From: Membranipora membranacea
Lineage: Eukaryota; Bryozoa; Gymnolaemata; Cheilostomatida; Membraniporidae
Direction: 5' to 3'
NCBI GenBank assembly: GCA_914767715.1
Contig: OU612067.1
Location: 25,892,162-25,956,161, forward strand
DNA length: 64,000 nt
Shown here: in pieces, positions 1 through 64,000 of the stretch
Position numbering within the stretch: position 1 is the first letter of the stretch
Layout: every line of letters begins with the position of its first letter
Position numbers and translations under genes: made by a program
Notes under the pieces: model-generated
Databases searched by the model: none
Told to the model about the DNA's origin: nothing
The model's input: only the letters and a program-made list of their open reading frames with translations

Positions 1-1245
1 TATAGACTGATGAAGCTATTATATGGCCAATTCTGAACAAAATGTGGTGCGTTATTTTTTATCCTGTAACTGTATGCCTGATTGTTACTGCAATAGACAT
101 GTGCTTTCCCTCTGTGTAGCCTACGGTGAGATTATGAATCAATTAGATCAAATGAACCTCCATCCATCTTGATGACTTGCAATTACTTTTCTAACAGCTT
201 TATTCCCTGTACATTACGGTACCTGAAACTGACCAAGGACTAAACAAGGCCAATACACCAATGTCGGATGGGGAACCGTTACTGCTCTTAACCTGACGCC
301 CCTACCCACGGGATGGTAAAATTGAAAAATGTGATTCTATTATGTAGGCTAAACCTATGTCCAACAATCAAGGCACGACTCTTCTGCCAGCTAGGCATCT
401 ATAGTGATGTTGTCTTGATTTCAGTGATTTAAGTTGATGAAAGTATAGCTTGGTCACAAAATTTTGTCTGAATTGGTTTTTGAGACATAACACATCTTAA
501 ATGTACCGTTGAGAATCATCTGTTACAAAAGGAGAAGAAAATCTAAATAATTTTGTGGGTAGTAAAAAAACAGGTTAATTGTGTCTGAAAATGAGTTAAA
601 ATTATATGATAATGTTCAGAGTGTCTCTAGCTTGGACTTCTGTTAATGTAGACCTTTTTTAAAACAGCTAAACACTTAGAATTTGCAACAATCACACACA
701 ATGCGATCATGATTCACAGCAATTCACTCCATTCATAAAGGGGCATACTCGGATTGAAGTCATTATAATTCCCAACTGATCAGAGATAGCTGAATAAATT
801 TTTCAATTATCGTTCTCTAGACACTTATAAAAATTTCTGCTGATTCAGTTTATCTGAAAAGCCCAAAGATAATTGAAAAAAAAACCTTTCAAGATGACAA
901 ACACAAAAAATTAATGTGATGTCATCACGTTGCGCTATTGCCAGCACATCAACAATCTGGGTAAATGATTTTTAATTCTTACGCAAAGCTAATGGTATCA
1001 GGAAACTATATCCAGAGTATTAGCTCTAAGTATTGAAAAATTTAATCACAAGTTAAAGATATGTTTTGAAGGGGTGATTATGGAAAAAGTTGTTCCCCCT
1101 GATTAACATGAGTGAAATTCCATAAAACCCCTTGTGATTCCTGTTCTGAGGGTGCAATATAAAAATATAACATTTAAACTCAATAATGTATGAAACTCAG
1201 CTTTTACACTTTTAACACGGATTTTGACCCCGGGATCCCCGACTA
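1..1245. mobile_element. End of a large element with long inverted repeats (copy R1, truncated by the window)
   Basis: Ends GGGATCCCCGACTA at 1245, followed by TAA. The reverse complement of about 405-1245 recurs at 5437-6880 (interrupted by a solo LTR) and 60336-61125, and the direct copy recurs at 9010-12540. These are arms of an inverted-repeat element. Bases 1-405 match 8604-9010 directly. No coding region is recognised; the frame at 1453-1103 is a shadow within the arm. Confidence 0.55.
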
Positions 1246-2148
1246 TAAAGAGAAGAGACAGCCGCTTAAAATCAGAAAGGCAATTCGTGAAGACCAATGA
1301 GCATGAACATTTATAATTCCATTGAAGAATCTGTCCTATCAAATAAGGGTGGCCATTTATTGTAGGCCAGACACAGATGATGTCTGGTAATCTATACTTA
1401 CATAACTTGTCATTGTCAGTTTTCCGAGTGCCAAATGGGATTTCGGCAAACAAAAATTAATAAACACCTTTAGAACAAAAAATATCAACCTAATTTTAAG
1501 TAATCGTCCTATCCTTCCAAATCGCTTTGAAGTACATCAGAGGACATCTGAAACCGAATCTCATGAAGATGAGAGGAGTTAAGAAATTTAGTGTACAAAT
1601 TCAAAGCATCCAATTTTGAGAGATACAGCAGAAACTCATTTATAACAACTTAGAGGGGTTCAATTACTTGTAATGACAGGTATTCTAAAAGTGAATCTTA
1701 GTGACCATAAAACTCTTTGTTTTCAAAAGACAACATTTACAAAAAAGGGATAAAGAGGCACATTGCAGAGAGATGTGTAATGCATGCCTTCTTGTTTACA
1801 AGAAAAGGCAAACCTGTCATCTATTTCTATGAGAATTGTTCCACATGCGCACTGTACTTGCTGTTTACCGGGGGCCCTTGGGCTCTTCGCCAGCTTCACT
1901 AGGAATTAGGCTAAAGATCTGCCCCACTCTCCTCTAAAACTCACATTGGATTGGTGAAATTAATACTGATTGAATGCAAAATATTATTTACAATAATGAA
2001 TTATTATGGGGATATGGCAAAGTAGGAAAATCACCTGCTTGGATGACGGGAGGTGGGAAAATGACATTGAGAAGTTTTCCTATACTATATACTAACTAGA
2101 AATGCAGGGGTGTATACTAAGAGATGTAATAGAGATGTAAATAAAATC

Positions 2149-2202
2149 TGGCTTCACCGGGATTCGAACTCAGGCCTCTCGCGCAAAGCCATTTAATCCA
2201 GG
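2149..2202 (-). repeat. tRNA-derived SINE fragment (block 1)
   Basis: Read on the minus strand it contains GAGTTCGAATCCCGG, a clear RNA polymerase III B box (GTTCGAATCCC), followed by a GAAGCC-type end. The second tRNA-like unit present in blocks 2 and 3 is missing here. It lies in a gene A intron. Confidence 0.55.
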
Positions 2203-2713
2203 TGTTTAAATATAATGACTTAGTGGGTGTCAGTAGTAATAAATAGAAAAGTTAACCTCATAGTAGTGGTGTTATTTTCTGTTTTGAGATCAGGCAAAAA
2301 AGGTGTAAAATATATTATATGCACACCCTCACCTGGTTTTACTATACATTTGTGGTTGAAGACAGGGCTTTGATTTGGCCATTTCTTCTATTTTTTAAAA
2401 AACATGTTTTGAAAAAGTGTTATGAGGCACTGGATACGGGTCTCTTTTATTTTATATGCATATACATTTATCATAAACACAGAACTTAAAATTTGTGGAC
2501 AAGTTACCCAAAGTTGTACTTAACTGTGAAGTGGTTCAGTTAAAAAGATGAATATTTAGGAGCTAGCCTGCAATAATTATGCAAGAACCAAAATTAAACG
2601 TTACAGCCTTCTAACATAAAAATACCGAAATAAATTTACCCTTTTATGATCTTTTTTATCCAAAATAAAATTTATATTGATCATCAGACTGAGAATAGCA
2701 GGTACATACTCAC

Positions 2714-2854
2714 CACTCAGGTAGGTTTTCAAGACCACACGAGCTCACATGTAACTCTCTCAGTGATCTCAGCTCACACAGCCACTCAGGTAATGTGTGT
2801 AGAGCTCCATTCCATGATACATCTAATACCTCCAGCTGAGTCAGTGACCTGATA
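2714..2854 (-). CDS. LRR cassette exon in block 1
   Basis: 141 nt, phase 2 to 2, GT-AG, fully open. It encodes IRSLTQLEVLDVSWNGALH and, in the second repeat, LRELHVSSCGLENLPEW. The corresponding position in block 2 is the 14387-14247 exon. It is the last gene A exon visible before the left edge. Confidence 0.7.
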
Positions 2855-5800
2855 CTGTAATAATACATCATATGAGATGAGGAACAGGATCCACCCCATT
2901 TCTTCTATCTCATTTTCGCACCAGGCTGTTAGATAGTCACGGCTGAACAACATTAGTAATTATTCTTGAGACATATAATTGTTAGTCTGCATCCGTACTA
3001 TGCAGCCTTACAATAAGTCATAGCTGGCAGGAAGGCAACCTATTTTTTCATCACTTTATTTTTTAAGTTATTTATGTATTTATTTTATGTATTTATTTTA
3101 TTTTATGTAGTTATTTTAAGTTATTTATGTGATTATTTAAGTTATTTAAGCCATTTATGTCACATCATGAAAAAAATTAGTAATAATGAATTGTTGCTGA
3201 CACTAAAAGTATATATTTATATATAAGTTAATATTTCAAAAAATTGAGGACTACGGATTGCAAATATCTTTTCTCAGTGACAATGCCGTAGTAAATAATA
3301 GACTGAGATTAAGAGATACAGACTCACTGTCAAACAACTAGCTATGATGGAATTTTCTACACTTGATTACTACATCAGTTATCAATGGAGGATTTTAATT
3401 TTATATTTGAATCCTAAAATCTAAAATTCAGACAGAAGTTTGGCACATTCCAATGTGAAAGCTAATTTATTGGAATGTAGGGATAACAGATAATATAGTT
3501 ATCGTTATCAACGTAAGACATTCTTACTTAAATTTGACCGATTTCTCAAGTCTGAATCCTTATAACACAGCCTTATGATAATGTATCGCTGGTAAAAGAA
3601 AACCTGTTTATTCACTTTAGCTTAGTTATTTATAGTTCACAGCCTCTTCAAAGGTAAGGATTATTGAAGAAATAAAAAACAAATTATGAATCGACTCGAC
3701 AGACTCACCACTCAGGTAGCTGTCTGAGATCACAATTTCTAACACTTAACTTAGTGCTCTCAGCTCACACAGCCACACAGGTAATGTGTGTAGAGCTTTA
3801 TTACCTGAGGATTATGTTGATTGACTTGAATTTTTAGAGCTGCCTACTCTCTGTGATTTTATTTCTGAGATGTCTAAAACTGTTTTGAACAATATTGCGT
3901 CCAATGAAGACCATCCTCTTTTTAGCTGTGTTGTTTTTAACTGTGCAAAGGTATCCTCTTGCCTACATACCATCTATCGCCCACCAAAGTGCAGGACTCA
4001 AAAGCCTTTAAAGAGCTTTTTTCCTTACCACATGTCAGCTTTCAACAAAGTTTAAATTTCTCATTTTCATGTACCAATCAAATTTTATCGCCTGTTGATA
4101 CATGGATTAAAATAATAAACCTAACCTAACGTAACCTAACCTAATGGCTGGTTCACATTGTCCCAGATGACATCGGGATGCCATCCCAGATGCTTATCCC
4201 AGATGGTCCCAGTCTTATGTTCACATTATAAAATTCATCCCAGACAAGCAGTTAGGTTTTTGTCTGGGATAGTGCTGGGATGATGTTCACATTGTTTAGG
4301 ATCGTCCCAGATAGTCTCAGATCGACCCAGATCATGCAAATGTCTGGTTCACATAGCACCCAGATGCAAAATGAGTCCGGGTCCGTCTGGGACAGCATCG
4401 GGAAAGTTTGACTCTTACGAACTTTCCAGATACTGTCCCAGACGGACCCAGACAGTCTGGGATCGCGTCATTTTCATGTTCACATTAACTGGTATGGCTA
4501 TCTTGTATGGTCGTCTGGGACAATGTTCACCAGCCATTATAGCTGGTGCACATTGTCCCAGACGACCATCCCAGATAACCTAACCTAACCTAACCTGACC
4601 TGATACATTTAATACCTCCAGCTGAGTCAGTGAACTGATGCTGTAATAAATATACATGTATATTAATACATCATGTGAGAAGAGGAACCAGATCCGCCTC
4701 ATTTCTTCTATCTCATTTTCGCACCAGGCCGTTATCCCACCTCCCGTTATTCCATGAAGCCATTTCCCCCCTGGATGAGTTACCATGCTGCCATTTTCCT
4801 GCTTGGACAATTTCTCACCAATCCATCTTTCCACCAAGACATATTCAGTTTGGGCCATTTTCCAAACAAACCATTTTTCCTCCAAGAAAAATTCCAAATG
4901 AACTGTTTTCCCACCAAGACCATTTATCACACCATGCAGTTTTCCCGGCATGGTTTTTTTAACATATATTAACAGTTTTAACGTCCAGCCACCATTGTAA
5001 AAAGCAGTTTGGGTAATGGACCTGTGAGTTGATTTCATTGTTATAGTTTGTGGATTTTGTTTTGAGTTTCCAATGGGCAGAACATAAATTAGAGCATTGG
5101 GACATTTTTTCACACGCCATTTTGCTACTACACATTATTCAAAAGTCGTACAGCATTCTTGGAGCCCTATGTCTTGCTGAAGAGATATTTGGTAAACGCT
5201 GATAAGGTTATTAGCAAAATCCCTCTTTAAAATGAAGCTTACGCCATGTGTGTACACTGCATGGCCTGCCCATGTATGTTAAAGTTTGTTGTACTAATTT
5301 TCAAGCTATTATCAATAACCACCAAACAATGTAAAGAAAATTAAACTCCTTTTGGGGTTTGAGGCTACAATTTTTTTCCAAGACAGTTTCATGATCTTCA
5401 AGCTTTATCAAACTTTGGAATTGTTTCCTCTTGTAATAGTCGGGGATCCTGGGGTCAAAATCCATGTTGAAAGTGTAAAAGCTGAGTTTCATAGATTATT
5501 TAGTATAAGTGTTATATTTTTGTATTCCACCCTCAGAACAGGAATCACAAGGGGGGTTTTATGGAATTTCACTCATGTTAATCAGGGGGGACAACTTTTT
5601 TCATAATCAACTTTTCAGAAGATAAATTTAACTTGTGATAAAAGTTTTCAATATTTAGAGCTAATACTCTGTATATAGTTTCCTGATACCATTAGCTTTG
5701 CATAGGAATTAAAAATCATTTACCCAGATTGTTGATGTGCTGCCAATAGCGCAACGTCATGAGAGTACATTAATTTTTTGTGTTTGTCATCTTGAAAGTG

Positions 5801-8800
5801 AAGTGAATGAATTTAATCCGAGTATGCCCCTTTATGAATGGAGTGAATTGATATAACGCTATACAATCATGATCGTATTGTGTGTAATTGTTGCAAATTG
5901 TTGTGGATTGATCAAAGAAGTTTTCTGTGTTGTCTTTGTACATAACCTAGTTAGAGCCAGCCGCTGGATGGATCCTGACGTACCAATATTAACTTTAAAT
6001 GATAAGTCAGCGGCCAGACAGACAAAGTCCTCTATGCCGTAACAAATTACCTGTTTATTCACCCTACACAAGAAAATGTTATATAAAACTTTAATCTTAG
6101 AGTTCAGCAATTGGCATGATCTCACTCCACGCCAATTAGGAGTGGAGGTTTCCCACATAGAATTATGTTGTTATCGGACCATTATGATTTTATCGGTCAT
6201 TTATATATGATTTGTACCTTTTGATTGTGTGTCCATGTAGACCTGGTGTTGTGACCGCTGCCTATATAAATGAGAACTTTGATATTCATTGGGAGTCGGT
6301 TAGTTGAGTTTTACACTTATAGTTGAGTTTTGACGTATACAATTTTAACTGAGTTTTAACTTTGACTTTTAATAGACATAAAATAAAGTATTTTAGAGAG
6401 TTTTCAATAACTAGACTTGTTTATTGTACATGTTGAGTTAATGGTAAATTTGGATATCTATTGAGTGGGTGGTAATTATGATACAAACAGACAGTGAATA
6501 ATTGATAATTATCCCTTATCTCTATAAGGGGCTGCTCTGGTAGCGTCTACAAAAGTAGTCGTCATGGACGGTCACCTTAGTACCACCATGAGGTGAAACC
6601 AACACAAATTCTAAGTGTTTAGTTGTTTTAAAAAAGCTCTACATTAGCAGAAATCCAAGCTTGAGACATTCTGAACGATATCATATAATTCTAACTCATT
6701 ATTCAAACACAATTAACCTGTTTTTTACTATATATCATTATTTATGATTCGTTTTCTATTCGTAACAGATGATTCTCAACTGCGCATTTACGATGTGTTA
6801 TGCCTCAAAAACCAATTCAGACAAAAATGTGCGATCAAGCTATACTTTCATCAATTTTAATCACTGAAATCAAGACAATAAGTATTTTAGTGTGGTGTTG
6901 TTACAGTGGCGCTGAGTGTGGCCAATGATGCTTTGTAAAAGTCAAGAGTTGCCATCTCATGTGGTCGATCTCAAAGTCAAATCTTCCAACAAGCTTGAGA
7001 GGGTTTGAGGGTCTGATTTTTGATAGTTTCCTGGGGGAGATCCCCCTTACCCTCTGGCGGGAAGGCGCTGAACCAGGTCCCTCCCGCACCCATCCCGCCT
7101 GGCCCTACCACTTCAAAACCCATGGACACAGCCCTGATGTCATCTGCAAATAAGCAGACTATGCGTTTAGTGTTTTCAGGTAAGTCATTGATGTAATACT
7201 GGAACAGAGGAGATTCTATGACTGATCCTAGGGGTACTACTGATATCACATCGGCCATTGATGATTCATCACTATCACCCAACGCTCTCTGCTTTCTTCC
7301 AGACAAGAAGTCTTCTATGAATAAGACAACTTGGAACATTGAACTAGCTTGTCAACCAGAAACCAGCAATCAGAGTTACCTGAATCTGAAAAAGGATTTA
7401 CCAGGGGTTGCTTGCCCCCAGGGAAGGTTGTTGAGGGCTGGAGACCTGGCCGCCATTCTTTTGAGAACTCGGGTACTAATACCATCTTGTACGGGTGCCT
7501 ATTTGACTTTCAGGGATATTAGGTGTTTCTGTACGCCCTAAGGGGCAATGATGTTTTCAGGCATCTTGGAGGCGAGTGTGAGGTATTGCTATGGGATGGG
7601 GTCTGAAGGATGTGAGAATACTGACGTGAATTGTTTATTTTGAACTTCTGCCTTGGCTGCCAGTCAAATGTGCCAAAAATCTGTTGAGCTATTCCTCTCG
7701 ACTGTTATCCTCATCAGTAAACATTCTGTGGACATACTCCGGATGTTGTTTCCTCATCATTTTGACCACTTGCCCGCATGTGATACAATTAACCTTTATT
7801 TACTTACTTACTTTACTAAATAAGGCCGCTGTGCCTTTTACACCTCTTTTTCAATCTGTTCATCTTCAATCTCATGGAGTTGCTTGTCAATCCAGGGATG
7901 CGAATCTCTGCGCCATTACTGCTTCTGGGGCACATAGATGTCCATGCCTTGAGATCCGTGACAACAAGGGTGTTATTCTGTCAGGAGGAGAGGCTCAAAG
8001 ATGGACTGTGTTAAACCGTAATTGCCGAGTATGTCTCTGAATTTGGTATGTAGGGTTGGTATGTGGAGCCAGATGTAAGTGTCATATTTGACCAATCGAA
8101 GCTAAAAACTCGAGTAGGCCATCTTGTTTCTGTTATATTAAAGCATTCTGAAATTGATTCGCCTCAAATCAAGCCTGGTAATGTGGAGGTACGTAATTTT
8201 CGCTACAATATTTGTGGAATTTATGTGGCGGGGATCCAACATCAGAAGATAGAACATAGTGGTTGTGGTCTGAGAAAACTACCTGGCGTTATTCGGGGCC
8301 TTAGATATCCTATCTTCTCAAATAAACTCCTTTGTGATTATTCGGAACCAACAGTGATGCCATAATCCTTCCATCAGTGGTGTAAGAAAGATGAAAAGAT
8401 AGTTGGGACATTAAACTGGATAGCGAGTCATACATCTTTCCATCTTTCAGTGAGTGCCCCAGGTTTTTCCATTATCATCCCTTGTGCACAACAGGAATTC
8501 TAAATTTTCGGCAGCAAAAAAATACAAATCTTCTTGGTGTAATGAACCCAAAAATGACCAAAAGTGTAATTGATTGAATTTTCTTACTTGAGGCTCAGTT
8601 CTAGACTGATGAAGCTATTATATGGCCAATTTTGATCAAAATGTGGTGCGTTTTTTTTATCCTGTAACTGTATGCCTGATAGACATGTGCTTTCCCTCTG
8701 CGCATTCTACGATGAGATTGTGAATCAATTAGTCTCCAAATGAACCTCCATCCATCTTGATGACTTGCAATTACTTTTCTAACATCTTTATTCCCTGTAC

Positions 8801-11800
8801 AATACGGGGCCTGAAACTGACCAAGCACTAAACAAGGCCAATATACCAATGTAGGATGGGTAACGGTTACTGCTCTTAACCTGACGCCCCTACCTACGGG
8901 ATGGTAAAATGGAAATGTTATTCTATTATGTAGGCTAAACCTATGTCCAACAATCAAGGCACGACTCCTCTGCCAGCTAGGCATCTAGAGTGATGTTGTC
9001 TTGATTTCAGTGATTTAAGTTGATGAAAGTATAGCTTGGTCACAAAATTTTGTCTGAATTGGTTTTTGAGACATAACACATCTTAAATGTACCGTTGAGA
9101 ATCATCTGTTACAAAAGGAGAAGAAAATCTAAATAATTTTGTGGGTAGTAAAAAACAGGTTAATTGTGTCTGAAAATGAAATTTAAAATTATATGATAAT
9201 GTTCAGAGTGTCTCTAGCTTGGATTTCTGTTAATGTAGACCCTTTTTAAAACAGTTAAACACTAAGAATTTGCAACAATAACACACAATACTATCATGAT
9301 TGTATAGCGTTACATCCATAAACATATAAATACTCTAGACTGGAAACTATTGGCTATTTGATACATGCTCAGCGTCTTTCTAATTCAGTGACGCGACGTT
9401 ACTGCGCTATTCACTTTTTCTATGTAGCGCATAGGTCAGAATAGGAGTTATCTCTAGGAGTTATTCACACATAAATATAATGTGTGAATATAATACCTTC
9501 TTATTTCTAAATATGACCACTACAACTGGGTATAACCGGCGAATTTTACAGAACAGAAAGTAATCAAGTATAAAATGTGATCAGTATATCGTGCAATGAA
9601 ATATTGTCCGTGCAATAACAACTTACATTATAGCTGTTTCTGGCCTGAAGAATTTGTATGAAAAATGGTGCATCGACTATTGTAAATTTAAGGTTTTGCT
9701 CAGCATTTTCACTGAATTAATTGCATCTGATCTTTCCAACTATCAGACATGTAACCGTAAGACAGATAATACTGATGGTCCTTGAGTATGCTTTAATTTC
9801 AAATGTATTTTGTCAACTAAAGGCTTAAAATCTGAGCACAGAACACTGGGTCTTTGCTCTTCATATCGATTCAGTGATTTTGCATGATAATATTGTTGAA
9901 GATTAGCTACTTCTGGATCAATCTACTGAGACTTTAATCTAGCATAAGCTAGAAATTTTGGTCTTAGATTGACATGGTATTCCTACACATCCCTCCCTGA
10001 TACACATGTATCAATCTGTGTAAAAATCAACAAATTATAAGCAGTGAAATCTTTCAATAACGTTGAGGGTTTATAATCTCACATATGACCTGGATGTCTA
10101 GTGTTTCCCTAACATTTGGTGGGTATTGAGACTTTATTTTTGAAGAAAATTAACTGGCAGAACAACAGGTCTCTTCATCGCAGAGGAAATAAGATTTGAT
10201 AAAATACCACAATTTAACTCGCCTTGTGGGAATAATCCGCTGGCTTGTGACAGAACATGAATAAAATATTTGATAGGGATAAGAAATTGAACTATTATCA
10301 TGGATGATTTAAATGCAGCCCAGACTGGCCCAATCAATCCGAAGAAAAACTCTTGTTACGTTAAAGACCTTTAAAAATTAAGCAAGATTCTTATCGATTC
10401 AAAAAATGGCCCAGACTGGCCCAATCAATCACATAAATATTGAGTTTAATGTGCACGCTGTAGAGAAAATAAAAGTGGCTCAGACAGGCCAAATCAATAA
10501 TATCGATAATTTAGTGGCTGTATATTTATTAAGACTTATCTTATCAGACATGGCTGAAGATAGGGAGGCGGGTCATTTTGGACTGAATAAGAGTGTTTGC
10601 ATCCGTTTTCAAAGCGGCCTCATGATGAGCGCGGATCCTTACATAATGATCGATTATTTCCCTCACAACGCTGCTTGCATGCTCAGCACAACTGAATAAT
10701 GAGAGATGGCCTGACTCTATAATCTTTGATAGACTGTTTTTGCATGCTACTGCATAAAAATGTATGGAGTTTTGAAAAGCGCAGTGATGTCGGTCATGAG
10801 GAATGCACTAATGCACAGCATGAAAACTTTTTATTAAAATTTAAATTTTGCATATTTAGTATTCACGAAAATACCCAAAATATTACTTCCCTAATCAAAT
10901 TATAAGGTGTTTGCAGAGTTACGAATGATATTGTACATTGTGGATTTACAAAATTGATAATTATTAATGAATCACTAGTAAGTTTTCCTATTCTTGGCCA
11001 GGTTGCTAAATTTAAATCAGTGAATATTTTAATGCTATAGGGTATTATAGATATGGGTATAGGGTACGAATTGCAAATTCTGAGTACCAGCAGCTGGACT
11101 CTAATGGCTCTCTTAGGAAGTCGCAGACAGAAGAAAAATCTTCCGCCGTTCCTACCTTAGAAAATTTGAATCAGACGAAGCCGTACTCATGTTGCAGGCT
11201 TAGGTCCCTGGACTACTTTGTAGATCTTGGCTCAATATCGACTATACATAGGTACAAACTGATTTGATACACAGCTTTTTAAATATCCCTCCACCACCAC
11301 CGTCCTCCGAGGGAACAAACCGGTAAAGATCAAATGATCTGATGTGCCGTATACTACTACACAGCGGTCAAGGTGACTTGCTTGTGTTGTATCTACAGTT
11401 TATATTTACTTGTGACGGCTGCTGAGATGTTTTTTTTTAGCTCACCGCACTAAAATTTTATTAGTAGCCAAGAGCAAGAACCATAAAGAACAAAGACTAA
11501 GTGTTCTGAGCTTTTAAGCATTTAGTTGACAAAAATACATTTGAAATCGGACCTTACTCAAGGACCATTAGTGTTTCCCATCTTTCATTAACATGCCTGA
11601 CAGCTGGAAAGATCAGATGCGGCTAATTAGGTAAAACTCTGAGAAAAACCTTGAACTTTGAAAACTTGACGCACCATTTTTCATACAAATGTTAAAACCA
11701 GAAACATGCTATAGCATATGTTGTTATGGCACACACAATATTTGATGGCACGTTATACTGATCTCATTTTATACTTCATTAGTACATGTACTGTAAAATT

Positions 11801-14800
11801 CACCGGTTTTACCCAGTTTTAGTGGTCATATTTAGAAATAAGAAGGTATTTTATTCACACATTAGATTTATGTGGAGATAACTCCTATTCTGACCTATGC
11901 ACTACAGAGAAAAAGTGAATAGCGCAGTAACGTCGCGTCACTGAATTAGAGAGGACACTGAGCATGTATCAAATAGCCAATTGTTTCCAGTCTAGAGTAT
12001 TTATATGTTTATGGTTACATCAATTCACTCCATTAATAAAGGGGCATACTCGGATTGAATTCATTATAATTTCCAACTGATCAGAGATAGCTGAATAAAT
12101 TTTTCAATTATCATTCTCTAGACACTTATAAAGATTTCTGCTGATTCAGTTTATCTGACAGGTCCATAGATAATTGAAAAAAAAACCTTTCAAGATGACA
12201 AACACAAAAAATTAATGTAATGCCATGACGTTGCGCTATTGGCAGCACATCAACAATCTGGGTAAATGATTTTTAATTCCTATGCAAAGCTAATGGTATC
12301 AGGAAACTATATCCAGGGTATTAGCTCTAAATATTGAAAAATTTAATCACAAGTTAAAGATATGTTATGAAAGGGTGATGATGGAAAAAGTTATCCCCCC
12401 TGATTAACATGAGTGAAATTCCATAAAACCCCCCTTGTGATTCCTGTTCTGAGGGTGGAATATAAAAATATAACACTTAAACTCAATAATGTATGAAACT
12501 CAGCTTTTACAATTGTAACACAGATTTTGACCCCGGGATCCTTTATCAAACTTAGGAATTGTTTCCTCTTGTAAAGAGAAGAGACAACCGCTTAAAATCA
12601 GAAAGGCAATTCGTGAAGACCAATGAGCATGAACATTAATAATTCCATTGAAGAATCTGTCCTATCAAATAAGGGTGGCCATTTATTGTAGGCCAGACAC
12701 AGATGATGTCTGGTAATCTATACTTACATAACTTGTCATTGAACTTTGCGAAGAGATTTCCGAGTGCCAAATGGGATTTCGGCAAACAAAATTAATAAAC
12801 ACCTTTAGAACAAAAAATATCAACCTGATTTTAAGTAATCGTCCTATTCTTCCAAATCACTTTGAAGTTCATCAGACGACATCTGAAACTGAATCTCATG
12901 AAGATGAGAGGAGTTAAGAAATTAAGTGTATGAATTCAAAGCATCCAATTTTGAGAGATACAGCAGAAACTCATTTAAAACGACTTAGAGGGGTTCAATT
13001 ACTTGTAATGACAGGTCTTCTAAAAGTGAATCTTAGTGACCATAAAATTCTTTGTTTTCAAAAGTCAACATTTACAAAAAAGGGATAAAGAGGCACATTG
13101 CAGAGAGATGATTAATGCATGTCTTCTTGTTTACAAGAAAAGGCAAAGCTGTGATCTATTTCTATGAGAATTGTACCACATGCGCACTGTACTCGCTGTC
13201 TACCGGGGGGGGGGGGGGGCATTGGGCTCTTCGCCAGCTTCACTAGGAATAAGGCTAAAGATCTGCCCACTCTCCTCAGAACTCACACTGTATTGGTGAA
13301 ATTAATACTGATTGAATGCAAAATATTATTTACAATAATTCATTATTGTGGGGATATGGCTAAATGGGTAAATCACTTGCATGGATGACGGGAGGTGGGA
13401 AAATGACATTGAGAAGTTTTCCTATACTATATACTAACTAGAAATGCAGGGGTGTATACTAAGAGATGTAATAGAGATGTAAATAAAATCTGGCTTCACC
13501 GGGATTCGAACTCAGGCCTCTCTTGCAAAGCCATCTAATCCAGGTGTTCAAATATAATGATGTAGTGGGTGTAAGTAGTAAAAAATAGAAAAGTTAACCT
13601 CATAGTAGTGGTGTAACTCCTCCTTTGTCATTATGATCTAAGAGCCAATTTGGCTTCACCAAGAATTAAACTTGGGTTTCTTGCGCTGTGATCGAGCACA
13701 CTAGCCACTCAGCCACGTCTGCCCACTGGTGCTCACGGATTTAAATTGAATATGAATTGGAAAAGTAAGCTGTTGTGTAACTTTGTTAAAATTTTCTTTT
13801 TGTCAAGCTCTCATGGCAGAGATCAGGCAAAAAAAGTGTAAAATATATTATATGCATACCCTCACCTGGTTTTACCATACATTTGTTGTTGAAGACAGGG
13901 CTTTGATTCAGCCATTTCTTCTATTTTTTTAAAAACACGTTTTGAACAAGTGTTATGAGGCACTGGATATGGGTCTCTTTTATTTTATATATATATACAT
14001 TTATCATAAACACAGAACTTAAAATTTGTGGACAAGTTACCCAATGTTGTACTTAACTGTGAAGTGGTTCAGTTACAAAGTTGAATATTTAGGAGCTAGC
14101 CTGCAATAATTATGCAAGAACCAAAATTAAATCTTACAGCCTTCTAATATGAAAATGCAGAAATAAATTTACCCTTTTATGATCTTTTTTATGCAAAATA
14201 AAATTTATATTGATCATCAGACTGAGAATAGCAGGTACAGACTCACCACTCAGGTAGGTGTTTCAGAACACATAAGGCTACTATTAACTCTTTCAGTGAT
14301 CTCAGCTCACACAGCCACTCAGGTAATGTGTGTAGAGCTTCATTTTCTGATACATCTAATACCTCCAGCTGAGTCAGTGACCTGATACTGTAATATATAC
14401 ATGTATTTATATGATAATACATCATGTGAGATGAGGAGCAGGATCCACCCCATTTCTTCTATCTCATTTTCGCACCAGCCCGTTAGATAGTAACGGCTGA
14501 ACAACATTAGTAATTATTCTACAGACAGATAATTTTTAGTTTGCATCCATACTATGCAGCCTTACAATACGTCATAGCTGGCGGGAAGGCAACCTATTTT
14601 TTCATCACTTTATTTTTCAAGTTAACATTTCAAAAAATTGAAGATTATTGCAAAAATCCTTTATCAGTGACAATGCTGTAGTAATTGATAGACTGAGAAT
14701 AGCAGGTACAGACTCACCACTCAGGTAGCTGTTTGAGATCACAGTTGCTCACACGTAACTCTCTCAGAGATCTCAGCTCACACAGCCACTCAGGTAATGT

Positions 14801-17800
14801 GTGTAGAGCTCTATTACGTGATACATTTAATATCTCCAGCTGAGTCAGTGATCTAATACTGTAATATATACATGTATATATATGATAATACATCACGTGA
14901 GATGAGGAGCAGGGTCCACCCCATTTCTACTATCTCATTCTCGCACCAGGCCGTTAGATAGTCTCGGCTGAACAACATTAGTAATTATTCTTGAGACATA
15001 TAATTTTTAGTCTGCATCCGTACTATGCAGCCTTACAATAAGTCATAGCTGGCAAGAAGGCAACATAATTTTTCATCACCTTTTTTTTTTTTTAAGTTAT
15101 TTATGTATTTATTTTATGTATTTATTTTATTTTATGTAGTTATTTTAAGTTATTTATGTGATTATTTAAGTTATTTAAGCCATTTATGTCACATCATGAG
15201 AAACATTAGTAATAATGAATTGTTGCTGACACTAAAAGTATATATTTATATATAAGTTAATATATCAAAAAATTGAGGATTGAGGATTGCAAATATCTTT
15301 TATCAGTGACAATGCTGTAGTAAATAATAGACTGAGATTAAGAGATACAGACTCACTGTCAAACAACTAGCTATGACGGAATTTTCTACACTTGATTACA
15401 ACATTAGTTATCAATGGCGGATTATAATTTTATATTTGAATCCTAAAATCTTAAATTAAGACAGAAGTTTGGCAAATTCCAATGTGAAAGCTAATTTATT
15501 GGAATGTAGAAAAAAAAGATAATATAGTTATCGTTATCAACGTTAGACATTATTCTTACTTAAACTTGACAGAGTTCTCTAGTCTCAATCCTTATAACAC
15601 AGCCTTTTGATAATGTATCGCTGTGGCAAGAAGACAACCTGTTTATTCACTTTAGCTTAGTTATTTATATTTCACAGCCTCTTCAAAGGTAAGGATTATT
15701 GAAGAAATAAAAAACAAAATATGAATCGACTCGACAGACTCACCACTCAGGTAGCTGTCTGAAATCACAATCTCTAACACGTAACTCCCTCAGTGCTCTC
15801 AGCTCACACAGCCACACAGGTAATGTGTGTAGAGCTTTATTACCTGAGGATTATGCTGATTGACTTAAATTTTTTGAGCTGCCTACTCTCTGTGATTATA
15901 TATCTAAGATGTCTAAAACTGTTTTTAACAATATTGCGTCCAATGAAGACCATCCTCTTTTTAGTTGTGTTGTTTTTAACTGTGCAAAGGTATCCTCTTG
16001 CCTACATACCATCTATCGCCCACCAAAGTGCAGGACTCAAAAGCGTTTAAAGAGCTTTTTTCCTTACCACATGACAGCTTTCAACAAAGTTTAAATTTCT
16101 CATTTTCATGTACCAATCCAATATTATCGCTTGCTGATACATGGATTAAAATAATAAATCTCCCCTAACCTAACCTAATGGCTGGTTCACATTGTCCCAG
16201 ACGACCATCCCAGATAACCTAACCTAACCTAACCTAACCTAACCTGATACCTCCAGCTGAGTCAGTGAACTGATGCTGTAATAAATATACATGTATATTA
16301 ATACATAATGTGAGATGTGGAGCCAGATCCGCCCATTTCTTCTATATCATTTTCGCACCAGGCCGTTATCCCACCTCGCAATATCCCATGAAGCCATTTC
16401 CTCCCTGGATGAGTTACCATGCTGCCATTTTCCTGCTTGAACAATTTCTCACCAATCCATTTTCCACAGAGACGTTTTCAGTTTGAACTGTTTTCCGAGC
16501 AAGCCATTTTTCCTCCAAGAAAAATTCCAAATGGACTGTGTTCCCACCAAGACCATTTATCACACCATGCAGTTTTTCCGGCATCGTTTTTTTTAACATT
16601 TATTAACTGTTTTCACGTCCAGCCAACGTTGTAAAAAGAAGTTTGGGTAATGGACCTGTGAGTTGATTTCATTTTTATAGTTTGTGGATTTTGTTTTGAG
16701 TTTTCCAACGCACAAGTAATTGTACAAATGACTGATTTCAACAAGGTGGTCTCAATGTTATAAAATACTTTTTCAGCAAAAGAACTTCGTTGTGCCTATA
16801 GCCTTTTCTGTACCAATCAGAGAAGAACTGGGAGATCATATTAATGTAAGTGAATAAATTACTGACCAATGGGCAGAACATAAATTAGAACATTGGGACA
16901 TTTTTTCATATGTCATTTTGCTACTACACATTATTCAAAAGTCGTACAGCATTCTTCTAGCCGTATGACTTGCTGAAGAGATATCTTGTAAACGCTGACA
17001 AGGTTATTAGCAAAATCCCTCTATAAAATGAAGCTTACACCATGTGTGTACACTGCATGGCCTGACCATGCATGTTAAAGTTTTTCGTACTAATTTTCAA
17101 GCTATTATCAATAACCACCAAACAATGTAAAGAAAATCAAACTCTTTTTGGGGTGTGAGGCTACAATTTTTTCCGACATAATTTCATAATATTCAAGCTT
17201 TATCAAACTTTGGAATTGTTTCCTCTTGTAAAGAGAAGAGACAACCGCTTAAGATCAGAGATGCAATTCGTGAAGACCAATGAGCATGAACATTAATAAT
17301 TCCATTGAAGAATCTGTCCTATCAAATAAGGGTGGCCATTTATTGTAGGCCAGACACAGATGATGTCTGGTAAACTGTACTTACATAACTTGTCATTGAA
17401 CTTTGCGAAGAGTTTTTCGAGTGCCAAATGGGATTTCAGCAACCAAAAATTAATAAACACCTTTAGAACAAAAAATATCAACCTAATTTTAAGTAATCGT
17501 CCTATCCTTCCAAATCACTTTGAAGTACATCAGACCATTCTCCCTGATCAGACGACATCTGAAACTGAATCTCATGAAGATGAGAGGGGTTAAGAAATTA
17601 AGTGTATGAATTCAAAGCATCCAATTTTGAGAGATACAGCAGAAACTCATTTAAAACAAGTTAGAGGGGTTCAATTACTTGTAATGACAGGTATTCTAAA
17701 AGTGAATCTTAGTGACCAAAAAAACTCTTTGTTTTCAAAAGAAAACATTTACAAAAAATGGATAAAGAAGCACATTGCAGAGAGATGATTAATACATGCC

Positions 17801-20157
17801 TTCTTGTTTACAAGAAAAGGCAAAGCTGTCATCTATTTCTATGAGAATTGTTCCACATGCGCACTGTACTCGCTATCTACCGGGGGCCCTTGAGCTCTTC
17901 GCCAGCTTCACTAGGAGCTAGGCTAAAGATCTGCCCACTCTCCTCTAGAACTCACATTGTATTGGTTAAATTAATACTGATTGAATGCAAAACATCATTT
18001 ACAATAATGAATTATTGTGGGGATATGGCTAAGTGGGAAAATCACTTGCTTGGATGACGGGACGTGGGAAAATGACATTGAGAAGTTTTCCTATACTATA
18101 TACTAACTGGAAATGCAGGCGTGTATATTAAGAGATGTAATAGAGATGTAAATAAAATCTGGCTTCACCGGGATTTGAACTCAGGCCTCTCGCGCAAAGC
18201 CATCTAATCCAGGTGTTTAAATATAATGATGTAGTGGGTGTAAGTAGTAATAAATAGAAAAGTAAACCTCATAGTAGTGGTGTTACTCCTCCTTTGTCAC
18301 TATGGTCTAAGAATCAATTTGGCTTCACCAAGAATTAAACTTGGGCCTCTTGAGCTGTGATCAAGCACACTAGCCACTCAGCCACGCCTGCCCACTGGAG
18401 CTCACGGATTTAAACTGAATATGAATTGGAAAAGTAACCTGTTGTGTAATTTTGCTAAAATTTTCTTTTTTTCAAGCGTTCATGGCAGGGGTCAGGCAAA
18501 AATAGTGTAAAATATATTATATGCACACCCTCACCTGGTTTTACTATACATTTGTGGTTGAAGACAGGGCTTTGATTCAGCCATTTCTTCTATTTTTTTA
18601 AAAACACGTTTTGAAAAAGTGTTATGAGGCACTGGATACGGGTCTCTTTTATTTTATATACATATACATTTATCATAAACACAGAACTTAAAATTTGTGG
18701 ACAAGTTACCCAAAGTTGTACTTAACTGTGAAGTGGTTCAGTTACAAAGTTTAATATTTAATAGCTAGCTGGCAATAATTATGCAAGAACCAAAATTAAA
18801 TCTTACAGCCTTCTAATATAAAAATACAAAAATAAATTTACCCTTTTATCATCTTTTTTGTCCAAAATAAAATTTATATTGATCATCAGACTGAGAATAG
18901 CAGGTACATACTCACCACTCAGGTAGGTGTTTCAGATCACATAAGGCCACCTTTAACTCTCTCATTGATCTCAGCTCACACAGCCACTCAGGTAATGTGT
19001 GTAGAGCTTTGTTATATGATACATCTAATACCTCCAGCTGAGTCAGCGACCTGATACTGTAATATATAATATAAGCTGATTGGTGTATTTATACACAATT
19101 GTATGAATATTGGTTTAATATTTCACTCGCCTGACAAAAAATGGGATCAGGGAAGAATATCCTCTATCACAGTGTCTCATACATGTTCATACTCTCTAAA
19201 CATGATTGTGATCTATACGAGCTTGTAATCTCTAACCAAAAAGTTTGAACTATGGCGAAACGGCAGAAAAATAAGTTTTCAATACGGTTCATTTGTGTGT
19301 TTTGGAGAGAATGTCATCTCAAAAAGCAGAGTTGACTCCGCAATGAGATAACTCACTTCTGTAGCTGACCACTGTTTGTTATTTCTCTCAGTGTGATCTC
19401 TCTCAGGTTAGCGGCTATCTTATCTAGGTTTGGTGGGATATCACCCTTAATGTACATGTGTGTGATCTCCAGGTCTTGTGTAGCTGCTGATAACTCATCA
19501 GGTGTATATGATGTGAGATCTCTATCTCTTATAATGGGGATGGAATCGATGTCTGGCTCTGAGGTATGACGGTACCAGATCTCATACTTAGAACCTGTAA
19601 AAGTGAGTCAATATATCACTGATTGGGATAGCAAGACTACAAATAATTCATACAATGAAACATTTCAAAATTAAAATTTTTGCCAAGCGATCTGTTGGTT
19701 ATTTCCACATCAACCACGGAGAGACAACTCACAATATTGATTTTGGATAAGCATAAAAATCTAAATTAAACTCAATATCAGAGCGGGGAGTTTGGGACCA
19801 AACTCCCTGATCAGAGCCACCTGATGTTTCTCTTCTTGTAGTTGTGCCTTCAAACGGTTGCTAGTATGTGGTATCCGTTAGCAAAGTTTGATTATGTCAT
19901 ACCACAAATTTGTACTCCCAACAGTGTGGGCAGTAGTGGCACTAGTGTCACTGGTGATTATTATAATCCAGCATTATAATCAATCAAATATACAGTAGAC
20001 TTCATAGGTTATTATCATACTCACCAGTGGCTCTACTGTCAACATGATCTCCTCTCTGGTTATGTGTTCCAAAATATTTCTCCATAATACCTCAATCTGT
20101 CATCTAATAATTGTGGCTATCTGATTGTGACAGTGAGTGCCAGGTACATTCTGAAAT
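2714..20157 (-). CDS. Gene A: 5' part of an LRR-array gene (probable LRR-Roc-COR-caspase family), continuing past the left edge
   Basis: The gene reads leftward from a start codon at 20085-20083. An in-frame TGA lies just upstream, and a 5'UTR acceptor-like site sits at about 20158. Coding exons seen: 20085-20025 (phase 0 to 1), 19594-19357 (1 to 2), then 141-nt LRR exons 19056-18916, 14858-14718, 14387-14247 and 2854-2714, all phase 2 to 2. Two further LRR exons (16275/15744 and 4640/3709) are split by a LINE insertion. All junctions are GT-AG, mostly GTGAGT donors, and phases agree throughout. About 100 unique N-terminal residues precede the LRRs; I recognise no domain in them and see no signal peptide, so the product is probably intracellular. 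No Roc, COR or caspase exon is visible here; they would lie beyond base 1. The family assignment rests on the LRR cassette shared with gene B. Introns are full of duplicated repeats. Confidence 0.7.
3809..4141 (+). mobile_element. 5'-truncated LINE 3' end inserted in an LRR exon (block 1)
   Basis: Starts abruptly after the target duplication ACCTGA and contains an open frame (3870-4055) ending RTQKPLKSFFPYHMSAFNKV then stop. This resembles the C-terminus of a non-LTR retrotransposon ORF2 (basic RTxxxKxSFxPY pattern). It ends ATTAAAATAATAAACC followed by CCTAAC repeats. The 5' truncation, target duplication and simple-repeat tail are typical of target-primed reverse transcription. Copies with the same breakpoints lie in blocks 2 and 4. 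Confidence 0.65.
4144..4537. mobile_element. TA-flanked MITE nested in the LINE tail (block 1)
   Basis: About 394 bp with terminal inverted repeats: ATGGCTGGTTCACATTGTCC at the left and its near complement GGACAATGTTCACCAGCCAT at the right, flanked by TA (4142-4143, 4538-4539). The interior is built of short inverted CCCAGA/TCTGGG motifs. TA target and no coding capacity fit a Tc1/mariner-type MITE. The CCTAA tail supplied the TA target. A second inverted stretch follows at 4543-4580. Confidence 0.6.
4660..5430. repeat. Block-terminal repeat with a minus-strand open frame (block 1)
   Basis: Repeated at 16290-17228 and 59468-60330. The stretch 4745-4965 is made of imperfect short repeats (CCATTTTCC, CCACCAAGA, CCTCCAAGA). 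It happens to leave minus-strand frames open: 5113-4580 here, and shorter ones at 16599-16414 and 59702-59517, sharing GLGGKTVHLEF-like text. Frames differ in length between copies and I recognise no domain, so I treat this as a repeat and not a gene. Confidence 0.5.
5899..6604. mobile_element. Solo LTR
   Basis: 706 bp beginning TGTTG and ending CAACA, flanked by the 5-bp duplication CAAAT (5894-5898 and 6605-6609). The uninterrupted site is visible at 60850 (GTTGCAAATTTAAGTG). It contains a TATA-like CCTATATAAATG near 6262 and a polyadenylation-type AAATAAAG near 6381, in the order expected of an LTR on the plus strand. No internal retrotransposon sequence remains. It is unrelated by eye to the LTRs at 42328 and 49546. 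Confidence 0.75.
6977..7339 (-). pseudogene. Non-LTR retrotransposon reverse-transcriptase fragment
   Basis: The minus-strand frame contains FLSGRKQR, VPLGSVIESPLF, YYINDLPENTK and LFADDI. This is the usual order of LINE reverse-transcriptase motifs, with the catalytic FADD box. The rest of the enzyme is missing on both sides. The frame breaks right after the FADDI box into unrelated glycine-rich text. The same fragment recurs at 62994-62704. Confidence 0.7.
7340..8603. other. Interior of element R2, no gene recognised
   Basis: Matches 62995-64000 closely. Plus-strand frames such as 7218-7541, 7684-8040 and 8063-8365 are also open in the R3 copy, but with frame differences and no recognisable domain. 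The part 8604-9308 repeats 1-720. Confidence 0.4.
9317..9855 (+). repeat. Left terminal inverted repeat
   Basis: Complementary to 12013-11475. The outermost 30 bases agree without mismatch, and differences accumulate inward. Homology fades near CTTTGCTCTTC. Confidence 0.75.
11475..12013 (-). repeat. Right terminal inverted repeat
   Basis: Complement of 9317-9855; see the transposon entry. It includes the shared AATAGCGCAGTAACGTCGCG stretch in inverted orientation. Confidence 0.75.
13205..13219 (+). repeat. G15 homopolymer
   Basis: Fifteen consecutive G in block 2, where blocks 1 and 3 have CCGGGGGCCC at the same place (about 1869 and 17880). The run is therefore a local expansion or an assembly error in this block. 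Confidence 0.9.
13494..13725 (-). repeat. Pair of tRNA-derived SINE units (block 2)
   Basis: Two tRNA-like units on the minus strand. The unit at 13725-13649 starts with an A-box-like GTGGCTGAGTGGCTAG and contains a B-box-like AAGTTTAATTCTTGG. The unit at 13549-13494 contains GAGTTCGAATCCCGG. Both end in GGTGAAGCCA. The dimeric layout suggests a composite SINE rather than functional tRNA genes, since neither folds with intact acceptor stems by eye. Confidence 0.55.
14247..14387 (-). CDS. LRR cassette exon in block 2 (second intact)
   Basis: 141 nt, phase 2 to 2, acceptor TATTACAG, donor GTGAGT, fully open. It encodes IRSLTQLEVLDVSENEALH, LPEWLCELRSLKEL and LKHLPEW. It lies about 330 bp downstream of the previous cassette on the minus strand. 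The short intron between them carries a repeated segment (14480-14640) also found at 2930-3040 and 58500-58660. Confidence 0.72.
14718..14858 (-). CDS. LRR cassette exon in block 2 (first intact)
   Basis: 141 nt, phase 2 to 2, GT-AG, fully open. It encodes two LRRs (IRSLTQLEILNVS... then LRELRVSNCDLKQLPEW). It has the same length and borders as the other cassette exons but different residues at the variable positions of the second repeat (VSNCDLKQ against VALCVLKH in its neighbour). Phase symmetry means it can be included, skipped or duplicated without changing frame. Confidence 0.72.
15744..16275 (-). pseudogene. LRR cassette exon in block 2, split by a LINE insertion
   Basis: The 5' half (16275-16248) and 3' half (15847-15744) of one LRR exon are separated by about 390 bp of LINE 3' end plus CCTAA-type tail. 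The target-site duplication ACCTGA is at 15842-15847 and 16242-16247. The 3' half is still open and ends at a normal GTGAGT donor. The 5' half has also lost 9 bp. Because a normal cassette is phase 2-2, skipping this exon would leave the transcript in frame. Confidence 0.7.
15848..16241 (+). mobile_element. 5'-truncated LINE 3' end with CCTAA tail (block 2)
   Basis: The same insertion as 3809-4141, with the same 5' breakpoint and the open frame 15909-16094 ending YHMTAFNKV. The tail has CCTAAC repeats and a roughly 55-bp remnant (GGCTGGTTCACATTGTCCCA...) of the MITE seen in block 1, then more CCTAAC repeats before the ACCTGA duplication. Confidence 0.65.
18160..18396 (-). repeat. Pair of tRNA-derived SINE units (block 3)
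   Basis: The same dimer as 13494-13725: minus strand GTGGCTGAGTGGCTAG at the start of the upstream unit, B-box-like AAGTTTAATTCTTGG, then a second unit with GAGTTCAAATCCCGG. It is in the intron following LRR exon A3 and predates the block duplications. Confidence 0.55.
18916..19056 (-). CDS. LRR cassette exon A3 (two LRRs)
   Basis: 141 nt, phase 2 to 2, acceptor TATTACAG and donor GTGAGT. It encodes IRSLTQLEVLDVS, then LHTLPEWLCELRS, then a final LKHLPEW. This is two leucine-rich repeats of about 23-24 residues with the LxxLxxLxVxxN and LPxxL signatures. It is the LRR exon nearest to exon 2, and AA plus T makes an Asn codon at that junction. It lies in block copy 3, whose SINE and intron sequence match the other blocks. 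Confidence 0.75.
19357..19594 (-). CDS. Gene A exon 2, N-terminal region of unknown fold
   Basis: 238 nt, phase 1 to 2, acceptor TTTTACAG and donor GTGAGT. It encodes about 79 residues containing YEIWYRHTSEPDID and, toward the end, LEITHMYIKGDIPPNLDKIA. The latter looks like a capping segment leading into an LRR domain (hydrophobic residues alternating, IPPNLDKIAANLREITLREI-like spacing), but I cannot name the domain. It has no second copy in the window, unlike the LRR exons. It is fully open and its phase fits the downstream LRR exon. Confidence 0.6.
19786..19807. repeat. Short palindrome GGGAGTTTGG..CCAAACTCCC
   Basis: 10-bp perfect arms with a 2-base centre, in the first intron of gene A. 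The same GGGAGTTTGGGACCAA core occurs at 52255-52292 with longer arms. Confidence 0.6.
20025..20157 (-). CDS. Gene A exon 1 (5'UTR and start codon)
   Basis: ATG at 20085-20083 opens 20 codons beginning MEKYFGTHNQ and ends with one spare G at a GTGAGT donor. In-frame TGA lies four codons upstream, which favours this ATG. The 5'UTR part may begin at 20157 after an AG at 20159-20158. The spare G joins exon 2 (which starts GT TCT AAG) to make GGT, so the phase fits exactly. No hydrophobic leader is present. Confidence 0.6.
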
Positions 20158-23100
20158 CTGCAAATTAGAATATGTATCTGTTTTTAAAATGCATTAAATC
20201 TGAGTGATGATAAAAGCGAGTGACTAATGAATAGGATTAGTAAAATTAGTAAACCAGCCAAACCCTTCCTATTTGAGTCATCAATAGGTTGGAAGTTATA
20301 ATTAAAATATCACGCAAATACTCATGTTACCATATTTAGACCAGGCCCAGGAGACGGACTCTCAATAGACCACAGACCGTCATTCAGGGATGTCATCCTC
20401 TCCACTCTACACACTACTCACAAATGATTAACAAAAGGCACCTATATTGATCATGATCATGAAAATTTACATTGAAATAAAAAGTGTTCTGATATTAAAG
20501 GAAAAAACGAGAAAAACTCTGCATTCGTTAATGTCTCATCGATTAACCCGAAGGGGTTCTGTATCAGGCAGAATCTAGAGCAGAGTATGGGTTAGGTTCG
20601 GTGGTAATGTGGCCTTGTGGTATTGTAAAATACTGTTCATAAAACACTTAGATCTTGTAGTTCACAAGCCTAACAAATTTTTGAAGGTCAGAGCCTTGTA
20701 ATCGGTGTGACTTGATTTGTTGACATAGTAGAAGGCATCCAAATAACAAAGAATCTAGGAAATGAATCAGGCTAATGAGAAGCCACCTTGGTAATGCGCT
20801 CCTATCAAGCTAAGCAGATCACCAACTCCTCATCATATTTTTTCGATATGAATAAGATGTGAGAAATTTGGATGGTCTAATGGGATCATACCAAAATATG
20901 ACCGGGTCTTAGAAATCACACTATCATAGATATATAAAATAGAAATTAACCAAATTTTTAAAAACGAGGTAGCGCTGACTTTAGAGGTAGGTAATCAGTG
21001 CTTAAGGCCAGGCAAAGGACACTTTCTGATATAATTCCTAACCTCAATAATCTGCCAGCCAGATTTACTCTCCCCAGCTGCTACAACTATGGAAAAAAAT
21101 AAGAGCATAGGTAGGATATGTTATCATCATTGCACCATACGTATGATATGCGTAATATAAACATAGGCCTACTTATAACAGAATGCCACAAAAGTGTTCC
21201 ATTCATTGACAAGTTGAGTAGTAAATTTATTTGACGTTGAAAGATGGATTGGAAATAGTGGATACCAAATAGGTCTTTGCATATAAAGCATCCAGATACA
21301 AATTTGACAGAGGCGGGTGGGTTTCTAACAGAAGAGGATGGGTTGTAGATGTTGTGCTAAAAATGTGTCTGGTAATTGACCATCTGAAATTGATGGCCAG
21401 TAAACACTGACAGATGGGTATTTGTCATAAGCGGATGGCCCTTTTACACAGATGTGTGCTAAATGGCCATTTGCAGGACATATTTTTAGCACAACAGGCG
21501 GTGGTTATAGAATAATTTGATTCTGAATAATTTGATTGTGGCCATGGATATAAGTTTTATGGTGAGTCAACCTTATTGAAAACGCTTCTATTCCTTATAA
21601 CTATAGCACAGTGCGGCGATAGATTGTATCAGTATAAGGGTATTCATTGCACATATTCACGTGGCTGGCTTCTAGTGCAATCTGGGTTATCGGATCTATT
21701 GATAATAAGAGTCAACCTGCCAGGCCCGGAAGTGGCCTCAATTTACAAAACTGTTTTCTAGCTCTCTTCTTGTGATTGCGACTCACTACACTACTAGACT
21801 TGATACACCCTGATAGTGACAGTCTAAGGACTACGAGTGGCTGAGCAGTCCCTGGACAGGAAATTGGTTGAGTTCCTTTCAAACTAAACAAATGACCTAC
21901 TCGGACTATACCGGCAACAGTAAACACTGAATCATAGTGATGCTCACTTTGTGTTCGCCTGCAAATGGGAGGATTCAATATCACAAGACAAGCTTTAAAC
22001 ACTCATATATCAGCATCAACAAGCCCCATCTCTGATATTTTCAGTAGTCTGGTGCACAGGATAATTTCTGTTATTGATTGGAAAGCACTTCAGCACACTG
22101 CCTCAGCATGTACCAGTTTATGTAATACTATCTATACTCACTAGATAACTTCTCTTGTGGTGTCAGATTTACAGTCTATCTATGAGTTGGCAGTCAATCC
22201 TAGTCCCAACAAACCGAGGTGACAACGCAATGATGTTCACCCAACTGCTAACACTATAATGGTTTGTATCGAAGCTGCAGGGACCTGTCAATACTGTCAA
22301 AACTTGATTATCCACATCTCAGGCTAAAGTAAATACTAATAACAAATCACTACGTACTAACCACAGTTTAAATGCTCAAACTTTGCAAGGGTAGGTTTAA
22401 GTGACATTCCATAACCAACCATGCTTAAATGGATGATCATGTTTTTTTCGCTCACGCTTTGATACTTATATTATAGACATGTTAGGCAAGAGGCAATGAA
22501 ATCATGTAATTTCAATGTGAGAAAGAGGGATACCCTTGTTGAGCAAAGTATTAGCAGGATATAAACACAGAGTACTCAGTGATATAAAGTTCACCTTCTC
22601 AAACTATCTTGAAATAGAGCAATTTATTGCCTGCCAATGTTATATGATCTCCCATCGTTACTACAGCCAATATTTGGTGCTAGCCAACATAAAGTCACCC
22701 CCAATCTATAACTGTAACTAATATTTACAGGGCCGGATTCTGCTATAAGACCAGACCAGCCTGGCCGGAGCCCTTTTAAATGGAGAAAAAAAATTGAAAA
22801 TTCGTCCACAACTTCTTGTATTATTGAAGAAATAAAGATAAAACAAATTTCTCTTAAAATCCACATGGGCGGCCATTTTTGTTTATGTTGCTATGGAAAT
22901 TCACACATTGTCACGCGAAAAAGGAGACTTTCCGTGAGAATTTAGATATGCTAATAATTAATTTTAACAATATTGTGTACAAATAGACATCAATGAATGA
23001 TGACCCCGATGAACCAAGGGTAGGGGTTGGCAACGGTCTCAGACTACGTATAAAGATCAAAGGGCTGAATTTTTTTGAAATGTCATTTCTTGATGCAATG

Positions 23101-26100
23101 ACATTTCTCCTACTGGATAAGGATTAATACACTTCAAAATGACATAACAGAGGTAAGAAAGACTGTAGATTTGATTTATCACAATGAAAAGAGCCTATGA
23201 AATGGCGGTCACATTGTAATGATGTGCCAAAGATGTGGTGGTAAATCTTGAATATTTGCTTTAAAAATTGACTTATTTAAATTATGACTCAGTTTGTTGC
23301 TGTTGAATATTTGGGTCTAAAAGCCCCTTCTGAATTCTTATAAGATCTTCATTGTTCCCTCTTGTAAATAAGATATGTTGTCACTGCCCGATTTTGCTTG
23401 CAATCTTAGCTTTAATGTGATATTTTATATTACTGAAATTTTCAATTTTAACCTTTTAAATGCAATGTAACTGCCACCTGATGAATTAGTAAACACAAAA
23501 AGTGATGTTGAATATTTGTTCTACACATGTTTGTGCCTTGGATTTCACTCATTGCCTATGATTTAGGGTGATGTGGTTCTTTAATTCTGGCTTATGATGA
23601 CAACACCTCTTTTCCGCCTCACAATCTGAACTCTTGACTGCCATTACCCTCTTGTTAGCTGTGTTGTGACATTAGCTTGATGTTGTGTCACATATGTGTG
23701 TTCCTATGCTATATATCACCCAGATTAGCTGTATCTGAGTATAATACTGTTATGTTTGTGTCCTTTGGGCCTTCTACTGGGAAACGTTCAGCTAAACAAC
23801 CTGCCTAGTCTACCTCTACAAAATACTCTAGTAGTCAAGTTGCTACTAGCTAGGACTCTTTCTTCTTTTATAGGACACTGGAATGATTCTTACAGCTACT
23901 ACCTCTAGCTACTGGTGCAGCACATGACTTGTGTGTGCTTATCAAAGAAACAGAATTGTCTTGCCAAGACAATAGAATGTAGCAGGTATTTTTGAAGTAC
24001 AATATTCCTTGACAAAAGTATGGGCTACTAGTAGAGCTGCACACCAGGCAATTATGATAATGCAGCATTCGAAATCTGCAAAAGCCATGCAGCTCTATCT
24101 GCATCAGAGCTGTTGTAATGCCAATCAAGTTTAGCCTGGGCAGCCTAGCCTGCTCAGGCTAAATCAAGTCATTATTTTTCTGTTGTACAGTATTCACATG
24201 GCTTGGCAATATGGACACTTTTGGGAGTTGCAAGCTCTTTGATTGCATAATTATGGGGAGGACAACTCCGAAGTGTTGAACAAGTTGTCAATAAACAACC
24301 CAGTCTGATCTGGGAGGTCCAAACATCCTGGTCTGAGCAATTATTACATCTTGACCTGACTAATGTCAGAAGTCATCGATGATCAATAAGACTGCTTTCA
24401 ATATTATGTTTTATTGTGTAACAGAACATGGCTTTCAATGAAAATCATGACGTGATAATTTATATTTTACAGGTCAGCCAGCCTGTATAACAAGTCAGTC
24501 AATTCAAGTAAGAAATTCTGCGGGTGCCTATTCCACAGTCGGAAAGAGCAGAAAGCGAGCAGTGTGACAATCTGTTGGTGATAACACAACATGGTTGGCT
24601 GGTTTACAAAGCGTAAACAGAGTCTATGGAATGGTGAAACACGGAAACTGAAAGGATTACTAATATTACTCATTGACATGTCATGTTATGAGCTTTTCTT
24701 TATATTGAACTTCCTCATAGAATGAAGAAGAGTCGGCTTGATAAACTGTACCGTTTTTTATGTCCATATGCATGGAATAAAAAACTTTCGTCTTTACAGG
24801 GAAATGTAAACTCGTTAACTTGAAAAGTGATCTACCTGCATATGAGCTGGGATGATACTAGCTGTCTTTTGAGAAAATGCTGCAATAAACCAAAAAATCC
24901 TGAAACTTTATTGCATCTGCATCTTGTTCAAGTAAAATTATCATGATGTGATTGACTAGACTTGGGTTGATTCATACCACCATGTCTACACTTAAAAACA
25001 CTGAGTTGAAGTAAGAATATATATATAATATACTGCATATGCATAATAAATGTTTGCGAATAGAAAAGAAAATTGTAACATGTTGAATATGGCCAGGACA
25101 TAGATTTCTATAGAACTGCTAGACACATCGAAGACCATCATTATTCATGCTATTTATAAAATCATTAGATACCTAAAACCAAGAGTTACTCCTTACTGAC
25201 TGCACTGACAAGTTGACCTAGTGGGTATTTTCCCTTTATTATTATTGGCTCCTGATTATGTGTCTCAGGGATGAGTGGACTAGTTGCAGAGGTAGGAAGC
25301 TCATTGTGCTTGTACCCACCAAGAAGAGTACAACCATTGAGGGGAGTTGCAGGGACAGAAAAAAAAGAGGATATTTTAGTGACTGAGTGGTCCAAATGGA
25401 TCCCTAGACTGTCGGTGACCTATTACTGTTTTGGACACAATTGTCAGATTTATGTCATCTGCTATGCAGTTTGCATGAGAGAGAGAGACTCATCCACATT
25501 TAATTTGTCCAACATCTCCTCTAGTTGCTAGGATTTTGTAAACAATGATTGATAGTCTGATTTCTTCTCATGATACATACTGACTCTCGTGATCTGACTG
25601 GGCATGTAGATCACTGATAAACTAGGCTGTAGTTACCACAAAGTAGATGTCGTAAGGCTAAGTATAAATCATGCGTGACTTTAAATTGCGCATGTGCAAG
25701 AACAATGAGTTTAGTCTAGGTTCTGAGAGAAAATTCGGTCAGGGAGAATGGGATAGCCCCTGCATGAACTCCCAATCAAAATCAGCTAATAGTGACAAGA
25801 GAGAATAACTATCAATATCAATTCCGCACGCATTGAAGAGCATACCACCAGAGCAGGTAGCCAATCAGATGGCTTCGGAATTCCGAGGCTCAATTTTGCA
25901 GAGATCAGCTCATGCCCAGAGCTGAGCATGCGCAGAATGCTCATGATAGGGAAAAGATAACACCAGTAATGTTTGTCTGTATTGTTTTCTAGGACTATAT
26001 AGACCTAGTCTATTATTTCCGAAGTAATATCATAAAATATCTATGACATAAAAAAATACATCGAAACAGGACTAAGACAGTACTATCAGTCTCGTTGCCT

Positions 26101-26121
26101 ACCCCTAAACTATGCCCTTGG

Positions 26122-26147
26122 ATGAACTAAACCTAGGTTTAGTTCAT
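26122..26147. repeat. 26-bp perfect palindrome
   Basis: ATGAACTAAACC followed by its exact complement, with no spacer. The same ATGAACTAAACC half recurs in inverted orientation at 26511-26552. It may be a regulatory palindrome or the joined ends of a small foldback element. Confidence 0.7.
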
Positions 26148-26510
26148 TGATGACCCTGCATTGTATTACATCAGTAAATATGCATAACAGTGATCTCAGC
26201 CATTTAATTTGGCAGCAGTTATGACTGGAAAAAATAAAAATTTAGATTTTTATTTCACAATCACAACAATTGACAAAAAAAAGGAAGACAGATACTGGGT
26301 GAGTTTTGATTCTTATTTACCACAACTTTGGCACAGTTTTATCAGCAGACCACATCACTCAGTTCAGTACTCACAGTGACAGCCAGAGTCACACTTGTGA
26401 TGTGTGAGTTGTCCACAGGCCTGACCAGAGACTTGGATTGGATTTTATGTTTTGGGGATTTCGGTTGGGGTGGGGTGGGTCCAAGTCAAACTGTTTGGAG
26501 TGGGTGGTGG

Positions 26511-26600
26511 CAATGAACTAAACCTTTAGTTAATTGGTGGTTTAGTTCATTGGTGGTGGGGGGGGGGGGGTTGGTTGGCTCAATGAACTTGAGTTCATTG
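26511..26600. repeat. Inverted repeat cluster of the AATGAACTAAACC motif
   Basis: CAATGAACTAAACC at 26511-26524 pairs with GGTTTAGTTCATTG at 26539-26552. CAATGAACTTGAGTTCATTG at 26581-26600 is itself a palindrome. A G13 tract (26558-26570) lies between them. The half-site is the same as in the 26122 palindrome 370 bp away. Confidence 0.65.
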
Positions 26601-26670
26601 GTTGGCTAAACGGGGTATGACATTTCAGATGATTGGCCCACTAGTAATAATATTCTGCAACTCATTGCAG

Positions 26671-27293
26671 GAATGAATCGAGTAGTGAGGTAGTCGCGTA
26701 TAATACAAATTCGGATATTGACCCAATACCCGTTGCTCCTCCAGTACCAACAGCACCGGCACCACCTCAGCTGCAACCTCTACCAATACTCGGTATGCAT
26801 AAAACAAAATCATCTGAATGACTACTACCTTTTACTATAGCTACTATTATTGTATTACTCTATCATTACAATTGTAACCAACTACAATACTATTTCACTT
26901 TGCCTACTTAGTACAGTACTAGTACGGTAATAGTACGGTACTAGTACGTTACTGGTACGGTGCTAGTACAAGTACAGTACTAGTAGGCAGTAGCGCCACT
27001 ACTTGTAGTAACACCATTAGGTGACTGATATTAGTACTAGTAGTAGTATTGCAACTACTAGTACTAGTAATATAGTATGGTACTTTGACTAAGACTATTT
27101 TTAATACACACAGATGCTGATTATAAGAAACATGATCTTTCAGCTCACTTCAACTTCCCGTATAGAGAGTACGGTGCATCGAAGCGAAAAAAGAAATTAA
27201 GCCACTCATTTTTCATTTCACACCCATGGATTCACTATGATCAAAGCCGGGATGTTCTATTTTGTGATTCATGTTTGATGGCAGCAAAAAAAC
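26671..27293 (+). CDS. Two exons of a TTF-type zinc-finger (ZMYM/hAT-like) gene fragment
   Basis: Exon 26671-26792 (acceptor CATTGCAG, donor GTATGC) encodes a proline-rich segment with PIPVAPPVPTAPAPPQLQP. Exon 27114-27293 (acceptor ACACACAG, donor GTAAGT) encodes FNFPYREYGASKRKKKL, then HPWIHYDQSRDVLFCDSCL. Phases join correctly (G plus AT gives Asp). The W-hhY-x(3)-D-x(3)-C-x(2)-C pattern is the start of a TTF-type zinc finger, found in ZMYM proteins and in hAT-derived transposases. No start, stop or further exon is seen, so it is either a host gene with distant exons or a captured fragment. I cannot tell which. Confidence 0.55.
26895..27085. repeat. TAGTACGG-rich degenerate simple repeat
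   Basis: Many imperfect copies of AGTACGGTACTAGTAC-like units, rich in GTAC and CTAG self-complementary tetramers, in the intron between the two zinc-finger exons. Confidence 0.6.
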
Positions 27294-28997
27294 GTAAGTT
27301 TTTTCTCTGGTCCTGTTGTAAGATTTATAAGTAAGATTCCCTGTTTGCGCGTCCCTTCAGAGAATGTTTTGTGCTTTACTTTTCTCCCTTCTTGTGTATT
27401 ATTACTCAGTATTAAGCTAGGAAGCAAACAGGATTTATGGTGCTATCCATATTTTGACAATCAGTTGACTATGCTTAATCTCTAGATATTTACCTGTTTT
27501 GACTTGGTCTCTTTCTTAGTCTTTTGAATAACAATAAAATTTCTGAAATTATCTGGTTCACAATATTATGTCTTTGTCTTGATATGCCTAAAAGTTTACT
27601 CAGATTGCACAAAAATCCATATTTCATGGTGTTTAACCAAACAAAAATCTTATTCAACTTCACTGTCAGGTTGTGAAAACCCTGTCCTAATTCAATGGCA
27701 GATTTACTTATCAAGTATTTGTTGATGCAGACACCAATCTAATCTACAGCATAAGTGTCATCCTAAGACATCCCATTGACATGCCAGAAAATATTCTCCA
27801 GGCATCATTCTAATAGTTTGCAGCGATTGCTGCAGACTTTGCATAAGTGGCAGATGTACTATAAGGCCAGGTTTATAGAGTTAGCTTATTACCGCGTCCC
27901 CGCCTTCTTCAATATATAATGACCTGAGCTCCACAGCGATTGACAATATGACAATGGTGAGAAGATTGAAGTAGTATCATATCACATACAGCACACCGTC
28001 TCTGTTCACTACTGGTACCTGTACATCACGCTCACAACTACGATCGTCACATTTAATAATAAAAGCAAGGAAAGACAACTACAAATTATCAACAACTACA
28101 ATGACATTAATACAACACTAATATCATCAAAGTGAAACTGCCTGCCAAAGCTGCATCATGTAAACACCATTAGCGCATCAATAAGTATATGCAGCAGCTA
28201 GAGCTTGAGTCAGTGGAATTTAGACTGTCAAGAAGTACAGTAGCAGCATCAGGATCATCGTTCTGTCAAGTAGTTATTTGAACGACGAAGCAGAGAACAT
28301 CGACAGCATCAGAGCTAACATAGAGAGCATAATGATAACGATCAAGAGCCTATCTATGACTAAAGGAATTTACATTCTCGGTAATGCAGGGGTTAGATCA
28401 TTATAAATGAAAGCACAACAGGCAAGTAATAAAGTTTGAGGTTTCACAATTAGTTTCTTCATTGAACATGAAAAATTAAAAAGGTATTAACACAATATAC
28501 AGTCAAAGAAATCAGAGAAATATGTACAAACCAAAGACTTAAAAATATAAAAGGGATAACCAATATATCATACAAACCAATAATATTCAATAGTTTCTAA
28601 ATACATGTATATATGGGAAACATTAAAATTAAATTGTAATCAAAAGCGGGACAAGGTCAAACTGAAGATCGAAGTATTCAAACCAAAGTATTATATACTA
28701 TTGGAGGCTGCAAGATACACATGCATATGTATGTGCGTATGAATACATCAACTGGACTGAAAAGTGAGAATGATGCAGTGATTCAGAAAATCTAAAGAAA
28801 TGTAGTATACAGCAAAAAGTTGAGATCCATACTAAAATGGGAAAATACAACATACTTGTTAGTCCTTTTAGAAATTCGCATCAGAAATGACAGCCACCAG
28901 TGAATGCTTACAGAAAAGAGATTATCCAGTGTAAAATCAGCCCCATGTTTCAATGTGTAAGGTTCATCTCCCACGGTTGACAGAACAAGAGAATTAT
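27294..28997. other. No gene recognised
   Basis: Between the zinc-finger exon and the 3' end of the ANKLE1-like gene on the opposite strand. It would contain the 3'UTR of the latter. Frames 27714-27490 and 28974-28792 show no domain and unlikely composition. Confidence 0.4.
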
Positions 28998-29191
28998 TCA
29001 GACTAGAAAGCTCGGGAGATCTGATTCGTCTCTGATATCAGCAGGTTTAATTTGTCTCTCCCCTTCTATTAATAAAATACTGTAAGCTTTTCTCAGTAGG
29101 TCAGAACCGACGAGTCTCTTCTTCTTAATATCCCAAGTGGAGGCAACTCCGTAATAATTACATTGCGCAATGTTAGTCAGATTCTTTAAAC
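28998..29191 (-). CDS. ANKLE1: ANKLE1-like terminal exon
   Basis: 194 nt from acceptor TGTTGTAG to TGA at 29000-28998. It encodes YYGVASTWDIKKKRLVGSDL, then ILLIEGERQIKP and a short tail. The YGVAxxW and EGERQxxP motifs match the ANKLE1 C-terminus. Confidence 0.85.
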
Positions 29192-32100
29192 CTACAACAG
29201 ATACAGATATAGTTTTAGATTATATGTTCGTGATTATTTAGATGAAGTCAGAAGTTTCTTAAGGGAAAAATACTCATTTAGGAGGTTATATCATGGCTTA
29301 TACATCTACAATACAAATAATATCCACTCATTTAGGAGGTTATATCATGGCTTATACATCTACAATACAAATAATATCCACTCATTTAGGAGGTTATATC
29401 ATGGCTTATACATCTACAATACAAATAATATCCACTCATTTAGCATTTGGTAGTGCGTTACATTGTGTCTGTGCTGGAAAAAGGGGTGCGATCATAAACT
29501 TAATGATAAACCTAGACAGGACACCATATAGAGCTGAAGTGAGGCGCTTGATTGTGGGTGACGTAACGACATTGGAAAACGTAGAAGCAATGATGCTTTG
29601 ATTGATTGATTTACTGTCTACAATCCAGGTTTTTTGTTCATAACTCGATCAATTTTGATCGGACTTTGAGTTCTTTTTTGAAAATTACAACAAATTTTAC
29701 AGCTTGTCAAGAACAGTTCGATACTAATTTTATGCACAAAGATGTTTTGAAGAAGAAATAACAGCATGTTTATGCTTCTGATTGTAAAGCAAATTTCAAA
29801 CTTGAAATCCAATCAAAATCGAGTTATGATCAATAAACCTGGATTATGGACAATATCAATGATAGCATCATTGTTTCTACACCTTTCACTTTTGTTACGT
29901 TGCCCTCAATTAAGTGCCTCACTCCAGCTGTATATGGTATCCCGTCTAGGTTTATTATTAAGTATATATATGGGTGCGATTGAGACTTTCCTCCATTGTT
30001 ACCTGCTACGGGCTTTCAAACCCGTGAGTATTTGAAGGCCAATACCTTTCAAGAGATGATCATTGCGTATCATTTCCCTGGTTTCGTTTCATATATGATT
30101 GACAGATAACTAATGATTGTGCACGTGATCTGAGACATATTATATCATTCAGTGGTTTGCCTGCGTTTTCTCAAATAGTTTGTAGGTAAAAGTCTAATAC
30201 ATACCGATAGCATCCACCATACAAGCTTCTCTGGTGTAAGCCTCTACTGGTTTTATGTTATGGAACACATGAAGTGAGACAACTCCTCTATCTGATTTCC
30301 ATATATCCACATCTGTTTAGTTTTCTCAGAGTTATTCCGCTTCTAGAAACAAAACAGACAATTATTAGAACATCACAACTTGAGGGAGGGGATTACTTGT
30401 GTCCTCTTGTGTTGGGACACCTCATTGGATTAAATGTCTCAAGGGGATGGACCTAGTAGCCCCCGAAACAAGTGTAAAACGCCCTGGTGAACAGCATATG
30501 CGGATCAAATTAGTATATAGTTATATCACCCCTTTATCTGACATGGGATGATGACACAAATATTTATAAGCTTAGAATCTTCACAATTCATCCCAGTCCC
30601 ATGCTGGATGTGGGATGCATCCTGAAAGAGCCCCTAAATAAATCTATAACTCTCACACCTCGTTTTGTAAACTATAGTGCTACACAGATGGATGGTGTAC
30701 ATGGAAAATCATGAAGTTTGTAGAATAGCTCTAGATTAATTTAATTTCTAAGCTATCTTTGTCGCTACCATGAAAGCTATTATCACAACAGCCAATACTT
30801 TCATCAGACTGAAATAACGTTACGTTGTGACAAGTCATGTGACCTGCAGGGAGCCATCAAAACAAGCAAATTAACAAAATCAAGAGGAGCTTTTTTTATC
30901 TGGCTGTATCTCAGGAAGTTATGCACCACCATCCTCAAAACTTTACAATATGTAATTTGAGACATTGGTGGATATAATGTGAAAGTAAGAAGGTCATTGA
31001 CCAATAAGCCCAGAAGTTATGAGTGAAAAACCACGCAGAGAAGCATGATGGTTCTACGGTAGATATAATACCTCCCTTACCCTGATAGCATCTATGAAGT
31101 GCTGATATGGACGAGTTTTCTTCCCTTTACCAATATAGAATATCGAGGAGAGGAAAACTCTGAATGCTTCTCCATTGTTCTCAGTGTCTAAAACAATACG
31201 ATTTGTTTCATTATTATATGTTAGCAACGATCCAGTAGTAGCTCTGGTATAATCTTAGTGATGTGATACACAACCCACATAAATGTGCTTAGGCTACTTC
31301 ACAATTACCCGGGGGTGTTTCAATTAAAAACAGCCAAAATCGCAATTGGATAGGCTACTTCACAATTACCCAGGGGGGGGGGGGGGGGTGTTTAAATCAA
31401 AAACGGCCAAAATAGCAATTTGATCGTTCACTCAATGAATGAGTGATGCCCGGGTCTCGATCAGAAAAAACTCATTTTGGAGTGATTTCGTCTAATTGAA
31501 AGACCAAGTGAGTGAAAAGTTTGAGCAAAGTGATGTGATAACTTGCTATAGTAAAGCATCGCTCTTTCTAATTGAAAGACCCCCAGACTGATACGCGTAA
31601 TTCTATTGTGTGGCATGAAAGTTGGCAAAAGTTTAATACCACCTGCTACAGCGGTTATTATAAGTAGAAGACTTGCTAGATGGAATGCCATCGTTTGACG
31701 GTGATTGTGTAGGCTTATTACACACAGTTTTAGGGTTATCTCTATATACATCACAATCCAATCAAAAGATAAAATTAGTCCTGTCATCAAGTAAACACAC
31801 CACTCACCTAACAGATGGTGTCTAGCTGGCAGATTTTTAGTAGTTCGTGGATCGAGTAATAAATAAGTAAATGACATTTTAGAGTTGCCTTCTCTCCATT
31901 TCCGTCCACCAGCCTCAAAGTGAGCGACCATGTCGTCTTGTAACTGAGCAATACTTTGATGTGAGACACTGCCTTTCATAAACTGCTGAAGCTCTCGAGA
32001 AAAAGCTACAAATCATTAAGATATGAGTATTGTGTCATGTTTAACATATGCTGAAATAATGGTTATAATAGAACATCTGAAAATTCTCAGACATTAACAG

Positions 32101-35100
32101 CTAGTGACAGCTTTCGGTGTTGTGAACCTTCATCCAGCATGGCCCTAGCTTTGCTTCAAATGAATATATCCAGAGTTTGTTCACTGTACTTCTAACAAAA
32201 GACATGACCTCCTTACTTTTATAAATAACAAACTGAAGCGCTGTGAACACATACCCAAAGGGATAAAAATATCCGCCAATTTGCACAGGCTGGATGGAAA
32301 TCTTACGGGGAGCTAACATTAACTTGACCACACCACCCAGACTTAGCCTTGTCACCCAGCTACTAGGCTAACCTAAGCTTGCAATGATTGATGTAAGCTG
32401 AAATTAAGTCATCTATTGACAAGCCAAAATTAACTCTAGATAATATTCACTCCTCTTGGGTTTTATGTTTTTCACATATTAGTGATACAACTTTAACTTG
32501 TAATAAGCCTTCTCACTTACAGCATTGCTGACTGGGGGTGCAGAGATCTGGATTTTCTCTCAGCTTGAGTAGTCTAAGCTGATAGACTCGACGTGTAGCT
32601 GAAGTAATCGGCCCAGGAACATCTCTTAACTGTGTTAGTTCTGTATGTAGCTCCACATCAGACAGGTATAAAATCTCTCTGGGTATCACTACTTGGGCTA
32701 TACTGAAAACATTTACAAAGCTTGCAGTTACTGGTTTACGCTGATTAACCCAATATGTCTGCTGGCAGGTTCATTTGATTGAAACAAATACTCTATGACT
32801 TGGCAAGATATCTTGGTCTACACTAATTTTTCTTAGATTGCACCGCTACATACGTAATATTATTTAAATGATTAAAAGCGAGGACCAACATTAGCCTAGG
32901 ACCTAAGTTTGCAGAGTCTCTTCCATACTATATTAGATATAACTCACCTTGTATCTTTATCATCACTGCACGTGGAGAGTTGACTGAATGATTTCCAGTC
33001 TATAGAGCGCCTGCTGGAGTTGTCAGATAATGACAGGTCTGTACAGGTGATTGGATATCTCGTCTCACATAGAGTTATATCAGTCTCTAGATCTGTATGT
33101 AAGTATTCTACTACTGAACCATCTCCGGCGCATATCAGAGACTCACGTACCGATACACTGTAAAGTAGTATAAATATTACAGAGTGTCAAATATCATCTC
33201 AGCACAGACCATATAGGGTGAAAACTGAATGTTGAGATGTAACAGGGAATATCAATCCAGCCGTTTAGCATTCATTATGCGATTAGGCTCAACTGCTACA
33301 TGCGGTCTTTTTATCTGGATAAGTAAAAATTGGATCTACTGTAAATTTGGAGCATGTTGGTTCTCCAGCGTAATAGTGGCTTTAAATATATGTGAAGATT
33401 TTGTTAACAGTAACAAATAATGTATCATTCAATGTTTTAAAATGTTAAGTCGTACCCAACTCCACTGGAGAATCACATGTGATACGAGCGATCATAAGTG
33501 AGCCAAGTTATTGTTTTTTGGAGAGGGGGAATTAGAAGGCTAGAAGACATTGACCAGGACCTGATGTGCCAATAAAACTAAAAGATGACAGATGTAGCAT
33601 CTTCACTGTAAGATTATGATATAGCACTTATTGGCCTATCTCACATACTGTTTACATATAAAACACAACTGGATCATCATATATCTTCACACTGTGATGT
33701 TGAAAACTCGTTACCTTGCAAAATTAATTATGTCAATGACTTGCACAATTTTTACACAATACATATTCTTGGCAATAACACCATGGGGGGGGGGGGGGTA
33801 CATGGATTAATTAAAAATTGTACTGTCAAGTGTCAGTTCTAGTTGTACTGTCAAATGGTTTCCGGCGTTAAGCCCTCCCCACTATGACTTAGCATAACAT
33901 GACCAGGTTAACCTTGTTTATAACCATATGAAAAACACAATATGAATCATAAGTTAAGATTATCTGTGTACCATCAACTACACACATAAGCTAAACAGTT
34001 CAAAAAATATACATCAGTAAGGTTTGGTCTGGACTAGGCCTACTAATTAGGAGCAAAAGTGTGACATCATTCTCAACAGCAGCAAACGGTAAGAACCTTT
34101 ACTACCATTATCTCACAAGCGAGCAACCTCTTCAGCTGAGGGGAACATTTTCTGTGACGACTGTAGTAATTTGTGAATTAAGAAGATAGATTTGAAAGTC
34201 TGCCACCCGGCTGTGTCAGGCTTGCCTCCTACGGTTCCATAATCCCTTTCCGACTTGAATTTGAGAGGCTATATTATGGATATTTGTCTTTATATATTTA
34301 CACATCACAATAGTCTGGGCTTTAACACTTCAGTAGTGATTCTGAGCCCGTTGCAACTATCAAAATCATAGGCTTGTTTTATGTCTACAAACTAAGAAAC
34401 CTTTATTGGACCAAAAACGGTGAAGTCTGATTCTAGTGAGTTCTCTTCGGGAAATTTGATGACTATGGAAATGCTTATTTTTAGAAAAGACTAATGTCAG
34501 CACAGGCAGCCTTAGAAGAAGTTATCCTACTACATAACGGAGAAGCTTCTTCTACACAACATGATGTAACATCAGTTAACAATGATACTGATACAGTCAA
34601 CACAGCGGCACACCGACAGCCTTACAGTATATATGATACTGCTGGGATACTTATAGCTATTACGGCTCTATGTTTATCACATCATATTAAACTATGGTAG
34701 ACTCAGAGACTAGACAGAGACTGGTTGGATACTAGACAGATAATATAGATATCTATTGTCTCTGGGAGAGCTATGACAATGCCATGCATGGAGAATTGTG
34801 GACTAAACTGTCAGTGACTACATCTCTGTCGCTTAGGGTCATTAGCTCTTGGTGCTCTAGATTGCAGTGCTTTTCTAATTGGCACCTAAGTGAGATCATA
34901 ACCCCTTCTATATATGAAGTTGGAACCATTTAGTTTACATCAACCATTGCATATTGCTGATGGCAACTTAATTACAAGATCTCATAAGAAATTGTTGGCA
35001 TCACTAGAAATCATTAGATGTTTTTTTCATAATGACAGCGTTTCATACTATTCAGTGCTGCGTAATACTGTTTCCTTCTGATCTTTTACACTCAAAAAAT

Positions 35101-36735
35101 ATAACCGGGGTTTTTCAGTACGGTTCTACAGTTAGCTATGAATATCTTCTGCAACAGAAATTACATCTAGAAGTCGGAAGTGACACATGTATACATATTA
35201 ACTCTAATTCCATATCGCCATGTAAGGCCAATAACCCTAACACGTACGCTGTGTTTCATAGGGTGGCAATGGTGGATTGGAATGTGCTGTGGGATGAGAG
35301 AACACGACTCCGAGTAGTGAATAGCGGGCTATCTAATTAGCGCCATCGACCCATTCTTTTTTGGGGATGGTGAGATGGCGTAATCGGTTAGCACGCTTGC
35401 AATTCACTGCCAGGCGATTAGTGCCGCAGCAGTTGTGGGTTTGAGTCCCACTGGGGGAGCTTTCATTGATGATTGTTCCAGCCCCCAGCACCCTCGGTTG
35501 TATACCTCTCCTACCATAACAAGATGATATACAGGAACACAAACAAATAATACAGGCCATGATAGTAAGGTGCTGTTCTATATTACAAGGCATGATGGTA
35601 AGGTGCTGCCTTATAATACAAGTAATGAGGGTGGGATACCGCTGTATACTATGAACCAGTCATACCTGAGTAGTGTGTTAGCAGCCGGCTGTGTAGATCT
35701 TAGACTAGCACATGTATGGAATGATTCATCACTATCACTGCTGTGACGAGGACCAGCAGATTTCTTATTCACTGATGATGTCATGTTGCTCTCAATTCCC
35801 GAGTCTTTACTAACGCTCTGTCTAGCAGCCTAAAATCAATCATCAAGTAAAAAAATATGTGAGGAAAATCAACTCTACAACTAAGAAATCTCAAACAGCG
35901 GCTTTACCTTACCACTGAATTTCTTCCTGACTATACAAGTGCATTTTTTGGTATGATGAAGCACATAGCTATTTGAAGAGGGTGGTAGTTATCAAGATAA
36001 CCCTCTTTCAGCTGGTTTTTCCTATGCGGCATGGATTAAAAGTACCAAACTGGAGAGAGGACAACTCCGAATTGAGGCATAAATCAGAGCTCAGATACCT
36101 GTATATTACCAGTCATAACCAGTATTACGATTATCGAGTTAGCCTGACAACTGTAAATGAAATGAAAGGTATCTGATAAGTCATTACCTCATCTTTCTTG
36201 GTGGGATCTCCACCGTTGCGCAGTAAAAGCTGTTAAACTTTGGCATTCCCTCTAATTACAGCTACATGTGTGGGTGTTAGCTTTTCTTCATCCCTGTAAA
36301 ATATCAACTAATCACTGACATACAGACATATCTCATTGTACCAAAACATTCACTAAATAAAGCATTATCTGACATAACCTAAAGAGATGAGGGAGGCAAC
36401 GTATTAGAGATCAATTTGCCTTTGATCGACTCTCTATTGAGCTCTTTGGAATTGGACACCATCAATTTTGACAGGCCCTAGCATGGAGTTATTATATAAT
36501 AACTCTTTAGGCTCTAGTCACTCAAATTGCTACATTAGCTTAGGCCCCAGGCCTACTCATTTATACAAGGTAATTTAATACTCACTCAACATTAGGATCG
36601 CCTCCATCCTGCAGTAAAACTTTGGTGAGCTTGAGAGCATTACTTATGTGCATACTGACTACGATATGCATAGCAGAGGCTCCATCTTCTAGACTGTTAG
36701 GTGATGCTCCGCTTACACATATCGTCTCCACTAAC
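28998..36735 (-). CDS. ANKLE1: ANKLE1-like gene: ankyrin repeats, LEM domain, GIY-YIG endonuclease (with two lesions)
   Basis: Nine exons in order: 36735-36586, 36293-36188, 35829-35666, 33157-32948, 32702-32521, 32005-31808, 31187-31081, 30342-30205, 29191-28998. Acceptors and donors are GT-AG and every phase fits. Domains are ankyrin repeats (exons 1-2), a Ser/Asp-rich linker (3-4), a LEM domain (5), then the family's C-terminal block with FTYLLLDPR, the GIY-YIG core IFYIGKGKKTRPYQH, VEAYTREACMVDAIG and GERQIKP. ANKLE1 is a metazoan endonuclease that cuts branched DNA and chromatin bridges. LEM domains bind BAF. Two lesions exist: TAA at 36235-36233 and a 1-nt loss near 30317. The initiating exon is not certain; ATG ACC TCC CAT AG at about 36815-36802, with a donor of matching phase, is possible. 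Identity is near certain; whether it still makes protein is not. Confidence 0.85.
29273..29442. repeat. 54-bp tandem repeat, three units
   Basis: Units start at 29273, 29327 and 29381 and are identical by eye; a partial fourth starts at 29435. 54 is divisible by three, so a plus-strand frame (29293-29601) runs through the units. It lies in the last intron of the ANKLE1-like gene and has no recognisable product. Confidence 0.85.
29486..29975. repeat. Imperfect long inverted repeat (foldback)
   Basis: The left arm 29486-29690 (ACTTAATGATAAACCTAGAC ... GTAGAAGCAATGATGCT ... AATCCAGGTTTTTTGTTCATAACTCGAT) pairs with the complement of 29775-29975, at roughly 80-85 percent by eye. The loop is about 90 bp. 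It is in the last ANKLE1-like intron and would fold strongly in RNA. Confidence 0.65.
30205..30342 (-). CDS. ANKLE1: ANKLE1-like exon: nuclease domain, with a 1-nt deletion
   Basis: 138 nt, acceptor GTTTCTAG, donor GTATGT. The first ten codons read KRNNSEKTKQ. After CAGAT at about 30317 the conserved text (DIWKSDRGVVSLHVF, VEAYTREACMVDAIG) continues one frame over. With one more base the exon would be 139 nt, phase 0 to 1, exactly matching its neighbours. A single-base loss or a sequencing error explains this; it lies next to no long homopolymer. Confidence 0.75.
31081..31187 (-). CDS. ANKLE1: ANKLE1-like exon: GIY-YIG catalytic core
   Basis: 107 nt, phase 1 to 0, acceptor TTTTAG, donor GTAAGG. 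It encodes FRVFLSSIFYIGKGKKTRPY then QHFIDAIR. The YIG half of the motif, the following Lys/Arg cluster and the His are those of the nuclease active site. It is intact. Confidence 0.85.
31291..31421 (+). repeat. Tandem duplication, about 61-70 bp, with G16 tract
   Basis: AGGCTACTTCACAATTACCC begins both units (31291 and 31352). Each continues through a G run, TGTTT and AAAACRGCCAAAATNGCAATT. The second unit has 16 G (31373-31388) where the first has 5. Confidence 0.75.
31808..32005 (-). CDS. ANKLE1: ANKLE1-like exon: start of the nuclease domain
   Basis: 198 nt, phase 1 to 1, acceptor TTTGTAG, donor GTGAGT. It encodes FEAGGRKWREGNSKMSFTYL followed by LLDPRTTKNLPARH. The TYLLLDPR...LPAR segment is the conserved beginning of the ANKLE1 GIY-YIG domain. 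Confidence 0.8.
32521..32702 (-). CDS. ANKLE1: ANKLE1-like exon: LEM domain
   Basis: 182 nt, phase 2 to 1, acceptor TTTTCAG, donor GTAAGT. It contains LSDVELHTELTQL, VPGPITSATRRVYQLRLLKL: the two LEM helices with the GPIT/ATRxxYxxxLxxL signature. LEM domains bind barrier-to-autointegration factor at chromatin. All signature residues are present. Confidence 0.85.
32948..33157 (-). CDS. ANKLE1: ANKLE1-like exon: linker
   Basis: 210 nt, phase 2 to 2, acceptor TTTACAG, donor GTGAGT, fully open. It encodes a polar segment with LETDITLCETRYP and RRSIDWKSFSQLS. No domain recognised. It precedes the LEM exon, as in the family, where a long variable linker lies between ankyrin and LEM parts. Confidence 0.65.
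33785..33798 (+). repeat. G14 homopolymer
   Basis: Fourteen consecutive G after CACCAT, in the long intron between the two linker exons of the ANKLE1-like gene. Confidence 0.9.
34494..34700 (+). CDS. Possible small tail-anchored protein or exon
   Basis: ATG to TAG, 68 codons, on the opposite strand inside an ANKLE1-like intron. A polar, Asn/Thr/Asp-rich N-terminal part is followed by a hydrophobic C-terminal stretch AGILIAITALCLSHHIKLW, which would suit a tail anchor. A TTTTTAG acceptor-like site lies just upstream of the ATG. Composition looks coding-like, but there is no homologue I recognise and no second copy. It may equally be chance. Confidence 0.2.
   Translation: MSAQAALEEVILLHNGEASSTQHDVTSVNNDTDTVNTAAHRQPYSIYDTAGILIAITALCLSHHIKLW
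35278..35510 (+). repeat. tRNA-derived SINE-like element, copy 1
   Basis: Shares about 235 bp with 40882-41121 in inverted orientation. It contains A-box-like TGGCGTAATCGGTTAGCACG (about 35376) and B-box-like GGGTTTGAGTCCC (35437-35449). The tRNA-like part is preceded by about 90 bp of shared non-tRNA sequence, unlike a simple SINE head. Some plus-strand open frame (35032-35340) overlaps it by chance. Confidence 0.6.
35666..35829 (-). CDS. ANKLE1: ANKLE1-like exon: linker
   Basis: 164 nt, phase 0 to 2, acceptor ATTTTAG, donor GTATGA. It encodes a Ser/Asp-rich disordered segment with KDSGIESN and SSDSDESFHTCASL. No domain. The remaining part of an ankyrin domain expected between this and the previous exon was not found. 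Confidence 0.65.
36188..36293 (-). CDS. ANKLE1: ANKLE1-like exon: second ankyrin repeat, with in-frame TAA
   Basis: 106 nt, acceptor TTTTACAG, donor GTAATG, phase 2 to 0. It encodes LTPTHVAVIRGNAKV, stop, QLLLRNGGDPTKKDE. TAA at 36235-36233 sits where ankyrin repeats have a hydrophobic or polar residue before xLLL. Everything on both sides of the stop is well conserved, so the change is recent or an assembly error. Confidence 0.75.
36586..36735 (-). CDS. ANKLE1: ANKLE1-like exon: first ankyrin repeat
   Basis: 150 nt, acceptor TTATCAG, donor GTGAGT, ending phase 2. It encodes SGASPNSLEDGASAMHIVV, then LTKVLLQDGGDPNV, a near-canonical ankyrin repeat like the start of vertebrate ANKLE1. The exon begins with one base of a split codon, so at least one short upstream exon is needed. 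Confidence 0.75.
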
Positions 36736-37628
<893 letters not shown>

Positions 37629-39366
37629 TCAGTGTGAGTGATCATTTGCTCCCGAGGCAAAGGACTTGGCATATCATCGAAAAAGTTCTATGTGGATGAA
37701 AGTGGGACCCATCATTCATTTTCATGTCAACACAAGAACATGACAATAGGTGGCATTTGGTGTCAATCAGAATAAACAGTTAAGATAATATCCATAACTT
37801 GACTTAAGTACATTCATTTGCCTGAACAGACAAGAGCTGGTAGTATAGGTGACAATATTGATCAAGTGTAGTTCAGTAGCAATGCACCAGGGTTTAACAC
37901 CATCATTTTCATTCCGCAGTTAATTTATCGGCCTTAATTTATCGGCCTTAATCTTGCCTTTGTATTCATCTCCGATTGACATTTCATTACCAGTCCAGCA
38001 GATATGAGAGAAATTTAGATCATGAGAACTCAAACATGTGGCTAAAACTCATGTGTGTACATTTTATACCCCAATTAAATAGGTATACCAGTATTTTCGA
38101 AGCTTTTGACATATAAGCTAAAAATGAACTACATTTCAGCAAGCTTTTAACAAGTTGCAAGGTAAACATGTTTACGTTATCGATAATTATGTAGATGTAA
38201 GCCTTGTAGGTGGGTTAGACCTACATAACAGTCCTGGACCCTGGATATTGTGATTCACAATAACAGATTTTTTTTAGCCCTGTAACCAAATAATACAAAT
38301 AAAGGAGGTAAGGATTAATACAGGCATCTAAATGTGCAAAATATCAAAACAGTGTAGCCTTCCACAGTCATTCATGGCCTACATATGCCATGTAGTAGTT
38401 AAAATATTACGCTGATGCACTCTCTCCCATGATGCATCCCTAATGCAGGACAGCTATACATGTCATTAAACTAAATCACCCTACTGGGGCCTTTGACGTC
38501 ATACAGCCAGACATTGAATGATAATAAGACATCAAACACTATCCTCACTAAGTGAGAGTGTTTTTCATTGAGTACTTGTTGTGTCCCAGTACACACAGTC
38601 CACTAATCACATTGTGTAAGCTAAGTTAGGGGTATTGTGTTGTACTCTTTAATCCTTACAATAGAGTAGGTGTATGTGGTATCTTTTGTAAGATCACTAA
38701 CCAGCCATGCAAGGCATGTCAGGGAAATCTTCCCAAAAAAATGATTACTCCAAATAACTATAAGATGTAGGTACACAAATTACTGAGCTAGGCTTGATTA
38801 ATTTATTGCTTTGATGTAAAACGCTGCTGTCTCTGGACCTGTTGTTGTACTGTGAAGGGAATCAGGTTAAATCAATATGGCGTAGTCATAGCATGAAACA
38901 CAGGTACAATGTCACATGATGAGGCCAGCGATATACCCAATATTTGACTGGACAGGATGAATTGGATCATTCAATGTACATAATAATGGTATTGTAGAAT
39001 CGGATGCTGATATGTAAATCTATAGACTTTCCCAGGGATTTCCCTTACGAGGAATTACATTGTGAGGACATTTCATCCAGTTTCTGATAATAAATTTTGC
39101 TATGGTGGACCCTTGTGACTGAGAGTCTTATTATATTTATACCCGATATTTTTGTTGGGCTTTATTCTTGCTAAGGCAAGAGTATAACTTGGCGGGGTGC
39201 AGTCAGAAACTAATTTACAGCTGGAGGAACCCCACACTTTTCCCTTGACTCACATCGCATGGTGGTGAATGAATGGTGGGGGTCTGTAGATGCGGGGATG
39301 ATTACGCAAAGCTCAGGGTGAACAACTGCTGTAGGGGGATATTATGAGCTAATACACATTTCATAC

Positions 39367-39462
39367 CTTGATAAGTTTGACGCTTCTAACTCCGCTGATC
39401 TGATTAAAGCCTATGTCTACCTTAACATCAGTCTCCTTATCGATGACCTTGATTATCGGCAC
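39367..39462 (-). CDS. TENT4: TENT4-like exon 5 (third catalytic Asp)
   Basis: 96 nt, phase 0 to 0, acceptor TCTCTAG, donor GTATGA. It encodes VPIIKVIDKETDVKVDIGFN then QISGVRSVKLIK. VKVDIxFN carries the third catalytic aspartate. Confidence 0.8.
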
Positions 39463-39801
39463 CTAGAGAAACATCAGTAACAACATGAGGAAGACAAGAA
39501 GAAAACATCAGAGACAACTGAACACCAGAATACCGCCAGTAGCATACAGAGGCCTTACATAAAACAGCTGTTATTCTTATAGAAGTTGACTGTCCCAAGT
39601 GTTTGTTGTTTTCAGAGAAACAGAAACCAGCATTCATAGATGAGCATTATTGACATCATAAATCAGTTTGTGAGCTGTGAGACTAATTTATGGGCATTTT
39701 CAAAAATAAAAAATAAATATGTAATGTAACTATGCATCATTCATTAGAAATCAACACAGATTAGTTTCAGTAATCTTGTGGGATTTGGATCAGTGGCAAT
39801 G

Positions 39802-39917
39802 TAGTTTAAGTGCTCAAACGGTGCAAGATGCTGGTAGAGGTATTTCATTATCAACAGAAAGTGGTTGATAATGAAATGCCTCTACCAGCATCTTGCACCG
39901 TTTGAGCACTTAAACTA
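39802..39917. mobile_element. Near-perfect 116-bp hairpin element with 9-bp target duplication
   Basis: Arms of 54 bp (39802-39855 and 39864-39917) with one mismatch and an 8-base loop. Flanked by GTGGCAATG direct repeats (39793-39801 and 39918-39926). A 9-bp duplication suits a Mutator-type or similar MITE. It lies in the TENT4-like intron between exons 4 and 5 and would form a long RNA hairpin in the pre-mRNA. Confidence 0.8.
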
Positions 39918-40201
39918 GTGGCAATGATGACATACATCAACATATTGCACATACTTTCGATAATCCAAATGTATTGTGAGTAAACACATTCATCAGTAAT
40001 TCTGTTTGTCAGGTAGAGAGTTTTACTGATGGACACCAATCATAGAGATAGATACAACTTTGAAGCTCAGTTGTTTGATCAATGCATACGATTAATGAAA
40101 GAATAGTTGCTGCTCTAGTGTCAATATTATGGGGCGAGACAAATCTAGTTTCTTTTATCTATGTCGCTCATCAAACGCACTTGGTCACTTTTATATCTTA
40201 C

Positions 40202-40322
40202 CGAAGCTTTGTCTAACACCTTGATAGTACTCTTCTTAGCGATTCCACATTTGACGAGTTCGTCCTCCAGAGTCCACAGAGGAAGGTTTGGCTACTTACC
40301 AAATACCATCAAATCTATGTCA
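40202..40322 (-). CDS. TENT4: TENT4-like exon 4 (catalytic DxD) with in-frame TAG
   Basis: 121 nt, phase 2 to 0, acceptor TTTTGTAG, donor GTAAGA. It encodes SDIDLMVFGK, stop (TAG, 40294-40292), PNLPLWTLEDELVKCG and STIKVLDKAS. In the family the residue after FGK is Trp, so TGG to TAG is a single G-to-A change. Sequence after the stop is fully conserved and in frame. Confidence 0.8.
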
Positions 40323-40670
40323 CTACAAAATAAACAGTAACATGATTTGGCCATTCCTATATCATCAACAAGACAAATCATGACCTAGTCCTATGTGTAT
40401 ATCCCACAGGCGCTTAGTATACTAGTATATTGAAGTGTGACCGCTGTTGAAGACCTGTTAAAAATTCAGGGATTTTGGTGAGTGTTAACTGTATGACCCA
40501 AGTCCCTAGTACGATGGTCAAGGGCCAACTCTGCATATGGTATCGATAGTTTGATTAGACTTTCCTCCGTAGCTTACCAGGTAGAGAAAACAATCGTGAG
40601 CTCATGTTTACATAACTTAAAATCATACATACAGAGCAATGATTTATCTACATGTGAATCAGTAAGTTAC

Positions 40671-40717
40671 CTTGTGGGTAGATAAAAATCAGTCTCAAAG
40701 CTTCCAAAAACTTCAAC
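40671..40717 (-). CDS. TENT4: TENT4-like exon 3 (GS motif)
   Basis: 47 nt, phase 0 to 2, acceptor TTTACAG, donor GTAACT. It encodes VEVFGSFETDFYLPT, the conserved helix of polymerase-beta-type nucleotidyltransferases with the Gly-Ser pair that positions the nucleotide. Confidence 0.75.
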
Positions 40718-40881
40718 CTGTAAATAAAACCAGGGGAGATAACAATATTGATGTACAGTTACATACTGTGAAGATCAATTACTTATAGCCAGACTATAAC
40801 TGCATTAACATTGAAAACTTTTCACTTTTATTGTCACTCTATATGAGGCTAGTAAGACAAGATATTCACTTTCTCCGGCAA

Positions 40882-41121
40882 GAGAGGTATACACCCGAGG
40901 GTGCTGGGGGCTGGAACAATCAACAATGAAAGCTCCCCCAGTGGGACTCGAACCCACAACTCCTGCGGCACTAATCACCTGGCAGTGAATAGCAAGCGCG
41001 CTAACCGATTGCTGATTGCGCCATCTCACCATCCCCAAAAAAGAATGGGTCAATGGCGCTAATTAGATAGCCCGCTATTCACTACTCGGAGTTGTGTTCT
41101 CTCATCCCACAGCACATTCCA
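40882..41121 (-). repeat. tRNA-derived SINE-like element, copy 2 (inverted)
   Basis: Minus-strand copy of 35278-35510, with B box GGGTTCGAGTCCC closer to consensus. It has a 5-7 base insertion in the A-box region (GGCGCAATCAGCAATCGG). It is in the TENT4-like intron between exons 2 and 3. Together with copy 1 it forms a long inverted pair. Confidence 0.6.
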
Positions 41122-41908
41122 CTTGTCATAGCTCAGCATTTTGGCAGTGACGTAACAAGGTTGTATAACATTTCCAATTATCTAGAGGAAACAAAAGGCA
41201 ACCAAGGAAAATCTTTGTCCCATACAACAATTGTTCTACTGAATGAACAAGTAAAGGCCCCAAATAAAAATAACTGATAGGATGATATAACATAATTAAC
41301 AATGAAATCAAAATTGAAGGACACACAGTTTATCCTATCTCATAATTGGAGCAGCCATGTATGATAAATATCCAGGGCTGACTAGGCTTATTTACAACTC
41401 AATCATATCAAATTATTTCTAGAAGAGTACAGTAGTTTCTGTTCAGTCTAATTATTAGTATTGCACCATGTTATGTAAACTATGCCTTTAAAGTTCATTA
41501 CTGGATAAGTACCAGTCATTGGCAAGGATGATTCACCTTCTATCTATATTCTATCAGCAGCCCAGAACTCTTAATCTTCATATAAAAGTTATGACCTAAT
41601 TAGGTGTATAACAATGTTTGAGCTACCAGGATTTAATTATAAACTTTGCAATTAGGTCAATGGCTAATAGCAAATAATATACTGGTTGCTCAATTGCCTG
41701 TATGGCAATAATTTACAGTGTAGGAATGAGATGTACTAATTTTGCCGACCAAGCGTAACCTCTGCTGCGTCTAGCTATATTAATGATTTAAAGAGGATTT
41801 TTGGAATGTGGAATGAATGAATAGTTCCACATAGGCTGTGAAACTAGTAGCCAGCACATTGAATTTTGTTATGTAGGTTTCAAAATCCACCGTTCCTTTA
41901 TGTTTCTA

Positions 41909-42244
<336 letters not shown>

Positions 42245-42276
42245 CTAAAGGGACTCTCCCTCCCTCCCTCCCAAAT

Positions 42277-42327
42277 TTCTGAGCTAGTCGATTCGACCGG
42301 CTTTATGAAGTTATGAGCCATTATGGC
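42277..42327 (+). repeat. 51-bp direct repeat flanking the Ty3 element, left
   Basis: TTCTGAGCTAGTCGATTCGA to CATTATGGC, immediately before the 5' LTR. Its partner (50533-50583) lies 9 bp after the 3' LTR and differs at about two bases. Confidence 0.85.
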
Positions 42328-43351
42328 TGAGGTAGTTTTGAGGCTATGCATAATATAGCAAGCCCAGTAACACTCATTATTGAGGGGACAACTCTTGCAA
42401 AACCAATATAAAGCTGTCTGCTCATAATAATGGATGTTCATGCCTACTAATTTTGAATATTCTAAATATAGAATATTCAAACAGAGTAATTCTGATGTGA
42501 AAAGGGTTATCTACCCTGATTTAAACTTGAACATATTATACCAATATTATGTTGACGGCTTCAACTTATATATATTTATAGCAGAATCAATCTCACAGAC
42601 ATCATAAATATATATTCTATATACATTTAATCTTGGCAATTATCGACATGGAACTCAATATTAAGACAGCTGCACCGTCTTACAGTATTATCACAGACAG
42701 TCTACTGCATTTCCAATATTATTCTCACCAAGTGCGTTTCAGCGCCAAGTCTGAATATTATAGTCAATACACCTCATATAGCTAAGGCTACACAGATAAG
42801 GTTCCGGGTGCGTCCTGCTTAACCTGCTCAGAGGGCAAGGTCAGGGTACATCCAGCTTCGCAACGTATACTATCAGATGTAAATGCACCCGCTACAAGCT
42901 CCGCATGTAAGCTATTCGCCACCAGTACGACCCTCAGTAAACAGCTCTGCTAGGTTGGCTTTGCCACCAGTACGACCCTCAGTAAACAGCGCTGCTAGGT
43001 TCGCTTAGCTACCAGTACGACCCTCAGTAAACAGCTCTGCTAGGTTTGCTTAGCCACCAGTACGACCCTCAGTACACAGCGCTGCTAGGTTCGCTTAGCC
43101 ACCAGTACGACCCTCAGTAAACAGCTCTGCTAGGTTGGCTTTGCCACCAGTACGATCCTCAGTAAACAGCTCTGCTAGGTTGGCTTGGCCACCAGCCCGA
43201 CCCTCTCTCTGCTGAAGTTATCTATCCAGGAGTTATCCTCTCTCGGCTCATTCATGGTGAGTTTGTTTCGCCAGCTACAGTTAGCCTGAAAACCAAACCC
43301 TAGCCAGGTAACGGCCAGGTGTTCCACCCTTTTCATATTTCCCGTACCACA
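42328..43351 (+). repeat. 5' LTR of the Ty3/gypsy element
   Basis: Starts TGAGGTAGTTTTGAGGC and ends CCCGTACCACA. It contains a TATA-like CAATATAAAGC near 42410 and six-plus units of a 45-bp minisatellite at about 42918-43200. It is 46 bp longer than the 3' LTR, mainly from minisatellite copy number. The differences between LTRs indicate an old insertion. Confidence 0.85.
42918..43200 (+). repeat. 45-bp minisatellite inside the 5' LTR
   Basis: About six units of CCACCAGTACGACCCTCAGT followed by AAACAGCTCTGCTAGGTTGGCTTTG, with small variants (AAACAG/ACACAG, GCTCT/GCGCT, TTGGC/TCGCT). Right LTR counterpart at about 50165-50360. Confidence 0.85.
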
Positions 43352-43468
43352 GCCTTTGGCGTCCTCAGGTGGGCATAATTACAAAGGTACGGAGGTTATC
43401 GTTGGTGCGGACTCGACGATACCCGCCCTCAGCCAGGTCGCTTATTCGAACAATCCACTACCGTCAGT

Positions 43469-44548
43469 TTGACGGACCTGTCAGCCAATTTATCAGCTTC
43501 CATTGAGTGGAATCATGGCGAGATGATGGCGGCCATGGAAAGAAATAAGGCACATACAAAAGAAATACAGGAATACATGGATAGACGGATGACTGACCTG
43601 TCATCCATAGTATATGGGTTAGCTAGTGCTGACCATCAGCAGTCGCCTATCCGTAGAGAGCCTGACACCGTTTATCATACTCTTGCACCTAGTTCTGCGA
43701 GTCAGCGTCCCGTGCCTGCTCCTAGGAGACGGCCATGTGAAATTCCAGTTGTTGACCTGCCAAGAAGAGCCAGAGCTTGTAAACCACTTGGCGACAAGCC
43801 TAAGTTTAATGGTTCCGGTGATCTCACCGTATTCAAACTGTTGTTTGCTGAATGTGTAGAGCTAAACGGCTGGGAGGATGAGAAGATCATCACTCTATGG
43901 CTTAAACAGTGCCTAACTGGTGCTGCTAAAGAGTGTATCCTCTATGAGCAGGTCTCAGATTCCGGGACAGTATTTGAAAAATTAGAGCACAGATATGGTA
44001 ACCATTTATTGGTGCAAAAATATACAGTGTTGCTAGATAGCCGGAAAAAGGGGCAGCATGAGTCCATCTCCGACCTAGCCAATGACATAAGGAAGATGGT
44101 AGAAGTTGTCTATCATGACTGTGACAAATTTACAAGGGAGAAAATTACCATCAGTAATTTCATTCGCTCCTTGCCCAGTGTACATATCAAGTACGAGCTG
44201 AATCGGGAGTGCCCGAAAACTCTTGAGGAGGCCGTACAGAGAGCTGCCATCCATGATGTATGGTACGGTTATGACTCGCATTTCAGGTGTAATCAGAGTC
44301 AAATATCTCAGTCTCCTAGATCCTCACTAGTTGTGGCACTGTCTACAATATAGCAAAAGAAAGTATCACCTCCTATCCCAACCGCTGGTACTCAACCAAG
44401 AATAACACAACAGTGTAAACACTGTGGTGCGGCTCATATGCCATATGTGTGTCAGCCTTGTCGACACTGTGGAGGCCCCCACTTTGATAACAAGTGTGAG
44501 CGCCAGGCAAACGGGTTGCCCATTCCCGGACAATCAATCAGGCAGTAA
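43469..44548 (+). pseudogene. gag-like region of the Ty3/gypsy element
   Basis: Open 43469-44350, then TAG (44351-44353), then in the same frame open to TAA at 44546-44548. The first part has the FNGSGDLTVFKLLFAECV and LTGAAKECI text typical of a Ty3 capsid. After the TAG come two zinc knuckles, CKHCGAAHMPYVC and CRHCGGPHFDNKC. Both are C-x2-C-x3-H-x4-C, one residue shorter than the usual C-x2-C-x4-H-x4-C. A start is unclear; the first in-frame ATG is at about 43523, though the frame is open upstream. Confidence 0.75.
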
Positions 44549-44582
44549 TAGGGAATGGGACTCAGAAACATAAACTGTCTGA

Positions 44583-45768
44583 AAAGCCAACTAAGGAATT
44601 ATTGTATCAACATGGCTATGATGTGACAAAAACTGATATGTTTGAGGTCACCTCACTGAAACCTGCTAACATTGTTAGAAGAGTTATACAGGTACTCACC
44701 TTGCCATATAGTGGACCAGCAAAGGTCACACAGTTCTGTATTCCTAGTATACATGATACTTCAAAGACTCGCTTAGTTGATCATGGTCTTGGTACTTCAG
44801 TATCTCAGCAGTGAGCTCAGTCTAAAAAGGTAAACATTGAACCGGCCATTGCTATGGTTAGTGAGATGGGATCTAAGCTAGCAGAATTAGAATTGGAGTC
44901 TAGCAACACAGGTCCATCTCAAGGTTATGTTATACCAGATAAGAGTGAATTACCTTCCGCAGAGTTATTGTATCAAAAAGGCTACGAAGTGACAAAAACT
45001 GATATGTTTGAGGTCACCTCATTGAAACCTACTAATATTGTTAAAAGAGTAATACAGGTACTCACTTTGCCTTATAGTGGTCCTGCAAAGGTCACCAGGT
45101 TTCATGTACCCAGTAGGTACGACTCTTCAAGTAGTCGATTAGTAGATCCTGATATGGATAACCCAGTAGTTCAGCAGTACGCTCCGTCTGACAAAGTAAA
45201 CATTGAACCGGCCATTGCTATGGTTAGTGAGATGGGATCTAAGCTAGCAGAATTTGAATTGGAGTCTAGCAACACAGGTCCATCTCCAGGTTATGTTATA
45301 CCAGATAAGATTGATTTACATGCATCAGGTTTAACTCTTGAAAAAGAGGAGACAACTCTGAACTTATTATTAGAAGTATTACCATATCAGCAATCAGATC
45401 CTTCTGATGATCAATTAATCGATGTAAGCAGAATACGTCGATCAGATTTATACTCACCTTATGTACCGGTTGAGGTAAATGGGTACAAAACTGTGTTTTT
45501 GCTTGACACGGGTGCTACCACCTCCATATTGAGTAAAGTACATGCTATCAAGCTAGGTATCCTAGATGGTCAGTGTGAACCTGGAAAACCGAAGGGTAAA
45601 TCTGCAACTGGCAGTCCTATATCTTGTTATGGCCAGCATGAGGTGAATGTCAAGTTGGGCAGTGAAAACTTGGTAGGACTTATGGAGGTGACTGACATTA
45701 CTGAAAATGGTTTCATTGGCATGGATTTTCTGGTGGCATCTGGATGTGTACTGGACCTTATGAAATGA
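44583..45768 (+). pseudogene. Linker duplication and aspartic protease region
   Basis: A 366-bp segment is repeated in tandem and in frame (from 44599 and from 44965). Both copies carry DMFEVTSLKP and VLTLPYSGPAKVT and end GYVIPDK. A TGA at 44812-44814 interrupts the first copy. Downstream, FLLDTGATTSILSK is the retroviral-type protease active site (DTGA) and ENGFIGMDFL its flap/second motif. The protease itself is intact in this frame. Confidence 0.75.
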
Positions 45769-46103
45769 ACCTCGGCAATCTATACCTCTAGTGAACAGTA
45801 GTGGTAACAGGCTAGCGTGTGCATGCTACTCAGCTCGGTCAGTGACCATTGAGGTCTACTCAGAAAGAGTTATACCTATGTATGCTCACACCACCATAGA
45901 AGGCGGAGGACTCATAGAGCCAAACTTCAGGGTAGTCGATTCGTACAATCTAATTGCATCAAGATGCTACGTGAATCAGTGTTTGGTACTCAGAGTTGCC
46001 AACGTAACCGCAGAAGCCATCCACATTGCCCAAGACACACCAATAGCTTTCCTCACTGATGGAAACATTATTGACATACATGAACCTGAGGTACTAGACT
46101 GGA

Positions 46104-48013
46104 ATGGCACAACCATCCAGAATTGTGATGTCACAATTGACTCAGAACCGGTCTTACCAGACCATGTCAAAACCCCTATTCGACACCTTACCTGAATATA
46201 TCTCAGTTGACAGTAAGTCAAAGATGAGACAACTCCTCGTAAAATATCAGGATGTGTTTTCTAAGGATGCATATGACATGGGTTATTGTGATCTGGTTCC
46301 CGATGGAATCACGCTCAAACCTGGCACCCAACCAATCAGGCTCCCTCCATATAGAGTAGGATATCATGCTATCCTAGAAATAGAAAAGCATGTAGATGAA
46401 CTATTGAAAAAGGGCATCATTGAACGTACCTACAGTGTCACCATATAGTGCTCCTGTTTTACTGATAGCTAAGAAAGATGGAACCAGTCGGTTTGTCCAG
46501 GACTACCGCAAGCTAAATAAAGCAACTTATATTCCATCACAACCCCTACCACGTATTGATGACTCATTAGAGGCACTGAGAGGTGCAACTCTTTTCAGCA
46601 CATTTGACCTTTTATCGGGTTATTGGCAGTGCTCCCTAAGCCCTGACGCTAAGGAAATGGTAGCTTTTTGCACCAAAAGCGGAGTCTATACATGGCGTGT
46701 ACTCGGTATAGGATTGTGTGGTGCAATGGCAATCACTACTAGTGTATCTCGACGACATAATTGTCTTCAGTTCAGATGAAGAAACACATCTGACCAGGTT
46801 GGATACCATGTTGGAGTGGCTGCAAAAAGCCAATCTAAAAATCAAAGTGTCTAAGACACATTTACTCAAACAGGAAGTTGAGTTTTTGGGCCATATTTTT
46901 AATCAGGATGGCATTCATACAGACCCAGCCAAAGTAAAGGCAATTCAGGAAGTGTCCACTCCTACCTGCATAAAAGAGCTGAGAAGTTTCCTTGGTCTCA
47001 CAGGGTATTACAGGAAGTTTGTGGAGAGGTTTGCAGAGATTGCTGTCCCTCTGTTCGACCTGTTGAAAAAGAAAAACCAGTCAAGGAAACTTGCATGGAA
47101 TGAGGAATGCCAAAATGCATTCCAGACATTAAAGGACAGTTTAGCGAGTTTCACATCTCTGTCATTCCCAGACTGGACAATACCTTTCATTTTGGACACT
47201 GACTGTAGTGGTGAAGCTATGGGAGCTGTACTGGCTCAGATTGATAAGGATGGGGATGAAAAACCCATCGCATTCTTTAGTAAAAGACTCTCAGATAGTC
47301 AAAAGAAATATCCAGTGACTAAACAGGAAATGCTAGCACTAGTGTCTGCCGTAAGATATTTCCATACATACCTGTATGGGTCAGAATTTGTATGTCGAGT
47401 TGACCATCACTCTCTGATATGGTTACACAATCTCAAGAATCCACAGGGAATTCTAGCCAGATGGTTGGAGGTCCTGGGATCATATAAATTTGATGTGATT
47501 CATAGACCAGGTCGCCAGCACTCTAATGCTGATGCTTTATCTCGACTTCCTTCAGCATCGCAGCAACCTCTCAGCGAGGAACCTGAGGATGAATGTGGTT
47601 TCACATTCCGGTCAGTTGACTTCTCCGTTGGTCTATCCACGGATGAACTAGTGCTGGCTCAAGCTGAAGATCCACATCTCATGCCTATCATTCAGAGTCT
47701 AAAAGAGAATAAAAGTATATCACATAAGAACTGCAAGCAATTACCTCGAATTACTCGATTCTATATTGGTAAAGTGCCCTCAATGAAATTCCAGAACGGT
47801 ATATTAATGATCACCACTCATCCTGAGAACGAAGATAAAATCTTGGTGCCGGAGTATTACCAGGCAAAGCTGATAAAGTCGTTCCATGAGATGGATCACA
47901 GTGGCATGGACAGGACGGAATCAAGGCTCAGATTATATTATTACTGGCATGGCCTGCAGGCTGATGTCAGATTATTCGTGCAATCATGCACAAGTTGCCA
48001 AAGGATTAAGTGA
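46104..48013 (+). pseudogene. Reverse transcriptase and RNase H region
   Basis: Frames 46104-46448, 46420-46779 and 46718-48013 together hold the Ty3-type RT: APVLLIAKKDGTSRFVQDYR, FSTFDLLSGYWQ, then VYLDDIIVFSSDEE with the catalytic YLDD box, FLGHIFNQDGI and SFLGLTGYYRKFVE. RNase H follows with LDTDCSGEAMGAVL and HSNADALSRL. The normal 20-odd residues between GLC and the YLDD strand are lost and the frame shifts there (about 46720), so no full enzyme can be made. The final part runs into the integrase zinc-binding HHCC segment and ends at TGA 48011-48013. Confidence 0.85.
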
Positions 48014-49044
48014 CTAGAAATCAAATCGACCATCAGAATCTAGTAGTAGGGACCATTATGGATCAGGTGAGCCTTGATTTCATTGGTCCCCTACAACGGA
48101 CAACGAATGATAACACATACATATTAATGGCCGTAGAGCACTTTTCTCGTTGGGCAGAGGCATATCCTCTTGCCCAACCTGATGCCGAGTCCTGTGCTAA
48201 AAGTTTATAGAAGGGCCTGTTTGCCAATTTTGGCTATAGTCGAGTGCTGCATTCTGACCGTGGCAGCGCCTTCATCTCTGAGCTGATGAAAGAGCTGAGC
48301 AATCTGGGCCAGTGTAAACAAACATTCTCGGCAAGGTATCATCCAATGGGTAACTCCTATGCAGAACGAGTGATTGGGACGGTTACATCGCAGTTACGTA
48401 CCTGTGTTGAGCATACCCAACTAGAGTGGGATGATCTCCTAGATACGGTAATATCCGCCTACAGAGCCACTCCTCACTCTGCTACGGGGTTCTCCCCAAA
48501 CATGGTTATGTTAGGCAGAGAGGTGAGACTTTCAGCTGTGCTCTGTCCTCCAGGTGACAATATACCTGTAACAGATTACGTACGGAAGCTAAATGAAAAG
48601 ATAAAGTATGTTTACAGCAAGTGTCTGGGGGCCCCAAACGTACAAATTGAGGGTTATGACCACTTGATACACACCCCTCTAAAGGTCGGTGATCAAGCGC
48701 TGGTCAAAAAGATAAATCCCTCCAATATGGAAACAAAATTTAGTGGACCTCACTCTATCATTAAAGTACTAGATTTTGACACCTATGTACTATCAGAGAA
48801 GGGAAAGGAGGTGATAGAGCATCACAGCAGATTGAAATTATATAATCCTAACCCGACTGAAGTTGAACCTGACCTGGGTGACTTCATGTCTCAGCATGGG
48901 ATGGACCAATCAGATGATGATCTTATCCTAGATCCAGATGATCTGGGTGATGACTTCATGACTACAACTACAACCCAAGATAGATATAACTACTATGACA
49001 ATATGGTGTCCCCAAGCCAAGGCCTATCATACAGCCTGATGTGA
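47880..49044 (+). pseudogene. Integrase region
   Basis: The HHCC zinc-binding part (HEMDHSGMDRTESRL ... CTSCQRIK) lies at the end of the RT frame, followed by TGA. The DDE core continues in frames 48010-48210 and 48244-49044: LDFIGPL, HSDRGSAF and NSYAERVIGT give D, D and E. A TAG (48208-48210) separates the first D from the second. The C-terminal part VGDQALVKKINPSNMETKFS is the usual post-core GPY-like module. Confidence 0.8.
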
Positions 49045-49152
49045 TGGGTCAGACGATAGCGTTCCTCCTGACTTAGGTCAAAACAACACTTCTCAATCAC
49101 ACAATAATAGTCACCCTGATGGGCCTGCTGTAAGTGTTGGTAGAAGGAGAGA

Positions 49153-49229
49153 AAGGAGGCTGCCTTCAAGGTATCAAGATTATTTAATCATTAAATAATC
49201 TTGATTGATACATTGAAGGCAGCCTCCTT
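49153..49229. repeat. 77-bp near-perfect palindrome at the end of pol
   Basis: AAGGAGGCTGCCTTCAAGGT at the left pairs with its complement at the right. The arms are about 38 bp with two single-base differences and almost no loop. The left arm encodes the end of the pol frame (RRLPSRYQDYLI-like in another frame), so the palindrome arose by inverted duplication of the gene's 3' end. Confidence 0.8.
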
Positions 49230-49545
49230 AATGGACTAGACTGAGTTGAACCTATCTATGTATATTATTATACATTCATGGCTATTTATCCTTATATTAT
49301 AAGGCTATGACTATCTATTTCTCTGTCAGTCATTCAAATGTGTTGCTGAACACATGACACATAGAAATATTACTCACCTTAGATATTATCAATTCCCACC
49401 AGACCAGTGACTCACAGGATTCACTTCAGCATGTAAAGAGCCACAGAGATGGAATTGGTAGTTTATGATAGCCAAAGTTCTTATCTGCTCGGCAGTAAAA
49501 TAAAATATATGATGTGTTTCACATGAAATTTTTTATTGAGGCAAC

Positions 49546-50523
49546 TGAGGTAGTTTTGAGGCTATAGATAATATAGCGAGCCCAGTAACACTCATTATCG
49601 AGGGGACAACTCAATATAATCAATATAAAGCTGTCTGCTAATATAATGGATGTATCATGCCTACTAATTTTGAATATTCTAAATATAGAATATTCAAACA
49701 GGGTAATTCTGATGTGAAAAGGGTTATCTACCCTGATTTAAACTTGAACATACGATACCAATATCATGTAGACGGCTTCAACTTATATATATATTTATCG
49801 CAGAATCAATCTCACAGACATCATAAATACATAATCTATACACATTTAATCTTGGCAATTTTCAACATGGAACTCAATATTAAGACGGCTGCACCGTCTT
49901 ACAGTATTATCACAGACAGTCTATCGCATTTCCAATATTATTCTCACCAAGTGCGTTTCAGTGTCAAGGCTGAATATTATAGTCAATACACCTCATATAG
50001 CTAAGGCTACACAGTTAAGGTTCCGGGTGTGTCTCGCTTAATCTGCTCAGAGGGCAAGGTCAGGGTACATCCCGCTTCGCAACGTATACTACCAGATGTA
50101 AATGCACCCGCTACAAGCTCCGCTTGTAAGCTTCCCTAGACACCAGCTCTGCTGGGTTGGCTTCGCCACCAGTACGACCCTCAGTACACAGCTCTGCTAG
50201 GTTGGCTTTGCCACCAGTACGACCCTCAGTAAACAGCTCTGCTAGGTTCGCTTAGCCACCAGTACGACCCTCAGTACACAGCGCTGCTAGGTTCGCTTAG
50301 CCACCAGTACGACCCTCAGTAAACAGCTCTGCTAGGTTGGCTTGGCCACCAGCACGACCCTCTCTAGGCTGAAGTTATCTATCCAGGAGTTCTCTACCCA
50401 GGAGTTATCCTCTCTCGGCTCATTCATGGTGAGTTTGTTTCGCTAGATACAGTTAGCCTGAAAACCAAACCCTAGCAAGGTAACGGCCAGGTGTTCCACC
50501 CTTTTGATATTTCCCGTACCACA
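49546..50523 (+). repeat. 3' LTR of the Ty3/gypsy element
   Basis: Matches the 5' LTR throughout, with four to five minisatellite units (about 50165-50360). It has a 115-codon open frame (49657-50004) that is broken in the 5' LTR. It also contains an AT-rich palindrome GAATATTCTAAATATAGAATATTC-like segment near 49670. Confidence 0.85.
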
Positions 50524-50532
50524 ACAGCAATT

Positions 50533-50583
50533 TTCTGAGCTAGTCGATTCGACCAGCTTTAAGAAGTTATGAGCCATTATGGC
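50533..50583 (+). repeat. 51-bp direct repeat flanking the Ty3 element, right
   Basis: Partner of 42277-42327. The extra ACAGCAATT between the LTR end and this repeat is not present on the left. Confidence 0.85.
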
Positions 50584-50641
50584 ATATTCAGTAACGTTAA
50601 AGTTGAACAATGACAGAAAGATTGCAGATAAAATTACTCAC

Positions 50642-51060
50642 CACATGATTGGGTTAGGATGGTAGTACTTCCCATGTCTCATCCATGGAATCAGTTTCTT
50701 TTTAACTAAAACGTCTAGGTTTGAGGAATGATTTAGACCATATATGCTAGCTTTGTTGGCACCATCTCCTGTAATACAGTCCTTTCTTTTTCTAGGAGTG
50801 TTTTCCTGTTTTACATCCAAAGACTTGCACTGTAGGGGAATGTAGTCCTGCTGTTTTTCTAGATTTGGCTTGTTTGGATTTGTATTGTTTATCATAATAA
50901 TATCACCTTGTTTTGATGAGTTTGAGCTTTCCCAGATTCTCAACCAGTGCTTGAAGGCACCAACCAATCCGCGGATCCATAAACCAAAAGGTTTCGAAAT
51001 TGTGGACAAAGTTTCACCAGCTGGGTGTGGTGGGTGGGTCTGTTCGGTTACAAGTGAGAA
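50642..51060 (-). CDS. TENT4: TENT4-like exon 1 (N-terminal region)
   Basis: Open from a TAG at about 51070 to a GTGAGT donor, ending phase 2. It includes ENTPRKRKD, a nuclear-localisation-like basic stretch, and ends PWMRHGKYYHPNPIM, which in TRF4 proteins immediately precedes the EEIxxFYxYMSP segment found in exon 2. No convincing start: an internal ATG (MINNTNPNKP, about 50895) or an upstream exon could serve. Confidence 0.65.
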
Positions 51061-51070
51061 TTGAATCTAA

Positions 51071-53358
51071 CGAGATTTATGTGCATGCATGCGTGAATTT
51101 ATCAGGACTATACGGGGTACGACCAGTGGGCCCCAGCTAATAATTATAATAAATTTGCAGGAACTCGTTCTACATAATAATGTTTATTCCAGGGCAAAAT
51201 AATAGGAGTCGGTCAATGATAAGTGCGATGTACTATCAGAGGATTTTAATTGGCTGAGTCTTCAAGTAATTGCCAAGTAGATAAAAGGTAACCTCGGTTT
51301 AAGCAGAACACACGTGCTTGAAAATGTGATTCGGAGAACTAAGTGAGGGTAACACCTAGAAATATATACGAACCAAGTTACCAAACTCTATATAATTTCT
51401 AGCAGGGAGGCCCCCACCATTCTCCCTGCCCCCACCCTCCCTGATTCTAGTCAGAGTCTTGCCATATTTTCTGATGATTTTCAAACAACAATTTTATGAG
51501 AGAAAGAGGAGACGGTATGTGAAAGTATAACGCAGTGACAAAGATATATAGCAGGCTGCAGCTTGAATGCATGTTACTTCTTTTTACTAATTACTATAAC
51601 TGAATGAACATCTTGAAAGGATACTGGGGAGTATAAAATCCTGTGTGAAGACGTCAAATATGCTGAAAGGTGCCAAAAATGAAGAGCATAAGTATAAGTG
51701 ATGGCAGAAGAATAATGTCTCTATTTAGACATCCATTATGGAATGGAAATAAGATGATGTTGTCATGCCAGCCAAGTCCCATCTGACCTCACAATGCAGC
51801 TGCCTACTTGTTGTCTTTTGTTTTGCGAAAGGGGTTAAACATATGTTTTAGTGCATTAAAACGGAACCAGATGAAAATGTCACTGGAAGCTGTGAGCATA
51901 CCTGACAAGTTAGCTGGGCGCTATATCTGGTGGTGCATCACCTTGCGGGTGGGATGGTCTGAGGGACACTGAAAGCCTCCCGCCGATGGCACAGGGCAGC
52001 ACCCAAGCCGTCAAAGCTCTTAGTGGTGGATAACTAAAATTTTCCCAATTCTAGCAAGTTAAACAACTTTCAAACTAAATGGAATTGGTAATAATAGGTT
52101 ATAATAGGTAGAAAACTAGACCTCATCTCAGCTGACTATGCAAACAAAACTTCGCTAAGCTCTTAGGCGTATAAGTGATGTGGTTATATGGTTGTCTGGT
52201 ATCATATGGTAATCAGTTCAAATATCTGGTGATACCCTATCAAATAGGGCTGGAAGCAGGGAGTTTGGGACCAAGCTCCCAAACTCCCTGCTCGAAGTGA
52301 GGATCTGAGATTGCAGCATGTTGTTATCTACACATATCAAATGAAAGGATAACTCCTAAAATTATTAAAACCTCATAACCATAAGAATCCTTGTAGAAAC
52401 CTGTATTTGACAGAGGTAAATCAAGTTTGATCCCTCTGCGGTGGTGAAGTGATAATTGCAAAATTCACGTATCGAGGCCCTGTACCACAACACACATATG
52501 TGGCTTTAAATATTCCTCCAGATCAGCAGAAGCACATGTTCTAGGATGGAGGCGCTTCTAGCATTTCAACATTTCGGTCTTTGGATCATGTTTTGGCAGT
52601 TTTGACATTGAAATTTCAAGGATGTTGCACTTAAGAACTGTGAGTGCCGTGCCAATAACTTATTACGTAGATGTAGCTTATTAAGGTCAGAAGGATAATT
52701 TTGTACATAAATTTGATTTCTGATTGGATATTTCAGCTAGCGTAGTATTAAGAAATAGTCTCAAATTCTGCGTGCATACCATATTACCATTACCTTACCT
52801 TAGAGAACCTATGTCAATGTTATGCTTATCCTAATATATTTTATTTGTTGTGTATAGAAATGACCAAAGTAATATCACATGATATTGATTAGCCATATAC
52901 GTAGTAGGCCTAGAAAGTAAAACGATCAGATTGTAATCATTCTCAAACTTGGTCAATCTAAAAAAATGGATTCGATCCTGCCGATTGCCGATTGCTGGTC
53001 TGGTATGTTTGTAAGATATAAAGTATATACATCATTACAGGGAACATCGTACAGTGATAGAGCCCCCATAAACATTTTCAGAAGTATGGTCAACAAGAGC
53101 AAGTGTAAAAAAATGGTTTGCAGCATATCGGCTAAGTAATTGATGGCGCCATAACATATATGAGCGGAACAGTTATGCAGTGTAGCAATTATCAAAAAGT
53201 TAAAAACTACCTTTGAACAAAGCAACATAGACATGGAGCTAAATGTCCAACTTATTACAGAGCACTCATAATAGAAGGATATGTCACCGACAAAAATTGT
53301 GATTCAGTTTACAGTATGAATCACATTCACTCTGAGTTGGCGAGTTTACTATACACAA
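51071..53358. other. Intergenic region, no gene recognised
   Basis: Between the TENT4-like exon 1 and the 3' end of gene B, both on the minus strand. It should include the gene B 3'UTR and any TENT4 promoter. The minus frame 53234-52953 is hydrophobic but matches nothing. A perfect hairpin lies at 52255-52292. Confidence 0.4.
52255..52292. repeat. Perfect 16-bp-arm hairpin
   Basis: AGCAGGGAGTTTGGGA, a 6-base loop (CCAAGC), then the exact complement. It has the same core as the palindrome at 19786-19807. It lies about 1.1 kb downstream of gene B's stop codon in gene direction. Confidence 0.75.
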
Positions 53359-53736
53359 TCACTTTGTACTATAACCAAGCTTCTGAAGAAGACTTTCCTT
53401 AGTAGACTTATTGTTACACTTTGTAGTGTCTCGTTTGTCTACTGCTGGATGGAGTATGAGCATCTTCTGCAGAGTGCTTCGTACTTCTGGGTCCTGGCTG
53501 TAACCTTTCTTCTTCATACACCAGATTGCATTCGTTGTCATGTCATGCATTGATGTTTTGCCATCAGCTTGCTTAATCTGATCAGCAATAGCACCAAGGA
53601 ATGCTCCTCTTTCTGACATTCCTCCAACTACTGTTGAAATCAATAACAGAGTGTGCGCCCTGTCCAGTACTATGCTATTTCGCTGGCTGGTGGAGAGTCC
53701 AGAATATACAGGTTGACAAGCCTGAATTATGACCAC
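53359..53736 (-). CDS. Gene B terminal exon: caspase catalytic Cys and p10-like part
   Basis: 378 nt, phase 0, acceptor TTTTACAG, to TGA at 53361-53359. It encodes VVIIQACQPVYSG: Cys codon 53718-53716 in the QACxG-type motif, with Pro replacing Gly. Then follow a short linker without an obvious cleavage Asp cluster, LLLISTVVGGMSERGAFLGA (p10 strand and S1-pocket region) and a helical end. A basic tail KRDTTKCNNKSTKESLLQKL follows. Cys and His are both present, so activity is possible. Confidence 0.85.
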   Translation of the reverse strand: MVIIQACQPVYSGLSTSQRNSIVLDRAHTLLLISTVVGGMSERGAFLGAIADQIKQADGKTSMHDMTTNAIWCMKKKGYSQDPEVRSTLQKMLILHPAVDKRDTTKCNNKSTKESLLQKLGYSTK

Positions 53737-56700
53737 CTGTAAAATTCAATCATAGATATGTGTTGAATTTGCAAAGTCTTCAGACTCAGACATCGTAGAG
53801 GTAAGATCTAAGTCGAAGTGATAACTAAAAGTCTCAAACACAGGGGAGAACGATTAACGGATAGTAACGTTGTAACTAATTTGTACTTTGATCCACACAG
53901 CGGATATCCTGGTGCTATCTCCAGAATATCCAGTTATGATCCAATCTATGTAATATACATTCTAAGATAAACCTCACATTAACCTACCAATGGGATGTTT
54001 GCAGGTAGCCTCGCCTTCAGCAGATCTAGAATATTCGATATCGGCATTTTAGAGTCATTGGCACCTGCTAGATTTCCGGCTTCTCCGTGTGACATCAGCG
54101 AGACAACAAGTAGTGAGAGGCCTTCAGATAGCAGCTTACTGAGCACACTATTGATGATTGGAGGTAGCGTCTTCGCATCAGTCCATTTGAATAAGCTGGT
54201 CGTGATCCCAACATGTGTTAAGCTGTCTCTGATGGCGTTTGCCTCCTCAGTAGCACCCTTTCTCTGATCTGTGCTATACAGCACTAATCCACATGGCTTT
54301 ACATGAGTCTGCTTGATTGGTATGATGTACTGATCACTTCTATCAAAGAGCAGACTAATATCTTCTGTGTTTAGTGGGTGTTTCTCTACAAGCTCCTTCA
54401 GTGTCTTCGCCTCACCTGATCAAAAACACATCATTCAAATGATAGTTTTAGCCAGTTATATACTTCGTATAGCTCATCTGGGCATGGCCACAGTATAATA
54501 AGCGTATAATTCTCAGTTTTTTATTTTTTTATCAAAATTGAAGACTGGACGAGATATTAATCGCAGGGTACGATCAACATTGCTGCCCTTAATGCTGTAC
54601 ATATTTTATGCATATTTTAAACTTACTTGATAAGTTGATGTTTGAAACATACTGCTTGAGCACATCCTGTCCCTTTTCAACAACGTCTGAACCTGAAATG
54701 GAGATAATTGGGTGTTTAAAGCTGCTGATAGAGAGACCAAATATTCATTGATTCATTGTGAAGAGTGAGCAAAGCTTAGATACGTGTTAACACATCGATA
54801 CTAAAGTGGAACACCGGAGCCACTCCCATAAACCTTACATGTTCTCTATTTCATTCTAGTTCTCGTTCTAAAAATCGGCCCAGGGAGTGTGAAAATGAAG
54901 ACCAATTACATTTTAGTGCAAAAATATAGATCTTTTAGCACTCATGTCGGAATAAATCAGTAAATTTCGATACTCTTCAGGTATATTTGATTCATGAATA
55001 TCTACTCACATGGATACCTCAGCGGTGTTGGGATATCAGCATCTTGTGCACAGCTGAAAACCTCATCCCCACTGTAGATGTTACGAGCTGGTTCATTGGC
55101 TGCTAGAGTTTCTGTTTGGGACCAGGAGGGATCCACTTCTGTATGAGGAGACGGGTTGCTTGTAAGTAAGCAATGTGAACAATAGAAAACAGTCTCATAA
55201 CGCACTCCTTTCCAAACAGATTTCAGCTCAGCAATCAGCTGTTGAAGAGAAGCCAGTTGTTTTGTCCAAGCCTCAGTGACGTTTTTAGGAAGAGCGAGAG
55301 TCAGTAGTGTGACACGGTTGTCAGAAGCATTGTGCAGCAGGTATTTCTGTATTCTGTTGCTTTGGGATACAAAAGCACCATTAGTACCAACAGCAGGAGA
55401 AGAGAATGGCTCGGAATTTTTATCCAGATATGCCGCTGTGATTAGTGAGAACACGTGGCCTGGAACTTTAAAACCACGCAGGTATAGATCTACTTTAAGA
55501 GGTATACGGTTAGCAAAATCCCCTGGCGCTTTGATCTTTCTAGTGGCAAAGTATGGTATGATGTATTTCTGATCACATGGTCTAGCATCTGGCCCACATA
55601 GATGGACTAGGTGAAATGATCTCAGAATTTCCACTGCAGCATCAGCTGGTAGTTGTGATTCATTCTCCAACATATTTACGAGTAAAGCTGCTTCCATGAC
55701 CCCAGACCTATTGTAAGTCGTTATCATATCCTGATATTTATATTCTCCTATTGACTTGCCGTCATGTTCAAAAGGGATAAAGTTATCCAAACGGGTCGAC
55801 CAGTCTTTATCATGGGTGTGGCTATAGAGGATTTCTATCAGGCCAGTTATGATCTGGTGGCGGTGGAAGACATAACAGGAGAGCTTAGGATTGTTTTTGA
55901 ACCACATCAGTCGTCCGATTTCATGTAGATATTCCAGGGTCACGTGATCAGGGTCATTGGGGAACTTGATATCAATCTCTGAAAGTTTGATAAACGGCTT
56001 GGTTGTTTCTGACTCGATATCAACAAGCATAACATACCAGCTGCCAGGTATTTCAGTATTCAATACGGCGCCTACAGCTACCAGCATTTCTTTAAGTGAG
56101 TCAATATCAGGTTTAGATGATTTGGTCGAGAAACCTGAAATCATATTAACCCTTATCAGAAGCTCTGAAATGTCAGTGAAGCTTTTCATGATGAAAATTG
56201 GACTCAGGGATGATGCCACATGTGTTTCGGACTTGATTATTTTGTGGCGTAATTTCTCGGTTGTGTCAATAAGCTGCTGTTTCCTCAGATTGTAGCACTC
56301 ATCAGATATCTTATCACAGTGAGTTAGAACTACTACTGGTCGACAGAGAGTAGGACAAGCTATGTACATGTGGGACAGCCAGTCGAGGCAAACATCCTGA
56401 CATGCAGCTTCCTCTCCCTGCTGTACTACTAATCTGTCAAACTCTGCAATGTCTATCACAAGGAGTGGAACACTTTGCGACTTAAATGACAATTGGTAGG
56501 CAAAGTTATAGATTTTATGCCCTCCAAAGTCAACAAAGACCAGCTTAGTGTTTTGGTCTACAGCTGCCTCACAGACTTTGAATACTTTGGTAGCCTCATC
56601 TAACATCCCTCCAGTAGATAGTCGTGATGTGAGTACTCTTTTGTTCTGCTGAACACTCTTCACTAGACTTGTTTTCCCTGCTTCACTCTTTCCGATAACA

Positions 56701-57421
56701 GTCACAGGTATGAATCGCAGATTACTACCTTTTTCCAATTTTAGGTCTGAATAGTATTTTCTCACAGCAGACAACCCCAGTCTGCAGACAGCATATGGAG
56801 GAGATGTTAGTGCATTACAGCCAACACAGTCAAAAGTCGTGAGTGTTTTGATGCTGAACAGGCTCTCAGGTAGTGTGGTGAGTGATGAGTTTTTACCGAT
56901 ATTCAGTGTACGAAGGTTACTCAGCTCTCCTACGCTGCAATAATAAATTATATTTATTACTTAACGAGAAAAATCTACGATCTTCACTGTGTATGTATTT
57001 TTTACTTGCTGAACAAAGATCTCCATTTGCATTAGCATCATTCAAACTCTTTTGCTTTTTTGTTCTTTATTTGTCGGATAACCATGTTTGGTTATGGCAG
57101 GTAGTAATGAGTCAGAAAATATACTTAAGACTGTCCGCTATATCTTTAGTCCTTAATTTAGCATATTGCCGAATCCTGGTGTCAAGTTCTCAAACTCCTA
57201 CTCATTAATTTATGAACCCGATTTAGCTGGCAATTGCCAATAAAACCTTCAGGTGGTAGTGGGTAGACAACTAGCGCTAGAACAGAGGGGATTCTCACTC
57301 TCCCCTAAATCCCCTAAATACCCTAAATTCCATTAGATCAGCAGTTGTAAGTTTTATTAACAAAGTCACAAAAAACCCTCCCATTACAATATACCTATAT
57401 ATACTTTAACTTGCAAACAGA

Positions 57422-57452
<31 letters not shown>

Positions 57453-58025
57453 CTCTACTTCTCGGCAGACTAACCACATACATTAAATGCAGTCAGAGCC
57501 ATTTTGATATTTGGCCATATTTGATTTGCAATTTAGTAGATGGCTAAATTTAAACTGTGACCAACTAGTAAAAAATTATAATATTTCTTGATATTAGTAT
57601 ATACCAGTTCATCATGTCATGTGAGATGTGATGATGACCATTGTAAATAAATTATATTGTTTATCAAAAACGCAAATTACTCAATATTACATTTTATGTT
57701 GATGTACTTGCAGTATCTTTTTAATACATTTATCTAAAGTGATGAAATGATATTTCAACCAAAATTTCATTAGCCATAGAATGACTTCCTTGTGATCCAA
57801 TGTACATCTTTCATCAAAAAGATTTGATAGGTAAATGTTAGATTGATTTGCAGATTCAGACTAAGTATAGGATGTCACACTCACCACTCAGGTAGGTGTT
57901 TGAGACCACAGTTGCCCACACATAACTTTCTTAGAGATATCAGCTCACACAGCCACTCAGGTAATGTGTGTAGAGCTCCATTAAATGATACATTTAATAT
58001 CTCCAGCTTAGTCAGTGATCTAATA
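53359..58025 (-). CDS. Gene B: LRR-Roc-COR-caspase protein (3' part of gene)
   Basis: Exons 58025-57885 (LRR cassette), 56934-55010, 54692-54627, 54415-53988, 53736-53359 (TGA). All are GT-AG with agreeing phases, giving about 978 residues. Order: LRRs; Roc GTPase with P-loop GKSEAGKTS, DFGGHK and LTHCDK; a COR-like region; a short linker; then a caspase-like protease whose p20 part carries the catalytic His in SLMSHGEAG and whose last exon carries the catalytic Cys in VVIIQACQP, followed by a p10-like part. Roc-COR is the ROCO family (LRRK, DAPK1, MASL1), which normally ends in a kinase or no enzyme. A caspase end is unusual. Gene B probably starts beyond the right edge, or from LRR exons lost in block 4. 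No lesion is seen in these exons. Role inferred: GTP-switched protease. Confidence 0.8.
53988..54415 (-). CDS. Gene B exon: caspase-like p20 part
   Basis: 428 nt, phase 1 to 0, acceptor TTGATCAG, donor GTAGGT. It starts with about 40 linker residues, then CGLVLYSTDQRKGATEEANA (first beta strand and the position where caspases bind substrate), ITTSLFKWTDAKTLPPII and LLVVSLMSHGEAGNL. His at codon 54089-54087 is the catalytic His of the C14 fold. It ends at IPL before the Cys strand, as caspase genes often have an exon border there. Confidence 0.85.
54627..54692 (-). CDS. Gene B small linker exon
   Basis: 66 nt, phase 1 to 1, acceptor ATTTCAG, donor GTAAGT. It encodes SDVVEKGQDVLKQYVSNINL, probably a helix linking COR to the protease. 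Its phase fits both neighbours; being a multiple of three it could be skipped. Confidence 0.7.
55010..56934 (-). CDS. Gene B large exon: last LRRs, Roc GTPase, COR
   Basis: 1925 nt, phase 2 to 1, acceptor TTATTGCAG, donor GTGAGT, 641 codons with no stop. Residues 1-53: two diverged LRRs (VGELSNLRTLNIGKNSSL, LPESLFSIKTLTTF). About 75-235: Roc. The P-loop GKSEAGKTSL is at 81-90, a switch-I-like TGGMLDEATK follows, DFGGHK is at 135-140, and LTHCDK at 203-208 stands in for the NKxD base-recognition motif. About 260-520: COR-like, with hydrophobic helices and LMWFKNNPKLSCYVF. The last 100 residues are less conserved. Roc-COR proteins dimerise through COR and cycle with GTP. Confidence 0.85.
57424..57451. 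repeat. (AT)n microsatellite
   Basis: About 14 AT/TA dinucleotides in the intron between the gene B LRR exon and the Roc exon. The rest of this roughly 950-bp intron holds nothing recognisable. Confidence 0.9.
57885..58025 (-). CDS. Gene B LRR cassette exon (two LRRs)
   Basis: 141 nt, phase 2 to 2, acceptor TATTACAG, donor GTGAGT, fully open. It encodes IRSLTKLEILNVSFNGALH, then LPEWLCELISLRKLCVG and LKHLPEW. It is the same cassette as in gene A, and its TG end joins the C at the start of exon 56934-55010 to give a Cys codon. Confidence 0.75.
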
Positions 58026-58203
58026 CTGTAATATATAATATATAGATAATTATTAATACATCACATGAAATGAGAGGAGGAGCTTAGTAAACAAGTTATG
58101 TCGTATATCATAAGGATCTAATGGCAGCCCCTCAGTACGTAATGTTGTATTTATAAAATCATCTCAAAAGTATAATTTCCTTAGCACCGATCTCTCTGCG
58201 ACC

Positions 58204-58219
58204 GGGGGGGGGGGGGGGG
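58204..58219 (+). repeat. G16 homopolymer
   Basis: Sixteen consecutive G after GCGACC, upstream of the gene B LRR exon. One of five G runs of 13-16 in the window. Confidence 0.9.
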
Positions 58220-58723
58220 AGTCTCCCTGCTGTGACAGATAGTTGACAACGAGAAGTGAAACAATAAATAATTATCTTCATGTCCTACGCTATATGATAT
58301 AAGAATTCAAGACTAACTTCTAGTTATATAGAAATAGAGGGCATTGGATATCCTACATTCCATTTCTACATTGATTAACAATCGAGGATAACATCTATCA
58401 TATCTGCATCCAAAGATCAAAATTCAATAATAGCAAAAGCTCGAATATAAATATGAAATGCTCATTTATTGAATGTGAAGAAAAATGATAGATAGTCACG
58501 GCTGAACAATATAAGAAATTATTTTTGAAAAAATTAATTTTAGTCTGCATCCTTACTATGCAGCCTTACAATAAGTCATAGCTGGCAAGAAGGCAACCCA
58601 TTTTTTTCATCAACTTTATTTTTTAAGTTAACATTTAAAAAAATTGAAGATTATTGCAATATTTTTTTATCAGTGACAATGCTGTAGTAATTGACAGACT
58701 GAGAATAGCAGGTACAGACTCAC

Positions 58724-58827
58724 CACTCGGGTAGCTGTCTGAGATCACAGTCTCTCACATCTAACAATCTCAGTGCTCTCAGCTCACACAGCCCCTCAGG
58801 TAATGTGTGTATAGCTCTATTAACTGA
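58724..58827 (-). pseudogene. 3' half of an LRR cassette exon (block 4), 5' half lost
   Basis: About 100 nt encoding IHTLPEGLCELRALRLLDV and LRQLPEW, with the usual GTGAGT donor. It ends at the same LINE junction (AACTGA at 58822-58827) as the split exons in blocks 1 and 2. The exon's 5' half and acceptor are missing, because the following MITE is truncated at about 59467 and runs straight into later block sequence. The surviving half is open but has no acceptor. Confidence 0.65.
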
Positions 58828-59160
58828 GGATTATGCAGATTGACTTGAATTTTAAGAGCTGCCTACTCTCTGTGATTTTATTTCTGAGATGTCTAAAACT
58901 GTTTTTAACAAAATTGCGTCCAATGAAGACCATCCTCTTTTTAGTTGTGTAGTTTTTAACTGTGCAAAGGTATCCTCATGTCTACATACCATCTATCGCC
59001 CACCAAAGTGCAGGACTCAAAAGCGTTTAAAGATCTCTTTTCCGTACCACATGTTAGCATTCAACAAAGTTTAAATTTCTCATTTTCATGTACCAATCCA
59101 ATTTTAACGCCTGTTGATACATGGATTAAAATAATAAGCCTAACCTAACCTAACCTAACC
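58828..59160 (+). mobile_element. 5'-truncated LINE 3' end (block 4)
   Basis: The third copy of the insertion that splits the LRR cassette. The open frame 58889-59074 ends YHMLAFNKV. It is followed by four CCTAAC repeats and then a truncated MITE. The identical 5' breakpoint in all three copies means one insertion, copied later by block duplication. Confidence 0.65.
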
Positions 59161-59162
59161 TA

Positions 59163-59467
59163 ATGGCTGGTTCACATTGTCCCAGATGACATTTGGATGC
59201 CATCCCAGATGTTTATCCCAGATGGTCCCAGTCTTATGTTCCCATCATAAAATTCATCCCAGACAAGCAGTTAGGTTTTTGTCTGGGATAGTGCTGGGTG
59301 ATGTTCACACTGTTTAGGATCGTCCCAGATAGTCCCAGATCAATCCAGATCATCCATATGTCCGATTCACATAGCACCCAGATGCAAAATGAGTTTGGGT
59401 CCGTCTGGGACAGCATCGGGAAAGTTGGACGCTTACGAACTTTCCAGATACTGTCCCAGACGGACCC
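59163..59467. mobile_element. Truncated copy of the TA-flanked MITE (block 4)
   Basis: Begins ATGGCTGGTTCACATTGTCC after TA and follows the block 1 MITE to about the GTCCCAGACGGACC stretch. There it stops, joined directly to CGTTATCCCACCTCCC of the block. The right terminal repeat is missing, so this copy is a deletion product. Confidence 0.6.
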
Positions 59468-61639
59468 GTTATCCCACCTCCCGTTATCCCATGAAGCCAT
59501 TTCCCCCCTGGATGAGTTACCATGATGCCATTTTCATGCTTTGACAATTTCTCACCAATCCATTTTCCACCAAGACATTTTCAGTTTGGGCTGTTTTCCG
59601 AACAAGCCATTTATCCTCCAAGATAAATTCCAAATTGACTGTTTTCCCACCAAGACCATTTATCACACCATGCAGTTTTCCCGGCATTTTTTTTTTTAAC
59701 ATATACTAACAGTTTTCACGTCCAGCCAACGTTGTAAAAGGCAGTTTGGGTAATGGACCTGTGAGTTGATTTCATTGTTATAGTTTGTGGATTTTGTTTT
59801 GAGTTTTCCAGCGCACAAGTTATTGTACAACTGACTGATTTCAATAGGATGGTCTCAATGTTATAAAATACTTTTTCAGCAAAAGAACTGTATTGTTCCT
59901 ATAGCCTTTTCTGTACCAATCAGAGAAGAACTGCGAGATCATATTGATGTAATTGAATAAATTACTGACCAATGGGCAAAATATAAATTAGGGCATTGGG
60001 ACATTTTTTCACACGCCATTTTGCTACTACACATTATTCAAAAGTCGTACAGAATTCTTCGAGCCATATGTCTTGCTGAAGAGATATCTTGTAAACGCTG
60101 ACAAGGTTATTGGCAAAATCCCTCTGTAAAATGAAGCTTACACCATGTGTGTACACTGCATGGCCTGACCATGCATGTTAAAGTTTATTGTACTAATTTT
60201 CAAGCTATAATCAATAACCACCAAACAATGTAAAGAAAATTAAACTCCTTTTGGGGTTTGAGGCTACAATTTTTTTCCGAGACCATTTCATGATATTAAA
60301 GCTTTATCAAATTTTGGAATTGTTTCCTCTTGTAATAGTCGGGATCCCAGGGTTAAAATCCATGTTGAAAGTGTAAAAGCTGAGTTTCATACATTATTTA
60401 GTATAAGTATTATATTTTTGTATTCCACCCTCAGATCAGGAATCACAAGGGGGGTTTTATGGAATTTCACTCATGTTAATCAGGGGGGACAACTTTTTCC
60501 ATAATCAACTTTTCAGAACATATCTTTAACTTGTGATTAGCTTTGTATAGGAATTAAAAATCATTTACCCAGATTGTTGATGTGCTGCCAATTGCGCAAC
60601 GTCATGACCTTACATTAATTTTCTGTGTTTGTCATCTTGAAAGGTTTTTTTTCAATTATCTATGGGCTTGTCAGATAAACTGAATCAGCAGAAATTTTTT
60701 TAAGTGTCTAGAGAATAATAATAGAAGAATTTATTCAGCTATCTCTGATCAGTTGAAAATTTTAATGAATTCAATCGAGTATGCCCCTTTATGAATGAAG
60801 TGAATGGACGTAACGCTAAACAATCATGATCGTATTGTGTGTAATTGTTGCAAATTTAAGTGTTTAGCTGTTTTAAAAAAGCTCTACATTAACAGAAATC
60901 CAGGCTTGAGACATTCTGAACGATATCATATAATTCTAACTCATTATTCAGACACAATTAACCTGTTTTTTTACTATATATCATTATTTATGTTTCGTTT
61001 TCTATTCGTAACAGATGATTCTCAACAGTGCATTTACGATGTGTTATGTCTCAAAAACCAATTCAGACAAAATTGTGCGATCAAGCTATACTTTCATCAA
61101 TTTTAATCACTGAAATCAAGACAATATCATTTTAAGTTACAGAAGATTGGGGATGCACAGGAAAGATTCCATTCTATCGGTGAACACAAGCAGATGAATG
61201 AGCTGCCACAGATACTATGATTCAATTTTGCTTGCCTTTGGTCTATTCTAATTAACACATTATGTAGGACAGTAAAACAGTTAGATATAAACGTCAGACA
61301 AATACAGTCAACCTAAACCATGAGTTAATAAAGTTGCTAGCTCTGTTTAGTTACCAGGTTACAAACTCCAGCCTATCCAGCTTGGACTTGAAGGAACCTA
61401 TAAGTCATGCTCCGTTAACCAGTCCAGGTCAATCCTGTAAATAAATTTGAAAAGCCTAACGATTACTATGAGATGCACACTTGGGGAGGTAGTAGGCAAA
61501 TATTCATGAGAATGACGCCTTGCTGAGGTGTGCTGATCTTGAGAGATGTTCTCACTAAGTAATTAAGCATTGTCGTCGTGGTAATGGCTAAACACTTTGA
61601 GTCTGCGGTCACATCTGCGTCCGAGAGCTTGGGAAGTTT

Positions 61640-62110
61640 TGGAGTTCTAAAGACCAGTGGTGTTTGTTTTTTTGTTATTCCGTCTCATTATGCAGAAAAG
61701 ACTTGCAGCCCTCCTTTGCACAGCTTCAAGCCTGTCGGCCAAACCATCATTCACACAGTTTCATGCGGCCAATGCACATCAGCACCAGTCTTACTGGTTG
61801 GCTGTATGTGTCTTTTTCACAGCTTTGGAGATGGTCAAAACGTTGCACCTATTAAACCTTAATGTGCTGTTAGTTTTGGAAGTGATGTTGATTATGTGAG
61901 TTCGCCAGGTTAGCTTGCTGTTAAAGGTAACTCCTAGATATTTGACACCTTTGAGCTCTAAGTATTTTAGTGTGGTGTTGTTACAGTGGCGCTGAGGGGG
62001 CCAATAATGCTTTGAGAAAGTCAAGAGTTGCCTTCTCATGTGGTCGATCTCAAAGTCAAATCTTCCAACAAGCTTGAGAGGGTTTGAAGAACATCCTGCA
62101 AGTCCTGGCG
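61640..62110 (-). pseudogene. Non-LTR retrotransposon ORF2 C-terminal debris
   Basis: Minus-strand frames contain GVKYLGVTFNSKLTWRTHI, then KTNSTLRFNR (about 61990-61870). Further on, around 61740-61660 and in another frame, comes RLEAVQRRAASLF. These match the order seen after the FADD box in LINE ORF2 proteins (YLGVxxxxxLxWxxHI, then EAVQRRAARF). Several frameshifts and stops lie between them. It belongs with the FADD fragment at 62704-62994, which lies upstream on the same strand. Confidence 0.65.
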
Positions 62111-62703
62111 GTTTTGGGTTGTATTGTATACCATTATGTCTTCCAGTAGTGTATTCATAGCATGGGCCAGGGGGCCATGGTCCTACCATCCTACCACTAC
62201 CACCCCATCAACTTTGAAAAAAACTCTTAAAATTCCCATAAGTGTTTTAAATACGCAATGACTCTATTTACGATTATCAATAACAGGTGATCAGGGGGCG
62301 CCTTGTGTAATATGTATGGATAATGAAGCAATAAAGCACCAATGGAGCTGTTTTATAATGGCAAATTTCAGCTTGCTATGAGGTTTAGAGTTCATCAACA
62401 CATCAAAACTGATACATGTTAGCTATCCTTCAGCGCCATGGCCGGCCCTAAAACATACTTTGGGCCAACTTGAACAAACAGCCTCTGAACATTGCATGTT
62501 CTAAATTGGTTCGACACTATATAATAAATGTTCACCGATTCTTTTTCAGTTCTAAGTATCGATCACAGTAGAGATTAAATGATGTCCCTCCCTGTAACCC
62601 TAAGATACCTATGGCCAAATTATTGTCAATTTTCTTCTCAAAAAGGACTGGAATGTCTCACAACTGCCTCTGATTTTTGATAGTTTCCTGGGGGAGGTCC
62701 CCC

Positions 62704-62994
62704 TTACCCTCTGGCGGGAAGGCGCTGAAGCACCCCTCCCGCCCCCATCCCGCCTGGCCCAACCACTTCAAAACCCATGGACACAGCCCTGATGTCATCT
62801 GCAAATAAGCGGACTATGCATTTAGTGTTCTCAGGTAAGTCATTGATGTAATACTTGAACAGAGTAGATTCTATGACTGATCCTAGGGGTACAACTGATA
62901 TCGCATCGGCCATTGATGGTTCATCACTATCACCCAAAGCTCTCTGCTTTCTTCCAGACAAGAAGTCTTCTATGAATAAGACAACTTGGAACAT
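62704..62994 (-). pseudogene. Non-LTR retrotransposon reverse-transcriptase fragment (second copy)
   Basis: The same text as 6977-7339, with FLSGRKQR, YYINDLPENTK and LFADDI, ending at the same breakpoint after FADDI. Shared breakpoint and flanks show that the fragment was already truncated before the R element was copied. Confidence 0.7.
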
Positions 62995-64000
62995 TAGACT
63001 AGCTTGTCAACCAGAAAACAGCAATCAGAGTTACCTGAATCTGAAAAAGGACTTACCAGGGGTTGCTTGCCCTCAGGGAAGGTGGTCGAGGGCTGGAGAC
63101 CTGACCGTCATTCTTTTGAGAACTCTGGTACTAATACCATCTCGTACGGGTGCCTATTTGACTTTGAGGGATATTAGGTGTTTCTGTACGCCCTAAGGGG
63201 CAATGATGTTTTCAGGCATCTTGGAGGCGAGTGTGAGGTATTGGTATGGGATGGGGTCTGAAGGATGTGAGAATACTGACATGAATTGTTTATTTTGAAC
63301 TTCTGCCTTGCCTGCCAGTCAAATATGCCAAAAATCTGTTGAGCTATTCCTCTTGACTGTTATCCTCATCAGTAAACATTCTGTGGACATACTCCGGATG
63401 TTGTTTCCTCATCATTTTTGACCACTTGCCCGCAGGTGATACAATTAACCTTTATTTACTTACTTACTTTACTAAATACTGTGCCTTTTACACCTCTTTT
63501 TCAATCTGTTCATCTTCAATCTCATGGAGTTGCTTGTCAATCCAGGGATGCGAATCTCTGCGTCATTACTGCTTCTGGGGCACATAGATGTCCATGCCTT
63601 TAAATTCGTGACAACAAGGGTGTTATTCTGTCAGGAGGAGAGGCTCAAAGATGGACTGTGTTAAACCGTAATTGCCGAGTATGTCTCTGAATTTGGTATG
63701 TAGGGTTGGTATGTGGAGCCAGATGTTAGTGTCATATTTGACCAATCGAAGCTATAAACTCGAGTAGGCCATCTTGTTTCTGTTATATTAAAGCATTCTG
63801 AAATTGATTCGCCTCAGCTCAAGCCTGGTAATGTGAAGGTACATACTTTTTGCTACAATATTTGTGGAATTTCTGTGGCGGGGATCCAACATCAGAAGAT
63901 AAAATATAGTGGTTGTGGTCTGAAAAAACTACCTGGCGTTATTCGGGGCCTTAGATATCCTAATTTCTCAAATAAACTCCTTTGTGATTATTTGGAACCA

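Follow-up and report, generated by a model that had tools for sequence, protein, structure and literature searches.

A predicted LRR-Roc-COR-caspase protein family in the bryozoan Membranipora membranacea

Results

A five-exon gene in the window

The stretch of Membranipora membranacea DNA analysed here (the window, 64,000 nucleotides) contains a gene of five minus-strand exons, spanning 58025 to 53359, that join in phase into an LRR-Roc-COR-caspase chain (Table 1). Once joined, the exons leave 978 codons open, in one of the three frames only, and they are bordered by AG and GT throughout, the last end excepted. These borders confirm exactly the range of 53359–58025 proposed in an earlier sequence-only reading, whose in-phase joining of the exons is borne out by the single open frame and whose motifs (GKSEAGKTS, DFGGH, THCDK, SHGE, and QACQP) are all present as claimed. 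The LRR-Roc-COR-caspase chain, with a putative COR, is confirmed. The first 156 residues of the predicted protein contain no Met and the 5′ end of the gene is incomplete within the window; a further intact LRR exon (L029) is located 9.3 kb upstream of E1, beyond the window.

Table 1. Features of the window, with positions counted from its first nucleotide.
Feature	Positions	Strand	Length	Basis
E1, phase-2 symmetric LRR cassette exon with two LRRs	57885..58025	-	141 nt	AG..GT borders, frame, Pfam LRR
E2, last LRRs, Roc and COR in a single exon	55010..56934	-	1925 nt	Pfam; alignment to 12 paralogous exons
Roc GTPase domain, residues 124-214; G1 GKSEAGKTS, G3 DFGG	56433..56705	-		Pfam Roc, E = 4.2e-6
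COR region, extent approximate; conserved C-x-H-C motif near its end	55010..56300	-		Pfam COR-A, sub-threshold here
E3, linker exon without Met	54627..54692	-	66 nt	Short counterpart exon in L039; 75-nt exon at a similar place in L021
E4, pre-caspase stretch and part of caspase large subunit; SHGE at 54092-54081	53988..54415	-	428 nt	Pfam C14
E5, catalytic Cys within QACQP (53724-53710), SERGAF in the small subunit, stop codon	53359..53736	-	378 nt including stop	Homologues L039-L043
Intact LRR cassette exon, 3′ of gene	2716..2853	-		
Intact LRR cassette exon, 3′ of gene	14249..14386	-		
Intact LRR cassette exon, 3′ of gene	14720..14857	-		
Intact LRR cassette exon, 3′ of gene	18918..19055	-		
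Decayed LRR exon remnant, type B	58726..58824	-		Out of frame with the only near acceptor

Domain assignments

Three parts of the window protein score above their Pfam cut-offs: LRR_13 at 30.8 bits (cut-off 30.1), Roc at 27.4 bits (cut-off 27), and Peptidase_C14 at 46 bits (cut-off 21.4; E = 6.8e-12), so that the caspase-like end first read from motifs is recovered by the HMM. The G4 motif of the GTPase, LTHCD, falls outside the Pfam Roc span and lies further on, at 56327–56313. In an alignment of the window E2 with 12 paralogous exons (A1), Pfam Roc is matched at E ≤ 0.01 in all 13, and a profile built on this alignment matches CtRoco chains over profile positions 40–160 (E about 1e-16) and LRRK1 chains over positions 4–98. 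The structure-profile matches of A1 fall on Roc, not on COR.

COR-A scores 13.7 bits in the window protein and 23 bits in the spliced paralogue L021, in both cases under the cut-off of 35.3, and is matched at E ≤ 0.01 in 7 of the 13 A1 exons, the best relative reaching E = 2.8e-5. The COR label of the window protein is a putative one, drawn from its position and from weak matches with E-values below the curated cut-off. Residues C585, H587, C588, and C628 (exon numbering) are invariant across A1. A fold prediction for E2 from its single sequence, with a pLDDT of 32.6, was discarded as worthless. No Pfam match at E ≤ 1 to a kinase or death domain of the LRRK or DAPK1 type, and none to NACHT or NB-ARC, was found in the 978 residues seen, and the window protein is NLR-like in its working at most. 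A search for prokaryotic relatives, in which genome contigs were scanned with A1 by way of two narrow patterns of low power, gave 111 pattern matches and no confirmed relative.

Recurrence across the genome

Roc-COR followed by a caspase on the same strand was found at no fewer than 49 loci of the M. membranacea genome, a recurrence that supports the domain order of the sequence-only reading; that order holds in the window protein, where COR is placed as described above. Of the candidates in two genome lists, 140 of 515 were scored in one and 150 of 372 in the other; neither list includes the Roc or the caspase of the window. Among the matches listed, no Roc/caspase pair is reversed or on opposite strands. 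A caspase lies downstream of 34 of the 67 large-frame Roc matches listed, at 2.1–3.4 kb in 33 cases and at 6.9 kb in one; the other 33 have none among the matches listed, and all six loci examined from this group do carry a caspase at the predicted place. None of the 81 small-frame Roc matches has a listed caspase downstream, and 100 of the 134 caspase clusters have no Roc upstream among the matches listed. When the 20 top caspase loci were picked by caspase score alone, 14 had a Roc-COR exon on the 5′ side (one of them, L024, truncated and another, L023, with a frame break; both were left out of the Roc-COR tree), and six were without Roc-COR. The recurrence of this domain order, with similar spacing, at dozens of paralogous loci indicates an arrangement beyond chance. 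A sponge origin of the DNA, suggested by the number of caspases and by the literature, was rejected on the strength of 71 exon matches to nuclear-receptor zinc fingers (84 of 84 candidates scored), as sponges are not known to have more than a few.

The caspases themselves are of more than one type. The spliced paralogue L021 matches C14 with E = 3.1e-28, together with Roc at the cut-off and COR-A. A caspase tree was computed for five of the six window-type and nine canonical loci, with L043 and several canonical loci left out; the non-ROCO locus L009 groups with the canonical ROCO caspases, and the tree carries a long-branch warning. The window-type caspases appear to be a swapped-in module, the original caspase having been replaced by another type in the window's subfamily.

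Divergence of the LRR cassettes

LRR cassette exons differ from one another at 17–54% of concave-face codons versus 1–5.5% in the next intron, and the excess over introns was found in 10 of 10 cassette pairs; x14857 and x58024 were left out of this test because their downstream introns could not be aligned with the others. A second subfamily shows the same pattern in 11 of 12 usable pairs (p = 0.22 for the remaining one), 16 of its 28 pairs having been left out for intron divergence above 25%. The concave positions were set after inspection of the window cassettes, and the second subfamily was scored at those positions.

Comparison of L018, L019, and L022 shows Roc to be conserved and the LRRs to be fast-changing, with dN/dS values of 0.12–0.29 for Roc and 0.94–2.84 for the LRR tail. 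For the youngest pair, L021 and L026, the whole Roc-COR exon carries 1 synonymous and 14 non-synonymous differences; this dN/dS above 1 makes relaxation possible in some copies. A near-copy of the window gene (L039 and L045), about 236 kb away, has an exon 2 with 10 differences in its first 55 residues, which form the LRR end, and 13 in the remaining 587; the division at residue 55 was hand-chosen. The LRR exon E1 could not be aligned between the window and this near-copy.

Discussion

We interpret the window locus as a member of a large LRR-Roc-COR-caspase family in M. membranacea, and its product as probably a recognition receptor that diversifies and carries its own death protease; taken as a whole, this explanation has in our estimate a probability of roughly two in three. 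The immune or cell-death role is one that we infer, and the hypervariable concave residues of the LRRs strengthen it. The LRR region would bind a variable intracellular ligand, either microbial or self/non-self between colonies, and binding would alter the nucleotide state of Roc and the Roc-COR dimer. This change would bring the two attached caspase domains together, whereupon induced proximity would activate the pair, and cleavage of their target proteins would kill or inflame the cell. Neither a separate adaptor nor a recruited caspase would be necessary.

The alternative that survives best, though we consider it a tentative one, is a receptor for self and non-self in colony fusion, not for pathogens, in which the caspase would bring about rejection. 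M. membranacea forms colonies and the concave LRR residues are hypervariable between copies, which would suit such a receptor, although the variation was observed between loci of one genome and not between colonies.

It is unlikely that the caspase is catalytically dead or a scaffold, serving as a decoy or dimer partner in place of a protease. The window copy does have QACQP rather than QACxG, a short linker between its subunits, and a C14 score of 46 bits against 99.5 bits for the L021 model, roughly half, all of which would fit a dead enzyme. However, the catalytic His and Cys (SHG and QAC) are present in all six window-type loci, and the E5 protein is 100% identical to that of the near-copy. 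R73 is invariant in the five rows of alignment A2, and the Gln of QAC and the Arg of the RGAF motif are kept in the six window-type ORFs; we take these three positions, aligned by sequence only and kept in 6 of 6 window-type loci, to be the S1-pocket Arg/Gln/Arg for Asp specificity. The Arg of GLVLYSTDQR is invariant in the six loci.

Caspases serve development in many animals, and a housekeeping signalling or tissue-turnover protein with no recognition role (acting, for example, in polypide regression) would draw on that precedent; the expansion of the family, its clustering, and its diversifying LRRs make this explanation improbable. Still less probable is a pair of adjoining genes that always lie side by side, one for a ROCO protein that stops after COR and one for the caspase: unspliced E2 runs into an in-frame stop two codons beyond its donor, so that intron retention would give ROCO alone, and canonical paralogues have a Met just ahead of the caspase (e.g., MTECRGRAL in L021) where a separate start is possible, but in the window copy no Met occurs between residues 468 and 818 while the caspase begins at about 753, so that a separate AUG-started caspase gene is impossible there, and, in addition, the E2-E3-E4-E5 phases agree, the post-donor sequence differs between subfamilies (read by eye), and E3 is kept in L039. 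The absence of Met, the exon phases, and the recurrence of Roc-COR followed by caspase led us to reject separate genes as the main explanation, and they uphold the single chain of the sequence-only reading.

A wider form of the diversifying-receptor explanation is possible, if doubtful. In bryozoans, dozens of ROCO-caspases may constitute a single-molecule system for recognising and killing, in which recombination, conversion, or alternative splicing would reshuffle a pool of hypervariable LRR cassettes around and between the genes for new specificities, with the switch and protease either fixed or exchanged as whole modules. In a bolder extension, the cassettes 34–51 kb downstream of the gene could be its donors.

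If the receptor interpretation is true, a single polypeptide would hold the sensor, the switch, and the executioner of a pathway of the inflammasome type, a Roc-COR GTPase standing in for NACHT, and a phylum with little-studied immunity would have expanded this design and diversified it. A variable recognition region, a GTP switch, and a cell-death-type protease in a single predicted protein give the impression of a complete immune alarm pathway merged into one molecule. The coupling of the Roc-COR nucleotide state to an effector would become testable, and protease activity would offer an easy read-out.

No description of an LRR-Roc-COR-caspase architecture turned up among the open-licence papers listed. 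The suggestion of the sequence-only reading that Roc-COR leading directly into a C14 protease is not known as a described family stands within that literature, as far as its accessible text goes, with two near misses: the amphioxus LRR-caspases, and a sponge NLR figure whose legend lists both COR and CASc (PMC12909245). The window family shares with the LRR-Roc-COR group of ROCO proteins (MFHAS1, CtRoco) the order of LRR, Roc, and COR-like regions and the G1, G3, and G4 motifs, and differs in having a caspase after COR. The available text of a ROCO review describes groups carrying a kinase or a death domain, and the word caspase is absent from it (PMC6337361). Trichoplax ROCO proteins have Roc-COR fused to the cell-death adaptor folds CARD, death, or TIR, in contrast to the window protein in that the fused part is an adaptor that would recruit a caspase and not the caspase itself; the figure legend names no caspase (PMC4104024).

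Brown-algal ROCO genes with shuffled LRR exons share phase-2 LRR exons, selection at concave sites, and a ROCO chassis with the window family, but according to the available text they encode one LRR per 72-bp exon, compared with two per 141 bp here, and have no effector after COR (PMC11378527). The Amphimedon death-fold/TRADD-N proteins have also expanded within one lineage, again in a marine animal that is sessile, and some of their architectures end in a caspase; they differ in having TRADD-N and death folds, and ROCO is unmentioned in the text available (PMC8195603).

As far as the accessible portions of these sources show, the nearest known relatives in design are of two kinds. The amphioxus LRR-caspase and TNFR-caspase ‘shortcut’ proteins fuse recognition repeats to an active-looking caspase (QACxG), and neither Roc nor COR occurs as a word in the main text (PMC2575513). 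The cnidarian NG1 and Aplysia LRR-Roc-COR-TIR proteins fuse LRR and Roc-COR to an immune effector domain, which is a TIR in those proteins and a protease in the window protein (PMC5094078, PMC9334734).

A single frame links LRRs, Roc-COR and a caspase fold

The five exons of the window gene, each joined at AG/GT borders, form a single minus-strand frame of 978 codons with a terminal stop. Pfam identifies LRRs at the N-terminal start of the window protein, followed by Roc and Peptidase_C14, while the COR-A match is sub-threshold; the sequence-only reading of an in-phase LRR-Roc-COR-caspase chain is thus borne out by the frame and by the Roc and protease matches, with COR the part that fell short. 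The protein is N-terminally incomplete (residues 1-156 contain no Met), and an intact LRR exon lies past the window end at L029:3320-3183. The caspase cannot be its own AUG-started gene, because Met is absent between residues 468 and 818; residue 468 falls within the COR region, and the first caspase strand (GLVLY) is at 753.

Coordinates of window gene exons, domains and decayed type-B LRR exon remnants
Feature	Position	Strand	Remarks
E1, LRR cassette	58025-57885	minus	AG/GT borders
E2, last LRRs, Roc and COR	56934-55010	minus	AG/GT borders
E3, linker	54692-54627	minus	AG/GT borders
E4, caspase	54415-53988	minus	AG/GT borders
E5, caspase	53736-53359	minus	frame ends in stop
Roc	residues 124-214 of window protein		Pfam E=4.2e-6
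Peptidase_C14	residues 759-946 of window protein		Pfam E=6.8e-12
Type-B remnant	window 3711-3808
Type-B remnant	window 15746-15847
Type-B remnant	window 58726-58824
Type-B remnant	L029:4271
Type-B remnant	L030:2474

Conservation was observed across paralogues. Thirteen Roc-COR exons were aligned, one from the window gene and 12 from paralogues; most residues of G1, G3 and G4 are invariant or nearly so, and at E<=0.01 Pfam recovers Roc in all 13 and COR-A in seven. A profile built from these exons matches Chlorobium Roco chains (E about 1e-16, confined to the Roc part) and, less strongly, LRRK1 chains (E=1.4e-5). Because COR is weakly matched and the structure-chain match covers Roc only, the COR assignment, made from position and weak matches, is weakly supported. 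The spliced model of the paralogue L021 comprises eight exons in one frame, with a near-full C14 profile (E=3.1e-28), COR-A at E=8.3e-5 and a Roc score at the cut-off. SHG, QACQ and the RGAF Arg are kept in 6/6 loci examined with a caspase of the window type (like that of the window gene).

Elsewhere in the window, a series of open frames at 43379-49041 (plus strand) matches aspartyl protease, reverse transcriptase, RNase H and, weakly, integrase, one after another, as pieces of a Ty3/gypsy-type retroelement. An exon at 41909-42244 (minus strand) resembles a non-canonical poly(A) polymerase of the TENT4/PAPD5 kind, its match to the Pfam MTPAP-like central domain staying under the cut-off (E=3e-4); an ordinary gene may therefore sit between the LRR arrays.

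The arrangement recurs across the genome

The window gene is not a one-off: Roc-COR followed by a caspase is present at 49 or more loci of this colonial, encrusting bryozoan (339.3-Mb assembly, with the window at C3:25892162-25956161; all genome counts come from this one genome). Pfam gave at least 145 C14 exon matches (140 of 515 first-look candidates scored), which group into at least 134 same-strand clusters, and at least 148 Roc matches (150 of 372 candidates scored). Around the 20 top distinct C14 matches, picked on caspase score alone, tblastn with the window protein places an LRR/Roc-COR exon upstream of the caspase and on its strand in 14, including a truncated locus (L024) and one with a frame break (L023). 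Among the matches listed, a caspase lies downstream on the same strand for 34 of 67 Roc matches whose open frame spans 350 residues or more (2.1-3.4 kb away in 33 pairs, 6.9 kb in one) and for 0 of 81 in smaller frames. Seen from the caspase side, 34 of the 134 clusters have Roc upstream, and for none does Roc follow on the same strand or sit within 8 kb on the opposite strand, again among the matches listed. The predicted caspase site was checked in six of the 33 remaining large-frame Roc loci, and all six held a caspase, five window-type and one canonical. The total of at least 49 combines the 34 pairs, these six, the eight among the 14 top caspase loci that lack an entry in the list of Roc matches, and the window gene itself.

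Dense further caspase matches occupy C1:33.2-37.1 Mb, with upstream Roc absent among the matches listed; they could represent an additional expanded family of caspases.

Two caspase types behind related Roc-COR regions

In the Roc-COR tree, the window gene groups with L011, L021 and L026 (support 99/98, 13 rows). The L021 caspase is canonical (SHGDEG, QACAG), shares only 22% identity with the caspase end of the window gene, and has its intron after QAC, whereas the intron of the window gene falls before it. The caspase tree places the caspase of the window gene with other window-type caspases (support 95/97; 5 rows), which sit nearer two non-ROCO caspases (support 92/94, in a tree with a long-branch warning). 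By contrast, between L018 and L021 two caspase exons are 42% and 59% identical and the Roc-COR exon 32%. Exchange of the caspase module in the window-type subfamily is the simplest account, although fast evolution may be responsible instead.

L020 (C4:11392800-11402700) holds a caspase resembling the window type without Roc-COR; the part of its open frame upstream of the caspase appears ankyrin-like by eye, and Pfam matched C14 only. L028 and L022 have changed caspase motifs (QSC for QAC, GHG for SHG) and are possibly altered or inactive members.

Variation is concentrated on the concave face of the LRRs

Among the close paralogues L018, L019 and L022, dN/dS is 0.12-0.29 for Roc, 0.30-0.64 for COR and 0.94-2.84 for the LRR tail. 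L021 and L026, which form a very young pair, differ overall by 14 non-synonymous versus 1 synonymous changes. Cassette exons (two LRRs, phase 2) recur within and around the window. In five copies with alignable downstream introns, differing sites make up 17-54% of the codons for the eight concave positions, versus 1-6% of other exon codons and 1-5.5% of the intron, with a concave excess in each of the 10 non-independent pairs (Fisher p 1.5e-3 to 1.1e-9). Seven intact cassettes average 3.75 residue types at concave positions versus 1.26 elsewhere (permutations this extreme, 0/100,000). At the same positions, eight cassettes of L018, L019 and L022 give 3.88 versus 1.52 (p=2e-5), with a significant concave excess in 11 of 12 usable pairs.

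The window gene has a near-copy, located about 236 kb from it, with a 96% identical Roc-COR and an identical E5 protein; in exon 2, 10 of the first 55 residues differ, versus 13 of the other 587. The 2.7 kb upstream of that exon yielded only a broken cassette fragment. Decayed type-B remnants lie 0.8-1 kb upstream of 5/7 intact cassettes, which suggests that a multi-exon unit was duplicated. Short GGTTA runs adjoin LRR exons at window 59130-59160 (minus strand) and near 4600.

Proposed mechanism and known relatives

Dimerisation activates initiator caspases, and Roc-COR itself dimerises in a nucleotide-dependent manner. Combined with the anatomy of the window gene, these properties suggest a route in which a putative ligand would engage the LRR region, Roc-COR would switch, presumably coupled to nucleotide, and the attached caspase domains would pair; if active as proteases, they could then cleave targets and cause cell death.

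The sequence-only reading named no described family of this kind, and among the open-licence papers listed in the searches there was likewise no description of LRR-Roc-COR-caspase. A ROCO review names three groups, none of them with a caspase (PMC6337361). The legend of one figure in a 2026 sponge NLR paper names both COR and CASc (PMC12909245), which raises the possibility of a related protein in sponges. Trichoplax has ROCO proteins that carry CARD, death and TIR domains (PMC4104024), sea anemones and Aplysia are reported to have LRR-Roc-COR-TIR proteins (PMC5094078, PMC9334734), and amphioxus has "shortcuts" in the form of LRR-caspase and TNFR-caspase proteins (PMC2575513). The sensor part of the window family is paralleled by the LRRs of brown-algal ROCO genes, which have shuffled LRR exons and selection at concave sites (PMC11378527).
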